Below are positions 1-64,000 of a DNA stretch of 64,000 bases, piece after piece (within the stretch, counting starts at the first letter, position 1; the number at the start of each line of letters is the position of its first letter). Source of the DNA: Comamonadaceae bacterium (GTDB lineage Bacteria; Pseudomonadota; Gammaproteobacteria; Burkholderiales; Burkholderiaceae_C); the NCBI GenBank assembly GCA_947453965.1, contig CANGIQ010000011.1:1-64000 (forward strand), read 5' to 3'. A program made the translations under genes and the position numbers. A model generated the notes under the pieces. The model was not told the origin of the DNA. It was given only the letters and a program-made list of their open reading frames with translations, and made no database searches.

Positions 1-1269
1 GATCACCTTGTCACCCACCCAGTCTTCGATGAGCTGGTTGTATTGGGTGGTCATGGTGTCGGGCGTGCCGCTGATGGCGGGGTCTTTGTAGAGGTTGAGC
101 TTGCGCACTTCCAAGGGGTCTTTGCCCAAGGTCATCGCAATCTCGTCCATCACCGTCTCGATGCCGAACATGCCTTGCGGGCCGCCGAAACCACGGAACG
201 CGGTGGCGCTTTGGGTGTTGGTTTTGCAGCGGTGGCTGATGAGCTTCAGCGCAGGGATGTGATAGCTGTTGTCGATGTGCAGGCAAGCGCGGTCGTTCAC
301 CGGGCCCGAGTAATCGGTGCTGTAACCGCAGCGCGACATGAGCGTGATGTCAGCGCCCATCACGCGGCCGTTGTCGTCAAAGCCCACTTCGTAGTCGATG
401 CGGAAATCGTGGCGTTTGCCGGTGATGGTCATGTCGTCGTCACGGTTCACACGCAGCTTGACGGGCTTGCCCAATTTGTGCGCAGCCAAGGCAGCGCTTT
501 GACTGAAGATGCTGGCGTTGCCTTCCTTGCCCCCAAAGCCGCCACCCATGCGGCGGCAAATTACCTCCACATCGTTGGTGTGCAGGTTCAGGGCGTGGGC
601 GGCTTCGCGTTGGTTGCCGTCGGGGTGTTGGGTCGACACGTACAGCGTGAGCTGGCCGTCTTCTTTAGGTACGGCATAGGTGATCTGGCCTTCCAGATAA
701 AACTGCTCTTGCTGGCCGGTGCGGGTGGTGCCTTTAATTTTGTGGGGTGCGCTGGCAATGGCCGCAGCCGCGTCACCGCGTGTGATGCCCTTGGGCGGCA
801 TGATGAAGCTGCTCGCTTCCATGGCCTCTTCCACCGTCAAGATGGGCTTGAGTTCTTTCACCAACACCTTGGCTTTTTTGGCAGCTTCACGCGCGTAGAG
901 CATGTCGCGCGCGACGACCACAGCGACGGCCTGGCCGACAAACTCGACCTTGCCCGCAGCGAGGAACGGGTCGTCATGCACGATGGGGCCGCAGTTGTTT
1001 TCGCCCGGAATGTCTTTGGCGGTGTAGACCGCGACCACGCCGTGCTCCTTGAGGATGGCCTGGCGGTCAATGCCGTCGCCAATCAATTCGCCATGCGCCA
1101 CGGGCGACAGGATGAGCGCGGCATACAAAGTGCCTGCGTGCTCGGGGATGTCGTCGATGTAGGTGGCGGTGCCGGTCACATGCAGGTGCGCGGACTCGTG
1201 GACCACGTCGGTGCCTTGCTGAACGCCCGATGCAGGCAACAGATTTTTCAGATGGGTAGGAGCGTTCAT
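1..1269 (-). CDS. xdhB: Xanthine dehydrogenase molybdopterin-binding subunit (partial, C-terminus beyond the window)
   Basis: Large subunit that binds the molybdenum cofactor and hydroxylates hypoxanthine and xanthine to urate. The first 423 codons are present; the gene runs off the left edge. The N-terminus (MNAPTHLKN...) leads into the aldehyde oxidase/xanthine dehydrogenase a/b hammerhead domain (THLHVTG-type region with YIDDIPE), then the Mo-binding domain with GQEQFYLEGQ, RRMGGGFGGKE and TAFRGFGGPQGM, all family hallmarks. The ATG at 1269 follows the stop of xdhA with no intervening base, so the two are translationally coupled. The upstream cofactor-insertion gene xdhC and a urate oxidase would be expected beyond the edge but cannot be seen. 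Confidence 0.95.
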   Translation of the reverse strand, partial: MNAPTHLKNLLPASGVQQGTDVVHESAHLHVTGTATYIDDIPEHAGTLYAALILSPVAHGELIGDGIDRQAILKEHGVVAVYTAKDIPGENNCGPIVHDDPFLAAGKVEFVGQAVAVVVARDMLYAREAAKKAKVLVKELKPILTVEEAMEASSFIMPPKGITRGDAAAAIASAPHKIKGTTRTGQQEQFYLEGQITYAVPKEDGQLTLYVSTQHPDGNQREAAHALNLHTNDVEVICRRMGGGFGGKEGNASIFSQSAALAAHKLGKPVKLRVNRDDDMTITGKRHDFRIDYEVGFDDNGRVMGADITLMSRCGYSTDYSGPVNDRACLHIDNSYHIPALKLISHRCKTNTQSATAFRGFGGPQGMFGIETVMDEIAMTLGKDPLEVRKLNLYKDPAISGTPDTMTTQYNQLIEDWVGDKVI

Positions 1270-2745
1270 TTATGCCACCTCCGAGGTTTGTTCTTCAATG
1301 AATTCGAGCACCAGGTTACGAGCTACCAAAGCGCGGTAGCCCCAAGTGGCACGCAAGCCGTCGCGCGCGGTGAAGCTAGAAGCAATCACTGCATCCAGAT
1401 CAGCGGCTTTTACGTCAGCAGGTGACTTGCCTTCCAACACCGCTTCCAATTTGGGGGCACGGGCTGGGAAGGGGCTCAAGCCGTTGTACGCGAGCTTCAC
1501 GCCACTCAACTTGCCGCCTTTGAGCGTGTAGCTGATGGCCGCGCAGGTGGCCGAAATGTCTTGCTCGAAACGCTTGCTCACCTTATGAGCGCGGAACACC
1601 TGGCCGGCCACAGGCTTGGGCAACTCCACCGCTTCAATGAACTCACCAGCTTCGAGCACGTTTTTCTTCATGCCGGTGTAGAAGTTGTCTAGCAACACGT
1701 TGCGGGTCTTGTCGCCACGGCGCAGCACCAGATTGGCACCGAGGGCCAGCAAGCAAGGCATGGAGTCGCCAATCGGCGAGCCGTTGGCGATGTTGCCCGC
1801 CAGCGTGGCGGTGGAACGGATGGGGGGCGAGCCAAAGCGGCGCAGCACTTCGGCAAAGTCGGGGTAGGCCTTGGCGATCAGCGCTTCCACTTGGGTCAGC
1901 GACACGGCTGCGCCGATGCGCCAAGCCTTGTCGGTCTCGGCCACTTGACGCAACTCTTTGACGTTGCCCAAGTACATGATGTGGTCGGGGCGTGCGAACT
2001 GCTTGTTCACTTGCAGACCAATTTCGGTGCTGCCCGCCAACAAAGTGGTGGTGGGGTGTTTGACCAAGTAGTCGGCCACTTCGGCCAAGGTGGCAGGAGA
2101 CACAAACTCGTTGCCCTTCTTGGTGCGCACCACGGGTTGCACGATGATGTCGCCGTCCAAGCTCATGGTCGGGGTGCTGGCACGCTTGATTTCTTTCAAC
2201 AGCGGCAAGTCAGCGCTGTCATCCACCTTCAAGGCGGCTTTCTTTTGGCAGGCTTTGGCCGTCGCGTCGATGATGGGCGCGTAGCCGGTGCAACGACACA
2301 AGTTCCCGCTCAAGGCGTCGGTGATTTCTTGGCGCACGGGTGAGGTGTTGGTTTGCACTAGGTTGACCAAGCTCATCACGATGCCCGGGGTGCAAAAACC
2401 GCACTGCGAGCCATGGCACTTGATCATCTCGTCTTGCACGGGGTGCAAAGTGCCGTCGGCTTTTTTCAAGCTCTCCACCGTCTTGACCGATTTGCCATCG
2501 AGCGAGGGCAACAGCTGAATACAGGCATTGGTCGCCACATAGTCCACACCCGTGCCCGCAGCATTGAGCTCACCCACCATCACCACGCAAGCACCACAGT
2601 CGCCTTCGGCGCAACCTTCTTTGGTGCCGGTGCGGTGGAGCTGCTCACGCAGGTAATCAAGAACGGTGGTGGTGCGACGCGCGCCTTGGGCTTCGACAAT
2701 TTGGCCGTCGAGCACAAAGCGCACGGTGTTGGTGACTTGGGTCAT
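1270..2745 (-). CDS. xdhA: Xanthine dehydrogenase small subunit (two [2Fe-2S] clusters and FAD)
   Basis: Electron-transfer subunit of xanthine dehydrogenase, 491 residues. The N-terminal ferredoxin-like domain carries the plant-type cluster motif (KEGCAEGDCGACVV). The helical second domain has CGFCTPG and GNLCRCTGY. The FAD domain has LLAGSTEIG and GNIANGSPIGDSMP. It pairs with XdhB directly downstream to pass electrons from the Mo site to NAD. It is the first gene of the xdhA-xdhB pair, and a GTATAC palindrome sits about 80 bases upstream, probably the operator of the purine GntR regulator. No strong Shine-Dalgarno sequence is visible before the ATG. Confidence 0.96.
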   Translation of the reverse strand: MTQVTNTVRFVLDGQIVEAQGARRTTTVLDYLREQLHRTGTKEGCAEGDCGACVVMVGELNAAGTGVDYVATNACIQLLPSLDGKSVKTVESLKKADGTLHPVQDEMIKCHGSQCGFCTPGIVMSLVNLVQTNTSPVRQEITDALSGNLCRCTGYAPIIDATAKACQKKAALKVDDSADLPLLKEIKRASTPTMSLDGDIIVQPVVRTKKGNEFVSPATLAEVADYLVKHPTTTLLAGSTEIGLQVNKQFARPDHIMYLGNVKELRQVAETDKAWRIGAAVSLTQVEALIAKAYPDFAEVLRRFGSPPIRSTATLAGNIANGSPIGDSMPCLLALGANLVLRRGDKTRNVLLDNFYTGMKKNVLEAGEFIEAVELPKPVAGQVFRAHKVSKRFEQDISATCAAISYTLKGGKLSGVKLAYNGLSPFPARAPKLEAVLEGKSPADVKAADLDAVIASSFTARDGLRATWGYRALVARNLVLEFIEEQTSEVA

Positions 2746-2820
2746 GGTGAGGTCTGGAAATCTGGGGAAAGAGCCCAGATTTTAGTGACTTGGACCCGCA
2801 ATCGACAGCAGGTATGCCGC

Positions 2821-2832
2821 TTGGTATACAAA
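2821..2832. promoter_or_regulatory. GTATAC-type operator candidate upstream of xdhA
   Basis: TTGGTATACAAA, a near-perfect inverted repeat around GTATAC (2824-2829) in the 142-base gap before xdhA. The same core is found at 4771, 19357 and 26558, each in a promoter region. Inferred to be a GntR/FCD binding site. Confidence 0.55.
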
Positions 2833-2887
2833 TATTTAGGGGGATCAAGACCACCGCGGCCCAACACTAGGGCCGTTACGAGGTCCG

Positions 2888-4363
2888 TCAGAGATCGTCC
2901 ACCCGACCTTGGGCATCGACACGGTAGCAGCGCACGTCCAAATTGAATACCTCTGGTTTCACAATCGAGGTGCCCATCAGCATGCGGGCGCATTCTTGAA
3001 TCCCTTCGGGAATCGAGGGGTGCGGGAAGATCAGCTCGGCCAGGTGCTCAATGCCAATGTCCATCGAGATCATCAAGGCCACGGCCATGATGGTGCTCGA
3101 GGCATGGTTGCCCATGACGCGCAGACCCAAAATCTTCATCTCGTCATCGTCAGACACCAAGATCTTGAAAAAACCATCGACCTTGCTCATGGCAATGGCG
3201 CGGTTGACGTAGCGGTAGTTCATCACCGCCACACGGTAGGGAATCTTTTTCTTGCGGGCTTGCGTTTCGTTCAAACCCACCGCCGCCACCTCGGGGTTCA
3301 AGAACATGATGGTGGAAATGTTTTCGTACACCAGCTCGCGCGCAGGCTGGCCAAACATGCGCTCCACCGCATGGCGCCCCTCGAGTTCACCCACATTGAC
3401 CAAAGAAATATCGGCGGTGAAATCGCCCACCGCATAAATATGAGGCACATTGGAACGGGTGTGTTCGTCGTCGATGTTGCCGCGGTCATTGAGCACCACG
3501 CCTGCGGCTTCGAGACCTAAGTTTTCGCTGTTGGAGACACGGCCTACGGAAATCAGCGCCTTCTCGACGGTGTGGGTTTCTTGGCGGCCGTCTTTGAAGC
3601 TCAACACGTACTCCACCTTGCCGTTGACGATGCTCATTTTTTCCAGCGATGCGCCATGGTGAATCACCGCGCCATTGCCTTCCATATTGGCCGCCACGGC
3701 GCGTGAAATGTCTTCGTCCTCAAACGGCAAGATGCGTTCTTCTTTGTCGATCAGATACACCTTGGTTTTGCCAAAGTTGGAGAAGATGGTGGCGAATTCA
3801 CAACCGATCACACCCGCCCCCAAGATCACGATGCTCTTGGGGAAGTCAGGCAGGGCCGACACACCATCGCTGGTGAGAATGATTTTTTCGTCAATCGGAA
3901 TATGCGGCAAATAACGCGGGCGGCTGCCCACGGCCATCACGATGTTGTCCGCCTCCATCGTCTGTTGCTGGCCTTGCGCGTCGGTGATGCTGATGACATG
4001 GGGCGACGCAAACTTGGCATGGCCGTTGAAAAACTTGAGCTGCCCGCTCTTTTGAAAATGCGCAATTTGCTGCTTGAGTTGCACATGCTTTTCAGCCACG
4101 GCGCGGTGCGCTTGCTGCATGACGCTGCCGAAATGCACTTCCGAGTCATAGACCGTGTAGCCCAGGTGGGTGTTGTGCGTGAGCTTGTAACTCTCCGACA
4201 GCTCCCACAGCGTTTTGGAGGACAACGCACCATCAAAAATGCCGGCGCCACCGACCTTGCCGCGCTCGATCAGGGCCACGCGTTTGCCGAAGTCAATGGC
4301 ACGCATGGCTGCCGCAAAACCGGAGGGGCCAGAACCGATCACGCACAGGTCAAACTTTTCCAT
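2888..4363 (-). CDS. Lipoamide-dehydrogenase-fold NAD(P)/FAD oxidoreductase lacking the redox disulfide
   Basis: Two-dinucleotide-binding flavoprotein of 491 residues. The FAD Rossmann motif is GSGPSG (residues 10-15) and an internal NAD(P) motif is GAGVIG; the C-terminal dimerisation domain is present. The family's active-site motif GG-T-C-x4-C-x-PSK is here GGAGIFDGALSSK, so both cysteines are gone (positions 41 and 46 are Gly and Ala). The C-terminal His-Pro...Glu dyad (H448, E453) is kept. This rules out ordinary dihydrolipoamide chemistry and is closer to transhydrogenase (SthA)-like enzymes, although SthA usually lacks the His. It lies three bases after uraH and upstream of xdhA in the purine cluster, so a role tied to purine oxidation or to NADH/NADPH balance is possible. 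The true substrate is unknown. Confidence 0.75.
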   Translation of the reverse strand: MEKFDLCVIGSGPSGFAAAMRAIDFGKRVALIERGKVGGAGIFDGALSSKTLWELSESYKLTHNTHLGYTVYDSEVHFGSVMQQAHRAVAEKHVQLKQQIAHFQKSGQLKFFNGHAKFASPHVISITDAQGQQQTMEADNIVMAVGSRPRYLPHIPIDEKIILTSDGVSALPDFPKSIVILGAGVIGCEFATIFSNFGKTKVYLIDKEERILPFEDEDISRAVAANMEGNGAVIHHGASLEKMSIVNGKVEYVLSFKDGRQETHTVEKALISVGRVSNSENLGLEAAGVVLNDRGNIDDEHTRSNVPHIYAVGDFTADISLVNVGELEGRHAVERMFGQPARELVYENISTIMFLNPEVAAVGLNETQARKKKIPYRVAVMNYRYVNRAIAMSKVDGFFKILVSDDDEMKILGLRVMGNHASSTIMAVALMISMDIGIEHLAELIFPHPSIPEGIQECARMLMGTSIVKPEVFNLDVRCYRVDAQGRVDDL

Positions 4364-4366
4364 GGC

Positions 4367-4723
4367 TCAAGACCCTCGGTACGTCGAGTAACTCCAAGGA
4401 CTGACCAACAGTGGCACGTGGTAATGCTGGTCGGTGTGGGCCACGCCAAAGTCCAAGCTGACCTTGTCTAAAAAATTGGGTTCGGGCAAGTCCACTTGCT
4501 TGGATGCGAAGTAGCCTTTGACATCGAACACCAGGCGGTAGGTGCCTTTTTTCAAACTGTCGTTGTCGTACAGCGGGCCGTCGGGGTTGCGCCCATCGTG
4601 GTTGAGGGTGAAGGACTTGACCAAAGTGGCCTGGCCATCATCGGTGGTGGTGAACAAAGCCACTTTCATTCCGGCCGCAGGGCCGCCATGCATGGTGTCT
4701 AAAACGTGTGTGCTCAATCCCAT
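4367..4723 (-). CDS. uraH: 5-hydroxyisourate hydrolase (transthyretin-like)
   Basis: Hydrolyses 5-hydroxyisourate to OHCU, the step after urate oxidation. The 118 residues match the family length. It begins with the STHVLDT signature and ends with the diagnostic C-terminal YRGS. Other typical stretches are TLNHDGR and HYHVPLLVSPWSYSTYRGS. The ATG at 4723 is preceded by GGAG; the reading frame stays open further upstream, but that extension has no family similarity. The gene is divergent from the GntR regulator and the first of the operon uraH - flavoprotein. The promoter region contains a GTATAC palindrome. Confidence 0.96.
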   Translation of the reverse strand: MGLSTHVLDTMHGGPAAGMKVALFTTTDDGQATLVKSFTLNHDGRNPDGPLYDNDSLKKGTYRLVFDVKGYFASKQVDLPEPNFLDKVSLDFGVAHTDQHYHVPLLVSPWSYSTYRGS

Positions 4724-4767
4724 GAAATGCTCCAAATAAATGATGGCAACCGACTTGGTCGACTGAA

Positions 4768-4779
4768 AGTGTATACAAT
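4768..4779. promoter_or_regulatory. GTATAC-type operator candidate between uraH and gntR
   Basis: AGTGTATACAAT, centred on GTATAC 4771-4776, in the divergent promoter region. It lies about 50 bases before the GntR start and 45 before uraH. The position fits autoregulation plus control of uraH. Confidence 0.55.
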
Positions 4780-4829
4780 TTTTGAATCTAGGTCTATCAT
4801 GGACCTTATCGCACTTGCCGGAGAACCCC

Positions 4830-5498
4830 ATGGACAGCTCAACCGCCACCCGAAGCATTGTGGATGCGCTCACCAAAGCCATCGTCGAACATCGCCTGCA
4901 CCCTGGCACCAAGCTGGCTGAGCAAAAACTGGCCGACCATTTTGGCGTCTCGCGCACCCTGGTGCGTCAGGCCTTGTTTCAGTTGGCTCAAAAGCGCCTG
5001 ATTCGCATGGAGCCCGCGCGTGGTGCCTTTGTGGCCACGCCCTCCTCCGACGAAGCGCGCCAAGTGTTTGCGGTGCGTCGCATGATTGAAGTTGAGATGA
5101 CGCGCAGCTTGGTGCGCAACGTGACGCCCGAGCAAATCAAGGCCCTCAAGGAACACGTGGCGCAAGAAAAAGCAGCCATCAGCATGGGCGATGTGCCCGG
5201 GCGCACCGACTTGCTGGGCGACTTCCATGTGCGCATTGCCGAGCTGATGGGCAACCAGGTGTTGGCCCAGTTGCTGAGCGAGTTGATCTCGCGCTGCGCC
5301 TTGATCACCTTGATGTACCAAAGCACCAATGCCGCCGAACACTCGGCCGAAGAGCATGCCGAGATTTTGAAAGCCATCGTCGCCAAAGACGAAAAACTGG
5401 CCGTCAAGCTGATGGACGAACACCTCAAACATGTGGAAGAAAGCCTCACCTTGGACCGCAAGGTGCCCAGCAACGACATCGCCATGGCGCTGGCTTAG
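4830..5498 (+). CDS. GntR-family regulator with FCD domain (purine catabolism)
   Basis: Transcription regulator of 222 residues. Winged helix at about residues 8-72 (KLAEQKLADHFGVSRTLVRQALFQLAQ, then the wing with GAFVATP). The C-terminal all-helical FCD ligand domain has the metal/ligand His and Asp positions expected of the group (DFHVRIAELMGN, HAEILKAI, HLKHVEESL). The chosen ATG at 4830 has GGAG nine bases before it; an upstream extension to 4782 would run over the promoter. It is divergent from uraH and co-directional with puuE, uraD-allC and the M20 gene, which makes it the likely local regulator, responding to a purine-derived ligand such as urate or allantoin (inference). Confidence 0.88.
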   Translation: MDSSTATRSIVDALTKAIVEHRLHPGTKLAEQKLADHFGVSRTLVRQALFQLAQKRLIRMEPARGAFVATPSSDEARQVFAVRRMIEVEMTRSLVRNVTPEQIKALKEHVAQEKAAISMGDVPGRTDLLGDFHVRIAELMGNQVLAQLLSELISRCALITLMYQSTNAAEHSAEEHAEILKAIVAKDEKLAVKLMDEHLKHVEESLTLDRKVPSNDIAMALA

Positions 5499-5572
5499 AC
5501 GGCAACGGTTTGAGCCATACACCTGCGGTTTTCTCACAAGCACCAGCACATTACCCACACAGAGTCCATCCC

Positions 5573-6544
5573 ATGTCTCATCCCAAAGCCACTTACGACA
5601 GCACCGCCCCCTACCCCCGCGACCTTGTGGGCTATGGCCGCCAAGTGCCGCATGCGCAATGGCCCAACCAAGCCCGCATTGCGGTGCAGTTTGTGTTGAA
5701 CTACGAAGAAGGCGGCGAGAATGCCACCGTGCACGGCGACGCGGGCAGTGAGATGTTTTTGAGCGAGATGTTCAACCCGCCCAGCTTTCCCGACCGCCAC
5801 CTGAGCATGGAAAGCATTTACGAATACGGTTCACGTGTGGGCGTGTGGCGCATCTTGCGCGAGTTTGAAAAACGCGGCCTCCCTCTTACCGTGTTCGGCG
5901 TGAGCATGGCGCTGGAGCGTCACCCCGAACTCACCGCTGCGTTTGTGGAGCTCGGCCACGAAATCGCCTGCCATGGTTACCGCTGGATCAACTACCAAAC
6001 CATCGATGAAGCTACTGAGCGTGAACACATGCGCAAGGGTGTTGAGATCATCGAGCGCCTGACCCACACCACACACGGCAACAGCATCCATGGCGCAGGC
6101 TGGTACACCGGGCGCGACAGCCCCAACACTCGCCGCCTCGTGGCAGACCACGGCAGCTTTGAATACGACAGCGACTACTACGGCGAAGACCTCCCCTTTT
6201 GGATGAAGGTCCAAAAAACCAATGGCGATGTGGTACCGCAACTGGTGGTGCCCTACACGCTGGACTGCAACGACATGCGCTTTGCTCTGCCACAAGGGTT
6301 CAGCCAAGCGGATGACTTCTTTGTGTATTTGCGCGACAGCTTTGATGCGCTGTATGCCGAGGGTGATGAAGCCCCCAAGATGATGAGCATTGGCATGCAC
6401 TGCCGCTTGCTCGGCAAGCCCGGGCGCATCGTCGCCTTGCAAAAGTTCTTAGACCACATCGCCAAACACGACCGGGTGTGGGTGGCGCGTCGCATCGACA
6501 TTGCGCGTCATTGGAAACAAGTGCATCCCTACAGCGGCAACTAA
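5573..6544 (+). CDS. puuE: Allantoinase of the polysaccharide-deacetylase-like type
   Basis: Opens the hydantoin ring of allantoin to give allantoate. 323 residues, a metal-independent-looking NodB-fold enzyme of the PuuE family, unlike the amidohydrolase-type AllB. Visible family features are the N-terminal YPRDLVGYGR and AVQFVLNYEEGGE, then GSRVGVWR, the EIACHGYRWINYQ motif, and GWYTGRDSPNTRRLV. The start at 5573 is chosen because similarity begins at MSHPKATYDS; the frame stays open upstream to 5510. It sits between the regulator gene and the uraD-allC fusion, 15 bases before the latter. Confidence 0.94.
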   Translation: MSHPKATYDSTAPYPRDLVGYGRQVPHAQWPNQARIAVQFVLNYEEGGENATVHGDAGSEMFLSEMFNPPSFPDRHLSMESIYEYGSRVGVWRILREFEKRGLPLTVFGVSMALERHPELTAAFVELGHEIACHGYRWINYQTIDEATEREHMRKGVEIIERLTHTTHGNSIHGAGWYTGRDSPNTRRLVADHGSFEYDSDYYGEDLPFWMKVQKTNGDVVPQLVVPYTLDCNDMRFALPQGFSQADDFFVYLRDSFDALYAEGDEAPKMMSIGMHCRLLGKPGRIVALQKFLDHIAKHDRVWVARRIDIARHWKQVHPYSGN

Positions 6545-6559
6545 ACAGCAGGACACCCC

Positions 6560-8350
6560 ATGAGCACCATCACGCTGAACCAAATCAACACCCTGCACCG
6601 CGCAGAAGCGGTGGCTTTGCTCACCGGCTTGTATGAACACTCCGACTGGATTGCCGAGCAAGCGTTAGATGCGCGCCCCTTTGCATCGGCTGCCGCGCTC
6701 AAGCATGCGATGGTGAAGGTCTTAGAAAAAGCAGGCTGTGAACCCCAGCTTGCCTTGGTGCGTGCTCACCCCGAATTAGCGGGCAAAGCCATGGTGAGCA
6801 AAAGCCTCACCGCTGAATCGACCAATGAGCAAACCAAGGCGGGTCTGACGAATTGCACACCGCAAGAGTTTGCTCACATCCAGCAGCTGAACGCCAGCTA
6901 CAACGCCAAGTTTGGTTTTCCGTTCATCTTGGCTGTGCGCGGACCACGTGGCTCTGGCCTCAACAAGCAGCAAATCATCAGCACCTTTGAGCGTCGCTTG
7001 CACAACCACCCTGACTACGAGTTGGCTGAGTGCTTGCGCAATATCCACCGCATCGTCGAAATTCGTTTGAACGACAAGCTGGGCTACGAGCCCGCACTGG
7101 GCCATGAGGTGTGGGACTGGCACGAGTGGCTGGCCCAGTTCAGCGATGCAGGCGCGGTCAACCCACACGCACCACACGCTGCACGCGAGGAACTCACCGT
7201 CACCTACCTCACCGACGCGCATCTGAAATGTGCCCGCACGATTGAGCTGGGCATGAAGGCCTGCGGCTTTGACGAGGTGCGCATTGACGCGGTGGGCAAT
7301 GTGGTGGGCATCTACAAAGCCGCATCACACCACGCCAAAACCTTGATGACCGGCTCGCACTACGACACCGTGCGCAACGGTGGCAAGTACGACGGCCGCT
7401 TAGGCATCTTCGTGCCCATGGCTTGCGTGCGCGAACTCGCCCGATCTAAGCAACGCTTGCCCTTCAACCTCGAAGTCGTGGCTTTTGCTGAAGAAGAAGG
7501 CCAACGCTACAAAGCCACGTTCTTGGGGTCTGGCGCCTTGGTGGGTGATTTCAAAAACGAATGGCTGGACCAGCAAGATGCCGACGGCGTGACCATGCGC
7601 CAAGCCATGAAACACGCAGGTTTGAAAATCGAAGACATTCCCCAACTGGCACGCAACGCGGCGGACTACCTGGGCTTTGTGGAAGTTCACATTGAGCAAG
7701 GCCCCGTGTTGAACGAACTCGATATTCCCCTGGGCGTTGTGACTTCCATCAACGGCAGCGTGCGCTTTGTTGGCGAAGTCATTGGCATGGCCAGCCACGC
7801 GGGCACCACGCCGATGGACCGTCGCCGCGATGCCGCCACGGCGGTGGCAGAGCTCGCGCTGTATGTGGAAAAACGCGCTGCGCAACAGCCCAACTTGGTA
7901 GGCACCGTCGGCATGCTGACAGTGCCCAACGGTTCGATCAACGTGGTGCCTGGGCGCTGCCAGTTCAGCCTCGATCTACGCGCCACCACCGACGCCATGC
8001 GCGACGCGCTGATGAACGATGTGCTGGCTGTGCTCAAAGCCATTTGCGAACGCCGTGGTCTGCACTACACCCTGGAAGAAACCATGCGCGCCAGCGCAGC
8101 ACCCAGCAGCACCAAGCTGCAAGCGCTGTGGGAACAAGCCGTGCAAAGCTTGGGCGTGCCTGTGTTCCACCTGCCCAGCGGCGCCGGCCACGACGCCATG
8201 AAACTGCACGAGGTGATGCCGCAAGCCATGCTGTTCGTGCGTGGCCAAAACGCAGGCATCAGCCACAACCCACTAGAGAGCACCACCAGCGACGACATGC
8301 AGCTGGCCGTCGACGCCTTCATGCACTTGCTGCACAACGTGCAGGCCTGA
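6560..8350 (+). CDS. Fused OHCU decarboxylase (UraD) - allantoate amidohydrolase (AllC)
   Basis: A bifunctional protein of 596 residues. Residues about 1-180 are UraD: catalytic His in HPELAGK, then the ST-EQ-AGL region, FGFPFI, RGPRGSG and RRLHNHPDYE. It converts OHCU to S-allantoin. Residues about 205-596 are an M20-type allantoate/carbamoyl amidohydrolase with metal-binding GSHYDTVRNGGKYDG near residue 265, FAEEEGQRY near 311, VEVHIEQGPVL, and GAGHDAM near the C-terminus. In many bacteria these are two separate proteins. PuuE, encoded just upstream, catalyses the intermediate step, so the fusion flanks it in the pathway. Spacing to puuE is 15 bases, with AGCAGGA as the ribosome site. Confidence 0.93.
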   Translation: MSTITLNQINTLHRAEAVALLTGLYEHSDWIAEQALDARPFASAAALKHAMVKVLEKAGCEPQLALVRAHPELAGKAMVSKSLTAESTNEQTKAGLTNCTPQEFAHIQQLNASYNAKFGFPFILAVRGPRGSGLNKQQIISTFERRLHNHPDYELAECLRNIHRIVEIRLNDKLGYEPALGHEVWDWHEWLAQFSDAGAVNPHAPHAAREELTVTYLTDAHLKCARTIELGMKACGFDEVRIDAVGNVVGIYKAASHHAKTLMTGSHYDTVRNGGKYDGRLGIFVPMACVRELARSKQRLPFNLEVVAFAEEEGQRYKATFLGSGALVGDFKNEWLDQQDADGVTMRQAMKHAGLKIEDIPQLARNAADYLGFVEVHIEQGPVLNELDIPLGVVTSINGSVRFVGEVIGMASHAGTTPMDRRRDAATAVAELALYVEKRAAQQPNLVGTVGMLTVPNGSINVVPGRCQFSLDLRATTDAMRDALMNDVLAVLKAICERRGLHYTLEETMRASAAPSSTKLQALWEQAVQSLGVPVFHLPSGAGHDAMKLHEVMPQAMLFVRGQNAGISHNPLESTTSDDMQLAVDAFMHLLHNVQA

Positions 8351-8393
8351 GCCTCACACACCCACACCACATAACAAAACCACGAGACACCTC

Positions 8394-9650
8394 ATGACTG
8401 CCAACGCTGCCACCTACGCCCAACTCGACGCTTGGATTGACGCCCACTTTGACGAGCAAGTGAAATTCTTGCAAGCCTTGGTGCAAGTCCCCACCGACAC
8501 ACCACCTGGCAACAACGCGCCCCACGCAGAACGCACCGCCGAGTTGCTGCACGCCTTTGGTTATGAGGCTGAAAAACATGCCGTGCCCAGTGATGAAGTC
8601 AAAGCCTACGGCCTGGAGAGCATCACCAACCTGATCGTGCGTCGCAAGTTTGCCGATGGCGGCAAAACCATCGCCCTCAACGCCCACGGCGATGTGGTGC
8701 CCCCCGGCGACGGCTGGGCCCACAAACCCTACGGCGGCGAAATTGAAAACGGCGCCATGTATGGCCGTGCCACAGCGGTGAGCAAGAGCGACTTTTCGAC
8801 CTTCACCTTTGCAACCCGCGCACTCGAATCATTGGGCTTGCCACTGAAAGGTGGCGTCGAACTGCACTTCACCTACGACGAAGAATTCGGTGGTGAAAAA
8901 GGCCCAGGCTGGTTGCTCGCACAAGGCCTCACCCAACCCGACCTGATGATTGCTGCAGGCTTCAGCTACCAAGTGGTCACCGCCCACAACGGCTGCTTGC
9001 AAATGGAAGTCACCGTGCAAGGCGAAATGGCGCACGCTGCCATTCCCGACAGCGGCACCGATGCCTTGCAAGGCGCAGTCCACATCTTGAATGCCCTGCA
9101 CGCGCTCAACGCAGACTACAAAAAAACCACGTCCAAGGTGGAAGGCATCACCCACCCTTATCTGAATGTGGGCCAAATCAGCGGCGGCACCAACACCAAT
9201 GTGATGCCCGGCAAGGTGGTGTTCAAGCTCGATCGCCGCATGATCCCCGAAGAAAACCCGGTTGAGGTGGAAGCGTCCATTCGCAAAACCATCGAAGACG
9301 CTGTGGCCTCGTTCAACCCACCGCGTGGCGGCAAGCAACTCAAGGTGGACATCAAGCGCCTCTTGCTCGCCAAGGCCATGGTGCCTCTGGCTGGCAACAA
9401 ACCTTTGGTGGACGCGATTCAAAAACACGGCGAGCAGTTGTTTGGCGAACCCATCCCCGCTGTGGGCACGCCGCTCTATACCGATGTGCGTTTGTATGTG
9501 GAACGCGGCATCCCGGGCGTTATCTACGGTGCAGGTCCACGCACCGTGTTGGAGAGTCATGCCAAACGCAACGATGAACGTGTGATGCTGGAAGATGTGC
9601 GTCGGGCTACCAAGGTGGTGGCGCGGACGTTGTTGGATTTGTTGAGCTGA
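8394..9650 (+). CDS. M20 family metallo-amidohydrolase (ArgE/DapE/CPG2 type)
   Basis: Zinc amidohydrolase of 418 residues with the M20 hallmarks: LNAHGDVVPPGDGW (first metal His, Asp), TYDEEFGGEKGPGW (catalytic and metal Glu), a lid domain, and a C-terminal ESHAKRNDE metal His region. It differs in type from the allantoate amidohydrolase upstream. Last gene of the purine plus-strand operon, 43 bases after uraD-allC, and followed by a clear terminator. By position it may act on a ureido compound such as ureidoglycine or ureidoglycolate, or on an N-carbamoyl/N-formyl derivative. The sequence alone does not settle the substrate. Confidence 0.85.
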   Translation: MTANAATYAQLDAWIDAHFDEQVKFLQALVQVPTDTPPGNNAPHAERTAELLHAFGYEAEKHAVPSDEVKAYGLESITNLIVRRKFADGGKTIALNAHGDVVPPGDGWAHKPYGGEIENGAMYGRATAVSKSDFSTFTFATRALESLGLPLKGGVELHFTYDEEFGGEKGPGWLLAQGLTQPDLMIAAGFSYQVVTAHNGCLQMEVTVQGEMAHAAIPDSGTDALQGAVHILNALHALNADYKKTTSKVEGITHPYLNVGQISGGTNTNVMPGKVVFKLDRRMIPEENPVEVEASIRKTIEDAVASFNPPRGGKQLKVDIKRLLLAKAMVPLAGNKPLVDAIQKHGEQLFGEPIPAVGTPLYTDVRLYVERGIPGVIYGAGPRTVLESHAKRNDERVMLEDVRRATKVVARTLLDLLS

Positions 9651-9672
9651 TCACGTCAGTACTGCCCATGAG

Positions 9673-9700
9673 ATACGGCCCTGATGGGCCGTATTTTTTT
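9673..9700 (+). terminator. Rho-independent terminator after the purine operon
   Basis: Stem ATACGGCCC (9673-9681), loop TGAT, GGGCCGTAT (9686-9694), followed by a run of T to 9700. Confidence 0.9.
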
Positions 9701-9844
9701 ACCTTGGCATAACCTCACCCAATGCCACGCCAAATCGTCAGTACATGCTTAGCACTCATTGCGAAAGTTCTGCTTTCACCAAACATGACGGTCGAATGTC
9801 AAGATGATTCATAGAACTTTTTGTAAACCCATGTTTTATACTCA

Positions 9845-10123
9845 ATGATCATTAGCTTTAAGCACAAAGGACTCGAAGTTTTCTTTCTCACGGGCAGTGT
9901 GGCTGGCATTCAAGTCATTCATCGAAAACGCTTGCGCGAAGTACTGACCGTATTGAATGTGGCTCAAGGTCCTGAGGATTTGCAAAGACCTTCTTGGCGA
10001 ACTCACCAATTGCGAGGCGACTTGAACGGTTTCTATGCCATTTGGGTTCAAGCCAATTGGCGATTGACTTTTCGATTCATTGGCACTGACGTTGAACTGC
10101 TGGACTACTTGGACTACCACTGA
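9845..10123 (+). CDS. higB: HigB-like toxin (RelE/ParE superfamily)
   Basis: Ribosome-dependent mRNA interferase type toxin of 92 residues. It begins MIISFKHKGLEVFF and has the family's middle RLREVLTVLN...PEDLQRPSWRTHQLRGDLNGFYAIWVQANWRLTFRF and ends LDYLDYH, all typical of HigB (PF05015-like). Toxin-first order followed by an XRE antitoxin overlapping by one base (TGATG) is the hallmark of HigBA. The promoter region upstream is AT-richer than its neighbours and contains a small inverted repeat GAAAG...CTTTC at 9763-9777, which could be an autoregulatory site. Confidence 0.9.
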   Translation: MIISFKHKGLEVFFLTGSVAGIQVIHRKRLREVLTVLNVAQGPEDLQRPSWRTHQLRGDLNGFYAIWVQANWRLTFRFIGTDVELLDYLDYH

Positions 10124-10434
10124 TGGCAAATCTGAACATGCACAACCCCACCGCACCTGGTGAACTCTTGTCAGGTTGGCTGACCGACTTACAAATGACC
10201 GTCACCTCATTCGCAGCTCACGTCGGCACCAGCCGTGTCATGCTCTCGCGACTGATTAATGGCCGCTCGGCCATCAGCGCCGATATGGACTTGCGCTTGT
10301 CCGAAGCGCTGGGCACCACGCCCGGTCATTGGCTTGCCTTGCAACAGCAACGTGATCTTTGGTCTGCGCAGCAACTTGCCAAGAAACGTAAAAGAATCAA
10401 GCAAATCCAACGCCCCTCACTGACTGATGCGTGA
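10123..10434 (+). CDS. higA: HigA-like antitoxin (XRE helix-turn-helix)
   Basis: Antitoxin of 103 residues. The N-terminal PGELLSGWLTDLQMTVTSFAAHVGTSRVMLSRLINGRSAISADMDLRLSEALGTTPGHWLALQ stretch is the standard HigA XRE domain, which represses its own promoter; the basic tail ends KKRKRIKQIQRP. Its start overlaps the higB stop by one base. Its last 18 bases overlap the 3' end of the convergent GntR/UTRA gene, so the module sits tightly against the sulfosugar locus. Confidence 0.9.
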   Translation: MANLNMHNPTAPGELLSGWLTDLQMTVTSFAAHVGTSRVMLSRLINGRSAISADMDLRLSEALGTTPGHWLALQQQRDLWSAQQLAKKRKRIKQIQRPSLTDA

Positions 10435-11136
10435 GGCGTAACGACACACCGCCGGATCAAACCAGGTATGCGAGTACTCGGCCAAGGCGTTGTTGGCCGT
10501 CCATGACAGCCGCTCAATGAATCCCGCCGGTGCGCCCATCTCCAGCCCAAAAGGCGGCGCTGCCCAATCGGGCGCGGGTGCGGCCGCAATATGGTCCTCC
10601 ACCCGAGCGATCCAGACCTGAAAACGGTTTTGGTAAAACAGGTACATGGAGTCACCCAACTCCTCGGCTTGAAGGCGATCGGTGTGCGCTGCATCAAACC
10701 AAATTTCTTCTAAGGCCACCGGCACCTGGCTCAAAAAACGCAAACGCCGCACGCGCCACACTTTGGCTTTGGGGTTCGCCCCCAGCACCGGCACATGGTT
10801 GGGCCGCGCACACCGCTGCACATCCAGAATATGCGCCGTGGGCAGGCCCGGGCCGGTGGTCAACTCCAAACGAAACAGCTCGTAAATGCGTTGCGTACCC
10901 TCGGCACGGCGCACATAGGTGCCCGAGCCTTGAATCCGCTCCAGCACCCCTTGCTCTGACAGCAAGGCCAATGATTTACGCAAGGTGCCCACCGCCACCG
11001 ACAGTGAGCTGGCCAACTCGGCCTCGGTCGGCAAACGCTCGCCGCTGTGCCAATAACCCGCCTTGATTTGGCGCGTCAGCAATTCGGCGATTTGCAAATA
11101 CACCGGCAAGGATTTGGCAGGGGTGGCGGGTTTCAT
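10417..11136 (-). CDS. GntR-family regulator with UTRA domain (HutC type)
   Basis: Regulator of 239 residues. Winged helix at residues about 8-78 (LPVYLQIAELLTRQIKAGYWHSGERLPTEAEL... with GSGTYVRR as the wing end). A UTRA ligand domain follows, with FLSQVPVALEEIWFDA and ending in LAEYSHTWF. It is divergent from the SmoC-like gene with a 90-base gap, so it most likely controls the monooxygenase operon in response to the sugar or a breakdown product (inference from position). HutC-type regulators often respond to sugars or sugar phosphates. Confidence 0.88.
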   Translation of the reverse strand: MKPATPAKSLPVYLQIAELLTRQIKAGYWHSGERLPTEAELASSLSVAVGTLRKSLALLSEQGVLERIQGSGTYVRRAEGTQRIYELFRLELTTGPGLPTAHILDVQRCARPNHVPVLGANPKAKVWRVRRLRFLSQVPVALEEIWFDAAHTDRLQAEELGDSMYLFYQNRFQVWIARVEDHIAAAPAPDWAAPPFGLEMGAPAGFIERLSWTANNALAEYSHTWFDPAVCRYASRISQ

Positions 11137-11226
11137 GTCGACAAGTATCGCAAATGCGTGGAAACACCCATGCCAGACACCGTAAATTCATATACCATTC
11201 ATTCACTTTTTCAGCGGGAGATTTTC

Positions 11227-12384
11227 ATGAGCATTGTTCCTGTCCGCGGCGCCGATGTACAAGGCGCCGAAGTCGCTTGGTTTGCCCCCTTGTGCTCCGA
11301 CGATTTCCGCCACTTGGGCGTGCCCGATGGCGATTTGCGCAGCAACTGGGCCAACACCAGCCGCATCGTGACCCGGGCGGAGGAGCTGGGCTTTCGCAAC
11401 ATCTTGTGCCCGTCGTCTTACCAGGTCGGCCAAGACACGCTGACCTTTGCCGCTGCCGTGGCACCCAAAACATCGCGCATGAACTTGCTCGCCGCCATCC
11501 GCTGTGGCGAGATGCACCCGGCCATGCTGGCCCGCACAGTGGCCACCTTGGACCACATCTTGGAAGGCCGGCTCACGCTCAACGTCATCTCGTCGGATTT
11601 TCCCGGCCAACAAGAAGACAGCGCCTACCGCTACCGCCGTTCGTGGGAGGTGGTGGAAATCTTGAAGCAGGCCTGGACCCAAGACGAGATCAACTACGAA
11701 GGCCAGATCTACAACCTCAAGGGCTTGTCCACCGACCCGGTGCGCCCTTACCAAACCAACGGCGGCCCGCTGCTTTACTTCGGTGGCTATAGCCCCGATG
11801 CCCTGGCCCTGTGCGGTGCGCATTGCGACACCTACCTGATGTGGCCCGAACCCAAAGACGTCCTAGCACAACGCATGCGCGACGTGCACGCCCACGCGGC
11901 CAAACACAACCGCTTGCTCGACTACGGTTTGCGCGTGCACATGATCGTGCGCGACACCGAGGCCGAAGCGCGTGAATACGCCCGCGAGCTGGTCTCCAAA
12001 CTCGACGATGGCAAGGGCAGCGAAATTCGTAACCGCGCCTTGGACGCCAAGAGCCTGGGCGTGGCATTGCAAAGTCAGAACCGAGAAATTGCCGACGAAG
12101 AAGGCTATGTCGAACCGCATTTGTGGACCGGCGTGGGCCGCGCCCGCAGCGGCTGCGGTGCCGCTTTGGTGGGCAGCTTGGACCAGGTGCTCAGCGAGAT
12201 CCACGACTATATGAAAATGGGCATCCGCGCTTTCATCTTCTCGGGCTATCCGCACTTGAACGAATGCGAAATCTTCGGCACCAAAGTGCTGCCCCATCTC
12301 AAAACCGTGTCACTCGCCCAAGAATATGGGCGCGTGCCCGCCACCACACCGCCCACACCGCTGGGCACAGGAGTTCGCAAATGA
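11227..12384 (+). CDS. LLM-class FMNH2-dependent monooxygenase, SmoC/SsuD-like (candidate sulfoquinovose monooxygenase)
   Basis: Bacterial-luciferase/alkanesulfonate-monooxygenase fold, 385 residues. SsuD-like features include NTSRIVTRAEELGFRNILCPSSY, ARTVATLDHILEGRLTLNVISSDFPGQQEDSAYRYRRSWEVVEILK, GPLLYFGGYSPDALALCGAHCDTYLMWPEP and the C-terminal GYPHLNECEIFGTKVLPHL. The ATG at 11227 has GGGAG upstream; the open extension to 11047 covers the divergent regulator's start and is not used. The stop overlaps the next start (ATGA). Context (aldo-keto reductase, flavin reductase, sugar ABC importer, Gfo/Idh protein) matches the sulfo-SMO pathway, in which SmoC cleaves the C-S bond of sulfoquinovose to give 6-oxo-glucose and sulfite. 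A plain alkanesulfonate or other LLM substrate remains possible. Confidence 0.8.
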   Translation: MSIVPVRGADVQGAEVAWFAPLCSDDFRHLGVPDGDLRSNWANTSRIVTRAEELGFRNILCPSSYQVGQDTLTFAAAVAPKTSRMNLLAAIRCGEMHPAMLARTVATLDHILEGRLTLNVISSDFPGQQEDSAYRYRRSWEVVEILKQAWTQDEINYEGQIYNLKGLSTDPVRPYQTNGGPLLYFGGYSPDALALCGAHCDTYLMWPEPKDVLAQRMRDVHAHAAKHNRLLDYGLRVHMIVRDTEAEAREYARELVSKLDDGKGSEIRNRALDAKSLGVALQSQNREIADEEGYVEPHLWTGVGRARSGCGAALVGSLDQVLSEIHDYMKMGIRAFIFSGYPHLNECEIFGTKVLPHLKTVSLAQEYGRVPATTPPTPLGTGVRK

Positions 12385-13307
12385 GTCAGTCCCCCGTGAG
12401 TCGCCTCACCCTGCCCAACGGCCAATCGCTGAGTCGCATGGCCTATGGCGTGTGGCGCTTGAGCGAAGCCACTGACACCTCGGTCAAGGCCAACCTGGCA
12501 CGCATTGAAGCCTGCTTGGCCCAAGGTATCACCACCTTTGACCATGCCGATATTTATGGCGATTACCGCTGCGAATCGCTGTTTGGCGAAACGCTCAAGG
12601 CGCATCCTGGCCTGAAAAGCAAGATCGAGATCGTCACCAAAACCGACATCATGCTGCTGTCGCAGCAGTGGCCCAGCACCCGCGTCAAACACTACGACAC
12701 CTCGCCCGCCCATGTGCGCGCCAGTGTGGAGCGCTCCTTGCAGCGCATCGGTGTGGACGTGATCGACCTGCTGCTGATCCACCGCCCCGACCCGCTGATG
12801 GACGCTCAGGCCTTGGGCGAATGCCTGGATGATTTGATCCGCAGCGGCAAAGTGCGCGGTGTGGGCGTGTCCAACTTCATGCCTTGGGATGTGGACTTGC
12901 TGCAATCGCGCATGACGCACAAGCTGCAAACCAACCAATTGGAAGTGAGCTTGCTCCACACCGCGCCGTTGATCAACGGCCAAATGGCGCACGCCCAACA
13001 ACACACCATGCCGGTGATGGCATGGTCACCTTTAGGCGGCGGCCGTTTGCACACCCAAGCGCACACCGCAGGCACGGCGGCGGCGCGCCTCGCGCCTAAG
13101 CTTCAGAGCTTGGCACAAGCCGCTGGGACCGACACCACCGCCGTGGCCATCGCCTGGTTGCTGCACCACCCCGCCCGTGTGCTGCCTGTGATGGGCACCA
13201 ACCAGTTGGAACGCATTGCGCAATTCCATCAAGCCGAGCACGTGCCCATGGACCGCCAAACCTGGTTTGAACTCTACGAACTGGCCTGCGGGCACGAAGT
13301 GCCTTAA
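12381..13307 (+). CDS. Aldo-keto reductase, SmoB-like (candidate 6-oxo-glucose reductase)
   Basis: NADPH-dependent AKR of the YdhF-like group, 308 residues. The catalytic tetrad can be read: Asp and Tyr in TTFDHADIYGDY, Lys in EIVTKTD, His in DLLLIHRPDPL. The C-terminal cofactor-binding region contains LPVMGTNQLERI. Start at 12381 overlaps the upstream stop by four bases, so it is translationally coupled to the monooxygenase. In the sulfo-SMO pathway the AKR reduces 6-oxo-glucose to glucose, and this gene order fits that role. The family assignment is firm; the substrate is inferred. Confidence 0.82.
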   Translation: MSQSPVSRLTLPNGQSLSRMAYGVWRLSEATDTSVKANLARIEACLAQGITTFDHADIYGDYRCESLFGETLKAHPGLKSKIEIVTKTDIMLLSQQWPSTRVKHYDTSPAHVRASVERSLQRIGVDVIDLLLIHRPDPLMDAQALGECLDDLIRSGKVRGVGVSNFMPWDVDLLQSRMTHKLQTNQLEVSLLHTAPLINGQMAHAQQHTMPVMAWSPLGGGRLHTQAHTAGTAAARLAPKLQSLAQAAGTDTTAVAIAWLLHHPARVLPVMGTNQLERIAQFHQAEHVPMDRQTWFELYELACGHEVP

Positions 13308-13336
13308 CTCTTGGCACGCAGCGCCTGAAAGACCCC

Positions 13337-13828
13337 ATGCAACAACACACAGACGCGATGGACTATCGCAAAGCCTTGTCCAGTTTCGGCACCGGCGTGA
13401 CCGTGGTCAGCACCCACTGGCAAGGCCAAGACTCGGCCATGACCTGCAACTCGTTCAGTTCGGTCTCCCTCAACCCGCGCTTGGTGTTGTGGAGCATTCG
13501 CCGCGAGTCCCACAGCCACGAGGCTTTCACACGATCAGGCGGGTATACGGTGAGCGTATTGGCCCAGCACCAAGCTGCTCTGGCAGGACAATTTGCCAGC
13601 GGCAGCATGGACGAGCGTTTTGCCAATGTGCCTGTCGATCGCCTGGACAGCCAACGCCTGCGCCTGAGCCAGGCAGTGGCTTGGTTCGATTGCGATTTGC
13701 ACCAGATCATTGAAGCAGGAGACCACCACATCTTGCTGGGGGCCGTGCGTGACTTTGGGGTGTCCGATGCGGCAGGCTTGGGCTTTTACCGCAGTCAACT
13801 GTCGCAATTTGCGGCACTGCCCGCCTGA
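13337..13828 (+). CDS. Flavin reductase, SmoA/HpaC-like
   Basis: Short-chain NAD(P)H:flavin reductase of the split-barrel family, 163 residues. It begins DYRKALSSFGTGVTVVST and has the FMN-binding stretch MTCNSFSSVSLNPRLVLWSIRRESHSHEAF and GDHHILLGAVRDFGV. It would supply reduced FMN to the LLM monooxygenase two genes upstream. Separated from the AKR gene by 29 bases and last in the plus-strand operon; it faces the ABC importer operon across a gap of under 80 bases that shows no convincing terminator. Confidence 0.9.
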   Translation: MQQHTDAMDYRKALSSFGTGVTVVSTHWQGQDSAMTCNSFSSVSLNPRLVLWSIRRESHSHEAFTRSGGYTVSVLAQHQAALAGQFASGSMDERFANVPVDRLDSQRLRLSQAVAWFDCDLHQIIEAGDHHILLGAVRDFGVSDAAGLGFYRSQLSQFAALPA

Positions 13829-13906
13829 GCGGCTGCGCATCAGGCGCTGAGCAAGAAAAGTTAAGGCACGTCAAGGCAAGCGTTGGGCTAGCCAGGCAAC
13901 GTGCCC

Positions 13907-14752
13907 CTAGCCTTTCAGACCGCCTTGGGTCAGGCCACCGACCACGCGCTCTTGGAAGGCGGCGATCAGCAAGGCAATCGGCACGATCGACACAATCAGC
14001 GCCGCAGAAATAATCGGCCAGGGGAAGGTGAACTCGCCTTGGTAGAGCGCAATGCCCACAGGCAAGGTGCGCACGGCGGGGCTGGAGTTGAGCGACAAGG
14101 CGAGCAAAAACTCATCCCATGAATTGACGAATGCCAAGATGCCCGCGGTGAACACGCCCGGTGCAGACAGCGGCACCACCACACGCCACAAAGCGCCCAT
14201 CCGGGTGCAACCATCGATCATGGCGGCGTTCTCCAAGTCTTTGGGAATGCTCTGAAAAAAGCTCACCAACACCAAGGTGCACACCGGCATGTTCAACACC
14301 ACATAGGGAAAGATCAGCGCGGCATAGCTGTTGAGCCAACCCAGGGCACGCATGGTCTCAAAAATGGGGACCAGCAAGGTGACCAGTGGAAACATGCTGG
14401 AGGCCACGATGCAGGTCAAAATGATTTGGCGGTGCTTCAAGTTCAGACGGGCAATCGCATACGCTGCAAAGGCCGACACCACCAAAGACAACAGCGTGGC
14501 ACCGGTAGCCACCCAAAGACTGTTTTTCAAATAGGTCAGCAAGGGCTGATCGGTGAATGCGCGCACATAGTTGTCCAGCGTGGGTGCATGCGGCCACCAG
14601 GTGATGGGCTTTTGCACCAGCTCTACTTCAGGCTTAAGCGAGGTGAACAAAATCCAGACCGCTGGGAAAAACCCATTCACCACCACCATGCCTGCCGCTA
14701 CCCAGCGCAGCATGGGCGACGACCACAGCCCGTGTTGTTGCGCCATGCTCAT
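13907..14752 (-). CDS. Sugar ABC transporter permease (MalG/UgpE type)
   Basis: Inner-membrane permease of 281 residues with six predicted transmembrane segments. The cytoplasmic EAA loop is readable (ENAAMIDGCTRMGALWRVVVPLSAPG). An N-terminal FPAVWILFTSLKPEVEL is typical of the carbohydrate uptake transporter-1 G-type subunit. Its start overlaps the stop of the other permease by four bases. Last gene of the operon Gfo/Idh - ATPase - binding protein - permease - permease; the expected substrate is the sulfosugar or its glyceryl glycoside if the locus is sulfo-SMO. Confidence 0.92.
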   Translation of the reverse strand: MSMAQQHGLWSSPMLRWVAAGMVVVNGFFPAVWILFTSLKPEVELVQKPITWWPHAPTLDNYVRAFTDQPLLTYLKNSLWVATGATLLSLVVSAFAAYAIARLNLKHRQIILTCIVASSMFPLVTLLVPIFETMRALGWLNSYAALIFPYVVLNMPVCTLVLVSFFQSIPKDLENAAMIDGCTRMGALWRVVVPLSAPGVFTAGILAFVNSWDEFLLALSLNSSPAVRTLPVGIALYQGEFTFPWPIISAALIVSIVPIALLIAAFQERVVGGLTQGGLKG

Positions 14753-15630
14753 GTCGCGTTCTTTCCAATGTGGTTCAGGTAAAACCCTGTGACCCCCAAC
14801 GAGATCACAAACATAAACACCGCCAAGGTGGAGCCAAAGCTCAAGTCGGAATAGTCGATGGTGTATTTGTGGATCAGCATGGCCAGGGTTTCGGTGGCTT
14901 CACCGGGGCCGCCTTTGGTCATGGTGTACGGAATGTCAAAGGTCTGCAGCGCGGTGATCGTTCTGAAAATCAAGGCCACGATGATGCTGGGCATCAGCAT
15001 GGGGATGGTGATTTGCCAAAACTGTTGCCACAAATTCGCGCCGTCCACCTCAGCAGCTTCGTACAAAGAGCGGGGAATCATTTGCAAACCCGCCAACAAA
15101 ATCAGCGCCATGAAGGACGCGGTTTTCCAAATGATGGTCAAGCAGATGGCAGCAAACGCCCAACGCGGTTGGAGCAACCAGCTCACGGGCTCGTCTTGCA
15201 GCCCAAGGCGCATCAGCACATCGTTGACCACACCGTATTCGGTGTGAAAAAACCACGCGAAGATCAAACCCGCAAACGACAACGGCAAGGCCCAAGGCAG
15301 CAGCAGCGACAAGCGCACCGGCCATTTGCGCTTGAACGGCAGATTGGCCAACAAGGCCAAAGCCAGTCCTGCCAACAGCGCGCCAGGCACGGTGATGAGG
15401 GTGATCAGCAAGGTGTTTTGGGTCGCGTTCCAAAACAAAGGGTCGTGCCACACGTCCACATAGTTTTGCAAGCCCAAAAACGCCCCGCCCTTGTCGATGG
15501 CGAACAAGCTGTTGTAGACCAGCTTGCCAATGGGGTAGACCACGATGGCGAGCAGCAACGCAAACGCGGGTGCCAACAGCATCACCGCGAGTGTTTTCTC
15601 GCTGGGGTCGCGCAGTTTGGAGAGCATCAA
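14749..15630 (-). CDS. Sugar ABC transporter permease (MalF/UgpA type)
   Basis: Permease of 293 residues with about six transmembrane segments (first: TLAVMLLAPAFALLLAIVVY). The EAA loop is ...LYEAAEVDGANLWQQFWQITIPML. Start overlaps the stop of the solute-binding protein by four bases and its own stop overlaps the next permease, so the operon is tightly coupled. Together with the neighbouring genes it forms a complete CUT1-type importer. Confidence 0.92.
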   Translation of the reverse strand: MMLSKLRDPSEKTLAVMLLAPAFALLLAIVVYPIGKLVYNSLFAIDKGGAFLGLQNYVDVWHDPLFWNATQNTLLITLITVPGALLAGLALALLANLPFKRKWPVRLSLLLPWALPLSFAGLIFAWFFHTEYGVVNDVLMRLGLQDEPVSWLLQPRWAFAAICLTIIWKTASFMALILLAGLQMIPRSLYEAAEVDGANLWQQFWQITIPMLMPSIIVALIFRTITALQTFDIPYTMTKGGPGEATETLAMLIHKYTIDYSDLSFGSTLAVFMFVISLGVTGFYLNHIGKNAT

Positions 15631-16892
15631 CGCATCAGGCGACCGACACGTGCGGCAATCTCGTCCACACCGGCTTCAGGCGTTTTGGTGCGGGCCAAGA
15701 TGGCGCTGGTGGTGGTGCGGATGATGTCCGACACCTGGCCGTAGTCGTTCACCATCGGACGGCTTTGCGCCGCCAACACCACGGGCAACGCGTCCTTGAA
15801 CCAAGGCACCACTTTGTTGACTTCGGCATCGCCGTACACGCTTTGGAACACCGGCAAGATGGAGCCCTCTTTGGCCACAAACGCGCTGGCTTGTTTGGAC
15901 GACAAGAACTTGATCAACTTGCCTGCCTCGTCTTTGCGTGTGCTGTAGGCGTTCATGGCCCACTGCCAGCCACCCATGCAAGTGGCTGATTTGCCACCGG
16001 TCATGGCGGGCAGTGGCATCACACCAACTTGGCCTTTGACTTTGGAATCGGCATCGTCTTTGAAACGGTCATAGGCAAAGCCCCAGTTGATGGCAAACAC
16101 CACCTGACCTGCTTTGAACTCGTTGACCGTGTCAGGGGTTTTGACCTCGGCCACGTTCTTTTTGATCACGCCTTGGTCCACCATGCTCAACCACGCATTC
16201 AAACCTTTGACGGCTGCCGCTTTGTCGAGTGTGAGCTTGCCACCCGCATCGTTGAACTGCTTGCCTTGACCCCAGTAAGGCAGCAAGAAGGTGCAGACCG
16301 CACCCTCAATTGGGGCGCCTTGGATCGACAAGCCTTGCAAATTGGCGTTGCCTTCACCGCTGGTAATTTTCTTGGCCGCAGCCGCCAACTCGTCCCAGGT
16401 CTTGGGTTCGGCCACACCGTACTTGGCCAGCAAGTCTTTGCGGTAGTACATGAACATGGCATCGCCTTGGCTGGGCATGGCGTACACCTTGCCGTCGATC
16501 ACATTCGATTGCTGATAAACGGGCAAGTAGTCGGTACGCAACACCGCAGGGCCGCCCACGTATTTGTCCAACGGCTCGATCCAACCTTTGGACGAATACT
16601 GCGCAGGGTTGACGATGTCGATCAAGAACAAGTCAATCGCCGAATCTTTGGCATTGAGCACGGTCGACAGATACTGGCGCTGCAGCTCAGAGGTCGCACC
16701 ACCGGTTTCAATCTCCACCTTCACATTGGGATTGGCTTTGTTGTATTCCTGGAAAAGTTTTTGTTGCAAATCAGGGCGCTGATTCGGGCCCACAAACACA
16801 CGCAAGGTGGTTTGCTGCGCCCAGACGGCACCCGCGCTCAAGCCTGCGGCCAGTGCCAGAGCGGTGAATTTCAATACGTGACGTTTTTGCAT
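15627..16892 (-). CDS. Sugar ABC transporter solute-binding protein (SmoF-like candidate)
   Basis: Periplasmic binding protein of 421 residues (extracellular family 1). Signal peptide MQKRHVLKFTALALAAGLSAGAVWA with cleavage probably after A-W-A. The mature protein contains the usual cluster-1 motifs YLSTVLNAKDSAIDLFLIDIV, YAMPSQGDAMFMYYRKDLL and AMTGGKSATCMGGWQWAMN. The ATG at 16892 has an AGGAG site; the frame is open further upstream without signal-peptide character. In the sulfo-SMO system this position belongs to the sulfoquinovosyl-glycerol binder SmoF, but the ligand cannot be read from sequence by eye. Confidence 0.9.
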   Translation of the reverse strand: MQKRHVLKFTALALAAGLSAGAVWAQQTTLRVFVGPNQRPDLQQKLFQEYNKANPNVKVEIETGGATSELQRQYLSTVLNAKDSAIDLFLIDIVNPAQYSSKGWIEPLDKYVGGPAVLRTDYLPVYQQSNVIDGKVYAMPSQGDAMFMYYRKDLLAKYGVAEPKTWDELAAAAKKITSGEGNANLQGLSIQGAPIEGAVCTFLLPYWGQGKQFNDAGGKLTLDKAAAVKGLNAWLSMVDQGVIKKNVAEVKTPDTVNEFKAGQVVFAINWGFAYDRFKDDADSKVKGQVGVMPLPAMTGGKSATCMGGWQWAMNAYSTRKDEAGKLIKFLSSKQASAFVAKEGSILPVFQSVYGDAEVNKVVPWFKDALPVVLAAQSRPMVNDYGQVSDIIRTTTSAILARTKTPEAGVDEIAARVGRLMR

Positions 16893-16927
16893 GGCATGTC
16901 TCCTGTGGGTAGATACAAAGAACCAGG

Positions 16928-18004
16928 TCAAAGGGCTTGACCTGTGTCGGCGTTGAACAAATGGAGCGCGGTGGCGTCCAGGTAAATCGTTTGCGGGCTG
17001 CCCGGGGGTGCTTTGAAGTCGGGCGCACAACGCGCCACCAGTTCGGACTGCCCGACTTGAAAGGTCACCAAGGTCTCAGCGCCCAAAGGTTCGCTGATGA
17101 CCACCTGCGCCGACAAGGCCACTTGGGCCACGCCTTCGCGTGGACTCAGGGCAATGCTTTCAGGCCGCACACCAAACACATGTTGGTCGGCCGCTGCGGC
17201 ACGGGCCAGCAAATCGGCAGGCAATGCCACATGCGCACCGCCCACATCGGCCTGGCCATCGGCCACCGCGCAGGGCAACAAATTCATGGGTGGGCTGCCC
17301 GTGAAGCTGGCCACAAATTGAGCGGCCGGACGGTTGTAAATCTGATCGGGGCTGGCGTACTGCATGGTGCGCCCGCCACTGAGCACGGCAATGCGGTCAG
17401 CCAGCGTCATGGCCTCGACTTGGTCGTGCGTGACATAGATGATGGTGGCGCCCAAACGCTGGTGCAGCTTTTTGATCTCGCTGCGCATCTCGCCGCGCAA
17501 CTGCGCGTCCAAGTTGGAGAGAGGTTCGTCGAACAAAAACACCTTGGGCTGGCGCACTATGGCACGACCAATGGCCACGCGCTGGCGTTGGCCGCCAGAC
17601 AGGGCAGCGGGTTTGCGATCGAGCATGTGCTCAATGCGCAGCAAACGTGCGGCATCCATCACGCGTCGGTGGATTTCGTCTTCGGGCATCTTGCGCAAAC
17701 GCAAGCCAAACGCCATGTTGTCGAACAGGCTTTTGTGCGGGTACAGCGCGTAGTCTTGAAACACCATGGCAATGTCGCGGTGGCGCGGCGCTTGGTCGTT
17801 GACACGCTGGCCATCGATCAGCACATCGCCGCCGCTGATGCTCTCCAAGCCCGCAATCATGCGTAGCAAAGTTGACTTGCCGCACCCCGAAGGCCCCACC
17901 AACACCACGAACTCGCCGTGTTGAATGTCCAAGTCAATGCCATGGATGACGTTGTGCTTGCCATCGTAGCTTTTGGTGACTTGTTGGAGTTGAACGGATG
18001 CCAT
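16928..18004 (-). CDS. Sugar ABC transporter ATPase (UgpC/MalK type)
   Basis: ATPase of 358 residues. Walker A GPSGCGKST, Q-loop VFQDYALYP, signature LSGGQRQRVAIGRAI, Walker B VFLFDEPLSNLD, switch His in YVTHD, and a C-terminal TOBE/regulatory domain. Start is taken at MASVQLQQV (18004); an in-frame ATG 12 bases further upstream is an alternative. Precedes the binding-protein gene by 35 bases. UgpC is only the family name; glycerol-3-phosphate is not the implied substrate here. Confidence 0.93.
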   Translation of the reverse strand: MASVQLQQVTKSYDGKHNVIHGIDLDIQHGEFVVLVGPSGCGKSTLLRMIAGLESISGGDVLIDGQRVNDQAPRHRDIAMVFQDYALYPHKSLFDNMAFGLRLRKMPEDEIHRRVMDAARLLRIEHMLDRKPAALSGGQRQRVAIGRAIVRQPKVFLFDEPLSNLDAQLRGEMRSEIKKLHQRLGATIIYVTHDQVEAMTLADRIAVLSGGRTMQYASPDQIYNRPAAQFVASFTGSPPMNLLPCAVADGQADVGGAHVALPADLLARAAAADQHVFGVRPESIALSPREGVAQVALSAQVVISEPLGAETLVTFQVGQSELVARCAPDFKAPPGSPQTIYLDATALHLFNADTGQAL

Positions 18005-18072
18005 AAATTGAATCAAAAACGAGAAAACGCTTCACGCCAGAGGGGTGAAGGAATGATATAGAACTTAGCCCG

Positions 18073-19209
18073 TCAAACGCCCCGGGTTATCGCCAAGGCG
18101 TACGCCCCCTGGGTCAGGTCAATCGCTTGGCCGGTGCGGGCAGACTCTTGCGCTGCCAAGCCCATCACGACCGCAGCCAACCCGTCTTGCAAGCTCACCT
18201 CCACCTGGCCTTCGCCGCGCACCACCGCGTTGAAGCGTTGGTGTTGGTAGAACGTGGAGCCATTGTGGTCACCGGCCGCCAAAGCCACTGCGTCCACCGG
18301 CACATCCAATTCACGCGGGCCTTTGGGCTCGCGTGGACTGATGACGAGTTTGGGCGTGGGCGCCTCACCCAAGTGTTCGGGCCAAAAACGACCAGGGCCA
18401 GGCACAAAACACTCGACCTTGCCACGCGGTCCGACCACTGAAATTTCTTCTTGGTAGCGGGCACCTTCGGCAAACATGCACAACTCCAACAGCGCGCGCT
18501 GGCCCGACGCAAAGTCCACCACCACATAGGCGTTGTCCAAAATATCGGGCGTGCCCAAGGGGTAGCGCTCATCCAAATGGTTGTGCGCGACCGAAGCCGA
18601 GGCGTAGACCCGCACAGGCTCACTCTGTGTCAGATGGCGCATCAGATCAAAGAAGTGACAGCACTTTTCAACCAGCGTACCGCCGGTGTATTGGTTGAAA
18701 CGGTTCCAGTCGCCCACCTTGACCAAGAAGGGAAACCGATGCTCACGGATCGACAGCATGGTCACCGGACCGGTGTTGTTTTGCTGATGCACCTCTTGCG
18801 CCAACAGGGCCACGGGCGGCATGTAGCGGTATTCCATGGCGACCCAAATCGGTGCGGGGTAATCGCGTGCCAAGGCGGCCAAGGCACGCACATCGTCCAG
18901 CGAGGTGCATGCCGGTTTTTCCAGCAACACAGGCAAGGGGCGCAACGCCGCAATTTCGCGCAACTGCTCGGCGTGGCGGAAATTAGGGCTGGCAATCAGC
19001 AAGCAGTCCACATCGGGTGCGCTCACCACCTCAGCCAAACTGCCCACACGCTGGGCCTTGGGCACCAAGGCCAAACTGCGCTGGGCCATGGCGTCATCAG
19101 GTTCATAGATGCGCGTGACCTGTGCGCCTGGCAGCAGGGCAATATTGCGTAAATGCTCTTGTCCCATCATGCCGCAGCCGATGATGCCGTAACGAATTGA
19201 TTGATTCAA
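18073..19209 (-). CDS. Gfo/Idh/MocA-family NAD-dependent protein; candidate oxidoreductive sulfoquinovosidase
   Basis: A 378-residue two-domain protein. The N-terminal Rossmann fold has GIIGCGMMGQEH, the family's EKP motif appears as LLEKPACTSLDDV, and the C-terminal alpha/beta domain includes YRYMPP, GGTLVEKCCHFFDLMRH with the putative catalytic His/Asp region, and FVPGPGRFWP. First gene of the importer operon. Most family members are sugar or inositol dehydrogenases, but one branch acts as NAD-dependent glycosidases, including the sulfoquinovosidases described in SQ clusters that lack a classical GH31 enzyme. No GH31 gene occurs here, so this protein is the best candidate for releasing SQ from its glycoside. 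A sugar dehydrogenase role is the alternative. Confidence 0.72.
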   Translation of the reverse strand: MNQSIRYGIIGCGMMGQEHLRNIALLPGAQVTRIYEPDDAMAQRSLALVPKAQRVGSLAEVVSAPDVDCLLIASPNFRHAEQLREIAALRPLPVLLEKPACTSLDDVRALAALARDYPAPIWVAMEYRYMPPVALLAQEVHQQNNTGPVTMLSIREHRFPFLVKVGDWNRFNQYTGGTLVEKCCHFFDLMRHLTQSEPVRVYASASVAHNHLDERYPLGTPDILDNAYVVVDFASGQRALLELCMFAEGARYQEEISVVGPRGKVECFVPGPGRFWPEHLGEAPTPKLVISPREPKGPRELDVPVDAVALAAGDHNGSTFYQHQRFNAVVRGEGQVEVSLQDGLAAVVMGLAAQESARTGQAIDLTQGAYALAITRGV

Positions 19210-19228
19210 AACCCAGACTCCTGAAAAT

Positions 19229-19239
19229 AGTGGACCACT
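19229..19239. promoter_or_regulatory. Palindromic site AGTGGACCACT upstream of the Gfo/Idh operon
   Basis: Odd-length inverted repeat AGTGG-A-CCACT 20 bases before the Gfo/Idh start. It could be an operator for the sulfosugar regulator or overlap the ribosome entry region. Only the symmetry is seen. Confidence 0.35.
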
Positions 19240-19260
19240 CAGACCTGTGGCGCCTTGCTA

Positions 19261-19272
19261 TTGTGATCACAA
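19261..19272. promoter_or_regulatory. Perfect palindrome TTGTGATCACAA in the sulfosugar operon / permease divergent region
   Basis: A perfect 12-base palindrome 52 bases upstream of the Gfo/Idh start and about 125 bases before the NCS2 permease start. The form resembles GntR or Crp/Fnr half-sites (TTGTGA/TCACAA). The likely target is the minus-strand operon. Confidence 0.45.
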
Positions 19273-19353
19273 ATGTCCCCGTTTCCTGTTCTCATCTGGC
19301 GGGACGAAGCACAAAGTAATCAAGGGTTTTTGCTAGGAATCTCTCGCCTTGAT

Positions 19354-19365
19354 TCTGTATACAGT
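19354..19365. promoter_or_regulatory. GTATAC-type operator candidate upstream of the NCS2 permease
   Basis: TCTGTATACAGT with perfect inner palindrome CTGTATACAG (19355-19364), 32 bases before the permease start. A further partial half-site TTGTATGC follows at 19367. Same core as before xdhA and uraH. Confidence 0.55.
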
Positions 19366-19396
19366 TTTGTATGCGATTAAATCCAAAGGAGCTCCT

Positions 19397-20884
19397 ATGA
19401 CTGCAACGACTCATCCTGTTGACGAGCGATTGCCGACCGGCAAACTCGCCGCACTCGGCTTGCAACACGTGCTGGTGATGTACGCCGGCGCCGTGGCCGT
19501 GCCACTGATTGTGGGACGCGCCTTGAAACTCAGCCCTGAGCAAGTGGCGATGCTGATTTCGGCCGACTTGTTTGTGTGTGGCCTGGTCACTCTGATTCAG
19601 TCCTGGGGTGCCACCCAGTGGTTCGGCATCCGCTTGCCCGTGATGATGGGCGTGACCTTTGCAGCCGTGGCCCCCATGGTGTCCATGGCCAATGCCAACC
19701 CGGGCGATGCAGGCGCACAGCTCATCTTTGGCGCCATCATTGGCGCGGGCGTGATCTCGATCCTGATTGCCCCCATCGTCAGCCGCATGCTGCGGTTTTT
19801 CCCGCCGGTGGTGACCGGCACCATCATTGCCGTGATTGGCATCAGCTTGATGCGCATTGGCATCAACTGGATTTTCGGCAACCCCTTCGGCCCCACTGCA
19901 CCCTCCATCGTCAACCCCGACCACGCCAAGTGGTTGGCGGACGCTGCGGCTGCCGCATCAGCCCCCGGTTCGGTGCTGCCCCCCGTGCCCAAAGACTTGG
20001 CCCTGGTCGCCAAAGTCCCCAACCCCAAATACGCCGACCTCACCGGTGTGGGCATTGCCGCTTTGGTGCTGGCCTCTATTCTGTTGATCTCCAAATACGC
20101 CAAGGGCTTCATTGCCAACATCTCGGTGTTGTTGGGCATCATCATCGGTGGCGTCGTGGCCACCTCCATGGGTTTGATGAACTTCGACAAAGTCGGCAAA
20201 GCCGCTTGGTTTGATGTGGTGCTGCCCTTCCAATTTGGCATGCCCGTGTTTGACCCCGTGCTGATCGTGACCATGACCTTGGTGATGATTGTGGTGATGA
20301 TCGAATCCACCGGCATGTTCTTGGCCTTGGGCGAAATGACCGATCGTCATGTGGACCGCTCAGCCTTGAGCCGCGGCCTGCGCACCGATGGTTTGGGCAC
20401 GCTGATTGGTGGCATCTTCAACACCTTCCCCTACACCAGCTTCTCGCAAAACGTGGGCTTGGTCGCCGTCACAGGCGTCAAGAGCCGCTTTGTGTGCGTG
20501 GCAGGCGGCATCATCTTGATCATCTTGGGCGTGATTCCTAAAATGGCGGCTTTGGTGGAGTCCTTGCCAACCGTTGTCTTGGGCGGCGCAGGCTTGGTGA
20601 TGTTTGGCATGGTGGCTGCCACCGGCATCCGCATCTTGGCGGGTGTGGACTTCAAGAGCAACCGCTTCAACAGCTTGATCGTGGCGATCTCGATCGGCAT
20701 TGGCATGATCCCGCTGATCGCCCCCAACTTCAAGCAATGGATGCCCCACAACCTGCATCCCCTGATTGAGTCGGGCATCTTGTTGGCTTCGTTGTCGGCC
20801 GTGTTGTTGAACCTGTTCTTCAACGGCGCCAATGCTGACGATTCCGCAGCCATCGAAGCCGCACGACAAGCAGACAGCCACTGA
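19397..20884 (+). CDS. NCS2/NAT-family nucleobase (xanthine/urate-type) permease
   Basis: Inner-membrane purine:cation symporter of 495 residues with 12-14 hydrophobic segments. It starts near TGKLAALGLQHVLVMYAGAVAVPLIVG, a typical NCS2 opening, and has the NAT signature QNVGLVAVTG near residue 350 and an ESTGMF segment of the substrate-binding TM8-10 region. The ATG at 19397 has AAAGGAG upstream; the longer frame back to 19349 would overlap the operator and is rejected. It stands alone between the sulfosugar and uronate loci. The GTATAC site ties it to the purine genes near 1-9.6 kb, so xanthine or urate uptake is likely. Confidence 0.92.
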   Translation: MTATTHPVDERLPTGKLAALGLQHVLVMYAGAVAVPLIVGRALKLSPEQVAMLISADLFVCGLVTLIQSWGATQWFGIRLPVMMGVTFAAVAPMVSMANANPGDAGAQLIFGAIIGAGVISILIAPIVSRMLRFFPPVVTGTIIAVIGISLMRIGINWIFGNPFGPTAPSIVNPDHAKWLADAAAAASAPGSVLPPVPKDLALVAKVPNPKYADLTGVGIAALVLASILLISKYAKGFIANISVLLGIIIGGVVATSMGLMNFDKVGKAAWFDVVLPFQFGMPVFDPVLIVTMTLVMIVVMIESTGMFLALGEMTDRHVDRSALSRGLRTDGLGTLIGGIFNTFPYTSFSQNVGLVAVTGVKSRFVCVAGGIILIILGVIPKMAALVESLPTVVLGGAGLVMFGMVAATGIRILAGVDFKSNRFNSLIVAISIGIGMIPLIAPNFKQWMPHNLHPLIESGILLASLSAVLLNLFFNGANADDSAAIEAARQADSH

Positions 20885-20899
20885 TCGACTGGATTAACT

Positions 20900-20937
20900 G
20901 CACAAAAAAACCAGCCTTCGGGCTGGTTTTTTTGTGC
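20900..20937. terminator. Bidirectional terminator with TTCG tetraloop
   Basis: Stem from GCACAAAAAAACCAGCC (20900-20916), loop TTCG, to the complementary arm ending at 20937. T-runs on both strands allow it to serve the permease and the convergent gluconolactonase operon. Confidence 0.92.
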
Positions 20938-20979
20938 TTCCAAGCTGCTAAGCAGCGTCAGATGTCTCTGGCAGTTGAC

Positions 20980-21954
20980 TTAGACGGCGCCTCGCGTGTT
21001 GGTGTAAATCGCGTACAGCGAATGGCTGCTGGCCATAAAGAGGCGATTGTTTTTGGCACCACCAAAACACAGGTTGGCGCAACGCTCGGGCAAATGGATG
21101 TGACCAATCGCTTGGCCGTCTGGCGCAAACACGCGCACACCGTCCAGCGCCGCCGCATCGGCCGTAGGTGAGCCATCGCTGCCCCAGCCGCACCAGAGAT
21201 TGCCCTCCACATCAATGGCGATGCCATCGAGTGCACCATGGCCCTGCGCGTCAATCACCACACGTGGGTTGCGCAAAACGCCGTTGGCCGCCACGTCGTA
21301 AGCCCACACTTGGCGATGCGGTTTGGCACGGCTGGCCACGATGTACAGCACCGACTCATCGGGCGAAAACGCCAAGCCATTGGGGCCTGGCACGTCGGTG
21401 AGCATCTGTTGCAACGCACCTGTGTGCGGATCGATGCGGTAGACCGCATGGGGTAATTCGACCGGGGCGGGGTCGCCCTCCCAATCGCCACCAATGCCAA
21501 ACGGCGGGTCGCTGAACCACACCGTGCCATCGCTTTGGCAAATGATGTCGTTGGGCGAGTTCAAGCGCTTGCCCTCAAAACGATCAGCCAACACCGTGAT
21601 GCGGCCGTCGTACTCGGTGCGCGTGATGCGGCGTGACTGGTGCTCGCAGGTGAGCAAGCGCCCCTGCTTGTCGCGCGCCAAACCATTGGCATTGTGCGAA
21701 GGCGTACGAAATTCACTCACCTGGCCAGATGCATCGTCCCAGCGCAAGATGCGGTTGCCGGGAATGTCCGACACCAACAGGTAGCGCCCATCACCAAACC
21801 ACACCGGGCCTTCGGCCCAACGCATGCCGCTGAACAGTTGCTCCACGCTGCTGCTGAACAAGCGCAGTTTCAAAAAGCGCTCGTCCAGTACTTCCAGACA
21901 CGGGTCGGGGTAGCGGGCGTTGGTGGCAAACGGGATGGATGGGCCTTGGTTCAT
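20980..21954 (-). CDS. SMP-30/gluconolactonase-family lactonase
   Basis: Six-bladed beta-propeller lactonase of 324 residues. Metal-ligand positions are readable: Glu in RWAEGPVWF, Asn in LNSPNDIICQSDG, Asn/Asp in GPNGLAFSPDES and LDGIAIDVEGNLWCGW. Last gene of the minus-strand operon udh - TRAP binding protein - small permease - large permease - lactonase. Uronate dehydrogenase makes an aldaro-lactone, so hydrolysis of galactaro- or glucaro-lactone is the natural role (inference). Confidence 0.88.
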   Translation of the reverse strand: MNQGPSIPFATNARYPDPCLEVLDERFLKLRLFSSSVEQLFSGMRWAEGPVWFGDGRYLLVSDIPGNRILRWDDASGQVSEFRTPSHNANGLARDKQGRLLTCEHQSRRITRTEYDGRITVLADRFEGKRLNSPNDIICQSDGTVWFSDPPFGIGGDWEGDPAPVELPHAVYRIDPHTGALQQMLTDVPGPNGLAFSPDESVLYIVASRAKPHRQVWAYDVAANGVLRNPRVVIDAQGHGALDGIAIDVEGNLWCGWGSDGSPTADAAALDGVRVFAPDGQAIGHIHLPERCANLCFGGAKNNRLFMASSHSLYAIYTNTRGAV

Positions 21955-21988
21955 ACGGGTGTCTATAAAGAGGTGTGGACCGCGAAGC

Positions 21989-23272
21989 TTATTTCAAAAT
22001 CAGGTTGGGCAGCCACATCGAGAACGAGGGCACATAGGTCACCAACATCAAGGCGGCAATCAAACCACCGTAGAACGGCCAAATGGTTTTCATCACCGTG
22101 CCCACCGACACGCCACCGATGGTGCAACCCACAAACTGGGTGGTGCCCACAGGCGGGGTGTTCAAGCCCAGCGCACAGTTGATCAGCATGACGATGCCAA
22201 ACTGCTCGGTGCTCATGCCCATTTGTTGGCAAATGGGTAAGAAGATCGGGGTGCAAATCAGAATCGTGGCCGCCATGTCGAGGAAGGTGCCCAGCACAAA
22301 CAAGATCACGTTCACACACAAGAAGATGACCCAGGGCGTGGTGCTGAAACCCGACAGCAAATTGCCTGTCAACTCAGCCACACCGTACAAGCCGATCAAG
22401 TAACCAAACATGGAACTGATGCCAATCAGCAGCAGCACCGCGCCCGTGCTCTTGACCGCTTTGGCCGCCGCCTTCATGAGCTGTTCACGGGTGAGCTTTT
22501 TGTAAACCACGGCGGCCAAGAACAAGGCCCACAGCACAGCGACCGAGGCCGATTCTGTGGCGGTGAACGCACCCGACAAAATGCCCGCGATGATGATGAC
22601 CACCACAAACAAACCCGGCAGCGACTGCACAAACGAATGCCCCACCACGGCCCAACCGGGGAAGGTGCCTGCGGGGTAACCGCGCTTCACGGCCACCGCA
22701 TACGCGGCCACCAAGTTGCAAATGGTCAACACAATCGCCGGCACGATGCCGGCCAAAATCAAAGCGGCAATGCTCACTTTGCCGCTGGCGGCCAGCGTGA
22801 AGATGATGAGGTTGTGACTGGTCGGCATCAAGGCGCCGACCAAGGAGGCGTGGGTGGTGACGTTGACCGCGTAGTCGGCGTCATAGCCCTCTTTTTTCAT
22901 TTGCGGAATCAGCACCGCGCCCATGGCCGACACATCGGCCACGGGCGAGCCCGAGACACCCCCAAACAAGGTACAAGCCAACACATTGCTCATGCCCAAG
23001 CCGCCACGCACATGGCCGGCCAAGGATTTGGCAAAGTCCACGATCTTGTCGGCAATGCCGCCGTACATCATGATTTCACCGGCGAAGATGAAAAACGGGA
23101 TGGCCAAGAACGAGAACGGGTTCATGCCCGAAATCATTTGCTGAAAGCCCACCGCCAGCGGCAAGCCTTCGTACAACAGCGTCGCCAACGACGACAAACC
23201 AATCGAGAACGCCACAGGCACGCCCAGCAGCAACAGCAGCGTGAAGCTCACGCACAAAATGGTCAGTGCCAT
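21989..23272 (-). CDS. TRAP transporter large permease (DctM type)
   Basis: Large membrane subunit of 427 residues, about 12 transmembrane segments. Typical DctM stretches: GVPVAFSIGLSSLATLLYEG, AIPFFIFAGEIMMYGGIADKIVDFAKSL, GGVSGSPVADVSAMGAVLIPQMKKEGYD, and LVLLMINCALGLNTPPVGTTQFV-like C-terminal region. Overlaps the small permease gene by ten bases. Sodium-dependent import of an acidic sugar is expected from its neighbours. Confidence 0.94.
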   Translation of the reverse strand: MALTILCVSFTLLLLLGVPVAFSIGLSSLATLLYEGLPLAVGFQQMISGMNPFSFLAIPFFIFAGEIMMYGGIADKIVDFAKSLAGHVRGGLGMSNVLACTLFGGVSGSPVADVSAMGAVLIPQMKKEGYDADYAVNVTTHASLVGALMPTSHNLIIFTLAASGKVSIAALILAGIVPAIVLTICNLVAAYAVAVKRGYPAGTFPGWAVVGHSFVQSLPGLFVVVIIIAGILSGAFTATESASVAVLWALFLAAVVYKKLTREQLMKAAAKAVKSTGAVLLLIGISSMFGYLIGLYGVAELTGNLLSGFSTTPWVIFLCVNVILFVLGTFLDMAATILICTPIFLPICQQMGMSTEQFGIVMLINCALGLNTPPVGTTQFVGCTIGGVSVGTVMKTIWPFYGGLIAALMLVTYVPSFSMWLPNLILK

Positions 23273-23751
23273 GCGGGTTCTACCTCTTCATCGCGCAGCA
23301 AGGCAATGATGTGTTCGAGTGAAAACAAAGCCACCAAGACGCCTGCCAAAGCTGGCGGGGCGTACTTGAAGGCTTCGGACAGTCCCAGGGTCGGGATTTT
23401 GTAATCCCACACGCTTTGCGCCAACAGCGCGCAGTTGTAAGCCATGATCAGGCCAAACACCAGCACCAAGGCGTGAATGAGCAGCTCCATCTTCAGGCGC
23501 ACGCCCTCGGGCGCCAGCACCAGCAAAGACTCCAAGCCAATGTGGCCCGCATCGCGCACGCCCACCGCCATGCCCAGCATGGTCACGTAGAGCACCAGCA
23601 ACACGGCCCCACTCTCCGCCCAGGTGGGCGTGTCGTTGAGCACATAACGGCCAATGACTTGGTAGAGCACGGCAACAATCAGCAGGCCCAAGCCCGCGAC
23701 GCCGATCTTCAAACAAAGCCGCGCTAAGGCGGTGCAAAAGCGTGTGTACAT
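23263..23751 (-). CDS. TRAP transporter small permease (DctQ type)
   Basis: Small membrane subunit of 162 residues with four hydrophobic segments. The conserved QVIGRYVLNDTPTWAESGAVLLVLYVTMLGMAVGVRDAGHIGLESL pattern is diagnostic of DctQ. Encoded between the binding protein (12 bases upstream) and the large permease (overlapping). Confidence 0.93.
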   Translation of the reverse strand: MYTRFCTALARLCLKIGVAGLGLLIVAVLYQVIGRYVLNDTPTWAESGAVLLVLYVTMLGMAVGVRDAGHIGLESLLVLAPEGVRLKMELLIHALVLVFGLIMAYNCALLAQSVWDYKIPTLGLSEAFKYAPPALAGVLVALFSLEHIIALLRDEEVEPAWH

Positions 23752-23762
23752 GAACGCCTCAG

Positions 23763-24743
23763 TTACTTGACGGCGTTGATGCGCTTGACCATGTCTTGCA
23801 ACTTGGGATCTTTCAAGAACTTGTCATACACGGGCTTCATGGCGGCTTGGAAGCTGGCTTTGTCCACCTCCACAATCTCAGCGCCGCCAGCTTTGACGAT
23901 GGCCAATGACTTGGTCTCACGCTCATCCCAGAGCTTGCGCATGTAGGTCACCGACTCTTTGGCCGCGGCACGGATTTGCTTTTGCTCCTCTGCCGACAAG
24001 GTGTCCCACACCTTTTTGGAGAACAACAAAATTTCGGGTGCCATCGAGTGCTCGGTCTTGTTGTAGTACTTGGCAACTTCAAAGTGGCGTGAGCTCTCGT
24101 ACGAGGGGTAGTTGTTTTCAGCTGCATCAACCAAACCAGTTTTCAAGGCGGTGTAGACCTCGCCATAAGGCATGGGGGTGGCGTTGGCGCCCATGGCTTC
24201 GAGCAAAGACACCCACAAATCGCTTTGTTGCACACGCACCTTCAAGCCCTTGGCATCGGCCAAGGTTTTGATGGGCTTTTTGACGGTGTAGATCGAACGC
24301 GCGCCCGAGTCATAAAAGGCCAAGCCCACAAAGCCTTGGGCTTCGCAGTCTTTCAAAATTTCTTCGCCAATCGCACCGTCCAAGACCTTGCGCATGTGTT
24401 CGGTGGAGCGGAACAAGAACGGCATGGTGGGCACCATGGTGGCCGCGCAGATGTTGTTCATCGGCGCCACGTTGACGCGGGTCATGGCCAGCGCGCCGAG
24501 TTTGGTTTGCTCGATGGTGTCTTTTTCTTGACCCAGGGCCGATTTGGCAAACACCTTGATGCTGTGCTTGCCATTGGTGATTTTGCTCAGCTCTTCGCCC
24601 ATGTGGCGCACGGCTTGCACCGTGGGGTAATCGTCAGGGTGGATATCCGATGAACGGAACTCGGTGGCCTGTGCGCTCACAGCGAACAGCGATGCAGCGG
24701 CTGCAGCGACCAAGGTGTGCATGAGGTTGAAACGTGGGGTCAT
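23763..24743 (-). CDS. TRAP transporter solute-binding protein (DctP type), probably uronate-specific
   Basis: Periplasmic binding protein of 326 residues. Signal peptide about [26 protein letters not shown]. DctP features include [43 protein letters not shown], the Arg-containing [31 protein letters not shown] (the family's carboxylate-binding Arg region), and [17 protein letters not shown]. Start at 24743 with GGAGAC upstream; a much longer open frame upstream overlaps udh and is not coding. Operon context with udh suggests galacturonate/glucuronate import. Confidence 0.93.
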
Positions 24744-24774
24744 GGTGGAGTCTCCTGTTGTGGTGTGTCGAAAT

Positions 24775-25590
24775 TTAAAAAGGACCAGCTTTGACAAAAC
24801 CGCCGCCTTGGTAAACCACGGCCGGGTCTTGGATGTCGAGCCAAGCGGGTTGACGGGCCTCGACCGCCGCGCGGAAAGGCTCAGAGCTGTCTTGGGGGCG
24901 GTAACCAATGTGTTTGCCGGGGGTGTTGTCCCACCACACATGGTGGTTGTCTGACATGCCGTAAATCACGCTGTAACCCACCACGGGTGAGCTGAGGCTG
25001 GCAATCACCAAGCGCTCTAAGTCGTCGTAGCTCATCCAAGTGGCCAGCATGCGGCGGTCTTTGGGTTCAGGGAAAGAGGAACCGATGCGCAAGCACACCG
25101 TCTCAATGCCATAGCGGTCAAAGTAAAAACGGGCCAGGTTCTCGCCAAAAGCTTTGCTCAGCCCGTAGTAGCCATCGGGGCGCACCGGCATGGTGGCGTC
25201 GATCACCTCGTCTTGGCGGTAAAAGCCAGTGACGTGGTTGGAGCTGGCAAACACAATGCGGCGCGTGCCATGAATGCGCGCGGCCTCGTAGAGGTTGTAG
25301 GTGCCAATGATGTTGGCTTGCACAATGTCGTCAAAGGGCTGTTCGGTCGAAATGCCACCCAAATGCACCACCGCCTCCACACCGTCGAGCAAGGGCAACA
25401 CCGCCGCGCGGTCTTGCAAGGCAGCCTGCACCACCTCTTCGCCAGAGGCTGCGGCGCCCAGCTCGGCCAGATCGCTCACACGCAACACATCACAGCGCGC
25501 TCTCAAGCGCGGGCGCAGCACTTGCCCCAAGCCGCCGGCCGCGCCTGTGAGCAACAGGCGTTTGAATTTCAACGAAGCATCAGCGGACAT
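24775..25590 (-). CDS. udh: Uronate dehydrogenase (NAD-dependent SDR-type)
   Basis: Oxidises D-galacturonate or D-glucuronate to the aldaro-lactone, the first step of the oxidative uronate pathway. Extended SDR fold of 271 residues. The nucleotide motif is [11 protein letters not shown]; catalytic Ser in [21 protein letters not shown] is the YxxxK pair; the C-terminal region has [13 protein letters not shown], typical of Udh. First gene of the minus-strand operon with TRAP genes and a lactonase. The divergent FadR-type regulator and the TTGTCGTACAA element are immediately upstream. Confidence 0.92.
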
Positions 25591-25647
25591 CGGGACCCCA
25601 ACCTTTCACAAAAACATCTGGTGTGCCCGCTTGCGCTCAAGGGGCAG

Positions 25648-25658
25648 TTGTCGTACAA
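25648..25658. promoter_or_regulatory. TTGTCGTACAA operator candidate between udh and its GntR regulator
   Basis: Imperfect palindrome TTGTCGTACAA in the 124-base divergent promoter region. The exact reverse complement occurs at 26471-26481, after the regulator gene. FadR/FCD-type operators commonly have TTGT...ACAA arms. Confidence 0.55.
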
Positions 25659-25714
25659 GTATGGTCATGCTTTGAACGCGCTCTGTCAAGCGCGCAAACC
25701 CAAGGGATTTCCCG

Positions 25715-26452
25715 ATGAATACCGTTGTTCCCAACCGCCCCAAATCACGCAGCATCGCCCACGACTTGGTCGATGCGCTGGGCGATCGCATCCGCGATGG
25801 CCGTCTGAATGCCGGCGACAAACTGCCTGCTGAAGTCGCCATCATGAAAGAGTTTGGTGTCAGCCGCACCGTGGTGCGCGAGGCGATCTCGCGTTTGCAA
25901 ACTTCGGGTTGGGTCACCACCCGCCATGGCATTGGCACCTTTGTATTGGGACTGGGCGATGCCGCCCCCTTTCGCATCGCGCCTGAACAGCTGGCCACGC
26001 TGCGCGATGTGATTGCCGTGCTCGAACTGCGCATGGGCATCGAAACCGAAGCCGCTGCGCTGGCGGCCATGCGCCGCACCGAGCAGAACTTGGCCGACTT
26101 GCGTCAAGCCTTGGACGCCGTGTCTGCCGCCATCGAAGCGGGGCTCGATGCGGTGGGGCCCGACTTTCAATTCCATTTGGAAATTGCCCGCGCCACCCAA
26201 AACCTGCACTTTGTCGACTTGATGGGCTCTTTGGGTGCCTCCATCATTCCGCGCGCTCGGCTGCAAACGGATCCCACGATGACCGACGAACGGCGCGATT
26301 ACTTGCGCCGCGTCAACGCCGAACACGAAAGCATCTTGAGCGCCATCGCCACCCAAGACAGTGACGCCGCCCGTGCAGCCATGCGGACCCATTTGGCCAA
26401 CAGCAAAGAACGCCGACGCCGCGCCCAAAGCACCCACGCGCCCTGGGTGTGA
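25715..26452 (+). CDS. GntR-family regulator, FadR subfamily (uronate catabolism)
   Basis: Regulator of 245 residues. Winged helix at about residues 12-82 (DRIRDGRLNAGDKLPAEVAIMKEFGVSRTVVREAISRLQTSGWVTTRHGIGTFV) and an FCD domain with ELRMGIETEAAALAA, the metal/ligand residues in DFQFHLEIARATQN and HESILSAI, and HLANSKERR at the end. Divergent from udh, so it probably responds to a uronate or a downstream intermediate. It is distinct in sequence from the purine FCD regulator at 4830. Confidence 0.9.
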   Translation: MNTVVPNRPKSRSIAHDLVDALGDRIRDGRLNAGDKLPAEVAIMKEFGVSRTVVREAISRLQTSGWVTTRHGIGTFVLGLGDAAPFRIAPEQLATLRDVIAVLELRMGIETEAAALAAMRRTEQNLADLRQALDAVSAAIEAGLDAVGPDFQFHLEIARATQNLHFVDLMGSLGASIIPRARLQTDPTMTDERRDYLRRVNAEHESILSAIATQDSDAARAAMRTHLANSKERRRRAQSTHAPWV

Positions 26453-26470
26453 AGCGAGCCAACACTTAGG

Positions 26471-26481
26471 TTGTACGACAA
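26471..26481. promoter_or_regulatory. TTGTACGACAA, reverse complement of the udh-region element
   Basis: Lies just after the GntR stop, 200 bases before the NitT/TauT binding-protein start. Exact inverse match to 25648-25658, so probably bound by the same regulator. It may influence the ABC importer or form a loop across the regulator gene. Confidence 0.45.
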
Positions 26482-26554
26482 CATCGCCCAGCATCACATC
26501 GGACCCAAAGTGCACCAATTTGACTCATGACGCCCCATTTCAGGGAGCTCTCAT

Positions 26555-26566
26555 TTTGTATACAAA
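26555..26566. promoter_or_regulatory. Perfect palindrome TTTGTATACAAA upstream of the NitT/TauT importer
   Basis: The best instance of the GTATAC element (core 26558-26563), a perfect 12-base palindrome 115 bases before the start of the importer operon. Suggests that this importer belongs to the purine regulon. Confidence 0.6.
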
Positions 26567-26680
26567 CCAAACTCGCGCACAATTTGCGCCGCAGTGGCTG
26601 GCAACGCGGTGTTTTTTAGTAGGCACCTTTATTGCAAGCGATGAATCCATTCACCTCACGTTCCGCCTTCAGGAGTCTCC

Positions 26681-27715
26681 ATGATCAAACGCAGCTTTCT
26701 CAAAACCACCCTCGGCTTGGCACTGGCCGCCAGCTTCGTCGGTGTGTCGGCCCAAACCACGCCCTTGAAGTTTCAACTCGATTGGCGTTTTGAAGGCCCT
26801 GCTGCATTCTTCTTGGTCCCTGTGACCAAGGGCTATTTCAAAGACGCCAAGTTGGATGTGACCGTCGACGCCGGCAACGGCTCGGGCGGTGCAGTCAACC
26901 GCGTGGCCTCTGGCGCCTACGACCTGGGCTTTGCCGACTTGGCCGCCTTGATGGAATTCCACGCCAACAACCCCGATGCCCCCAACAAGCCGGTGGCCGT
27001 GATGATGGTCTACAACAACACCCCCGCTTCGGTGATGGCGTTGAAAAAATCAGGCATCAAAACCCCTGCCGATTTGGCAGGCAAAAAACTGGGCGCCCCC
27101 GTGTTTGACGCCGGCCGTCGCGCCTTCCCCATCTTCGCCAAGGCCAACAATGTGCCGGCTGTGAACTGGGTGTCGATGGACCCCCCATTGCGCGAAACCA
27201 TGTTGGTACGCGGTGATGTGGATGCCATCACCGGCTTCACCTTCACCTCCTTGCTCAACATCGAGGCACGTGGCGTGAAGGCGGATGACGTGGTGGTCAT
27301 GCAATACCCAGACTTCGGCGTCAAGCTGTATGGCAATGCCATCATTGCGTCGCCCAAGTTGATCAAAGAAAACCCAGCCGCTATCAAAGCCTTCTTGGCA
27401 GCTTTTGCCAAAGGTGCGAAAGACGTGATTGCCGATCCAGCCAAGGCCATCGAAACCGTCAAAGCACGTGACGGCATCATCAACAGCGAACTCGAAACAC
27501 GCCGCTTGAAACTGGCAATTGACACCGTGATCAACAGCCCAGATGCGCATGCAGAAGGCTTCGGTCAAATCAAGGGCCCACGTTTGTCTTTGATGGCCTC
27601 TCAAGTGTCTGACGCGTTCAACACCAAGACCCGCGTCAAAGCCGACGACATCTGGAACGGTTCGTTCCTACCCAGCGCCAAAGACCTCGACGTGTTGCCC
27701 AAAGTCAAGAAGTAA
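26681..27715 (+). CDS. NitT/TauT-family ABC transporter substrate-binding protein
   Basis: Periplasmic binder of 344 residues of the NMT1/ThiY/SsuA-like group. Signal peptide MIKRSFLKTTLGLALAASFVGVSA. Family features: TPLKFQLDWRFEGPAAFFLVPVTKGYFKDAKLDVTV, GYDLGFADL-type AYDLGFADLAALMEF, and a conserved KTPADLAGKKLGAPVFDAGR loop. The start has AGGAGTCTCC upstream. First gene of a three-gene importer. The group carries pyrimidines, riboflavin precursors, purines and sulfonates. The GTATAC palindrome in the promoter points to a purine or related nitrogen compound rather than a sulfonate (inference). Confidence 0.9.
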   Translation: MIKRSFLKTTLGLALAASFVGVSAQTTPLKFQLDWRFEGPAAFFLVPVTKGYFKDAKLDVTVDAGNGSGGAVNRVASGAYDLGFADLAALMEFHANNPDAPNKPVAVMMVYNNTPASVMALKKSGIKTPADLAGKKLGAPVFDAGRRAFPIFAKANNVPAVNWVSMDPPLRETMLVRGDVDAITGFTFTSLLNIEARGVKADDVVVMQYPDFGVKLYGNAIIASPKLIKENPAAIKAFLAAFAKGAKDVIADPAKAIETVKARDGIINSELETRRLKLAIDTVINSPDAHAEGFGQIKGPRLSLMASQVSDAFNTKTRVKADDIWNGSFLPSAKDLDVLPKVKK

Positions 27716-27729
27716 GTAGGCCCTGCTGC

Positions 27730-28554
27730 ATGAGCGCTTCTCCTGAACACTTCGTCGACTTTCAAAACGTCTGGCTGGCCTACAACGAAGAGTTGCTGGC
27801 GCAGAACCACTTTGCGGTGGAAGACATCAACCTGCAGGTCAAACACGGCGAGTTCATCGCCATTGTGGGACCCTCGGGTTGTGGCAAATCCACCTTCATG
27901 AAGCTCACCACGGGTTTGAAAAAACCCAGCCGTGGCGAAATTTATGTCGATGGCCAGCCCGTCAACGGCCCCCTCAAGATCAGTGGCATGGCGTTTCAAT
28001 CGTCTTCATTGCTGCCTTGGCGCACCACGCTCGACAACGTGCTGCTGCCACTGGAGATCGTGGAGCCTTACCGCTCCAACTTCAAAGACAAGAGGGCCGA
28101 ATACGAAGACCGCGCCATGAAGCTGCTGCAAAGCGTGGGCTTGAGCGGTTACGAGCGCAAGTTCCCGTGGGAGCTCTCAGGCGGCATGCAACAACGCGCC
28201 AGCATTTGCCGTGCGCTGATTCACGAGCCCAAGATGCTGCTGCTGGACGAACCGTTTGGTGCGCTTGACGCCTTCACACGTGAAGAGCTGTGGTGCACCT
28301 TGCGCGACTTGCATGCTGAACAAAAGTTCAATGTCATCTTGGTCACCCACGACTTGCGTGAATCTGTGTTCTTGGCCGACACCGTGTATGTGATGAGCAA
28401 GAGCCCAGGCCGCTTTGTGGTCAAGCGCGACATTGACCTGCCACGTCCCCGTGACTTGGAAGTCACCTACACACCAGAGTTCACGAACATCGTGCACGAG
28501 TTGCGCGGCCACATCGGTGCCATGCGCAAAGATGGCGTTCAACTGGGGCAGTAA
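27730..28554 (+). CDS. NitT/TauT-family ABC transporter ATPase
   Basis: ATPase of 274 residues. Walker A GPSGCGKST, Q-loop AFQSSSLLPWRTTLDNVLLPLEI, signature LSGGMQQRASICRALIHEPKMLLLDEPFGALDAFTRE with Walker B, and switch VTHDLRESVFLAD. These are diagnostic of the SsuB/TauB/NrtD group. Fourteen bases after the binding-protein stop; followed by the permease after seven bases. Confidence 0.94.
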   Translation: MSASPEHFVDFQNVWLAYNEELLAQNHFAVEDINLQVKHGEFIAIVGPSGCGKSTFMKLTTGLKKPSRGEIYVDGQPVNGPLKISGMAFQSSSLLPWRTTLDNVLLPLEIVEPYRSNFKDKRAEYEDRAMKLLQSVGLSGYERKFPWELSGGMQQRASICRALIHEPKMLLLDEPFGALDAFTREELWCTLRDLHAEQKFNVILVTHDLRESVFLADTVYVMSKSPGRFVVKRDIDLPRPRDLEVTYTPEFTNIVHELRGHIGAMRKDGVQLGQ

Positions 28555-28561
28555 CCACACC

Positions 28562-29329
28562 ATGAATCAAAAACAACTCGAAACCTGGGCGCCTTGGGCC
28601 TTGCTCGTTGCCACCTTGCTCATTTGGCAAGGCCTGTGCTCGCTGTTCCATGTGTCTGAATTTGTCTTCCCCTCACCGCTGCGCATTTGGCAGCAAATGG
28701 TCGAATACCGCGACGTGATTGCCGGCCACGCTTGGCGCACCTTTTGGGTCACCATGGTCGGCTTTGGCATTGCCATCGTGGTGGGCGTGTTGCTGGGCTT
28801 TGTGATTGGCAGTTCGCGCTTGGCTTATGCCGCCGTGTACCCACTCATGACCGGTTTCAACGCTTTGCCCAAGGCCGCTTTCGTGCCGATTTTGGTGGTG
28901 TGGTTTGGCATTGGCGTGGGCCCTGCCATCTTGACGGCCTTCTTGATCAGCTTCTTCCCCATCATGGTCAACATTGCCACCGGCTTGGCCACGCTCGAGC
29001 CTGAGCTTGAAGACGTGTTGCGCGTCTTGGGCGCCAAACGCTGGGACGTGTTGGTCAAAGTGGGCCTGCCACGCTCTATGCCTTACTTTTATGGCTCGCT
29101 CAAAGTCGCCATCACCTTGGCTTTTGTGGGCACCACCGTGTCCGAAATGACCGCCGCCAACGAAGGCATCGGCTACTTGCTGATCTCTGCCGGCTCGGCC
29201 ATGCAAATGGGCTTGGCGTTTGCAGGTTTGGTGGTGGTAGGTGCCATGGCCATGATCATGTACGAACTGTTCAGCTTGGTGGAAAAACACACCACGGGAT
29301 GGGCCCACCGAGGTTCACAAAACCACTGA
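28562..29329 (+). CDS. NitT/TauT-family ABC transporter permease
   Basis: Permease of 255 residues with six hydrophobic segments. Group-specific features: FPSPLRIWQQM near the N-terminus, FNALPKAAFVPILVVWFGIGVGPAI, and the EAA loop LEPELEDVLRVLGAKRWDVLVKVGLPRSMPYFYGSLKVAI. Start at MNQKQLE (28562); longer frames upstream overlap the ATPase gene. Last gene of the operon, followed by a terminator. Confidence 0.93.
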   Translation: MNQKQLETWAPWALLVATLLIWQGLCSLFHVSEFVFPSPLRIWQQMVEYRDVIAGHAWRTFWVTMVGFGIAIVVGVLLGFVIGSSRLAYAAVYPLMTGFNALPKAAFVPILVVWFGIGVGPAILTAFLISFFPIMVNIATGLATLEPELEDVLRVLGAKRWDVLVKVGLPRSMPYFYGSLKVAITLAFVGTTVSEMTAANEGIGYLLISAGSAMQMGLAFAGLVVVGAMAMIMYELFSLVEKHTTGWAHRGSQNH

Positions 29330-29346
29330 GTTTTCACAACCGCCCC

Positions 29347-29372
29347 AGCCGCTGTATCAGCGGCTTTTTTTT
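29347..29372 (+). terminator. Rho-independent terminator after the NitT/TauT operon
   Basis: Stem AGCCGCTG (29347-29354), loop TAT, CAGCGGCT (29358-29365), then a T-run to 29372. Confidence 0.92.
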
Positions 29373-29529
29373 ACGCCTTTCCTATTCAATGGAAACCCCA
29401 ACCTTGTCGAATATCTCGCCTTAATTCGATAAATTGAACATATTTACGAATATCATCAAAGCCACATTCGCCCGGCGCGCTTTCAGACTGCAAAGTAGCC
29501 GGTTTCTCTCTCTTTCAACGGCGATATCC

Positions 29530-30105
29530 ATGGCATCTTCCACAGATCACACATCCGAGAGTCAACATCTTGGCTCCACCACTGCCGACAAACTCTTTAT
29601 GTTTTTTTTGCTCTTGGTGGTGATTGCCGTCACGTTGCTAGGGGTGGTTAACTACAAAGAAGCCCTCAAAACTGAAGCTTCAAAAAGCAATGGCGAAGCC
29701 TGGGTGGCGTGGTTGACTGAGACCGGCACCACGCGCTTTGAAGCCGACACCAAGCACCCAGCGTGCAAAGGGGGTGTCAAGCCTGCAGCCGATGCCAAAG
29801 CCACCGACGCCGGCACATGGGGCGCATGCTTGGCGCACATCTTGGCCACCACCGATCTGAAAGACCAGATCAACCCTTTCTTCGACAAAACACCTCATTT
29901 TGTGGCGGCTTGCGTGCCGTCTGACCGCACGCTGATGGGCGCGATTTTGTTGGAAGACCTCATGCCCACCCCCCCTGGATCGGCCACCCCCTTTGTGGCA
30001 TCACAACTGGTGGAAACCGACGCCATCGATTACAAAATGCAATTGCGTCTGTCTGTGTGTGACAAGGGTGGCTACGCCATCAAAGTTGCTGAATTCGAAT
30101 TCTGA
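29530..30105 (+). CDS. Single-pass membrane protein of unknown function in the channel cluster
   Basis: 191 residues from the ATG at 29530; a longer frame begins at 29434 but its N-terminal part is basic and uncharacteristic. One transmembrane segment near residues 23-41 (LFMFFLLLVVIAVTLLGVVNY) with a short N-terminal tail, and a C-terminal domain of about 145 residues. That domain has four spaced cysteines (HPACKG, WGACLAHI, VAACVPSD, LSVCDKG) that could form disulfides if periplasmic. I do not recognise a family. It lies nine bases before the double-voltage-sensor channel gene and is probably co-transcribed, so an accessory role to the channel is a reasonable guess. Confidence 0.7.
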   Translation: MASSTDHTSESQHLGSTTADKLFMFFLLLVVIAVTLLGVVNYKEALKTEASKSNGEAWVAWLTETGTTRFEADTKHPACKGGVKPAADAKATDAGTWGACLAHILATTDLKDQINPFFDKTPHFVAACVPSDRTLMGAILLEDLMPTPPGSATPFVASQLVETDAIDYKMQLRLSVCDKGGYAIKVAEFEF

Positions 30106-30113
30106 GGTCTGAC

Positions 30114-31757
30114 ATGCAAACACCAACCAAACAAGACAAGTTTCTAGAAGACCTCGACGTCAAAGCCATTCTGGGTCAAGACCAAGAAGTCCATATCGAC
30201 CGCCACTTGCCCATGCGCAAGTGGTTGTTCTCGTGGCTGCTCGACCCCCACATTCCTGGCAACTTCCAAAAAGACCTGGACAAGTGGATTAGCTACTTGA
30301 TCATTGGCAACTTGTTCAGCTTGATGTTCGAACATGTGCCAGCGGTGTACGAACCCTACAAAACATGGTTTGAGTGCTTTGACATTTTCTCGGTGGCCGT
30401 GTTCACGATTGAATACGTCTTGCGCTTTTACCTCGCACCGGAAGATGAAGAGTTCAAGACGCGCAAGAACGCACGTTTGGGCTTTGTGACAAGCCCATTT
30501 GCCATCATTGACTTCTTGGCGGTGGCACCGTTTTACTTGCAAGCCTTTATTCCCATCGACTTGCGCATCTTGCGACTGCTGCGACTCTTGCGGATCATGA
30601 AGTTGTTCCGCGTCTTGATTCCTGCCATTGCTGAATTCAAAGAACTCAACAAAGGCCGCACCTTCCGTCAAAAAGTGCACGCCTTGGTGTTTCCCAGCAA
30701 CCACGGCGGCACCATGCAACACATTTTTGAAGTGTTCATTGGTGTGTGGGTGATCTTGTCTGTGATGGCCGTGATCTTGGAATCGGTCAAGAGCATCAAC
30801 TACATCTTGCATCTGCAATTCGTGATTTTGGATGCGGTGGCTGTGGCCATCTTCACCGTGGAGTACTGCATGCGCATTTACTCTTGCGTGGAAGAGCCTG
30901 GTTACAAAGGCGCCTTCTTGGGTCGCTTGCGCCAAGCCAAGAATCCATCGACCTTCATCGACTTTTTGGCCATCCTGCCCTTCTTCTTAGAAGTGTTCTT
31001 GCATCATCTGATCGACTTGCGCTTCTTGCGAGTCTTCCGTTTGGCACGATTGCTCAAGCTCACGCGCGGCAGCGATGCCACCGCCGTGTTGGTCAAAGTG
31101 GTGGTGCGCGAGTGGCCTGTCATGGGCGCGGCCACTTTCATCATGATGTTGTTGTTGGTGTTGACTGCCAGCTTGGGTTATTTGTTTGAATACGATGCCC
31201 AGCCTGAAAAGTTTGAAAACATTCCCACCTCGATCTACTGGGCGGTGATCACCTTGGCCTCAGTGGGCTACGGCGATATTTCGCCAGTCACCCCGATGGG
31301 GCGCGCCATGACCAGTGTGTTGGCGCTGTTGGGCATTGGTATCTTTGCGATTCCCGCTGCGTTGTTGGCCTCGGCCTTCAGCGACGAGTTGGTCAAAGAA
31401 CGTGATCAGTTGAAAGCCAACCTATTTGCCATCCTCAAAGACGGTCACATCAGCGAGGCAGAAGCCGCCATCATTCGCGCCGAAGCCAAACGCCTGCACC
31501 TGACGGTCGAAGAAGTGAACAAACTGATCGAAGTGGTGGTCAAAGAGCACGAGCTCGAAGAGCGCAACCCGTTGCCCATTCACAAGATTGCCGAAAACCC
31601 AGCCCTTGCGGTCGAGCACTACAAAGCATTGCTGGGCCAAATTCGACAACTCGGCGTGCAAACGAATGAAGCGCAATTTGAGGCCGCGGCACAACAAGGT
31701 GCGCGATTGTCATCAAATGAGCTGGATTTGTGGCACAAAATTCAAGGTAAGGCTTGA
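30114..31757 (+). CDS. Voltage-gated K+ channel-like protein with two tandem voltage-sensor domains
   Basis: 547 residues. Two S1-S4 units are visible: VSD1 at about 57-172 with S4 arginines in DLRILRLLRLLRIMKLFR (149-166), and VSD2 at about 202-318 with S4 LIDLRFLRVFRLARLLKLTR. A single pore follows: S5 about 335-358, filter SVGYGD at 383-388 (TLASVGYGDISP), S6 about 398-422 including a hinge-like GIGIFAIPAALLASAF. The C-terminal 120 residues are helical with LKDGHISEAEA. Most bacterial channels have one VSD per pore, so VSD-VSD-pore is unusual. First of three related channel genes. Confidence 0.88.
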   Translation: MQTPTKQDKFLEDLDVKAILGQDQEVHIDRHLPMRKWLFSWLLDPHIPGNFQKDLDKWISYLIIGNLFSLMFEHVPAVYEPYKTWFECFDIFSVAVFTIEYVLRFYLAPEDEEFKTRKNARLGFVTSPFAIIDFLAVAPFYLQAFIPIDLRILRLLRLLRIMKLFRVLIPAIAEFKELNKGRTFRQKVHALVFPSNHGGTMQHIFEVFIGVWVILSVMAVILESVKSINYILHLQFVILDAVAVAIFTVEYCMRIYSCVEEPGYKGAFLGRLRQAKNPSTFIDFLAILPFFLEVFLHHLIDLRFLRVFRLARLLKLTRGSDATAVLVKVVVREWPVMGAATFIMMLLLVLTASLGYLFEYDAQPEKFENIPTSIYWAVITLASVGYGDISPVTPMGRAMTSVLALLGIGIFAIPAALLASAFSDELVKERDQLKANLFAILKDGHISEAEAAIIRAEAKRLHLTVEEVNKLIEVVVKEHELEERNPLPIHKIAENPALAVEHYKALLGQIRQLGVQTNEAQFEAAAQQGARLSSNELDLWHKIQGKA

Positions 31758-31791
31758 ATCTGACAGATTGAGTTTTTAGTCACCCGACTTC

Positions 31792-31823
31792 AACGGACAC
31801 ACGTTTGAACGTGTGTCCGTTTT
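31792..31823 (+). terminator. Hairpin between channel genes 1 and 2, probable terminator or attenuator
   Basis: A perfect 14-base inverted repeat, AACGGACACACGTT (31792-31805) and its complement (31808-31821), with a two-base spacer and a short TTTT. It would separate the first channel transcript from the next two genes. Confidence 0.75.
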
Positions 31824-31842
31824 CTACTCTTAGCAAACAACG

Positions 31843-32754
31843 ATGACCGGTATCAAACACACCCTCATGGAGATCTTGGACGGATCGCCCAAGCATGCAA
31901 TCAGCCGCTATGTCGAATGGCTCATCACGATCGTGGTGTTGGTCAATTGCACCGCCGTGATCTTGGACTCTGTCCCTGAAGTCCATGCCGAATTCAAAGA
32001 TTTCTTCCACGAACTGGAATTCTGGAGCGTGATGTTCTTCACCGCCGAATACATCTTGCGTGTGTGGTCCTTGGGCGCGCGCTACACCCCACAAGAAGGT
32101 GGTGCATGGCGTGGCCGCAAAGGCTATATCTTCAGTCCGTTTGGCTTGATTGACTTCTTTGCCACCATGCCGCATTACCTGCACATGTTCTTCCCGTATT
32201 TGGATTTGCGCATCTTGCGTGTGCTGCGCCTGCTGCGAATCTTGAAGCTCTCTAAATACAACACCGCGCTGCAAGACTTGTTTCATGCGGTGTACTCTGA
32301 GCGCCAAGCGTTTGGTTCGGCCGTGTTTTTGTTGACCATCGCGACCATCGTGTCGGCCTCGTTGATGCATTTCGCCGAAGGCCATCAACAGCCTGAATTC
32401 TTTGGCACCATTCCGCACTCGATTTACTGGGCCATCGTGACCATCACCTCGGGCTACGGCAACGTTGAACCCATGACCAAGGCAGGTGAAGCCATCGCAC
32501 TGATCACCGGTTTCTTGGGCGTGTGTATGGCCGCGATCATGACCGGTATCGTGGCCTCGGCCTTCTCCAACCAAGTCGCACGCAAGAAAGCGGCTTTCGA
32601 AGCGCAACTGCGCGAAGTGTTCTCGGACGGCAATATGTCTGACGATGAGCAAGCCACCCTCAAACGTTTGCAAGCCCACTATCGCCTCACCGACGAGCAA
32701 GTCGATGCCATGCTGCAACGCGCCAAAAACAAATCCTCTAGCAATAACGGTTGA
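31843..32754 (+). CDS. Voltage-gated channel-like protein with TSGYGN filter
   Basis: 303 residues, one VSD and one pore. S1 near 24-42, S2 near 58-75, S3 near 99-115, S4 DLRILRVLRLLRILKLSK (121-138), S5 near 156-178, and pore helix with filter TSGYGN at 202-207 in place of the K+ consensus TVGYGD (the Asp is Asn). S6 near 215-240 has ITGFLGVCMAAIMTGIVASAF. The C-terminal helical tail has VFSDGNMSDDEQATLKRLQAHYRLTDEQVDAML, a module also found in the next gene. The Shine-Dalgarno site is weak. The selectivity is uncertain because of the altered filter. Confidence 0.87.
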   Translation: MTGIKHTLMEILDGSPKHAISRYVEWLITIVVLVNCTAVILDSVPEVHAEFKDFFHELEFWSVMFFTAEYILRVWSLGARYTPQEGGAWRGRKGYIFSPFGLIDFFATMPHYLHMFFPYLDLRILRVLRLLRILKLSKYNTALQDLFHAVYSERQAFGSAVFLLTIATIVSASLMHFAEGHQQPEFFGTIPHSIYWAIVTITSGYGNVEPMTKAGEAIALITGFLGVCMAAIMTGIVASAFSNQVARKKAAFEAQLREVFSDGNMSDDEQATLKRLQAHYRLTDEQVDAMLQRAKNKSSSNNG

Positions 32755-32762
32755 ATGCCACC

Positions 32763-33722
32763 ATGACATCTGCACTCAACACCCTCTCGCCCATGCAACG
32801 CATCAAGCGCCGTACTTACGAAATCATGGATGGCGCTGTGCCCGACAAGTACAGCCACTTCGTCGAAATCTTCATCGCCCTGTTGGTGGTGGCCAACGTG
32901 ATTGGCATCATCTTGGAATCAGTGCCTGAAATTCATGAGCAATTCATGGCTGAATTTCATGCCTTTGACGTGTTCAGCGTCGCCGTGTTCTCGATCGAGT
33001 TTGTGATGCGCGTGTGGTCGTACAGCGAAAAGTACACCCTCGACAACAGCGGCACCGCCTGGCAAGGCCGTAAAGAATATTTGTTCAGCTTCTACGGCAT
33101 CATCGACTTTGTCAGCACCGTGCCGTTTTATCTGCAACTGCTTTTCCCAGGCGCTGACTTGCGCGTGCTGCGGATGTTCCGTTTGATGCGGATTTTCAAG
33201 CTCTCGCGCTACAACAGCGCCTTCGAAGACATGGTTGCCGCCGTCAAAGCCGAGCGTGACTCGTTCTCATCGGCTGTGTTCTTGTTGTTCATCAGCTGCT
33301 TGCTGTTCTCTTCGTTGATCTACATCATCGAAGGCCATGTGCAACCCGAGGTCTTCCCCTCGATTCCGGCCGCCATGCACTGGTTTGTCATCACCATCGT
33401 GTCAGGCTGGGGCAACGTCGATCCAGTCACCTTCGTGGGCTCGATTCTGGTGATCCTCACGCAAATTCTGTCCATCGCCTTGGCTGCCATCTTGACCGGT
33501 GTGGTGGCCACCGCCTACACCGCCCAAGTGGAACGTCGCCAAGCGCTGTACGAGATGGAAGTGCGTGCGGTTTTGGCCGATGGCGTGGTGACCGAAGAAG
33601 AGCAAGCCAAACTCAAGATGATGCAGGCCAAACTTGGCATGTCTGACGAACAAGTGCAGGCCATCGTGCATCAGATGGAAGAAGAAAAGCAAATCGCTGC
33701 GGCCAACAGCCAACAGCCATGA
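32763..33722 (+). CDS. Voltage-gated channel-like protein with VSGWGN filter
   Basis: 319 residues, paralogue of the preceding channel. S4 is DLRVLRMFRLMRIFKLSR (132-149). The pore loop reads HWFVITIVSGWGNVDP with VSGWGN at 213-218, so the filter Tyr of GYG is Trp and the following Asp is Asn. The tail VLADGVVTEEEQAKLKMMQAKLGMSDEQVQAIV parallels the tail of the gene before. Starts eight bases after the stop of the second channel; a TTG 12 bases upstream is less likely. Its stop overlaps the start of the flavin-reductase-like gene. It could form heteromers with its paralogue (inference). Confidence 0.86.
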   Translation: MTSALNTLSPMQRIKRRTYEIMDGAVPDKYSHFVEIFIALLVVANVIGIILESVPEIHEQFMAEFHAFDVFSVAVFSIEFVMRVWSYSEKYTLDNSGTAWQGRKEYLFSFYGIIDFVSTVPFYLQLLFPGADLRVLRMFRLMRIFKLSRYNSAFEDMVAAVKAERDSFSSAVFLLFISCLLFSSLIYIIEGHVQPEVFPSIPAAMHWFVITIVSGWGNVDPVTFVGSILVILTQILSIALAAILTGVVATAYTAQVERRQALYEMEVRAVLADGVVTEEEQAKLKMMQAKLGMSDEQVQAIVHQMEEEKQIAAANSQQP

Positions 33723-34333
33723 CGCATTTTTACGAACCCCGCCTCGGTCACGGCTTGCCGCATGACCCCTTCAACGCCATCGTGGGGCCACGCCCAGTGG
33801 GTTGGATTTCGACCCGCAGCGCCGACGGTGTGTTGAACCTCGCGCCTTACAGTTTTTTCAACGGCTTCAACTACACGCCACCCATCGTCGGCTTTTCCAG
33901 CATTGGCTACAAAGACTCGTTGCGCAACATCGAAGAAACGGGCAGCTTTGTGTGGAACTTGGTGACGCGCCCCTTGGCCGAAGCCATGAACCAAACCTGT
34001 GCCGCCGTAGGCCCCGAAGTCAACGAGTTTGAATTGGCCGGTTTGACCGCTGCGCCCTCGCGCATTGTGGATGTGCCACGCGTGGCCGAAAGCCCGGTGG
34101 CCTTTGAATGCCGCTGCACCCAGATCGTGCAACTCGAAGGCATTGACAAGCAAAAAATCGACACCTGGATGGTGTTTGGCGAAGTGGTGGGCGTGCACAT
34201 TGACGAGCACTTGCTCAAGAACGGCATTTACGACACCGCCCATGCGGGTCACATCGTGCGCGGTGGTGGCCCGGCCGATTACTTCACCATCGGACCCGAG
34301 CAGTTGTTTTTGATGCGTCGACCCAAGGTCTGA
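33719..34333 (+). CDS. Flavin-reductase-like, FMN-binding split-barrel protein
   Basis: 204 residues with the DIM6/NTAB-type flavin reductase fold: DPFNAIVGPRPVGWISTRSADGVLNLAPYSFFNGFNYTPPIVGFSS, then DSLRNIEETGSFVWNLV and the EFELAGLTAAPS stretch, which is typical of this subgroup. Its ATG overlaps the stop of the third channel gene by four bases (ATGA), so the two are translationally coupled. The physiological substrate is unknown. The 151 bases to recC contain no clear terminator. Confidence 0.88.
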   Translation: MTHFYEPRLGHGLPHDPFNAIVGPRPVGWISTRSADGVLNLAPYSFFNGFNYTPPIVGFSSIGYKDSLRNIEETGSFVWNLVTRPLAEAMNQTCAAVGPEVNEFELAGLTAAPSRIVDVPRVAESPVAFECRCTQIVQLEGIDKQKIDTWMVFGEVVGVHIDEHLLKNGIYDTAHAGHIVRGGGPADYFTIGPEQLFLMRRPKV

Positions 34334-34484
34334 GCGTTCTCCACCGAACACCATGGGGTGACCAAGGACGGGGTCGCCCGGTGTGGTGCATGGCTTGGCA
34401 CAGGCTCACGGCATGCACCCTGCCATCCAGTATGCTCATTGAATTGCCAATTGATTGAGCCTTTTGTCACTCACCTCGCCGCCC

Positions 34485-37400
34485 ATGTCCAGACCCCACG
34501 CTACCGGTTTTATGGTGCTTCACAGCAACCAGCTCGAAGGCCTGCGCGAGCTGGCGGTGCAGTTCATCCGCAACCACCCGCTGCCCGTGCTCGCGCCCGA
34601 GGTCTTGCTGGTGCAAAGCAATGGCATGAAGCACTGGTTGGAATTGGCACTGGCCAAGGACTTAGGCGTGTGCGCGGCCACGCAGATTGAGCTGCCATCA
34701 ACCAAGCTGTGGCAAATTTACCGTGCCGTGCTGGGGCCCGACAGCGTACCCGCGCACATGCCCCTAGACAAATCACCCTTGGTGTGGCGCATCATGCGCC
34801 GCCTGCCCGAGTTGCTCGCACAGCCTCAGTTTGCACCGCTGAGAAACTATTTAGGTCAGAGTCAACCGCAAGGCGACGGACAAGCCTTCAGCATGAACCG
34901 CCGCGCCTACCAACTGGCTGGGCAATTGGCGGACGTGCTCGACGGTTACCAAAACTACCGTGCCGATTGGCTAGAAGACTGGGCCCAGGCCCGAGACCAG
35001 CTGCGCACCCCAACAGGCCTGGCCACGCCGCTGCCCGCTGCACAAAGCTGGCAACCCGCGTTGTGGCGTGATTTACTCCAGGACCTGCAGGCTGATGCCG
35101 AGGTGCAAGCCGCTTTGCATGCGGATGTGCAACACCACTACAGCTCGCGCGCCAAAGTGCACGAGGCGTTCATGGCCAAGATGGCAGCGCTGCCTGGGGG
35201 CCAACGCCCTGCGGGTGTGCCGCACCGCCTCATGGTGTTTGGCGTGACCTCGCTGCCCATGCAAACCGTGCAAGCGCTGGCAGCCTTAGGCCGCGTGTGC
35301 CAAGTGCTGATGCTGGTGCAAAACCCCTGCCAGCACTACTGGGGCCATGTGGTGGAAAGCCGTGTGCCACTGGCCAAGTTGGCCAAACAACGCCAAGCGC
35401 ACAAAGCCGGTTTGCCTGTGCCGCAAGACGATGGCTCACTGAGTGAGGCAGACCAATACACCCTGCACACCGACACCCACCCGTTACTGGCCGCATGGGG
35501 CAAACACGGTCGCGACTACTTGCATTTGCTCGATGGCTTTGACGATGTGGGGCTCTATCAAAATCAGTTCAACCGCGTGGATGTGTTTGTCGATCCCGCC
35601 CACACCGCGGCCGAGGCGGGCCGTGCACCCACGATGTTGGAGCACTTGCAATCGGCCTTGCTCAACCTCGACCCCCTGCCACCCACGCCGCATGAGGCGG
35701 CTGCACACGACCGCAGTGTGGACTTTGTGCAAACGCATTCAGCGCAACGCGAAGTCGAGGTGCTGCATGACCGCCTGCTGGCGTGGCTAGATGCCGATGC
35801 CCAGCTGAAGCCCAGCGACATCATGGTCATGGTGCCCGACATGGCCAACTTTGCACCGCACATTCACGCCGTGTTTGGCCGCTTTGCCAACAACGACCCA
35901 CGTCACCTGCCCTACACCGTGGCCGACACCACACCGCGCACCGAACCCCTGGTGCAAGCACTCGACACCCTGCTGCAACTGCCCCAGCTGCGCGTGACAC
36001 GCGTGGAGTGGCAAAGCCTGTTTGAAGTGGCCGCTGTGCGCCAACGCTTCGGCCTAGAAGAACATGAGGTGGCCCAGCTCAACACCTGGCTGGCCGATGC
36101 TGGCGTGCGCTGGGGCCTGGATGCCCCGCACCGCCAACCTTGGGGCATGGCACCCGACATGGCCGACGCCAACCAAAACAGCTGGCTGTTTGGCATCGAA
36201 CGTTTGTTGCTCGGGTATGCAACCGGCACAACCGATGAACTCGCCACCCCATGGGCCAACACCTTGCCGCTCGCGGGTGTGGGTGGCCTCGATGCACGCG
36301 TGGTCGATGGCCTGCTCCAATGGTTGCGCCACACCCACATTGCCTTGCTCAAACTGCGCCAAGACCACACACCTACCGAATGGGTGGCCGTGTTGCAGCA
36401 AGTCGTGGCTCTGTTTTTTCAAGCCAGCGACGACGCCGACGAACGTTTGATGGAACGCGTCATGGCCCCGCTGGAAACCTGGCTGGCCGAATGCCAACTG
36501 GCTCGCTTGGACAGCCCACTGCCGTTGGTGGTGGTGCGTGAACACTGGATGGCCCAGCTGCAACAGCCGGCCATGCAACGCCGCTTCTTTGGGGGCGGCG
36601 TGCAGTTCGCCACGCTCATGCCCATGCGCTCGATTCCCTTCCAGTGCGTGTGCTTGCTGGGCATGAACGATGGCGACTACCCGCGCAGCCAAACCCCACG
36701 CGACTTTGATTTGATGAGCGACGCCGCACACGCAGGCAGTACGCCATCACACTGGCGTGCCGGCGACCGCTCGCGCCGCGAAGACGATCGCTATTTGTTT
36801 TTAGAAGCTTTGCTGTCGGCCCGCGACAAGCTCTACATCAGCTGGCAAGGCCGCCGCACCACCGATCACGAAATCAAGCCGCCTTCGGTGTTGGTCGCGC
36901 AATTGATGGACTACCTCAACGCCACTTGGACGCGTGACGGTGACGCGGCCTGTGTGGCGCCGCTGCAGCCCTTGCAGGCTTTTTCGCCCAAGTACTTCAC
37001 CCAGGACTCGACGTTTCAGACCTATGCCGACGACTGGCAGCGTGCGTTGTTGCCTTCTTCATCTGCGCATGGGGCTTGGCTCAATGCACCCACCACCCAC
37101 GCAGCGGCACCGACCGAACTGACGTTGCTGCATTTGCAGCGTTTGCTGCGTCAACCCGTCGACGTGTTTTTGGTCGATCGTTTGCGCTTGCGCCTAGACC
37201 CACCTGAAGAGGCCGCAGAGGAAGAGGAACCGTTCGCCCTCAACGGACTCGACAAATACAAACTCAACCAGCGCATTGCACAGGCCGATGATGCCGCGCA
37301 AGCCCTTGCGCAACTGCGCCTCAGTGGCCAACTCGCCTTGGCGGGTTTTGGTGAAGCGCAACAACACCTGTTTGAGAGCGATCGCCAAAAACTGCGCGAA

Positions 37401-38057
37401 CAACTCGATGTGTTGTTACCCAAGTGGCCAAACGCATTGGGCGTGCAGTCGGCACACTGGCAGCTGGGCCACACGCACCTGAGTGCCGAATGGGCCAATG
37501 ACCCAACCCTGTGGCGCACCGACGCCCATCGCACGCAGTGGCTGCACGTGGCCCTGCGTCCAGGTGCAGTGACCGAAGGCAAAAAAGAAAACCAAGTCCC
37601 ACGCATCGACACACTCAGCCCACTGTGGCTGCACCACTTGGCCGCCTGTGCCAGTGGCACGCCCACCATCAGTGTGCAAATTGGTTTTGATGCTGCCATC
37701 GAACTCCAGCCCATCGCGGCAGACAAGGCGCGAGAACATTTGCAAGACCTGTGCAACGCTTATTTAGAAGCCTGGGCGCAGCCCCTGCCTGTGGCTGCCA
37801 AAACGGCCTGCGCCTTGGTGATGGGTGTGCACGGCGGCCACAAAGACCCTATGAGCAAAGCTCAAACCGCATTCCAAGGTGCCCACCAAAAGCGCGGTGA
37901 GTACCAAGACTCGCCCTCCCTGCAACGCGTGTTCACAAGCTTTGAAGAGATGCAAGCCAGCCTGAACCATTGGGCCACCCGCTTGTACGAGCCCGTGTTC
38001 AAAGCCGCCAAGGTGGTTCACCTACGTGCCGACAGTACGGAGGAAGCGGACGCATGA
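34485..38057 (+). CDS. recC: Exodeoxyribonuclease V subunit gamma
   Basis: 1190 residues. RecC recognises Chi and splits the strands in the RecBCD double-strand-break repair and DNA-degrading machine. It begins FMVLHSNQLEGLRELAVQFIRNHPLPVLAPEVLLVQSNGMKHWLELALA, a classic RecC start, and contains the inactivated-helicase region with VVREHWMAQL, QFATLMPMRSIPFQCVCLLGMNDGDYPR and GDRSRREDDRYLFLEALLSARDKLYISW. ATG at 34485 chosen over a TTG ten codons upstream. Its stop overlaps the recB start. Confidence 0.96.
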   Translation: MSRPHATGFMVLHSNQLEGLRELAVQFIRNHPLPVLAPEVLLVQSNGMKHWLELALAKDLGVCAATQIELPSTKLWQIYRAVLGPDSVPAHMPLDKSPLVWRIMRRLPELLAQPQFAPLRNYLGQSQPQGDGQAFSMNRRAYQLAGQLADVLDGYQNYRADWLEDWAQARDQLRTPTGLATPLPAAQSWQPALWRDLLQDLQADAEVQAALHADVQHHYSSRAKVHEAFMAKMAALPGGQRPAGVPHRLMVFGVTSLPMQTVQALAALGRVCQVLMLVQNPCQHYWGHVVESRVPLAKLAKQRQAHKAGLPVPQDDGSLSEADQYTLHTDTHPLLAAWGKHGRDYLHLLDGFDDVGLYQNQFNRVDVFVDPAHTAAEAGRAPTMLEHLQSALLNLDPLPPTPHEAAAHDRSVDFVQTHSAQREVEVLHDRLLAWLDADAQLKPSDIMVMVPDMANFAPHIHAVFGRFANNDPRHLPYTVADTTPRTEPLVQALDTLLQLPQLRVTRVEWQSLFEVAAVRQRFGLEEHEVAQLNTWLADAGVRWGLDAPHRQPWGMAPDMADANQNSWLFGIERLLLGYATGTTDELATPWANTLPLAGVGGLDARVVDGLLQWLRHTHIALLKLRQDHTPTEWVAVLQQVVALFFQASDDADERLMERVMAPLETWLAECQLARLDSPLPLVVVREHWMAQLQQPAMQRRFFGGGVQFATLMPMRSIPFQCVCLLGMNDGDYPRSQTPRDFDLMSDAAHAGSTPSHWRAGDRSRREDDRYLFLEALLSARDKLYISWQGRRTTDHEIKPPSVLVAQLMDYLNATWTRDGDAACVAPLQPLQAFSPKYFTQDSTFQTYADDWQRALLPSSSAHGAWLNAPTTHAAAPTELTLLHLQRLLRQPVDVFLVDRLRLRLDPPEEAAEEEEPFALNGLDKYKLNQRIAQADDAAQALAQLRLSGQLALAGFGEAQQHLFESDRQKLREQLDVLLPKWPNALGVQSAHWQLGHTHLSAEWANDPTLWRTDAHRTQWLHVALRPGAVTEGKKENQVPRIDTLSPLWLHHLAACASGTPTISVQIGFDAAIELQPIAADKAREHLQDLCNAYLEAWAQPLPVAAKTACALVMGVHGGHKDPMSKAQTAFQGAHQKRGEYQDSPSLQRVFTSFEEMQASLNHWATRLYEPVFKAAKVVHLRADSTEEADA

Positions 38058-41000
38058 AAGCCCTCAACGCGCACACCTTGGCACTGCATGGCCGCCAAGT
38101 GATTGAGGCCAGTGCAGGCACGGGCAAAACATGGACGCTTGCGGCGCTCTACCTGCGCTTGGTGTTGGGCCACGCACGCACCGAGGCTTTGCTGCCACCA
38201 CAAATTTTGGTGATGACGTTTACCGATGCGGCCACGGCCGAGCTGCGCGAGCGCATACGCACACGCCTGAGCCAAGCAGCCACCTATTTTGATTTGAGCG
38301 CGCAAGGCCGCGACTTTCCCGCGTCGTTGAAAGTTGACGAATTTTTAGAAACGCTACGTGACAGCTTTGACCCGCTGCTGTGGCCGCGCTGCGCGCTGCA
38401 GCTCAACTGCGCGGCCGAATGGATGGACGATGCCGCCATCTACACCATCCACGGCTGGTCGCGTCGCATGCTCACGCAGCATGCGCTAGAGAGCCACAAC
38501 CTGTTTGAACAAACGCGTCTTGAAAACGCCGATGCACTCAAACTCACGCTGGTGCAAGACTATTGGCGCGAATGGTTTTACCCGCTGAGCGGTGACACGC
38601 TGCAACACATCACGCCTTTGATTGGCCAAGACCCTGCCCAGCTGCTGAAAACTTTGAGCGAGATGTGGCGCGAACAAGAGCGCACACCCCGCGAGGTGGT
38701 GGCGCCCGACGTCACGCCCACACAAGCGATTGACGCGCACATGGCCTGGCAGGCGCAAGTAGACGCCACGGCACACACCGCCCGCGAGGCGTGGCATGAC
38801 AGCGTGCTGCAAGCCCTGCAAAACGCAGCTGCGCAGAAAAAAATCAAAGGCTTACGTGCCGACTACTTTGCCAACTGGCTCCATGTACTGCAAACGTGGG
38901 TCACACAAGACGCCAACACCAACACCAGCAAAGAAGTATTCAAAGTGCTAGAGCGCTTCACCACCCGAGCCCTGCAAGACAAAGGCTGGGCCGAGGCCGA
39001 GGGTTTTGCCTTCTTTGCTGCATTACAAGCGCATGTGGCATTGTTTGACCACAAACCCAGCACCGACAAACACATCGCCCTGCACGCCGCCTATGCGGTG
39101 GGCGAAGCCTACAAGACAGCCAAAGCCCAGCGTGCTGCATTTGACTTTTCAGACCTGTTGCAAAACCTGCATCACGCCGTCATGGCCGACGATGGCCGCT
39201 TGGCCACGGCCATTCGCCAGCAATACCCCGTGGCTTTGGTAGACGAGTTTCAAGACACCGACCCTTGGCAGTACGGCACGCTCAACCGCATCTATGCCCC
39301 CGAGGCCTGCACCGATGCCAACGCTTTGGTGATGATTGGCGACCCCAAGCAGGCTATTTACAGCTTTCGTGGCGCCGACTTGGGAACTTACTTGCAAGCG
39401 CGCAAAGACGCCCAAGCCAACAATGACGATGCGCTGCACACCCTCACCGGCAACCACCGCTCCAGCACGGGCTTGGTCAAGGCCGTCAACCATGTGTTCA
39501 TGCAAACCGAGCAAGCGTTTGCGTCAGCCCAAGGCGAGATTGAATTTGTGGAAGTGTCGGCCCAAGGCAAAGAGCCGGCGCTTGTGGTGAATGGTCAAGA
39601 ACACGCACCCTTCACTGTGTGGCACATGCACGCGCCAGGTGATGCTGAGGTGGTGAGCAGCACCAGCTACTTGCACCACACTGCGCAGGTGTTTGCTGAC
39701 CAAATGGCTGACTTGCTGAACAAACAAGCGGCGACGCCTGGCGACATGGCTGTGCTGGTGCGCAGCCAAAAGCAAGCCGATGCGGTGCGCCAGGCCCTGC
39801 GTGCACGGCACATTCCCAGCGTGTATTTGTCAGACCACACCAGCGTGTACCAATCGAGCGAGGCGACGGACCTGTGGCGTTTGTTGCGCGCTGTGGCCTC
39901 TCCCCGCCAAACAGCGTTGGTGCGTGCCGCCGTGGGCAGCCGCTTGTGGGCGTTGGACTTGCACAATGTGGCGACCATCACCCAAGACGAAGCGCAGTGG
40001 GAACAGTTGCTAGAACAGTTCCACCAATGGCACGCCCTGTGGCAACAACACGGCGTGCTGCCCATGCTCCACCAATGGCTGCACAGCCAACACGTGGCGC
40101 AGCGCTTGTTGGCCCAAACCGATGGCGAGCGCCGCCTGAGCAACTTGCTGCACTTGGGTGAACTGCTGCAGCACGCTGCCCAAAGTCTGCAAGGCGAGCA
40201 CGCTCTGGTGCGCTACCTGGGCGAACAAATTCAAAGCCCGCACCACGACAGTGACGCCCAACAAGCCCGCCTCGAAACCGATGCCCTGTGCGTGAAAGTC
40301 ATCACGTACCACAAGAGCAAGGGCTTGCAATACCCGCTGGTGTTTGTGCCGTTTGCAGGCGCATTTGCGGTAGAGAAAAAAAGCAAAACCAACTTCGTAC
40401 AAGAAGACACGAGCGACGAAGGCGATGACGACAGCGACGCAGAAGCCTCCTCGGTGGAAGAAGACATGCGTCTGTTGTACGTCGCCCTCACCCGTGCGCA
40501 GCGGGGTGTGTGGCTGGGCGTGGCTGAAACCAGAAACGATCTGAGTGGCAATGCTGACAAAGGCACGCTCAAGCGCAGCGCCTTGTCATTGCTGCTCCAA
40601 CGCACCACGCGTGGCGACTTAGGCAAACAGCTGAACACTCTGTGGGCCACGTGTGAACACATCCAAGTCACTGCGTTGCCTGCGTTAGAAAACATCCGCT
40701 ACCAAGCCACTGCGACCATCAGCGTCCCTAAAGACGCCCTCACGCCACAACGCACCCATCACAGCCTGTGGTGGACGGCCAGCTTCAGTGCCATCACGCG
40801 TGGGTTGGTGTCTGAGTCCAAACGCGACGAGGCGGTAGCGGATGCCATGACCGATGCGATGACCGAATTGCCTTCGTCAGATCTGGCATATTCAGCCGCC
40901 ACTGCCCCTACGCCTGAAGACATCAGCCCTTGGCAGAGCTTCCCGGCGGGTGCGCGCTACGGCACGCTGCTACACGACTTGCTGGAATGGTTGTCGCACA

Positions 41001-41674
41001 ACCAATGGCCCATTGCCAACCCGCAAGCCCCAGCCTGGACGCAACACGCGTGGGCCAACTTGTTAGCGCGCAAAGCCAGCTGGCTCCAACTCGACGATGC
41101 GCCGCGTGCACAGCTTGAGCCTTGGCTGCAAGCCGTGGTGCAAACGCCGCTGCCTTTGCATGAACTCAACGCTGTGCCATTGACACTGTGCGAACTGAAC
41201 CCTGAGCACCTATGGCCCGAGATGGAGTTCAACTTGGAGGTGCATCAACTCAGTGCCAACAAGCTCGACCAACTCATTCAAAGCCATGTGCTGGAAGGCA
41301 CGTCTCGGCCCGCGCTGCAAGCGCGGGTGATGCAAGGCATGCTGACGGGTTCGCTGGACTTGGTGCTGCAACACGATGGCCGCTACTGGGTGGTGGACTA
41401 CAAGTCCAACAAACTGCCCAGCTACGACAGCCCCGCTTTGCAAGACGCTGTGCTGCACAAGCGCTACGACGTGCAATACGTGCTCTACACCTTGGCTTTG
41501 CATCGATTGCTCAAAGTGCGTCTGCCCAACTACGACTACGCCCAGCACATGGGTGGTGCGGTGTACCTGTTCTTGCGTGGCATCCATACCGATGGTGCCG
41601 GTGTGCATGTGGACAGACCACCGCAGGCCTTGATTGAGGCCTTGGATGCGTTATTTGAGAAAGGTGCGCTATGA
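38054..41674 (+). CDS. recB: Exodeoxyribonuclease V subunit beta (helicase-nuclease)
   Basis: 1206 residues. SF1A helicase plus nuclease. Walker A is EASAGTGKTW (residues 18-27); motif II is LVDEFQDTDPWQYG near 395; motif III/IV includes VMIGDPKQAIYSFRGAD and the late motifs VITYHKSKGLQYPLVFVPF and MRLLYVALTRAQ. The C-terminal nuclease has GSLDLVLQHDGRYWVVDYKSNKL near 1095-1120 with the catalytic Asp, Asp and Lys. The start overlaps recC by four bases and the stop overlaps recD by four, so the three are one coupled unit. Confidence 0.97.
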   Translation: MKALNAHTLALHGRQVIEASAGTGKTWTLAALYLRLVLGHARTEALLPPQILVMTFTDAATAELRERIRTRLSQAATYFDLSAQGRDFPASLKVDEFLETLRDSFDPLLWPRCALQLNCAAEWMDDAAIYTIHGWSRRMLTQHALESHNLFEQTRLENADALKLTLVQDYWREWFYPLSGDTLQHITPLIGQDPAQLLKTLSEMWREQERTPREVVAPDVTPTQAIDAHMAWQAQVDATAHTAREAWHDSVLQALQNAAAQKKIKGLRADYFANWLHVLQTWVTQDANTNTSKEVFKVLERFTTRALQDKGWAEAEGFAFFAALQAHVALFDHKPSTDKHIALHAAYAVGEAYKTAKAQRAAFDFSDLLQNLHHAVMADDGRLATAIRQQYPVALVDEFQDTDPWQYGTLNRIYAPEACTDANALVMIGDPKQAIYSFRGADLGTYLQARKDAQANNDDALHTLTGNHRSSTGLVKAVNHVFMQTEQAFASAQGEIEFVEVSAQGKEPALVVNGQEHAPFTVWHMHAPGDAEVVSSTSYLHHTAQVFADQMADLLNKQAATPGDMAVLVRSQKQADAVRQALRARHIPSVYLSDHTSVYQSSEATDLWRLLRAVASPRQTALVRAAVGSRLWALDLHNVATITQDEAQWEQLLEQFHQWHALWQQHGVLPMLHQWLHSQHVAQRLLAQTDGERRLSNLLHLGELLQHAAQSLQGEHALVRYLGEQIQSPHHDSDAQQARLETDALCVKVITYHKSKGLQYPLVFVPFAGAFAVEKKSKTNFVQEDTSDEGDDDSDAEASSVEEDMRLLYVALTRAQRGVWLGVAETRNDLSGNADKGTLKRSALSLLLQRTTRGDLGKQLNTLWATCEHIQVTALPALENIRYQATATISVPKDALTPQRTHHSLWWTASFSAITRGLVSESKRDEAVADAMTDAMTELPSSDLAYSAATAPTPEDISPWQSFPAGARYGTLLHDLLEWLSHNQWPIANPQAPAWTQHAWANLLARKASWLQLDDAPRAQLEPWLQAVVQTPLPLHELNAVPLTLCELNPEHLWPEMEFNLEVHQLSANKLDQLIQSHVLEGTSRPALQARVMQGMLTGSLDLVLQHDGRYWVVDYKSNKLPSYDSPALQDAVLHKRYDVQYVLYTLALHRLLKVRLPNYDYAQHMGGAVYLFLRGIHTDGAGVHVDRPPQALIEALDALFEKGAL

Positions 41675-43494
41675 CCGTACTCAAAGACCTGCTCAGACAG
41701 CCTTGGGGACCTGCACATGCCACACCGCTCACAGGCTTGGACACCGCCCTGGCCAACTTGCTGCACAGCAAACACCCCAGCGACGACCCACGACACCTGT
41801 GGCTAGCGGCACTCACGAGCCACCAATGGGGGCGCGGTCATGCATGCCTGGACTTGACGGCACTGCAACACCAAGCCGCTGCGTGGCTGGGTTGGACCAA
41901 CGAGCAAGCTGCCGTGCTGCCCACCGACTTGCACACAGCTGCCCGCACACTGCCCTGGACCCAAGGTGATGCCAGCCCCTTGGTTTTGACCGAGGACGCG
42001 CAAGGTGTGCGTTTGTATTTACGCCGCGCCTGGACAGCCGAGCAAACCATCCGCCAAAGCATCGTGCAGCGTTTGGCATTGCCATGCGAAGTGACTGCTG
42101 ATTTGCAACAACGCTTGGATGTGTTGTTCCCCCCTATCAGCAACGGCGAGCCCGATAGGCAGCGCCTAGCTTGTGAAGTGGCGGCACAACACCGCATCAC
42201 CCTCATCACGGGTGGACCAGGCACGGGAAAAACCACCACGGTGGTCAAATTGTTGTCCCTGTTGGTGGGCACAGCTGCACACGAGTTGCAAATCCACCTC
42301 GCGGCGCCCACAGGCAAAGCGGCTGCGCGTTTGAGCGAATCCATCAGCAACGCGCTGACCCAGATGCCCGCCGATGTGCAAAAACGCATCCCCACCCATG
42401 CGCAAACACTGCACCGTTTGCTACAGACCAACAACCGCAGTCACCACAACGATCAGCGTGTGCATCAGCTCGCCACCGATGTGGTCTTGGTCGACGAAGC
42501 GTCGATGATTGATCTCGAGATGATGGCCCGCTTGCTGCAAACCGTGCCGCCCACTGCACGTTTGGTTTTGCTCGGCGACAAAGACCAGCTGGCCTCGGTC
42601 GAAGCCGGTGCGGTCATGTCGCAGCTGTGCACCGGCAGTTTGCTGCAACACCAAACTGTCACGCTGACACACAGCCATCGCTTTGATGTGCAAAGCGGCA
42701 TTGGCCAATGGGCACGCGCTGTGAATGCCGATGTGGTCGACAACACCCCTGCACTCCAAGCGTTGTGGAATACGGCGCCCGATTGGCTGGCCAGTTTGCC
42801 GCTGCAGCAAAGCATTGACGGCGAGACACCTGAGCCCGACGTCACACGTCTGCAACTCACCAGTGCCAGCGATGCCAAGCTGGCCGTGGGCTTGCGCTAC
42901 GGATGGCGCCATTGGTTGGCTTTGCTCGATGCACACCGCACGCACAACAAACAAGCCGCACAGCCGTGCAACGATGCGCAAGCCCTGGCCTTGCTCAAAG
43001 CCTTCACCGAGTTTTGTGTGCTGTGTGCGGTTCGCGAAGGCCCACTGGGAGTGGCACAACTCAATGCCCACATCGAACACGCACTGGGCTTGGGCGCCAG
43101 CACCTGGTATGTGGGCCGTCCAGTGATGGTGACGCGCAACGACTACGCGCTCGCGCTGATGAATGGCGACATCGGTCTGTGTCTGCCGGGGCCCGATGGC
43201 GTGTTGCGTGTGGCCTTCCCTGCAGCAGACGGTGGCGTGCGCTGGGTCATGCCCTCGCGCCTAGACAGCGTGGAGACCGTGTTTGCCATGACAGTGCACA
43301 AATCGCAAGGCTCTGAGTTTGCGCATGTGTTGTTGGTGATTCCCGCACAAGAGTCCCCCGTGCTCACGCGTGAGCTGGTTTACACCGGCCTCACCCGTGC
43401 GCGCCAGCGCCTCACGCTGTGGGCACCACAGTTGCAGGTGTTATGGAAGGCCTGCGCACGCCGCGTGTTGCGCAGTGGGGGCTTGAGCGATTAA
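41671..43494 (+). CDS. recD: Exodeoxyribonuclease V subunit alpha (SF1B helicase)
   Basis: 607 residues. Walker A is ITGGPGTGKTTT near residue 180; further motifs are AAPTGKAAARLSESI, VVLVDEASMIDLEMMARLL, LLGDKDQLASVEAGAV, and FAMTVHKSQGSEF with YTGLTRARQRLTLW at the C-terminus. The ATG overlaps the recB stop. The stop is only 29 bases before the zorA-like gene, which opens the possibility of co-transcription. Confidence 0.96.
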   Translation: MTVLKDLLRQPWGPAHATPLTGLDTALANLLHSKHPSDDPRHLWLAALTSHQWGRGHACLDLTALQHQAAAWLGWTNEQAAVLPTDLHTAARTLPWTQGDASPLVLTEDAQGVRLYLRRAWTAEQTIRQSIVQRLALPCEVTADLQQRLDVLFPPISNGEPDRQRLACEVAAQHRITLITGGPGTGKTTTVVKLLSLLVGTAAHELQIHLAAPTGKAAARLSESISNALTQMPADVQKRIPTHAQTLHRLLQTNNRSHHNDQRVHQLATDVVLVDEASMIDLEMMARLLQTVPPTARLVLLGDKDQLASVEAGAVMSQLCTGSLLQHQTVTLTHSHRFDVQSGIGQWARAVNADVVDNTPALQALWNTAPDWLASLPLQQSIDGETPEPDVTRLQLTSASDAKLAVGLRYGWRHWLALLDAHRTHNKQAAQPCNDAQALALLKAFTEFCVLCAVREGPLGVAQLNAHIEHALGLGASTWYVGRPVMVTRNDYALALMNGDIGLCLPGPDGVLRVAFPAADGGVRWVMPSRLDSVETVFAMTVHKSQGSEFAHVLLVIPAQESPVLTRELVYTGLTRARQRLTLWAPQLQVLWKACARRVLRSGGLSD

Positions 43495-43505
43495 GGGCAC
43501 GCCGA

Positions 43506-43517
43506 ATTGTTCACAAT
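43506..43517. promoter_or_regulatory. Short inverted repeat ATTGT-TC-ACAAT in the recD-zorA gap
   Basis: Arms ATTGT and ACAAT around two bases in the 29-base gap. It could be an operator or only a chance match. It overlaps where a ribosome site for the zorA-like gene should be (AGGGG at 43518-43522). Confidence 0.25.
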
Positions 43518-43523
43518 AGGGGC

Positions 43524-45074
43524 ATGTTGACAAACCCCTACCTCGCCCAGCTGCAAGAGCTGGCTGTTCCGCTGGCCATTGCTGGCGTGATTCTTGTGTT
43601 TTCTGCGCTCAGTTTTGGTGTCTGGTCCGCGCGCATTCGTCAGGTACGACATGCGGTGCGTGCCCTTGACCAACACATGGCCCAATTCACCGGCAACAGT
43701 CGGGACGCCTTGACCAGCGCGCACGCACAGACCCACGACGATGAACTCAAGTTCTTGCTGCGCGAAACCGAAGCCGGCTTGATCGACTTGCCCACGCAAG
43801 CGGGGAGCCGAACCGGTCCACGGGCGAGTTACAGCTTTCGCAGCCATGCCGACACCTGGACGGTGCGCAGCGTGCTCGGCGGCCGCATGAACTTGGCCTT
43901 GTTTGAAACCATGCCCAATTTGTTGATTGGTTTTGGCCTGATGTGCACCTTCATCTTTTTGGCCGTGGCTTTGCAGCAAGCGGGCTTGGCGCTCAACGCG
44001 CTGGATGTGTCCGCACGCCAGCAAGACCAGGCCTTGCAGTCGCTGATTGCCACAGCGGGTGGCAAGTTCATCACGTCTATCGCAGGCTTGCTATGTTCCT
44101 TGGTATGGAACTGGCGTGCCAAAGTAGCGCTGGAGAATTTGCAGGCCAGCATCGACACGCTGTGCCACACCCTGCGCAGCCATGTGCCCGACAACGCCGC
44201 CGAAGCCAGCGTGCGCATGCAACTGGCCTTGTTCCAAGACATCTTGGATGAAAACCGTTCACAGGTGAGTGAGCTGCGACGCTTTGAAGGTGACTTTGCC
44301 CATGCAATTGGCGATGCGCTGGCACGCCAGATGCAGCCTGCATTTGACAAGCTGGGCAGCTTGGCCGACAGCATTCAAGCGTCCAGCCAAAGCTTTGGCA
44401 GCGCAGGCAGCCAAGCCGCTGGTGAGTTGAGCAAGGCCGGTGCGGCCATGACGCAAGGGATTGAAAACGGCCTCGCGTCATTCAACGACGCGGTCACCAC
44501 CTTGGCACAGACCATTCAAACCACCCGCGCCACCGTGACGGATCTGGACGCCGCGCTGGGCCGTGCGGCCACCGCAGGCGATCAAGGCACACAGCGGATG
44601 GAAACCTTGCTGGGCAGTTTTGGTCAAACCATCGCCAGCGTGCAAACCGCGATGTCGGGCTTGCAAGGCACGGTCGACAAAATCGACCACATGGCCGACA
44701 AGTTCAAGGACAGCGCCAGCGCGATTGAAAGCTCGGTCAACCTGCAACGCGCTGCCGCTGCTGATTTCAAAGAAGCCTTGGTGCCCATGAACCAAGCGCT
44801 GGGCCAAACCGTGGACACCCTCAAAACCAGCGCGGTGTCGGCCGAAGAAGCACTAGGCCATGTACGCACGCATTTGCAAGACGCCCAAAAAGCGCTCACC
44901 GGCACGGTAGACGCGCTCACCCAAGGCGTGTCGGGCTACAGCACACAAATTGCCGAGCTGCACACCAAGATGGACCAACACTTGGCCACAGCCGTCAACC
45001 AACTCAGTGGCAGCATCACCAACCTGGAGGAAGTGCTCGATGAGTTCATCGATGCGCTGCCGCCCAAGGCTTGA
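43524..45074 (+). CDS. zorA: ZorA-like MotA/ExbB-type membrane protein with long helical tail
   Basis: 516 residues. Transmembrane segments at about 12-34, 131-152 and 176-197; the stretch LALFETMPNLLIGFGLMCTFIFLAVALQQAGLAL is characteristic of ZorA-type proteins, where the MotA-like core precedes a long cytoplasmic tail. Residues about 200-516 are an almost wholly helical Ala/Gln/Ser/Thr-rich tail (methyl-accepting-like heptads with LGSFGQTIASVQTAMSGL), matching the known ZorA tail that carries the signal from the motor. The ATG at 43524 has a weak AGGGG site. It is followed by zorB- and zorC-like genes, which separates it from TolQ and ExbB. Expected to form a proton-driven motor with ZorB. 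Anti-phage function is inferred. Confidence 0.82.
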   Translation: MLTNPYLAQLQELAVPLAIAGVILVFSALSFGVWSARIRQVRHAVRALDQHMAQFTGNSRDALTSAHAQTHDDELKFLLRETEAGLIDLPTQAGSRTGPRASYSFRSHADTWTVRSVLGGRMNLALFETMPNLLIGFGLMCTFIFLAVALQQAGLALNALDVSARQQDQALQSLIATAGGKFITSIAGLLCSLVWNWRAKVALENLQASIDTLCHTLRSHVPDNAAEASVRMQLALFQDILDENRSQVSELRRFEGDFAHAIGDALARQMQPAFDKLGSLADSIQASSQSFGSAGSQAAGELSKAGAAMTQGIENGLASFNDAVTTLAQTIQTTRATVTDLDAALGRAATAGDQGTQRMETLLGSFGQTIASVQTAMSGLQGTVDKIDHMADKFKDSASAIESSVNLQRAAAADFKEALVPMNQALGQTVDTLKTSAVSAEEALGHVRTHLQDAQKALTGTVDALTQGVSGYSTQIAELHTKMDQHLATAVNQLSGSITNLEEVLDEFIDALPPKA

Positions 45075-45106
45075 TGCACTGAGCATTCAGTCCGCGCAAA
45101 GTTCTC

Positions 45107-45859
45107 ATGTTCATCAAAACACGCCGCAACACCGTTGCCACCCACGAGCAGGTCGAAGAGTCAGGCTACATGGCTTCGGCCAGCGACTTGATGATTGGCC
45201 TGCTGTTCATCTTCATCGTGATGGTGATGGTGCTGCTCTCACGCAAACCCGAACAGCCGCCTGAACCTCCCGCCGACCCACTGGCCACCGTGGTGCACAC
45301 CATTGGCACCAAGCTGCAAAACGCGGGCGTGCCGGTGACGATCAACCAAGTCTCGGGCGTGATCAGCCTGCCAGCCGACACCTTGTTTGCGCGCGGCAGT
45401 GCCGAGCTTGAAGGCTTGGGCGTGCGCACACTGCGCCAATCGGCCGAACAGTTGCAACAGGTGCTGCCTTGCTACATCTATTCGCAACGCCGCCATTTGC
45501 CAGCCGACTGCCCTCCCAACCCACAACAGGTGGAAATTGAAACCATCCTGATTGAAGGCCACACCGACTCTGTGCCACTGCACCGGGGCGACTACAACAA
45601 CTGGCATTTGGGTCTGGACCGCGCACGTGCGGTCTACAAAGTGCTGGGTTCAGAAGGCATGCAAAGCTACCGAAACGAACGCGAACAACCGGTGTTTGGC
45701 ATCAGCTCTTACGCTGACGAGCGCCCCACCAGCAAGGAGAACGAGGCCCAAAACCGCCGCGTCGAGCTGCGTTTTGTATTGGCATTCCAACCCACCGAAG
45801 TCGGCGCCTCCAAAGCCCCGAGCAGCACCTTGAAAAAGATGCAAGAGACGGTGCACTAG
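45107..45859 (+). CDS. zorB: ZorB-like MotB/OmpA-type stator protein
   Basis: 250 residues. A short cytoplasmic N-terminus, one transmembrane helix at about 26-45 (SDLMIGLLFIFIVMVMVLL) with the conserved Asp at 27 that carries protons in MotB/ZorB proteins, a proline-rich linker (PEQPPEPPADP), and a peptidoglycan-binding OmpA-like domain (about 85-235) with IEGHTDSVPLHRGDYNNWHLGLDRARAVYKVL and NRRVELRFVLAF. Encoded 32 bases after the zorA-like gene. The combination with an EH-signature gene is the mark of Zorya; an ordinary flagellar or Tol stator would have other neighbours. Confidence 0.85.
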   Translation: MFIKTRRNTVATHEQVEESGYMASASDLMIGLLFIFIVMVMVLLSRKPEQPPEPPADPLATVVHTIGTKLQNAGVPVTINQVSGVISLPADTLFARGSAELEGLGVRTLRQSAEQLQQVLPCYIYSQRRHLPADCPPNPQQVEIETILIEGHTDSVPLHRGDYNNWHLGLDRARAVYKVLGSEGMQSYRNEREQPVFGISSYADERPTSKENEAQNRRVELRFVLAFQPTEVGASKAPSSTLKKMQETVH

Positions 45860-45885
45860 ACACGCGCGCATTGCCACCACACGCT

Positions 45886-47310
45886 ATGCAAGAGTTCTTC
45901 GCGCCCCTGCCACCCGACTTTGACCAGCTCGCCCACGCGGCGCGCACCAAGCGCGGCGGCTTGGGCACAGACCCCGATTTGCGCACCGTGGGCGAGCGCA
46001 CCTACAGCGCGTTTGAACGTGTGCAGTTTGCGCCCCACAGCGCCACACCACGCCAACGCGATTGGCGACACATTCCGTACGCGCTGTGGCTAGGGACTGA
46101 ACGTGGCTTGCACACCCACACACCGCTGATTGACCACTACTTTGAGGTGGCCGTGCCCGAAGCACGCACCTCGCGCCGCCCGCTCAAATGGGGCCGTGGC
46201 TTGCTGCACACCTATTTGCAAGGCTTCAACTCCGACAGCCCCGTGTTTTTGAAGTTGGCTCAAGCCGCACGCAGCTTCTTTTTAGACCCACGCGTGTTGG
46301 CTTCGTTGTCTGAAACCGAGGCCAATGGTCTAGAGCGGCTCATCACCACACTCGATGTGCTGGACCCACGATCAGGGCCGCAGCGCGTCGCCGACGATAT
46401 TTTGAGCTTGCCCGATGGCAAAACCTTGCTCGACTGGCAAACACGCCACGGACTCACATCTGGCTTTTGGCTCAACAACTTTTGCCGGCACGCTTTTTTA
46501 GAAGCCCTGCAAGCCCCCGAGGACGTGCGCCGTGACCTGCGCTACATCCAACGCGTGTGTGCTTGGGCCGTGCACGATGCAGGCACACCACAACAACGCT
46601 TTCGCTACCCCATTTGCCGCGATGAGTTTGCCTACAGCTTGCTCTCACCCTGGTTTCAAACCACGCCGCCACCCGAGGTGCAACACACCTTGATGTCTGA
46701 ATTGCTGCGCACCTTGGGCGATCCACGTCACAACCATGCGGGCTGGTTGGGTGTGCGGCGCGAAGCCATCGAGACGGTGAGCCGCTGGCTCACGGGTCGC
46801 ACCATGGATGCGTTTTTTCAAATCTTGCAACACACCCAAGATGACATTGGGCCTTACCGTCGGCGCTTTTGGGAAGCCTACTTTCATGCCGGCCACATCT
46901 TGGAGGCCTGGGTGGCGTTGGGCGAAGATGCCGCCAATGCCTTGCGAGCCATTGACGTACGAGGCGAGCTCGATCACGCCAAAATTTTGGGCAAAATTTC
47001 GCCTAACCAATGTGTGCTGATGCTGCGCATGGGCCACCTCCTGTTTTGCGATTGGAGCCACCAAGGCCGCTTGCGCGCCATTGACATCCACAGCCGCCAA
47101 GCGCCCAAGCTGTACCAGACACAATACGAACTCTTTGAGCTGCGTTTTGCCACACCGCTGGATTTCAACCAAGGACGTTTGGATGACCCGGGCCTGCTGC
47201 ACCTCGAATCTGAGCTCGGCGGCTGGCAAGATACGGCCCGTGACTTTATTTCGCAACATCTGGGCATTACCCTGCCGTTGGCAGATTTGATGCCCACTGA
47301 ATCGACCTAA
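45886..47310 (+). CDS. zorC: ZorC-like protein with EH-signature domain
   Basis: 474 residues, soluble. The C-terminal region holds the EH-signature pattern: FWEAYFHAGHILEAWVALGEDAANAL followed by CVLMLRMGHLLFCDWSHQGRLRAIDI, with WSH near residue 389. ZorC of Zorya type I is a DNA-associated effector partner recruited by the ZorAB motor. Start set at MQEFFAPLP (45886); a TTG five codons upstream is possible. Gap to zorB is 26 bases. ZorD, the helicase-nuclease normally encoded next in type I, is absent; the next gene is a DUF4337 membrane protein. The assignment rests on the EH motif and gene order. Confidence 0.8.
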   Translation: MQEFFAPLPPDFDQLAHAARTKRGGLGTDPDLRTVGERTYSAFERVQFAPHSATPRQRDWRHIPYALWLGTERGLHTHTPLIDHYFEVAVPEARTSRRPLKWGRGLLHTYLQGFNSDSPVFLKLAQAARSFFLDPRVLASLSETEANGLERLITTLDVLDPRSGPQRVADDILSLPDGKTLLDWQTRHGLTSGFWLNNFCRHAFLEALQAPEDVRRDLRYIQRVCAWAVHDAGTPQQRFRYPICRDEFAYSLLSPWFQTTPPPEVQHTLMSELLRTLGDPRHNHAGWLGVRREAIETVSRWLTGRTMDAFFQILQHTQDDIGPYRRRFWEAYFHAGHILEAWVALGEDAANALRAIDVRGELDHAKILGKISPNQCVLMLRMGHLLFCDWSHQGRLRAIDIHSRQAPKLYQTQYELFELRFATPLDFNQGRLDDPGLLHLESELGGWQDTARDFISQHLGITLPLADLMPTEST

Positions 47311-47340
47311 CCTTTTCATCAAAACTGCAAGGAGCAACCC

Positions 47341-47913
47341 ATGAGTGAAGTGCCAGAAACCGAATTGCCCGAACAACACAACGACCCCTTCCGCACCCGC
47401 TGCGCCATGTTGGTGTCTGTCTTGGCCATGGTGTTGGCGATCGCCAGCTTGGGTGGCAACAATGCCTCTAAAGAAAGCATGGTCAACAACATCTTGGCCT
47501 CCAACGCTTATTCGTTCTACCAAGCCAAGAACATTCGCCAAACCGAATACAAAATTGCGGCAGCTGACATCGAAATACAACTGGCCCAGGACAAAGCCAG
47601 CCCTGCTGCCAAAGCCTTGTTAGAGAAAAAACTGGCCGATTACCAAAAAAACATCGCCCGCTATGAGTCAGAACCCGAAACCGGGGAAGGCAAAAAAGAG
47701 CTGATGGCCAAAGCCAAGGAATACGAGCACGAGCGCGACCACGCCATGGCCCAAGACCCTTGGTTTGACTACGCCGAAGCCCTGCTGCAAATTGCCATTG
47801 TGTTGACCTCGGTGGCGATTTTGACCGGCGCACGCGCTTTGTTCTGGGTGCCTTGTGGCCTTGGCATTCTGGGCATTTTGGCAACCATCAATGGGTTTAT
47901 CCTGTTGATTTGA
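47341..47913 (+). CDS. DUF4337-family membrane protein
   Basis: 190 residues with three hydrophobic segments: about 23-42 (MLVSVLAMVLAIASLGGNN), 145-165 and 168-190. Between them is a charged coiled-coil stretch (QAKNIRQTEYKIAAADIEIQLAQDKASPAAKALLEKKLADYQKNIARYE). The motif NNASKESMVNNILASNAYSFYQAKNIRQTEYK is the recognised pattern of DUF4337 proteins, whose function is unknown. It begins 30 bases after the zorC-like gene with a good AAGGAG site, and a terminator follows. It may be a fourth member of that operon or an unrelated passenger. Confidence 0.82.
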   Translation: MSEVPETELPEQHNDPFRTRCAMLVSVLAMVLAIASLGGNNASKESMVNNILASNAYSFYQAKNIRQTEYKIAAADIEIQLAQDKASPAAKALLEKKLADYQKNIARYESEPETGEGKKELMAKAKEYEHERDHAMAQDPWFDYAEALLQIAIVLTSVAILTGARALFWVPCGLGILGILATINGFILLI

Positions 47914-47969
47914 TCAGGCGCCAAGCCGCGGGTTTGTCAGCCCCGGATCAGTCAGACCCTTGTAAGAGC

Positions 47970-47994
47970 ACCCCGCCACAGTTGCGGGGTTTTT
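47970..47994 (+). terminator. Rho-independent terminator after the DUF4337 gene
   Basis: Stem ACCCCGC (47970-47976), seven-base loop, GCGGGGT (47984-47990), then TTTT. It ends the recBCD-zorABC-DUF4337 stretch before acs. Confidence 0.85.
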
Positions 47995-48028
47995 AGCCTT
48001 AGCCGTCCACAAGAAGGAGACCGTTTCC

Positions 48029-49993
48029 ATGAGCGACATCACCATCCACCAGCCATCGGCTGAGTTCGTCAAGCAAGCCAACGTATCCGGCATGGCCGCC
48101 TACGACGCCTTGTGCAAAAAAGCAGAAACCGACTACGAAGGCTTTTGGGCCGAGCAAGCCCGCGAATTGCTGAGCTGGAAAACCCCCTTCACCAAAGTGC
48201 TCGACGAAAGCAAGGCCCCCTTCTTTAAGTGGTTCGAAGACGGCACCTTGAACGCGTCTTACAACTGTCTGGACCGCAACATCGAAAAAGGCTTGGGCGA
48301 CAAAACCGCCATCATCTTCGAAGCCGACGGCGGCGAAGTGACCAAGGCCACTTACAAGCAATTGCTGGCCAAGACGTGTCAATACGCCAACGCGCTGAAA
48401 TCCATCGGCGTCAAAAAGGGCGACCGCGTGATGATCTACATCTCGATGTCGATCGAAGGCGTGGCCGCCATGCAAGCCTGTGCCCGCATTGGCGCCACCC
48501 ACTCGGTGGTGTTCGGTGGTTTCTCGGCGCAATCGCTGCGTGACCGCGTGGAAGACACCGGCGCGGTGGCCATCATCACCGCTGACCAACAAGTGCGCGG
48601 TGGCAAGCACCTGCCCTTGAAAGCCATCGTCGACGAAGCCCTGACTCTGGGTGGCTGCGACTCGGTGAAAAACGTGTTGGTGGTCAAGCGCACCGGTGGC
48701 GACATTGCCATGGCCGCAGGCCGCGACCAATGGATGGCCGACTTGGCCGACAAGCAAGCCACCACCTGTGAACCCGAGTGGGTGGGTGCTGAGCACCCCT
48801 TGTTCTTGCTCTACACCTCGGGCTCGACAGGCAAGCCCAAAGGTGTGCAACACAGCACCGGCGGCTATTTGCTGCATGCGGCCTTGACCACCAAGTGGAC
48901 GTTTGACTTGAAAGACAACGACGTGTTTTGGTGCACCGCCGACATCGGCTGGGTCACTGGCCACACCTACATCACCTACGGCCCCTTGGCTTTGGGCGGC
49001 ACTGAAATCGTGTTCGAAGGCGTGCCGACCTATCCTGACGCGGGCCGCTTCTGGAAGATGATCCAAGACCACAAAGTTTCGATCTTCTACACAGCCCCCA
49101 CGGCAATTCGTTCATTGATCAAAGCGGCTGAAGCCAACGATGCCGTTCACCCCAAGAGCTACAACCTCTCGAGCCTGCGTCTGCTGGGCTCGGTGGGCGA
49201 GCCGATCAACCCCGCCGCCTGGGAGTGGTACTACAAGCATGTGGGCGGCAGCCGTTGCCCCATCGTGGACACCTTCTGGCAAACCGAAACCGGCGGCCAC
49301 ATGATCACCCCCCTGCCCGGTGTGACGCCCATGGTGCCTGGCTCTTGCACCTTGCCCTTCCCCGGCATTCAAGCGGCCGTGGTGGACGAAGCAGGCCACG
49401 ACATGCCCAACGGCCAAGGCGGCATCTTGGTGGTCAAGCGCCCCTGGCCTTCGATGATTCGCACCATCTGGGGTGACCCAGACCGTTTCGTCAAAAGCTA
49501 CTACCCCGAAGAATTCAAGGGCAAGTACTACCTGGCGGGCGACGGTGCGATCCGCGACGAGAAAACTGGCTACTTCACCATCACCGGTCGCATTGACGAC
49601 GTGTTGAACGTGTCGGGTCACCGCATGGGCACGATGGAAATCGAATCGGCCTTGGTGAGCTGCACCGAGTTGGTGGCAGAAGCCGCGGTGGTCGGTCGCC
49701 CCGACGATACCACTGGCGAAGCCATCTGCGCCTTCGTGGTGTTGAAGCGTCCACGCCCCACGGGCGACGAAGCCAAGCAAATTGCTAAGATTTTGCGTGA
49801 CCACGTGGGCAAAGAAATTGGCCCCATCGCCAAGCCTAAAGACATCCGCTTCGGCGACAACTTGCCCAAGACCCGCTCGGGCAAGATCATGCGCCGCTTG
49901 CTGCGCAGCTTGGCCAAGAACGAGGCGATCACCCAAGACACCTCGACCCTGGAAAACCCAGCCATTCTTGATCAGCTGACCGACAACCACTGA
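48029..49993 (+). CDS. acs: Acetyl-CoA synthetase
   Basis: AMP-forming acetate:CoA ligase, 654 residues, the usual length. Motifs: the nucleotide loop [20 protein letters not shown] near 263-282, the adenylate region [12 protein letters not shown], the hinge [25 protein letters not shown], and the C-terminal catalytic Lys in [12 protein letters not shown] near residue 614, a known acetylation site in this family. Good AAGAAGGAG ribosome site. It stands between two terminators and is thus a single-gene unit. Confidence 0.97.
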
Positions 49994-50014
49994 TTTGCGG
50001 TTGACGCCACACCC

Positions 50015-50045
50015 AACCCGCTGAGTCACCTCAGCGGGTTTTTTT
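50015..50045 (+). terminator. Rho-independent terminator after acs
   Basis: Stem AACCCGCTGA (50015-50024), loop GTCACC, TCAGCGGGTT (50031-50040), then TTTTT. Confidence 0.93.
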
Positions 50046-50166
50046 ATGCCTGTCTCGCACGTAACTTTGGCGCGGGTAAACCTCTATTCGGAATTGAGAT
50101 TGCATCGCAAGAATGGCTAGCAGAAGCACCCATTGTTAAGCGTCAGTTCACAACAGAGGTAATTGC

Positions 50167-51234
50167 ATGGCATCTGTCACCATCGGCGAAGTCCACAAAT
50201 CGTTTGGCCCCACCCACATCATCAAAGGGGTTTCGGTCGATATCAAAGATGGGGAGTTCTGTGTGTTGGTCGGCCCTTCGGGCTGCGGCAAATCCACGCT
50301 GTTGCGCATGATCGCGGGTCTGGAAGAAATATCGGGCGGCACCATTAGCATTGGCAACAAGGTGGTCAACGACATGCCCCCCAAAGAGCGCGACATCGCC
50401 ATGGTGTTTCAAAACTACGCGCTCTACCCTCACATGACGGTGCGTGACAACATGGCGTTCTCGCTGATGTTGGCCAAGCAAGATCAAAAAACCATTGATG
50501 CCAGCCTGGCCAAAGCCGCCGACATCTTGGGGCTGAACGCCTTGATGGACCGTTTTCCACGCCAGCTCTCGGGCGGTCAGCGCCAACGCGTGGCCATGGG
50601 GCGCGCCATTGTGCGGGACTCGCAGGTGTTTTTGTTTGACGAGCCCTTGTCCAACCTGGACGCGCAGCTGCGCGTGGCCATGCGCACCGAAATCAAGGCC
50701 TTGCACCAGCGGCTGAAAACCACCTCGATTTACGTGACCCACGATCAAATTGAGGCCATGACCATGGCCGACAAAATCGTGGTCATGCGCGATGGTTTGG
50801 TGGAGCAAACTGGCTCGCCACTGGAGCTTTACGACCGTCCCGCCAACCAGTTTGTGGCAGGCTTCATCGGCTCGCCATCCATGAACTTCTTGCCTGGCAC
50901 GGTCAAGGGCGCACAGGTGGTGTTGAGCGATGGCACGCAATTGCCCATGCCCACCCAAGCCCATGCCAGCGAAGGCCAACAGGTGGTCTACGGCATTCGC
51001 CCTGAACATTTGGAAATTGCATCAAGCCACGACGGTGTGGCCACCACCGTGTCTTTGGTGGAACCCACCGGTGCCGAAACCCAAGTGTTCACACAAATCT
51101 CGGGCATTCATGTCAACAGCGTGTTTCGCGAGCGACATGAGTTCGCGCCCGGCGAGACCATTTATTTGCGGCCAGACACGGCCCGCGCGCACTTGTTCGA
51201 TGCCACCACGGGCAAAAGGCTGGTGGCGTCTTAA
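50167..51234 (+). CDS. Sugar ABC transporter ATPase (UgpC/MalK type)
   Basis: 355 residues. Walker A GPSGCGKST, Q-loop VFQNYALYPHMTV, signature LSGGQRQRVAMGRAI, Walker B VFLFDEPLSNLDAQLR, switch VTHDQIEAM, and the C-terminal TOBE-type regulatory domain with FGIRPE-like YGIRPEHLEI. First gene of a four-gene CUT1 importer; the order ATPase - binding protein - permease - permease differs from the sulfosugar operon. Upstream 170 bases contain no obvious operator that I can identify. Confidence 0.94.
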   Translation: MASVTIGEVHKSFGPTHIIKGVSVDIKDGEFCVLVGPSGCGKSTLLRMIAGLEEISGGTISIGNKVVNDMPPKERDIAMVFQNYALYPHMTVRDNMAFSLMLAKQDQKTIDASLAKAADILGLNALMDRFPRQLSGGQRQRVAMGRAIVRDSQVFLFDEPLSNLDAQLRVAMRTEIKALHQRLKTTSIYVTHDQIEAMTMADKIVVMRDGLVEQTGSPLELYDRPANQFVAGFIGSPSMNFLPGTVKGAQVVLSDGTQLPMPTQAHASEGQQVVYGIRPEHLEIASSHDGVATTVSLVEPTGAETQVFTQISGIHVNSVFRERHEFAPGETIYLRPDTARAHLFDATTGKRLVAS

Positions 51235-51284
51235 TTCCCATTCCATGTGTTTGTGTGTAGGTAACTTTTTCTAAGGAGACGAGC

Positions 51285-52604
51285 ATGACCAATGAGATTC
51301 GACGCAAACTGCTTCAAGGCACATCCGCTGCCGCCGTGGCCTCGGCCACAGGGCCGATGTTTTGGGTGAAAGACGCCAACGCCCAGTGGAACAACCAGGT
51401 GGAAAAAGGCGCCAAGTTGCGTGTGTTGCGCTGGAGCCGCTTTGTGCAAGGCGACATCGATGCCTACATGAACAACGTAAAAAAGTTCACCGAGAAAACA
51501 GGCGTGGAAGTGCGCATCGACAACGAAGGTTGGGAAGACGTGCGCCCCAAAGCCGCCGTGGCAGCCAACACCGGTGCGGGTCCTGACATTATTTTGTCGA
51601 CCAACGACGACGCCAACCTCTACCCCGACAAGCTGCTGGATGTCACCGACCTGTGCGAGTACCTGGGCAAGAAATACGGCGGTTGGTACAGCTCCTGCGA
51701 AACCTTCTTGCGCCCCGATGGCAAAAAGTGGATTGGTGTGCCTTTGGGTGCCACAGGCTCGCTCATGGTCTACCGCGAAAGCCACTTGAAGGCCGCTGGC
51801 TTCAACAGCTTCCCCAAAGACACCGATGGCTTCTTGCGCATGTTCAAGGCCTTGAAAGAAAAAGGCACTCCCGGCGGCTTGGCGCTGGGCAATGCCACCG
51901 GCGACAGCGGCTGGACGCATTGGCTGATGTGGGCGTTTGGCGGCTCCATCGTGGACAAAAACAACCGCGTGACCATCAACAGCCCCGAGACCATCAAAGC
52001 GCTGGAATACGCCAAAGAGTTGTACGCCACCTTTGTGCCTGGCACCTTGTCTTGGCTCGACCCCAACAACAACAAAGCGTTTTTGGATGGCCAAATCAGT
52101 GTGACCAACAACGGCATCTCGATTTACTACGCCGCCAAAAACTCGGCCGACCCCAAGGTCAAAGAAATGGCCTCGGACATCAACCACTCGGTGTTCCCAG
52201 TGGGTCCTGTGGGCGTGCCTACCGAGTACCACTTGTTCTTCAACCAGATGATCATGAAGTACACCAAGTACCCCAAGGCCGCCAAAGAGTTCTTGCGCTT
52301 CATGATGGAGCAAGAGCAATACGACAGCTGGCTCCAAGGTGCGGGTGGCTACATTTCGCAACCGCTGCGAGCCTACGAGAAAAACAGCATCTGGACGGTG
52401 GACCCCAAGCACACGCCTTACCGCGACTCGGTCAAGAACTTGCGCCCTGCGGGCTATGCCGGCAAGTTGGGCTATGCCTCGGCAGGCGCCTTGGCCGACT
52501 TCATCGTCACCAACATGGTGGCCGAAGCAGCGTCAGGTGCCAAGACACCGCAAGAAGCCGCAGAGCGCGCCCAAAAACGCGCCGAGCGTTACTACAAAGT
52601 CTGA
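51285..52604 (+). CDS. Sugar ABC transporter solute-binding protein with twin-arginine signal
   Basis: 439 residues, extracellular solute-binding family 1. The N-terminus MTNEIRRKLLQGTSAAAVASATGPMF has the twin-Arg RRKLLQG motif and a modest hydrophobic stretch, so Tat export is likely. Mature features: LRVLRWSRFVQGDIDAYMNNVKKFTEKTG, GPDIILSTNDDANLYPDKLLDVTDL and VPLGATGSLMVYRESHLKAAGF. It follows the ATPase gene after 50 bases with an AAGGAG site. The ligand is unknown; polyol or mannitol-like binders and sugar binders share this type. Confidence 0.88.
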   Translation: MTNEIRRKLLQGTSAAAVASATGPMFWVKDANAQWNNQVEKGAKLRVLRWSRFVQGDIDAYMNNVKKFTEKTGVEVRIDNEGWEDVRPKAAVAANTGAGPDIILSTNDDANLYPDKLLDVTDLCEYLGKKYGGWYSSCETFLRPDGKKWIGVPLGATGSLMVYRESHLKAAGFNSFPKDTDGFLRMFKALKEKGTPGGLALGNATGDSGWTHWLMWAFGGSIVDKNNRVTINSPETIKALEYAKELYATFVPGTLSWLDPNNNKAFLDGQISVTNNGISIYYAAKNSADPKVKEMASDINHSVFPVGPVGVPTEYHLFFNQMIMKYTKYPKAAKEFLRFMMEQEQYDSWLQGAGGYISQPLRAYEKNSIWTVDPKHTPYRDSVKNLRPAGYAGKLGYASAGALADFIVTNMVAEAASGAKTPQEAAERAQKRAERYYKV

Positions 52605-52656
52605 GGCTGACACGCGTTTGCACCCGCCACACCCCGTCCACTTCACGTAGGTTCAG

Positions 52657-53559
52657 ATGTTTCAAAAACTTCAAAATAGTCGCAACGCCCTGGGATTTGT
52701 CTTCATGTTCCCAGCGGCTGTGTTGCTGATCCTGTTTCTGACCTACCCACTGGGACTGGGTGTGTGGCTGGGTTTTACCGATGCCAAAGTGGGCCGGGAA
52801 GGCGTGTGGGTGGGTCTCGAAAACTACCAATTCATTTGGGACGATGCCGTCACACGCCTGGCCCTGTTCAACACGCTGTTCTACACCTTTGTGGCCAGCG
52901 TGGTGAAGTTCTTTTTAGGCTTGTGGTTGGCCATTTTGTTGAACGAACGCATTCCGTATAAAAACTTTTTCCGCTCGGTCATTTTGTTGCCCTACATCGT
53001 GCCCACCGCCTTGTCGGCCTTGGCGTTTTGGTGGCTCTATGACGCACAGTTCTCCATCATCAGCTGGGTGCTGATCAAGCTGGGATGGATTGATCACTAC
53101 ATCGACTTTTTGGGCGATCCTTGGAACGCCCGCTTGTCGGTGATTGCTGCCAATATTTGGCGCGGCATTCCCTTCGTGGCCATCACCCTGTTGGCGGGCC
53201 TGCAAACCATTTCCCCTTCCTTGTACGAGGCCGCAGCCATTGATGGCGCCACGGGTTGGCAACGTTTCAGGCACATCACCATGCCTTTGCTGACCCCCAT
53301 CATTGCGGTGGTGATGACGTTTTCGGTGTTGTTCACCTTCACCGACTTTCAGTTGATCTACGTCATCACGCGCGGTGGCCCGCTCAACGCCACCCACCTC
53401 ATGGCCACGCTGTCATTCCAGCGCGCCATCTCGGGGGGCGCCTTGGGCGAAGGCGCCGCGATTGCGATTGCCATGGTGCCGTTCTTGCTGGCGGCCATTT
53501 TGTTCAGCTTCTTTGGCTTGCAACGCCGCGCTTGGCAACAAGGCGGCAGCGACAAGTAA
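52657..53559 (+). CDS. Sugar ABC transporter permease (MalF/UgpA type)
   Basis: 300 residues with six hydrophobic segments (first: LGFVFMFPAAVLLILFLTYPLGLGVWLGF). EAA loop is SLYEAAAIDGATGWQRFRHITMPLLTPII. The conserved QLIYVITRGGPLNATHLMATLSFQRAI lies in the C-terminal half. Follows the binding-protein gene after about 50 bases and precedes the second permease. Confidence 0.94.
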   Translation: MFQKLQNSRNALGFVFMFPAAVLLILFLTYPLGLGVWLGFTDAKVGREGVWVGLENYQFIWDDAVTRLALFNTLFYTFVASVVKFFLGLWLAILLNERIPYKNFFRSVILLPYIVPTALSALAFWWLYDAQFSIISWVLIKLGWIDHYIDFLGDPWNARLSVIAANIWRGIPFVAITLLAGLQTISPSLYEAAAIDGATGWQRFRHITMPLLTPIIAVVMTFSVLFTFTDFQLIYVITRGGPLNATHLMATLSFQRAISGGALGEGAAIAIAMVPFLLAAILFSFFGLQRRAWQQGGSDK

Positions 53560-53608
53560 TGTCCACACCGGTCTCGCCACATCCACAACCTCACTGCAAA
53601 GCACGCCC

Positions 53609-54481
53609 ATGAAAGATACCGAAGAAGCCAACCAAGGCATGGCCTATCTGGAAACGGTACGTTCGCGCACCGTGACGATTTACCTGCCCTTGCTGATCTT
53701 TGTTTTTGTGCTGTTGTTTCCGTTTTATTGGATGGTCATCACCTCGTTCAAACCGAACGAGGAACTGCTGTCGCGCGATGGCAACCCGTTTTGGATCATC
53801 CAACCCACGCTGGCCCATTTCCACAAACTGATTTTTGAAACCGCCTATCCCGAGTGGCTGTGGAACACGGTGATCGTGTCCACCGTGGCCACCGTGGTGT
53901 CGCTGGCGTGCTCGGTGCTTGCCGCCTATGCAATTGAGCGGCTGCGCTTCAAGGGCTCACGCCAAGTAGGGCTGGGTATTTTCTTGGCCTACTTGGTACC
54001 GCCCTCGATCTTGTTCATTCCGCTGGCCGCGATTGTGTTCAAGCTGGGGCTGTTCGATACCCGCTGGGCCTTGATCCTGACCTACCCCACGTTTCTGATT
54101 CCGTTTTGCACCTGGTTGCTGATGGGTTACTTTCGCTCCATTCCGTATGAGTTGGAAGAATGTGCCCTGATCGATGGCGCCACACGGTTTGAGATCTTGG
54201 TGAAAATTATTTTGCCGCTCGCTGTGCCAGGATTGATTTCAGCCGGCATCTTTGCCTTCACCCTGTCGTGGAACGAGTTCATTTATGCACTGACTTTTGT
54301 CTCGTCCTCCGAGATCAAAACCGTGCCGGTGGGCGTGGTCACTGAACTGGTGGAAGGCGATGTGTACCACTGGGGATCGTTGATGGCCGGCGCCTTGCTG
54401 GGCTCACTGCCCGTCGCGGTGATGTACTCGTTCTTTGTCGAGCACTATGTGTCAGGCATGACGGGTGCCGTCAAGGAATGA
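53609..54481 (+). CDS. Sugar ABC transporter permease (MalG/UgpE type)
   Basis: 290 residues from the ATG at 53609; longer open frames upstream overlap the first permease out of frame and are not coding. Six hydrophobic segments; IYLPLLIFVFVLLFPFYWMVITSFKPNEEL is the typical G-type start and the EAA loop is ELEECALIDGATRFEILVKIILPLAVPGLI. Last gene of the operon; terminator follows after a few bases. Confidence 0.93.
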   Translation: MKDTEEANQGMAYLETVRSRTVTIYLPLLIFVFVLLFPFYWMVITSFKPNEELLSRDGNPFWIIQPTLAHFHKLIFETAYPEWLWNTVIVSTVATVVSLACSVLAAYAIERLRFKGSRQVGLGIFLAYLVPPSILFIPLAAIVFKLGLFDTRWALILTYPTFLIPFCTWLLMGYFRSIPYELEECALIDGATRFEILVKIILPLAVPGLISAGIFAFTLSWNEFIYALTFVSSSEIKTVPVGVVTELVEGDVYHWGSLMAGALLGSLPVAVMYSFFVEHYVSGMTGAVKE

Positions 54482-54485
54482 ATCG

Positions 54486-54516
54486 CAAAGGGCCCTGACG
54501 GGCCCTTTGTTTTGTT
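54486..54516 (+). terminator. Rho-independent terminator after the second sugar ABC operon
   Basis: Stem AAAGGGCCC (54487-54495), loop TGAC, GGGCCCTTT (54500-54508), then TGTTTTGTT. It also overlaps the 3' end of the convergent class II aldolase gene. Confidence 0.9.
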
Positions 54517-55288
54517 AATCGGCATAACCTGGATTCAAGCGGTCCAGGCGTCGCAGCAAGGCCGGCCACGCCAAGGCACCGGCTGACACATTGTTGCTTT
54601 GCTGCAGCTTGACGGCAGTGCTCACCCCATCCAGTACTTTTTGTGGCACTTGCGTGATTTCACCGCCTGCTTGGGCGCTGATTTGAATCTGGCACGCGCA
54701 CTCTAAAAAGTACATGGCCAAAAACGTATCGGGCACGGTCTTGCCCACGGTCAGCAGGCCGTGGTTGCGCAAGATCAAATAATTGCTTTCGCCCATGTCG
54801 GCTTTGAGCCGGTCCCGCTCATCGTCGTGCACGGCCAGGCCTTCGTAGTCGTGGTAGCTGAGCGAGCTCATCATCAAGGTGGCTTGTTGTGAGATGGGCA
54901 ACAGTCCCGCTTTTTGCGCACTCACCGCAACGCCTGCGCGCGAATGGGTGTGCAACACACAGGCCGCATCGTGGCGCGCTTCGTGGATGGTGCTGTGAAT
55001 GACAAACCCGGCACGGTTGACGCTGAACTCAGACGGTGTGATTTGGTTGCCCGCCATGTCAATCTTGATCAGCGACGAGGCGGTGATTTCATCGAACATC
55101 AAGCCATAGGGGTTGATCAAGAACTGGGGCGCATCGCCCGACACGCTGTGGGGCAACTTGGCGCTGATGTGGGTGAAGATCAAATCACTCATGCCATACA
55201 TGGCCACCAGGCGGTAGCACGCCGCCAGGTCCACACGCAAAGCCCACTCTTCGGGGCTGACTTGGTTTTTGAGAGAAGGGATATGCAT
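54515..55288 (-). CDS. Class II aldolase/adducin-family protein
   Basis: 257 residues. The fold is the zinc-dependent aldolase/adducin head. Metal-site residues are visible in VLHTHSRAG (two His) and ILRNHGLLTVG (third His). It has the substrate-end GDAPQFLINPYGLMFDEITASSLIKIDMAGN pattern. Family members include fuculose-phosphate aldolase and ribulose-phosphate epimerase relatives, but this subgroup is of uncharacterised substrate. Single gene facing the sugar ABC operon and divergent from tonB. Confidence 0.86.
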   Translation of the reverse strand: MHIPSLKNQVSPEEWALRVDLAACYRLVAMYGMSDLIFTHISAKLPHSVSGDAPQFLINPYGLMFDEITASSLIKIDMAGNQITPSEFSVNRAGFVIHSTIHEARHDAACVLHTHSRAGVAVSAQKAGLLPISQQATLMMSSLSYHDYEGLAVHDDERDRLKADMGESNYLILRNHGLLTVGKTVPDTFLAMYFLECACQIQISAQAGGEITQVPQKVLDGVSTAVKLQQSNNVSAGALAWPALLRRLDRLNPGYAD

Positions 55289-55447
55289 GGGCCGTGTCTC
55301 CTAGGTATTGAAGCCTCTAGGGTAGCGGGCTTGTGCCCGCTTGCATGTCACCTGGACGCCACGCTCCAGCGAACGGCACCGGCGCTTCACACCCCGTTCA
55401 CAAGGGCATGCCTAAAATCAGCACAATTTTTCAGTTTGACGCTTTCC

Positions 55448-56077
55448 TTGTCTACGCTCTCGCCTTCCACCTACGCCAGTCGCCAACGCCAACCGCGCAA
55501 ACACCTGATCAGCATCGCGCTGGTGCTGGTCTTGCACGGTCTGCTGCTGTGGGCGATTCAATCGGGACTGGCACGCGAAGTGGTCAAGCTCACCGAGAGC
55601 ACGGTCGAGGTCTTGCTGCTGTCGGACAACCGACCACCGCCACCTCCTGCGCCCCCCGCGCCTGCACCACCCAAAACACCCACGCCCCCTGTGATCGCGC
55701 CCACCACCGCGACACCCGTCATCACCACACCTGCAGCACCAGTGGCCGCAGCACCCAGCACCGCACCCACCGCTCCTGCGCCAGCAGCACCGTCGGTACG
55801 TACAGGCGCGGTGATCCAACCCGGCGCCAGCTGCGCCAAGCCAGACTACCCCAGCGCTTCACGCCGCCTCGAAGAAGAAGGCACGGTGACGCTGAAGTTT
55901 TTAATTGGTGCCGATGGTCGGGTCTTGCAGGCGGAGATTGAAAAAACATCCGGCTTCAACCGCTTAGACGAAGCCGCGCGCAATGCGCTGTCCAAATGCC
56001 AGTTCCGCCCCGGCACCGTGGACGGCAAGCCCGAGCAAAGCTGGGCCAGCATCAAATACACCTGGCGCTTGGAATAA
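55448..56077 (+). CDS. tonB: TonB-family energy transducer
   Basis: 209 residues from a TTG at 55448; no in-frame ATG lies near the start of similarity, so a TTG start is used (a second TTG is at 55436). An N-terminal transmembrane anchor near residues 19-40 (HLISIALVLVLHGLLLWAIQSGL) precedes a long Pro/Ala-rich periplasmic spacer (NRPPPPPAPPAPAPPK and following) and a C-terminal TonB domain with CAKPDYPSASRRLEEEGTVTLKFLIGADGRVLQAEIEKTSGFNRLDEAARNAL and a final CQFRPGTVDGKP. Followed by exbB and two exbD genes. It carries proton-motive energy to outer-membrane receptors. Confidence 0.87.
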   Translation: MSTLSPSTYASRQRQPRKHLISIALVLVLHGLLLWAIQSGLAREVVKLTESTVEVLLLSDNRPPPPPAPPAPAPPKTPTPPVIAPTTATPVITTPAAPVAAAPSTAPTAPAPAAPSVRTGAVIQPGASCAKPDYPSASRRLEEEGTVTLKFLIGADGRVLQAEIEKTSGFNRLDEAARNALSKCQFRPGTVDGKPEQSWASIKYTWRLE

Positions 56078-56106
56078 GTGCCACACACCTTCTGAAGGAA
56101 GTCACC

Positions 56107-56862
56107 ATGTCAAAACAAATGTTCACACGCAGCGTTGCCCTCTTAAGCACACTGGCCCTCAGCGCCAGCGCGTTTGCCGCCGAAGAAGCAATTGAGAACC
56201 CCTATGGTCTGTCCGCACTCTGGGCCCAAGGCGATGTGGTGGCCAAGGCCACCTTGCTGATCTTGGTCTTGATGAGCATGGCCAGCTGGTATGTGATCTT
56301 CACCAAATTTTCCGAACAGGCCCGCGTGATGCGCTATGCCCAAACCGCACAGAACAATTTTTGGAACGCCGGCAATGTGCGCCAAGGTGCGGATGGCTTG
56401 GAAGCGGACAGCCCGTTTCGCTTCATCGCTGAAAAAGGTTTGGAGAGCGCAGGCAAGCACACGGGTTTGTTGGGCAACATCAACTTCAACGACTGGGTGA
56501 CCATGAGCATCCAGCGCGCCATGAACAATGTGCAAAGCCGCATGCAAGATGGCTTGGCGGTGTTAGCCACCGTGGGCTCCACCGCGCCGTTCGTCGGTTT
56601 GTTTGGCACGGTTTGGGGCATTTACAACGCCTTGGTCAAGATTGGCATGTCGGGCCAAGCCAGCATCGACAAAGTGGCGGGCCCTGTGGGCGAGTCGCTG
56701 ATCATGACCGCCATCGGTTTGGCCGTGGCTGTGCCTGCGGTGTTGGGCTACAACTGGCTGGTGCGCCGCAACAAAGTGGCGATGGAAGAAGTGCATGCGT
56801 TTGGCGCTGACTTGCATGCTGTGCTGTTGGGTGCTGCCGAATCAGGCGCTGCAAACAAGTAA
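56107..56862 (+). CDS. exbB: ExbB proton channel subunit
   Basis: 251 residues. The start at 56107 has GAAGGAAG upstream. N-terminal cleavable-looking signal (LLSTLALSASAFAAEEA), then three transmembrane segments with TATVGSTAPFVGLFGTVWGIYNALVKIG as the pore region and a final GPVGESLIMTAIGLAVAVPAVLGYNWLVRRNK. 29 bases after tonB. Inner-membrane partner of ExbD and TonB. Confidence 0.94.
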   Translation: MSKQMFTRSVALLSTLALSASAFAAEEAIENPYGLSALWAQGDVVAKATLLILVLMSMASWYVIFTKFSEQARVMRYAQTAQNNFWNAGNVRQGADGLEADSPFRFIAEKGLESAGKHTGLLGNINFNDWVTMSIQRAMNNVQSRMQDGLAVLATVGSTAPFVGLFGTVWGIYNALVKIGMSGQASIDKVAGPVGESLIMTAIGLAVAVPAVLGYNWLVRRNKVAMEEVHAFGADLHAVLLGAAESGAANK

Positions 56863-56865
56863 GCC

Positions 56866-57312
56866 ATGGCCATGCACTTGGGCCCCAACGCGGGCGACGA
56901 AGAATTGTTGACCACCATCAACACCACGCCTTTGGTGGACGTGATGCTGGTGTTGCTGATTATTTTTCTCATCACCATTCCGGTGGTCACCACCTCGGTC
57001 AAGGTTGAGCTGCCGCACGAGGTGCAACAACCCCGCCAGACCCAGCCCGACAACCTCATCCTGTCGGTCAACGCGCAGGGACAAGCCTATGTGTATGACA
57101 GTCCGGTGCGCAGCAATGCAGACCTGATCCAACAACTGAAAACCTTTGCAGAAAAAAAACCGCAGCCCGAAGTGCAAATTCGCGGCGATGCCAACACCGA
57201 CTTTGAAGCCGTAGGCCGCGTGCTCTATGCCGCGCAAGTGGCGGGCTTGACCAAGGTGCGGTTTGTGACCGACCCACAAGGGGCGGCTGCACAAGCGCCC
57301 CAGGGGAAATAA
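56866..57312 (+). CDS. exbD: ExbD-family protein, copy 1
   Basis: 148 residues. Short cytoplasmic start, transmembrane helix with the essential Asp in INTTPLVDVMLVLLIIFLITIPVV, then a periplasmic domain ending GLTKVRFVTDPQG. Three bases after exbB. Confidence 0.93.
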   Translation: MAMHLGPNAGDEELLTTINTTPLVDVMLVLLIIFLITIPVVTTSVKVELPHEVQQPRQTQPDNLILSVNAQGQAYVYDSPVRSNADLIQQLKTFAEKKPQPEVQIRGDANTDFEAVGRVLYAAQVAGLTKVRFVTDPQGAAAQAPQGK

Positions 57313-57314
57313 GC

Positions 57315-57749
57315 ATGGCCATGAATTTGCCCACCTTGAACCATCACCAAGACGAACCCGAGGTGATGATGGACATCAACACCACGCCGCTGATTGACGT
57401 GATGCTGGTGTTGCTGATCATGCTCATCATCACCATCCCTGTGCAGCTGCATTCGATCAACCTCGACATGCCGGTGGGCACACCGCCACCCCAAAAGAAG
57501 CCCAACATCGTCCACATCGACGTCGACACACGCAATGTGGTGAGCTGGAATGGCAAGCCTGTGGCCGACCGCGCCGCACTGGAGGCTTTGCTGCAGCAGG
57601 CCAAAGCCCAAGAGCCTCAGCCCGAGCTTCACATCAAAGTGCAGGCCAAGGCCAAATACCAAGCCGTGGCGGGTGTGTTAGCCAGCGCCCAACGCGAGGG
57701 CTTGACCAAAATTGGCATCGTCGGCACCGAGCAATTCGCAGCGCCTTGA
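57315..57749 (+). CDS. exbD: ExbD-family protein, copy 2
   Basis: 144 residues. Transmembrane segment with the same Asp motif, INTTPLIDVMLVLLIMLIITIPVQ, and a periplasmic domain ending REGLTKIGIVGTEQFAAP. It starts two bases after the first exbD. The N-terminus has an extra MAMNLPTLNHHQDEPEVMMD. Two unequal ExbD proteins next to one ExbB are common in Burkholderiales. Confidence 0.93.
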   Translation: MAMNLPTLNHHQDEPEVMMDINTTPLIDVMLVLLIMLIITIPVQLHSINLDMPVGTPPPQKKPNIVHIDVDTRNVVSWNGKPVADRAALEALLQQAKAQEPQPELHIKVQAKAKYQAVAGVLASAQREGLTKIGIVGTEQFAAP

Positions 57750-57764
57750 GCGGCCCCACCTGAA

Positions 57765-58739
57765 TCAGTCGGCGGTGATCTTGGCGGATTTGATGACACC
57801 GCCCCAGTAGTCCAGTTCTTTGCGCGTGAACTCACCCAATTGCGCTGGCGTGAACGCTTCCACCGAAGTGCCTGAATCCTCTGCTTTCTTGCGTACTTCG
57901 GGCATTTGCAAAATCTTGTTCACCTCGGCATTGAGTTGCTGCACGATGGCGGCAGGCGTGCCTGCAGGCGCATACAAGGCAAACCAAGAATCCAAGTCAT
58001 AGCCTTTGAGGCCGGCCTCGGTGGCGGTGGGCACATCGGGCAAGGAAGGCAAACGCTTGGCGCTGGTGACTGCCAGCGCACGCAAACGCCCCGACTTGAT
58101 GTGACTCACCACCGAAGCGGGCGTGGTGATGTGCAAGTCCACCGTCCCTGCCAACAGGTCTTGCACCGCAGGGCCGGAGCCACGATACGGAATGTGGGTG
58201 ATGAAGGTGCCGGTGAGTTGCTTGAACAACTCGCCTGCAATGTGTTGGATCGAGCCGTTGCCCGATGAGGCGTAGTTGAGCTTGCCAGGATTTTTCTTGG
58301 CATACGCAATCAACTCTTGCAGCGAGTTCACAGGCAAAGCGTGGTGAATCGCAAACACCTGCGGCGCACGCGTGACCATGGCCACGGGCGCAAAGTCTTT
58401 GATCGGGTCCCATCCCGCATCTTTGAACAAATGCGGATTGCCCACTTGGTAGCCGCTGTAGGCCACCAGCAAGGTGTAGCCATCGGGTTTGGCACGGGCC
58501 ACAAACTGGTTGCCAATATTGCCCGAGGCGCCAGGACGGTTGTCCACGATCACGGGCTGCCCCAAGGCGCGTGTGAGCGGCTCCACGATCAGACGCGCGG
58601 TGAAATCGGTGCTGCCGCCTGGCGGTGTGGGCACCACCAAAGTCACCGGGCGTTGCGGGTACTTGCCTTGCGCAAACACCGGGTGGCCTGCAACAGACAA
58701 GGCGGCTGCGCCATAGGTCAGCAATTGGCGTCGTTTCAT
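57765..58739 (-). CDS. Bug-family tripartite tricarboxylate-type solute-binding protein
   Basis: 324 residues. Signal peptide MKRRQLLTYGAAALSVAGHPVFA (the RRQLL motif suggests possible Tat export). Bug features: YPQRPVTLVVPTPPGGSTDFTARLIVEPLTRALGQPVIVDNRPGASGNIGNQFVARAKPDGYTLLV and the later LRALAVTSAKRLPSLPDVPTATEAG. Last gene of the minus-strand CoA-transferase operon. Bug proteins bind carboxylates; the acid handled here is unknown. Confidence 0.92.
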   Translation of the reverse strand: MKRRQLLTYGAAALSVAGHPVFAQGKYPQRPVTLVVPTPPGGSTDFTARLIVEPLTRALGQPVIVDNRPGASGNIGNQFVARAKPDGYTLLVAYSGYQVGNPHLFKDAGWDPIKDFAPVAMVTRAPQVFAIHHALPVNSLQELIAYAKKNPGKLNYASSGNGSIQHIAGELFKQLTGTFITHIPYRGSGPAVQDLLAGTVDLHITTPASVVSHIKSGRLRALAVTSAKRLPSLPDVPTATEAGLKGYDLDSWFALYAPAGTPAAIVQQLNAEVNKILQMPEVRKKAEDSGTSVEAFTPAQLGEFTRKELDYWGGVIKSAKITAD

Positions 58740-58772
58740 GGGGGGTCTCCTTCGTTCCTGCGCGGCTTGGTC

Positions 58773-59165
58773 TTAGGCCAATTCTGAAATTTCGATCAAA
58801 TTCAAATCCGGGTCGCGCACATAGACGGACCTGATTTTTTGTGTGGCACCGGTGCGCATGACTGGCCCTTCCTCAATCGGCCAATTCGCAGCTGTGAGAC
58901 GCACGATGACTTCGTCCAGCGGGACCGAAGCAATGAAACACAAGTCCAGCGCGCCAGGCACAGGCAGATGAGCTTTGGGCTCAAACTCTTTGCCACGCAC
59001 ATGGAGATTGATTTTTTGGTTGCCGAACTTGAAGGCTTGGCGTTTGACGGGTGGCGTACCGCCGATAAAACTTTCTAGCGTCATGCCCATGACGCGGGTG
59101 TAGAAGTCCACACACGCGTCTTCGTTGCAGGTGGTCAACACCAGGTGGTCGAGGTGATCGATCAT
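58773..59165 (-). CDS. VOC-family protein (glyoxalase-like, STM3117 type)
   Basis: 130 residues, single-domain vicinal-oxygen-chelate fold: DHLDHLVLTTCNEDACVDFYTRVMGMTLESF, RQAFKFGNQKINLHVRGKEFEPKAHLPVPGALDLCFIA and VYVRDPDLNLIEISEL. Metal ligands would be the His and Glu of the paired modules. Start overlaps the HMG-CoA-lyase-like stop by four bases. A CoA-substrate epimerase/isomerase or detoxification role is possible. Confidence 0.87.
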   Translation of the reverse strand: MIDHLDHLVLTTCNEDACVDFYTRVMGMTLESFIGGTPPVKRQAFKFGNQKINLHVRGKEFEPKAHLPVPGALDLCFIASVPLDEVIVRLTAANWPIEEGPVMRTGATQKIRSVYVRDPDLNLIEISELA

Positions 59166-60100
59166 GCGGTACGTCCTTTCAGTTCATGCACCGCAGCGGG
59201 TGCGGGGTGCAAGTCGCTGATGCGCCCTGCTTTGGCCACTTGGCCGGGTACTTCATGGCCCACGATGGCTGGCAAGCGACGTGCCACTTGGAGCAGCTGG
59301 GCCACGTCGATGCCGGTGTCGTAGCCCATGGCGTCGAGCATGTGGATGGCGTCTTCGCTGCAAATATTGCCACTGGCCCCGGGTGCATAAGGGCAACCGC
59401 CCAGGCCGCCGAGCGAGCCATCAAAACGTGTGATGCCGCCTTGCGCCGCTGCCAGCACATTGGCCAAGCCCATGCCACGCGTGTTGTGAAAGTGCAGCGT
59501 GAGCTGGGTGTGTGGCAGCTGTTGTTGCAAGGCCTCTACCATGCGGCTGACTTGTGCGGGGTGTGCCATGCCGGTGGTGTCGCAAATGGTGAGACCGCGT
59601 ACGCCCAGATCGGCAAAACGCTGGGCAAACTGCTGCACCACGGCCAAGGGCACATCGCCTTCCATGGGGCAGCCAAAGCAGGTAGACAGCGACACATTGA
59701 TCGGCGTGCGGCCCGCCACATGACGCACCACCTCGGCCAGTGCTGCAAAGCTCTGCTCGCGGGTCATGCGCAAATTGGCCAGGTTGTGTGTTTCGGACGT
59801 GGACATGACCAAGTTGAGTTCATCGGCGCGCGATTCCAACGCGCGCTCCGCACCCCGCAAATTGGGCACCAAGACGGTGTACTCCACGCCGGGGACGCGG
59901 GTGATGCGGCCCATCACCTCTTCGGCGTCGCGCAACATCGGGATGGCTTTGGGCGAGGTGAAAGAGGTGGCCTCGATCTTGGCGTAGCCACATTGGCTCA
60001 GTGCGTCGATGAGGGCAATCTTGTCATCGGTCGCGATGAAATCGGGTTCGATTTGAAAGCCGTCACGGGTGACAACTTCGTTGAAATAAATGCGGGTCAT
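59162..60100 (-). CDS. HMG-CoA lyase-like protein (DRE-TIM)
   Basis: 312 residues. TIM barrel of the DRE-TIM family: the Arg-Asp pair in EVVTRDGFQIE, LSTCFGCPMEG with the metal/catalytic region, HFHNTRGMGLANVLAA, and the lyase signature GSLGGLGGCPYAPGASGNICSEDA. Cleaves a hydroxyacyl-CoA such as HMG-CoA or a related substrate. Start overlaps the CoA-transferase stop by four bases. Coupling to a CoA-transferase suggests activation of a hydroxy acid followed by C-C cleavage. Confidence 0.92.
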   Translation of the reverse strand: MTRIYFNEVVTRDGFQIEPDFIATDDKIALIDALSQCGYAKIEATSFTSPKAIPMLRDAEEVMGRITRVPGVEYTVLVPNLRGAERALESRADELNLVMSTSETHNLANLRMTREQSFAALAEVVRHVAGRTPINVSLSTCFGCPMEGDVPLAVVQQFAQRFADLGVRGLTICDTTGMAHPAQVSRMVEALQQQLPHTQLTLHFHNTRGMGLANVLAAAQGGITRFDGSLGGLGGCPYAPGASGNICSEDAIHMLDAMGYDTGIDVAQLLQVARRLPAIVGHEVPGQVAKAGRISDLHPAPAAVHELKGRTA

Positions 60101-61284
60101 GCGACGATGCCTTTCTCTTTGAGGGCTTGAATTTGGGCCGGTGTCAAACCAATCTCATGCAACACGGCATCGGTGTCCTGGCCAATGGTGGGTGCGTTGC
60201 GGCGGTGGCTGCCCGGTGTGCGCGAGAGTTTGGGGATGATGCCGGGCACGGAGAGCGAGGTGCCGTCGTCCATCTGCACCTGCTGGATCATGCCGCGCGC
60301 TTGGTAATGTGGGTCAGCCGCAATATCGGCCACGGTGTAGATGCGCCCGGCGGGTACGGCCGCTTTGTCCAGCTCGGCCAACACATGGTCGACACTGTGC
60401 TGGGCCGTCCAAGCACCGATGACCGCGTCAATTTCTTCTACCCGTTTGACCCGGCCTGCGTTGTCCGTGAGCGCAGGGTCGTTACCCAAATCGTCACGAC
60501 CCAGGGTGTGCATGAGGCGTTTGAAAATGCTGTCACCGTTACCGGCGATCAACACATAGCCTTCGTCTTTGCAGCGGTAGGCATTGCTGGGCGCAATGCC
60601 GGGCAACGCACTGCCCGCCGCTTCGCGCACGGCACCGAACGCGCTGTACTCGGGCAACAGGCTTTCCATGCAGTTAAACACCGCCTCGTACAAGGCCACA
60701 TCAATCACCTGCCCTTGGCCGCTGCGTTGACGCTCTTGCAAGGCCATCAAAATGCCAATCACCCCATGCAGCGAGGCCAGGGTGTCGCCAATGCTCACCC
60801 CCACGCGCACGGGCACGCGGCCTGGTTCTGCTGTGAGGTGGCGCAAACCACTCATGGCCTCGGCCACCACACCAAAACCAGGCTTGTCGCGGTAGGGACC
60901 AGTTTGCCCATAGCCACTGATGCGCAGCATGATCAGGCGCGGGTTAATGGCCAGCAACTCGTCAGGCCCCAAGCCCCAGCCTTCCATGGCGCCGGGACGG
61001 AAGTTTTCAATCAGCACATCGGCGTCTTTGACGAGTTGGCGCACGATGTCTTGTGCGTCTTTTTCCTTCAGGTCCAGCGCCACCGAGCGTTTGTTGCGCG
61101 ACTGCACCTGCCACCACACCGAGGTACCGTCTTTGAGCAAGCGCCATTTGCGCAGCGGGTCACCCGTCTTGGGGGTTTCGATCTTCACCACATCGGCGCC
61201 GAAGTCAGCCAGTGTTTTGGCGGCAAAGGGGCCAGCGATGAGCTGGCCGAGTTCGATCACTTGGAGTCCGGTCAATGCGCTCAT
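60097..61284 (-). CDS. CaiB/BaiF-family (family III) CoA-transferase
   Basis: 395 residues. The start LTGLQVIELGQLIAGPFAAKTLADFGADVVKIE is diagnostic. It has LIENFRPGAMEGWGLG and the catalytic Asp in VIDVALYEAVF near residue 204, plus a C-terminal small domain. First gene of the operon with HMGL-like, VOC and Bug genes; divergent from the LysR regulator. Probably activates a dicarboxylic or hydroxy acid to its CoA thioester using another acyl-CoA as donor. Confidence 0.93.
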   Translation of the reverse strand: MSALTGLQVIELGQLIAGPFAAKTLADFGADVVKIETPKTGDPLRKWRLLKDGTSVWWQVQSRNKRSVALDLKEKDAQDIVRQLVKDADVLIENFRPGAMEGWGLGPDELLAINPRLIMLRISGYGQTGPYRDKPGFGVVAEAMSGLRHLTAEPGRVPVRVGVSIGDTLASLHGVIGILMALQERQRSGQGQVIDVALYEAVFNCMESLLPEYSAFGAVREAAGSALPGIAPSNAYRCKDEGYVLIAGNGDSIFKRLMHTLGRDDLGNDPALTDNAGRVKRVEEIDAVIGAWTAQHSVDHVLAELDKAAVPAGRIYTVADIAADPHYQARGMIQQVQMDDGTSLSVPGIIPKLSRTPGSHRRNAPTIGQDTDAVLHEIGLTPAQIQALKEKGIVA

Positions 61285-61364
61285 GGTTGTACGAGGGATA
61301 AATTCAACATAGGCGGGACTATAAAAACAAAGCCCGTGGCTGGGAATTGCTATTCCTTAGAATT

Positions 61365-61385
61365 TCCTTCGCGTTTCGCGAAGGA
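61365..61385 (+). promoter_or_regulatory. Perfect inverted repeat at the LysR ribosome site
   Basis: TCCTTCGCG (61365-61373), TTT, CGCGAAGGA (61377-61385): nine bases on each arm, ending next to the GGAGG ribosome site at 61387. It contains a T-N11-A form (TCGCG-TTT-CGCGA), so it may be the LysR autoregulatory box or an mRNA hairpin that hinders translation. A second repeat GGAAT/ATTCC is at 61343-61356. Confidence 0.55.
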
Positions 61386-61396
61386 TGGAGGTCCCC

Positions 61397-62326
61397 ATGA
61401 AGAAAAATTTCAACCTGAGCCGGTTTGACTTTGTCACCCTGCGGCTGTTCTGTGCCGTGGCACACAGCGGCAGCATCACCCAAGGTGCACAGACCTGCCA
61501 TCTGGCACTGTCGGCGGCCAGCCGACGTCTGTCCGAGTTCGAAGCTGCGACGGGCACACCGTTGCTGGAACGCAGCAAAAAAGGCGTGTTGCTCACCCCC
61601 GCCGGGCATTTGACGCTGCAACACTGCTTGCGCTTGTTTCAGGGCTTGGAGCAGTTCCACAGTGCCTTGAGCGATTACGCCCAAGGCCTGCGCGGCCATG
61701 TGCGTCTGTGGGCCAATATGTCGTCGCTGACCGAATACCTGCCCCGCATCCTGCATGACTTTTTGTCTGACCACTCAGACATCGTGGTCGAACTGGAAGA
61801 ACAGCTCAGCGGCGACATTGCCCGTGCCTTGATTGACGGCATTGCCGACATCGGTGTGCTGGCCGATGAGACGCCCATGGATGGACTGACCGTCCTGCCT
61901 TTTCAGACCAACGAGCTGGTGCTGCTGTGCCATGCCAGCCACCCTTTGGCCAAGCTGAAAAAAGTGGATTTCAAAACCTGTTTGCAGTACGACTTTGTGG
62001 GCTTGAACCGCGGCAGCTCGCTGCTGGAGTTGACCTCACGTGCGGCGGAGCGAGAAGGCGTGCACATGCATTTGCGGGTGCAGGTGAGAAGTTTTGATGC
62101 CATGTGCCACATGATTGCGGCCGGTTTGGGCGTGGGTGTGTTGCCCTTGGGCGCTTGCGTCAGCCAAGTGCAAGCGCTCAAGCTCAAAACAGTGAAGGTC
62201 AAAAACACCTGGGCCCAACGCAAGCTGGTGCTGGCTTTCAACCCTCAGCGGGCCTTGTCGCCTGCAGCTCAGCTGCTGATGGACAAACTGACCACCACAT
62301 CGACAGGCGCCATCGCGCAGGCATAA
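61397..62326 (+). CDS. LysR-family regulator
   Basis: 309 residues. Winged helix at about 8-70 (LRLFCAVAHSGSITQGAQTCHLALSAASRRLSEFEAATGTPLLERSKKGVLLTPAG) and a LysR substrate-binding domain. The ATG at 61397 is six bases after GGAGG; the earlier ATG at 61385 lies before that site and is less likely. Divergent from the CoA-transferase operon, which it probably controls. Confidence 0.9.
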   Translation: MKKNFNLSRFDFVTLRLFCAVAHSGSITQGAQTCHLALSAASRRLSEFEAATGTPLLERSKKGVLLTPAGHLTLQHCLRLFQGLEQFHSALSDYAQGLRGHVRLWANMSSLTEYLPRILHDFLSDHSDIVVELEEQLSGDIARALIDGIADIGVLADETPMDGLTVLPFQTNELVLLCHASHPLAKLKKVDFKTCLQYDFVGLNRGSSLLELTSRAAEREGVHMHLRVQVRSFDAMCHMIAAGLGVGVLPLGACVSQVQALKLKTVKVKNTWAQRKLVLAFNPQRALSPAAQLLMDKLTTTSTGAIAQA

Positions 62327-62354
62327 AATCGCTGGCTGCATCTAAGGAAGACTC

Positions 62355-63776
62355 ATGGGACGCACCCTTTACGACAAGATTTGGGACGAGCACGTCGTCC
62401 ACACCGAAGAAGACGGCACCGCCATCCTCTACATCGACCGCCATTTGGTGCACGAAGTCACCAGCCCACAAGCGTTTGAGGGCATTCGCCAAGCAGGCCG
62501 CAAAGTCTGGCGCGTCAGCTCCATCGTGGCCACGGCCGACCACAACACGCCCACCACGGGGTGGGAGCTGGGCTACGACGGCATCACCGACCCCATCAGC
62601 AAAGAACAAGTCACCACGCTGGACAGCAACATCCAAGAGTTCGGCGCGGCCGCGTTCTTTCCCTTCTTGTCCAAGCGCCAAGGCATCGTGCACGTGATTG
62701 GCCCTGAAAACGGCGCCACCCTGCCCGGCATGACCGTGGTGTGTGGCGACAGCCACACCTCCACCCATGGCGCGTTTGGCGCCTTGGCCCATGGCATCGG
62801 CACCTCAGAAGTCGAGCACGTCATGGCCACGCAAACCTTGTTGGCCAAAAAAGCCAAGAACATGCTCATCAAGGTCGAAGGCACCTTGGCCAAAGGCGTG
62901 ACGGGCAAAGACGTGGTGCTGGCCATCATTGGCAAGATCGGCACGGCGGGTGGCACGGGCTACACCATTGAGTTTGCAGGCTCGGCCATTCGTGGTTTGA
63001 GCATGGAAGGTCGCATGACCTTGTGCAATATGGCCATCGAAGGCGGCGCACGCGCGGGTTTGGTGGCGGTGGACGACAAAACCATCGAGTACGTCAAAGG
63101 CCGTCCGCTCTCGCCCACGGGTGTGGAATGGGACCAAGCCGTGGCGTATTGGAAAACCTTGCACTCTGATGCAGACGCCAAGTTTGACGCGGTGGTGGAG
63201 CTCAAGGCCGAAGACATCTTGCCGCAAGTCACTTGGGGCACCTCGCCCGAAATGGTGCTAGATATCAACGGTGTGGTGCCCGACCCCGACAAAGAAAAAG
63301 ACGCCAACAAGCGCAGCGCGATTGAACGTGCACTCACGTACATGGACTTGCAGCCTGGCAAAGCCCTGAACGATTTGTTTGTGGACAAAGTGTTCATTGG
63401 CTCGTGCACCAACAGCCGCATCGAAGACATGCGTGAAGCTGCTGCTGTGGTGAAAAAACTCGGCCAGAAAGTGGCCAAGAACATCAAGCTGGCCATGGTC
63501 GTGCCCGGTTCTGGCCTGGTCAAAGAGCAAGCCGAACGCGAAGGTCTGCACGAGATTTTCAAAGCTGCTGGCTTTGAGTGGCGTGAGCCCGGTTGTTCCA
63601 TGTGTTTGGCGATGAACGCCGACCGCTTGGAGCCAGGCGAACGCTGTGCCTCCACCAGCAACCGCAACTTCGAAGGCCGTCAAGGCAATGGTGGCCGCAC
63701 CCATTTGGTCAGCCCCGCCATGGCAGCAGCAGCAGCCATTCATGGCCACTTTGTGGACGTGCGCAAGTTCGCGTAA
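62355..63776 (+). CDS. leuC: 3-isopropylmalate dehydratase large subunit
   Basis: 473 residues. Aconitase-family leucine biosynthesis enzyme. Cluster ligands are in [13 protein letters not shown] and [10 protein letters not shown]; substrate region [33 protein letters not shown] and KTIEYVKGR are typical. AAGGAAG ribosome site. Stop is followed after 15 bases by the entericidin gene and then leuD. Confidence 0.97.
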
Positions 63777-63791
63777 CTAAGGAGCACCGCT

Positions 63792-63926
63792 ATGAAAAAA
63801 CTTCTGTTGATCGCTTTAGGCCTTGTGGCTGTGATGAGCCTGAGTGCTTGCAACACCATGCGTGGCATTGGTCAAGATGTGCAAAAGGCCGGTACGGCCA
63901 TTGAAGACGCAGCGAAGAAAAAATAA
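63792..63926 (+). CDS. Entericidin A/B-family small lipoprotein
   Basis: 44 residues, [21 protein letters not shown] then [24 protein letters not shown] signal peptide ends with the lipobox LSAC, so Cys20 is the likely lipidation site. Length, [19 protein letters not shown] pattern and the Lys-rich end define the entericidin family (Ecn). Start at 63792 has GGAGC upstream. The TAA stop overlaps the leuD ATG by one base (TAATG), so the two are coupled. Confidence 0.93.
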
Positions 63927-64000
63927 TGCAGAAATTCACCTTACACAAAGGCATCGTGGCCCCCATAGACCGCGAGAACGTCGACACCGACGCCATCATC
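63926..64000 (+). CDS. leuD: 3-isopropylmalate dehydratase small subunit (partial, N-terminus only)
   Basis: Only the first 25 codons lie in the window: [25 protein letters not shown]. This is the standard LeuD opening, with the NVDTDAII substrate-loop motif. The gene continues past the right edge. Confidence 0.93.

Follow-up and report, generated by a model that had tools for sequence, protein, structure and literature searches.

The interval 43524–47310 of the analysed window (a stretch of 64,000 nucleotides from a Comamonadaceae bacterium) holds intact zorA, zorB and zorC genes that are closest to type I Zorya, and the set occupies a fixed chromosomal place in one clade of freshwater Comamonadaceae (Limnohabitans and relatives). 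By identity, this is very probably a derived type I Zorya that has no ZorD. As an explanation of the three-gene set we put forward, as a possibility on the unlikely side, that RecBCD replaces ZorD via recD, with the motor and ZorC passing phage DNA to the universal repair nuclease in a system fixed and inherited in one lineage.

An intact zorABC set follows recD

The genes recC (RecBCD gamma subunit, 34455–38057; TIGR01450, 901 bits), recB (helicase-nuclease subunit, 37970–41674; TIGR00609, 924 bits, with a PDDEXK_1 nuclease domain) and recD (41671–43494; TIGR01447, 501.6 bits) lie on the plus strand and all scored above the cut-offs of their models. They are followed in the same direction by the uninterrupted reading frames of zorA (43524–45074, 516 aa), zorB (45107–45859, 250 aa) and zorC (45886–47310, 474 aa), with 29 bases between recD and zorA, as an earlier note on this DNA had stated. 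For zorC, an alternative TTG start is possible upstream, at 45871. On the same strand, a gene for a DUF4337 membrane protein (47341–47913; Pfam PF14235) comes next, and acs (acetyl-CoA synthetase, 48029–49993; TIGR02188) forms the fixed downstream border of the locus. Some members of the clade lack the DUF4337 gene at this position, and its product probably stands outside the Zorya system.

The zorA-zorB-zorC order had been read in the earlier note as that of type I Zorya, which was borne out by PADLOC matches (ZorA1, 3.1e-27; ZorB1, 5.8e-54; ZorC1, 9.4e-64) and by solved structures. Profile searches with ZorA, ZorB and EH-signature models matched all three proteins to type I components, an identity supported by sequence for each of them and by fold also for the ZorA head and ZorC. 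MotAB, ExbBD and TolQR were not the best-matching families: Zorya came first in PADLOC and among solved structures, while in NCBIfam the top models for ZorB were flagellar MotD/MotB, far under cut-off (46 bits vs 283), with no ZorB model returned.

ZorA is divergent, since its score against NCBIfam ZorA_1 (94 bits) lay under the cut-off of 190; in Pfam it gave only coiled-coil-like matches, all under cut-off. It had been described as a MotA-like protein with a 300-residue helical tail. The head held up by sequence and fold, with Zorya as best match, whereas the tail (about 295 residues) is predicted to be helical past residue ~220 only at low confidence. The structural model (mean pLDDT 62; tail blocks of 41–66 from residue 231 onward) is poor there, and the shape of the tail was used for no conclusion. 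ZorB has a TM helix with an aspartate (Asp27) and an OmpA/MotB-like peptidoglycan-binding domain, matched by Pfam OmpA, in agreement with the earlier description; its best PDB match was 8vvn, a type I ZorB. It retains the peptidoglycan-binding motif, and both Asp27 and an EGHTD stretch are near-invariant across the clade and other homologues. ZorC, rightly called an EH-signature protein before, matched Pfam EH_Signature with 131.5 bits (cut-off 27.5), the single match to this model in the whole genome. ZorC gave no match in NCBIfam and a single-sequence search of the PDB retrieved no ZorC, but a profile search retrieved the solved ZorC 8r68, and structure comparison found the entire ZorC fold retained.

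Residue D389 of the window ZorC aligns with E400 of 8r68, and aspartate at this EH-signature position at first looked clade-specific (D in 24/24 clade ZorCs, E in 17/17 others). We rejected this candidate, as aspartate also occurs in ZorD-bearing systems found by profile (DWSH in L150, L155, L156 and L161; DWSF in L152 and L153). The contrast was an artefact, because the 17 came from a scan with a pattern containing that motif. ZorC E400 and H443 mutants are reportedly part of the Nature 2025 Zorya paper of Hu et al.

No ZorD was found

The earlier note had seen no ZorD in the window ahead of acs; we found none at the locus, nor any profile match at E ≤ 1e-20 elsewhere in the window's 96%-complete assembly. 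None was present at the locus in the 23 clade loci, and 27 of the 29 zorC-bearing genomes gave no profile match at this threshold (14 of 16 among good assemblies). Nine window proteins at and around the locus were scanned, and none of them matched ZorE (type II) or ZorF/ZorG (type III). A zorD with its own zorABC elsewhere in the same genome, which the earlier note would have counted against its reading, was not found in the window's genome; it was seen in genome G005, which has a second, complete ZorABCD, and there the recD-linked zorABC persists alongside. Limnohabitans JirII-31 has a complete (L091) and a ZorD-less form (L075). Among the matches listed from open-licence PMC papers, none was a publication on ZorD-less zorABC or recD-linked Zorya.

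ZorD could act in trans, or a nuclease that went unrecognised and is encoded elsewhere could have taken its place: assemblies are incomplete, G005 does have a ZorD with its second Zorya, and an unrelated nuclease would escape notice because the search was by profile. Set against the counts of genomes devoid of a ZorD match, we regard this as very unlikely.

The locus is fixed and under purifying selection

Of 84 genomes of the genus, 29 carry ZorC, and ZorB was found in exactly those 29; this survey largely overlaps with the 23 clade loci and is not independent of them. Of the 26 listed places other than our own, 18 were read. In all 20 fetched loci where both neighbours were visible, zorC lay between recD and acs, and acs followed zorC in 22 of the 23 clade loci, the remaining contig ending before it. 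The recD-zorA adjacency, on whose conservation the earlier note had made its reading depend, is kept across the clade. The plan is recD-zorABC-(DUF4337)-acs, and recD, zorABC and acs were the only constant genes among those of the window that were traced. Limnohabitans sp. Jir61, JirII-31 and B9-3 are named strains with the locus. A sample of 397 genomes from the family gave only five matches beyond the genus. Three weak partial ZorC matches (L060–L062) belong to this family sample, and a plasmid search gave a single distant match, in Azospirillum oryzae.

In the ZorB and ZorC trees the set groups as a single clade (support 99/99 and 100/100, respectively) amid type I systems that have ZorD. 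As these trees lack an outgroup, nesting of the clade holds only if the root is not placed on the branch leading to it, and the bootstrap of the ZorB tree had not fully settled. Three loci carry the ZorD-bearing label although no ZorD was seen: L102 has none within the contig, and the sequences of L105 and L157 stop shortly past zorC. ZorA, ZorB and ZorC distances correlate with the RecD and Acs distances (r 0.62–0.80); in a quick tree, RecD of L045 and L121 grouped with zorABC-less genomes. The simplest reading of the set's placement amid ZorD-bearing systems would be a type I Zorya with a single loss of zorD and vertical inheritance thereafter.

Within the near group (9–10 genomes), pN/pS was 0.07 for ZorB, 0.15 for ZorC, 0.16 for ZorA, 0.18 for RecD and 0.05 for Acs; over all genomes, with synonymous sites near saturation, it was 0.20, 0.30, 0.27, 0.30 and 0.07, respectively. 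Excluded were genes that lacked a stop codon, contained internal ones or fell short of 85% of the median length. zorABC is thus under purifying selection comparable to that on recD, and none of 31 genus ZorC matches had an internal stop codon. Both results speak against a decaying type I Zorya relic retained by chance alone, for which one could cite the loss of zorD and the requirement for it in the canonical system, as given in the passages of PMC11890865; we give a relic hardly any weight.

Fixation would also fit a housekeeping offshoot, in which ZorD was lost and the ZorAB motor and ZorC were co-opted for a cell function (e.g. envelope-stress sensing or chromosome-membrane contact), the defence role being gone. 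Clade-wide fixation is unusual for a defence system and would be compatible with such a role, as would the single place between recD and acs, descent that tracks the neighbouring genes, the mean identity of 95% among near-group ZorBs and the scarcity of matches beyond the genus. On the other hand, lineages of the genus without zorABC live without it, ZorC has its entire fold, and ZorB keeps the motif of a domain that was required for defence in the systems tested, according to the passages of PMC11890865. A housekeeping function is a serious contender that we nonetheless consider doubtful.

The start of zorA and its relation to recBCD

A conserved element, ACAATAGGGGCATG (43513–43526, plus strand), whose last bases are the zorA start codon, emerged from the locus comparison. 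In a search of the region between 40 bases ahead of the called start and 60 bases beyond it, AYAATAGN4ATG was found near the start of 24/24 clade zorA genes and near no other gene start; starts with a match beginning past residue 12 or with too little upstream sequence were left out of the count. In L044 and L050 the called frame, extended as far as an upstream GTG, contains the element. AYAATAG was picked after the data were seen, and its count in the window alone does not exceed chance (1 found vs 0.38 expected), so that its support is conservation across loci. We infer that the element may be the -10 box of a leaderless zorA promoter, and zorA thus seems to have a putative promoter of its own. 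Scanning with the sigma-70 consensus gave no promoter on the plus strand at the start of zorA, and sites were in no clear excess overall (2 found vs 1.6 expected).

The gap between recD and zorA was 1.3–2.4 kb in 7/22 loci, with other genes inside in the four examined, and in 8 loci recD was apart from recB or recB was absent from the available flank. Together with the zorA element, these gaps led us to reject the recBCD-zorABC operon proposed in the earlier note as a general description.

What zorABC might do without ZorD

The E. coli host in which a Serratia type I Zorya was tested has RecBCD. Deletion of any component abolished protection in that host, and therefore ZorABC alone was not protective, as described in the passages of PMC11890865. 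Since ZorABC is kept under selection without ZorD, and each part was indispensable in the type I system of that paper (passages of PMC11890865), the motor-ZorC unit is suggested to have its own job or a different effector. The failure of canonical ZorABC weighs against self-sufficiency, whereby DNA-bound ZorC would block entry or replication, or an opened ZorAB channel would depolarise the cell, with no need of a nuclease. All three parts are intact and co-conserved, and no traced window genes other than zorABC, recD and acs are constant, both points in favour of self-sufficiency; we find it distinctly unlikely.

That zorABC still captures DNA upon a trigger from the envelope, working together with a resident nuclease, has, in our judgement, somewhat less than an even chance. 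A ZorA5B2 ion-driven motor would sense the breach of wall and inner membrane during phage DNA entry, the ZorA tail would signal to ZorC, and ZorC would bind and retain the incoming DNA, which would be cut by a resident nuclease, most likely RecBCD. RecBCD attacks free DNA ends. The RecBCD step itself is tentative and rather doubtful. It draws on recD adjacency, on the detection of RecD in 25 and of RecC in the remaining four of the 29 zorC-bearing genomes, and on a preprint whose passages report that Zorya II depends on recD (PMC13192584); the loss of protection without ZorD in E. coli, the putative zorA promoter, the recD-zorA gaps and the separation of recD from recB count against it. The seven zorABC-less genomes of the genus that we read also have recC-recB-recD, and RecBCD is therefore no predictor of zorABC; the grouping of the L045 and L121 RecD is a further point against the explanation as a whole. 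Were RecBCD the effector, a membrane infection sensor would be tied to a central DNA-repair nuclease, with a bearing on the recD dependence described in those passages.

Comparison with known Zorya systems

The locus resembles type I Zorya (ZorABCD) in the order of ZorA, ZorB and ZorC, in its best sequence and fold matches and in its place in the ZorB and ZorC trees, and differs from it in the lack of ZorD, the fixed position between recD and acs and a descent that follows the neighbouring genes. ZorA is 464–520 aa long among intact clade copies, compared with 729 aa in 8qyd, though near ZorD-bearing relatives are also short (541–597 aa). Type III Zorya (ZorA, ZorB, ZorF, ZorG) likewise has a ZorAB pair without ZorD, and without ZorC too, so that the motor can be coupled to other partners, going by the passages of PMC8565338; here, in contrast, ZorC is present and the locus proteins scanned included no ZorF or ZorG. 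The RecBCD-dependent synergy of Zorya II and Druantia III (preprint PMC13192584) offers a functional link between Zorya and recD/RecBCD, but that Zorya belongs to type II and encodes a nuclease itself (ZorE), and the passages of the preprint describe no gene linkage, whereas here zorABC lies beside recD.

Results

The pairing of recD with zorA proved to be conserved in relatives. We found zorABC (in the window at 43524..47310, + strand) between recD and acs in 20/20 fetched loci showing both. The recD-zorA gap was 57 nt or less in 14 of the 21 fetched loci having both genes (15/22 when the window, with 29 nt, is counted) and 1.3-2.4 kb in the other seven. Four of these wide gaps were examined; they held an amidohydrolase gene (L051 and L052), a monomeric isocitrate dehydrogenase gene (L045), or an ORF with a PAAR motif and two more that match no Pfam family (L032). 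Two further loci, in genomes G021 and G072, also had recD and zorA adjacent, and at L047 no recD was found within 1.37 kb upstream of zorA. A gene for a DUF4337 membrane protein (47341-47913, + strand) lies in the zorC-acs interval in only part of the clade; it is conserved where present (pN/pS 0.11, 11 genomes).

ZorC was present in 29/84 genus genomes (16/40 good ones), and ZorB in exactly the same 29. G072, without zorC, showed zorA at a contig end and a RecC match of only a 57-residue piece. Outside the genus, 397 sampled genomes of the family gave five ZorC matches, of 34% identity or less. RecD was matched in 65/84 genus genomes and in 25/29 zorC-bearing ones (E <= 1e-60); the remaining four (G024, G039, G062, G076) have RecC, and their zorA lies at a contig end. 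RecC was found in 12/12 genomes searched, ten of them zorC-bearing. In seven zorABC-less genus genomes whose recD region was read, recC-recB-recD was contiguous and acs was not in the flank examined of recD. recB was split from recD, or outside the flank examined, at L029, L031, L032, L033, L051, L052, L053 and L054. At L029, L031, L033, L053 and L054 the recD-zorA gap was still at most 57 nt, with recB 1 kb or more off or outside the flank examined; in G029, recC lies ~22 kb from recD. A second proximity of RecBD-like genes to Zorya was seen outside the clade, at L096 (Variovorax sp. CF079, 2-14225), where a complete ZorABCD is preceded, within ~7 kb, by RecB-like and RecD-like genes and by genes encoding a PDC-S40 protein and an HNH nuclease, the RecD-like gene 3.3 kb from zorA.

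ZorD was sought with a profile built from three proteins, each PADLOC-confirmed as ZorD1 (threshold E <= 1e-20). The window's genome gave no match, bearing out the earlier note's claim of zorABC without zorD, nor did 79/84 genus genomes, this one included. No ZorD match was obtained in 27/29 zorC-bearing genomes, including 14/16 good ones (completeness at least 90%, contamination at most 5%); many of the remainder are incomplete. In G005 a second locus (L048) is a canonical ZorABCD with full-length ZorD; in G006 only part of the profile is matched (positions 345-933), ~700 kb away from zorC. In G033, without a match in the genus ZorC search, ZorD adjoins a remnant of ZorC where the contig ends.

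One scan of GTDB genomes yielded 40 loci, 23 of the clade (including Limnohabitans sp. Jir61, JirII-31 and B9-3) and 17 others. No ZorD was found at any of the 23 clade loci; acs lies downstream at 22, and the remaining contig ends before it. ZorD immediately follows ZorC in 15/17 non-clade loci, the exceptions being L105, whose contig stops after ZorC, and L102, with a broken zorC and no ZorD. Some 3.6 kb beyond that zorC lie a ZorA-like gene (48 bits) and then, by eye only, a ZorB-like gene. JirII-31 holds both a canonical ZorABCD (L091) and the recD-linked ZorD-less set (L075). Among 18 loci read from order and phylum samples, ZorD adjoins ZorC in 14, and the L157 contig ends first. At the other three, the distant loci L165-L167 (G882, G919, G843), which make up a second ZorABC set, no ZorD was seen in the flank examined (1.4, 7.7 and 2.2 kb downstream of zorC, respectively); their ZorA measures 1251-1308 aa, and the match of L166 ZorC to the 423-position EH_Signature model spans just positions 74-267.

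A housekeeping role for zorABC is the main rival to a Zorya-like one, since housekeeping genes are more often fixed throughout a clade than defence genes are.

The clade formed one group (support 99/99 for ZorB, 100/100 for ZorC) and was nearest to ZorD-bearing L089-L092 (joint support 100/99 and 100/98), with further ZorD-bearing systems around both, in trees that have no outgroup and long branches in their deeper part. Because the clade is one group amid ZorD-bearing systems, a single zorD loss on its stem is the simplest reading. In the Acs tree (25 genomes with zorABC and five others), a single branch (SH-aLRT 98) separated the zorABC-bearing genomes from the rest. In the RecD tree, zorABC-bearing L045 and L121 grouped with zorABC-less rows (long branches, supports 84-96), which points to a possible exchange of recD in these two. 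Zor protein distances correlate with RecD and Acs distances (r 0.62-0.80; at most 1/2000 permutations as high).

Near-group pN/pS (9-10 genomes) was 0.07 for ZorB, 0.15 for ZorC, 0.16 for ZorA, 0.18 for RecD and 0.05 for Acs; all-genome values were 0.20, 0.30, 0.27, 0.30 and 0.07. From these values we conclude that zorA, zorB and zorC are in use.

The element AYAATAGNNNNATG was found near the start of 24/24 clade zorA genes with a readable start and at 0 of 20 recD, 28 zorB, 28 zorC, 11 DUF4337 and 27 acs starts. Comparison of upstream stretches showed it retained at zorA where different sequence lies upstream. We infer from sequence that it may be the -10 box of a putative leaderless promoter. 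Its conservation at zorA argues for zorABC as a separate transcription unit and, together with the seven wide gaps, speaks against the recBCD-Zorya operon proposed earlier.

Discussion

The locus is real and conserved, a derivative of type I Zorya that lacks ZorD; as the search for ZorD found none, it falls outside the full type I definition. No earlier report of ZorD-less zorABC or recD-linked Zorya was found among the open-licence PMC papers listed by the searches. The set is predicted to work like Zorya, and likely does. The simplest substitute for ZorD would be a resident nuclease. RecBCD acts on DNA ends and, by this action and its position, is the nearest candidate for that place. A preprint reports that Zorya II in E. 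coli depends on recD but on neither recB nor recC (PMC13192584). Counting against replacement by RecBCD or another resident nuclease, Serratia type I Zorya in E. coli loses protection on removal of any component, according to PMC11890865.

As described in PMC12904381 and PMC11890865, type I ZorAB senses phage entry and then recruits both ZorC and ZorD to the incoming DNA. Compared with that system, the clade keeps sensor, motor and ZorC, whereas the nuclease ZorD is gone. ZorB Asp27, ZorA Thr142 and ZorA Thr184/Ser185 are near-invariant in the clade and in other homologues, and are candidate counterparts of the Asp and Ser/Thr ring of type I ZorAB, in line with what PMC11890865 reports.
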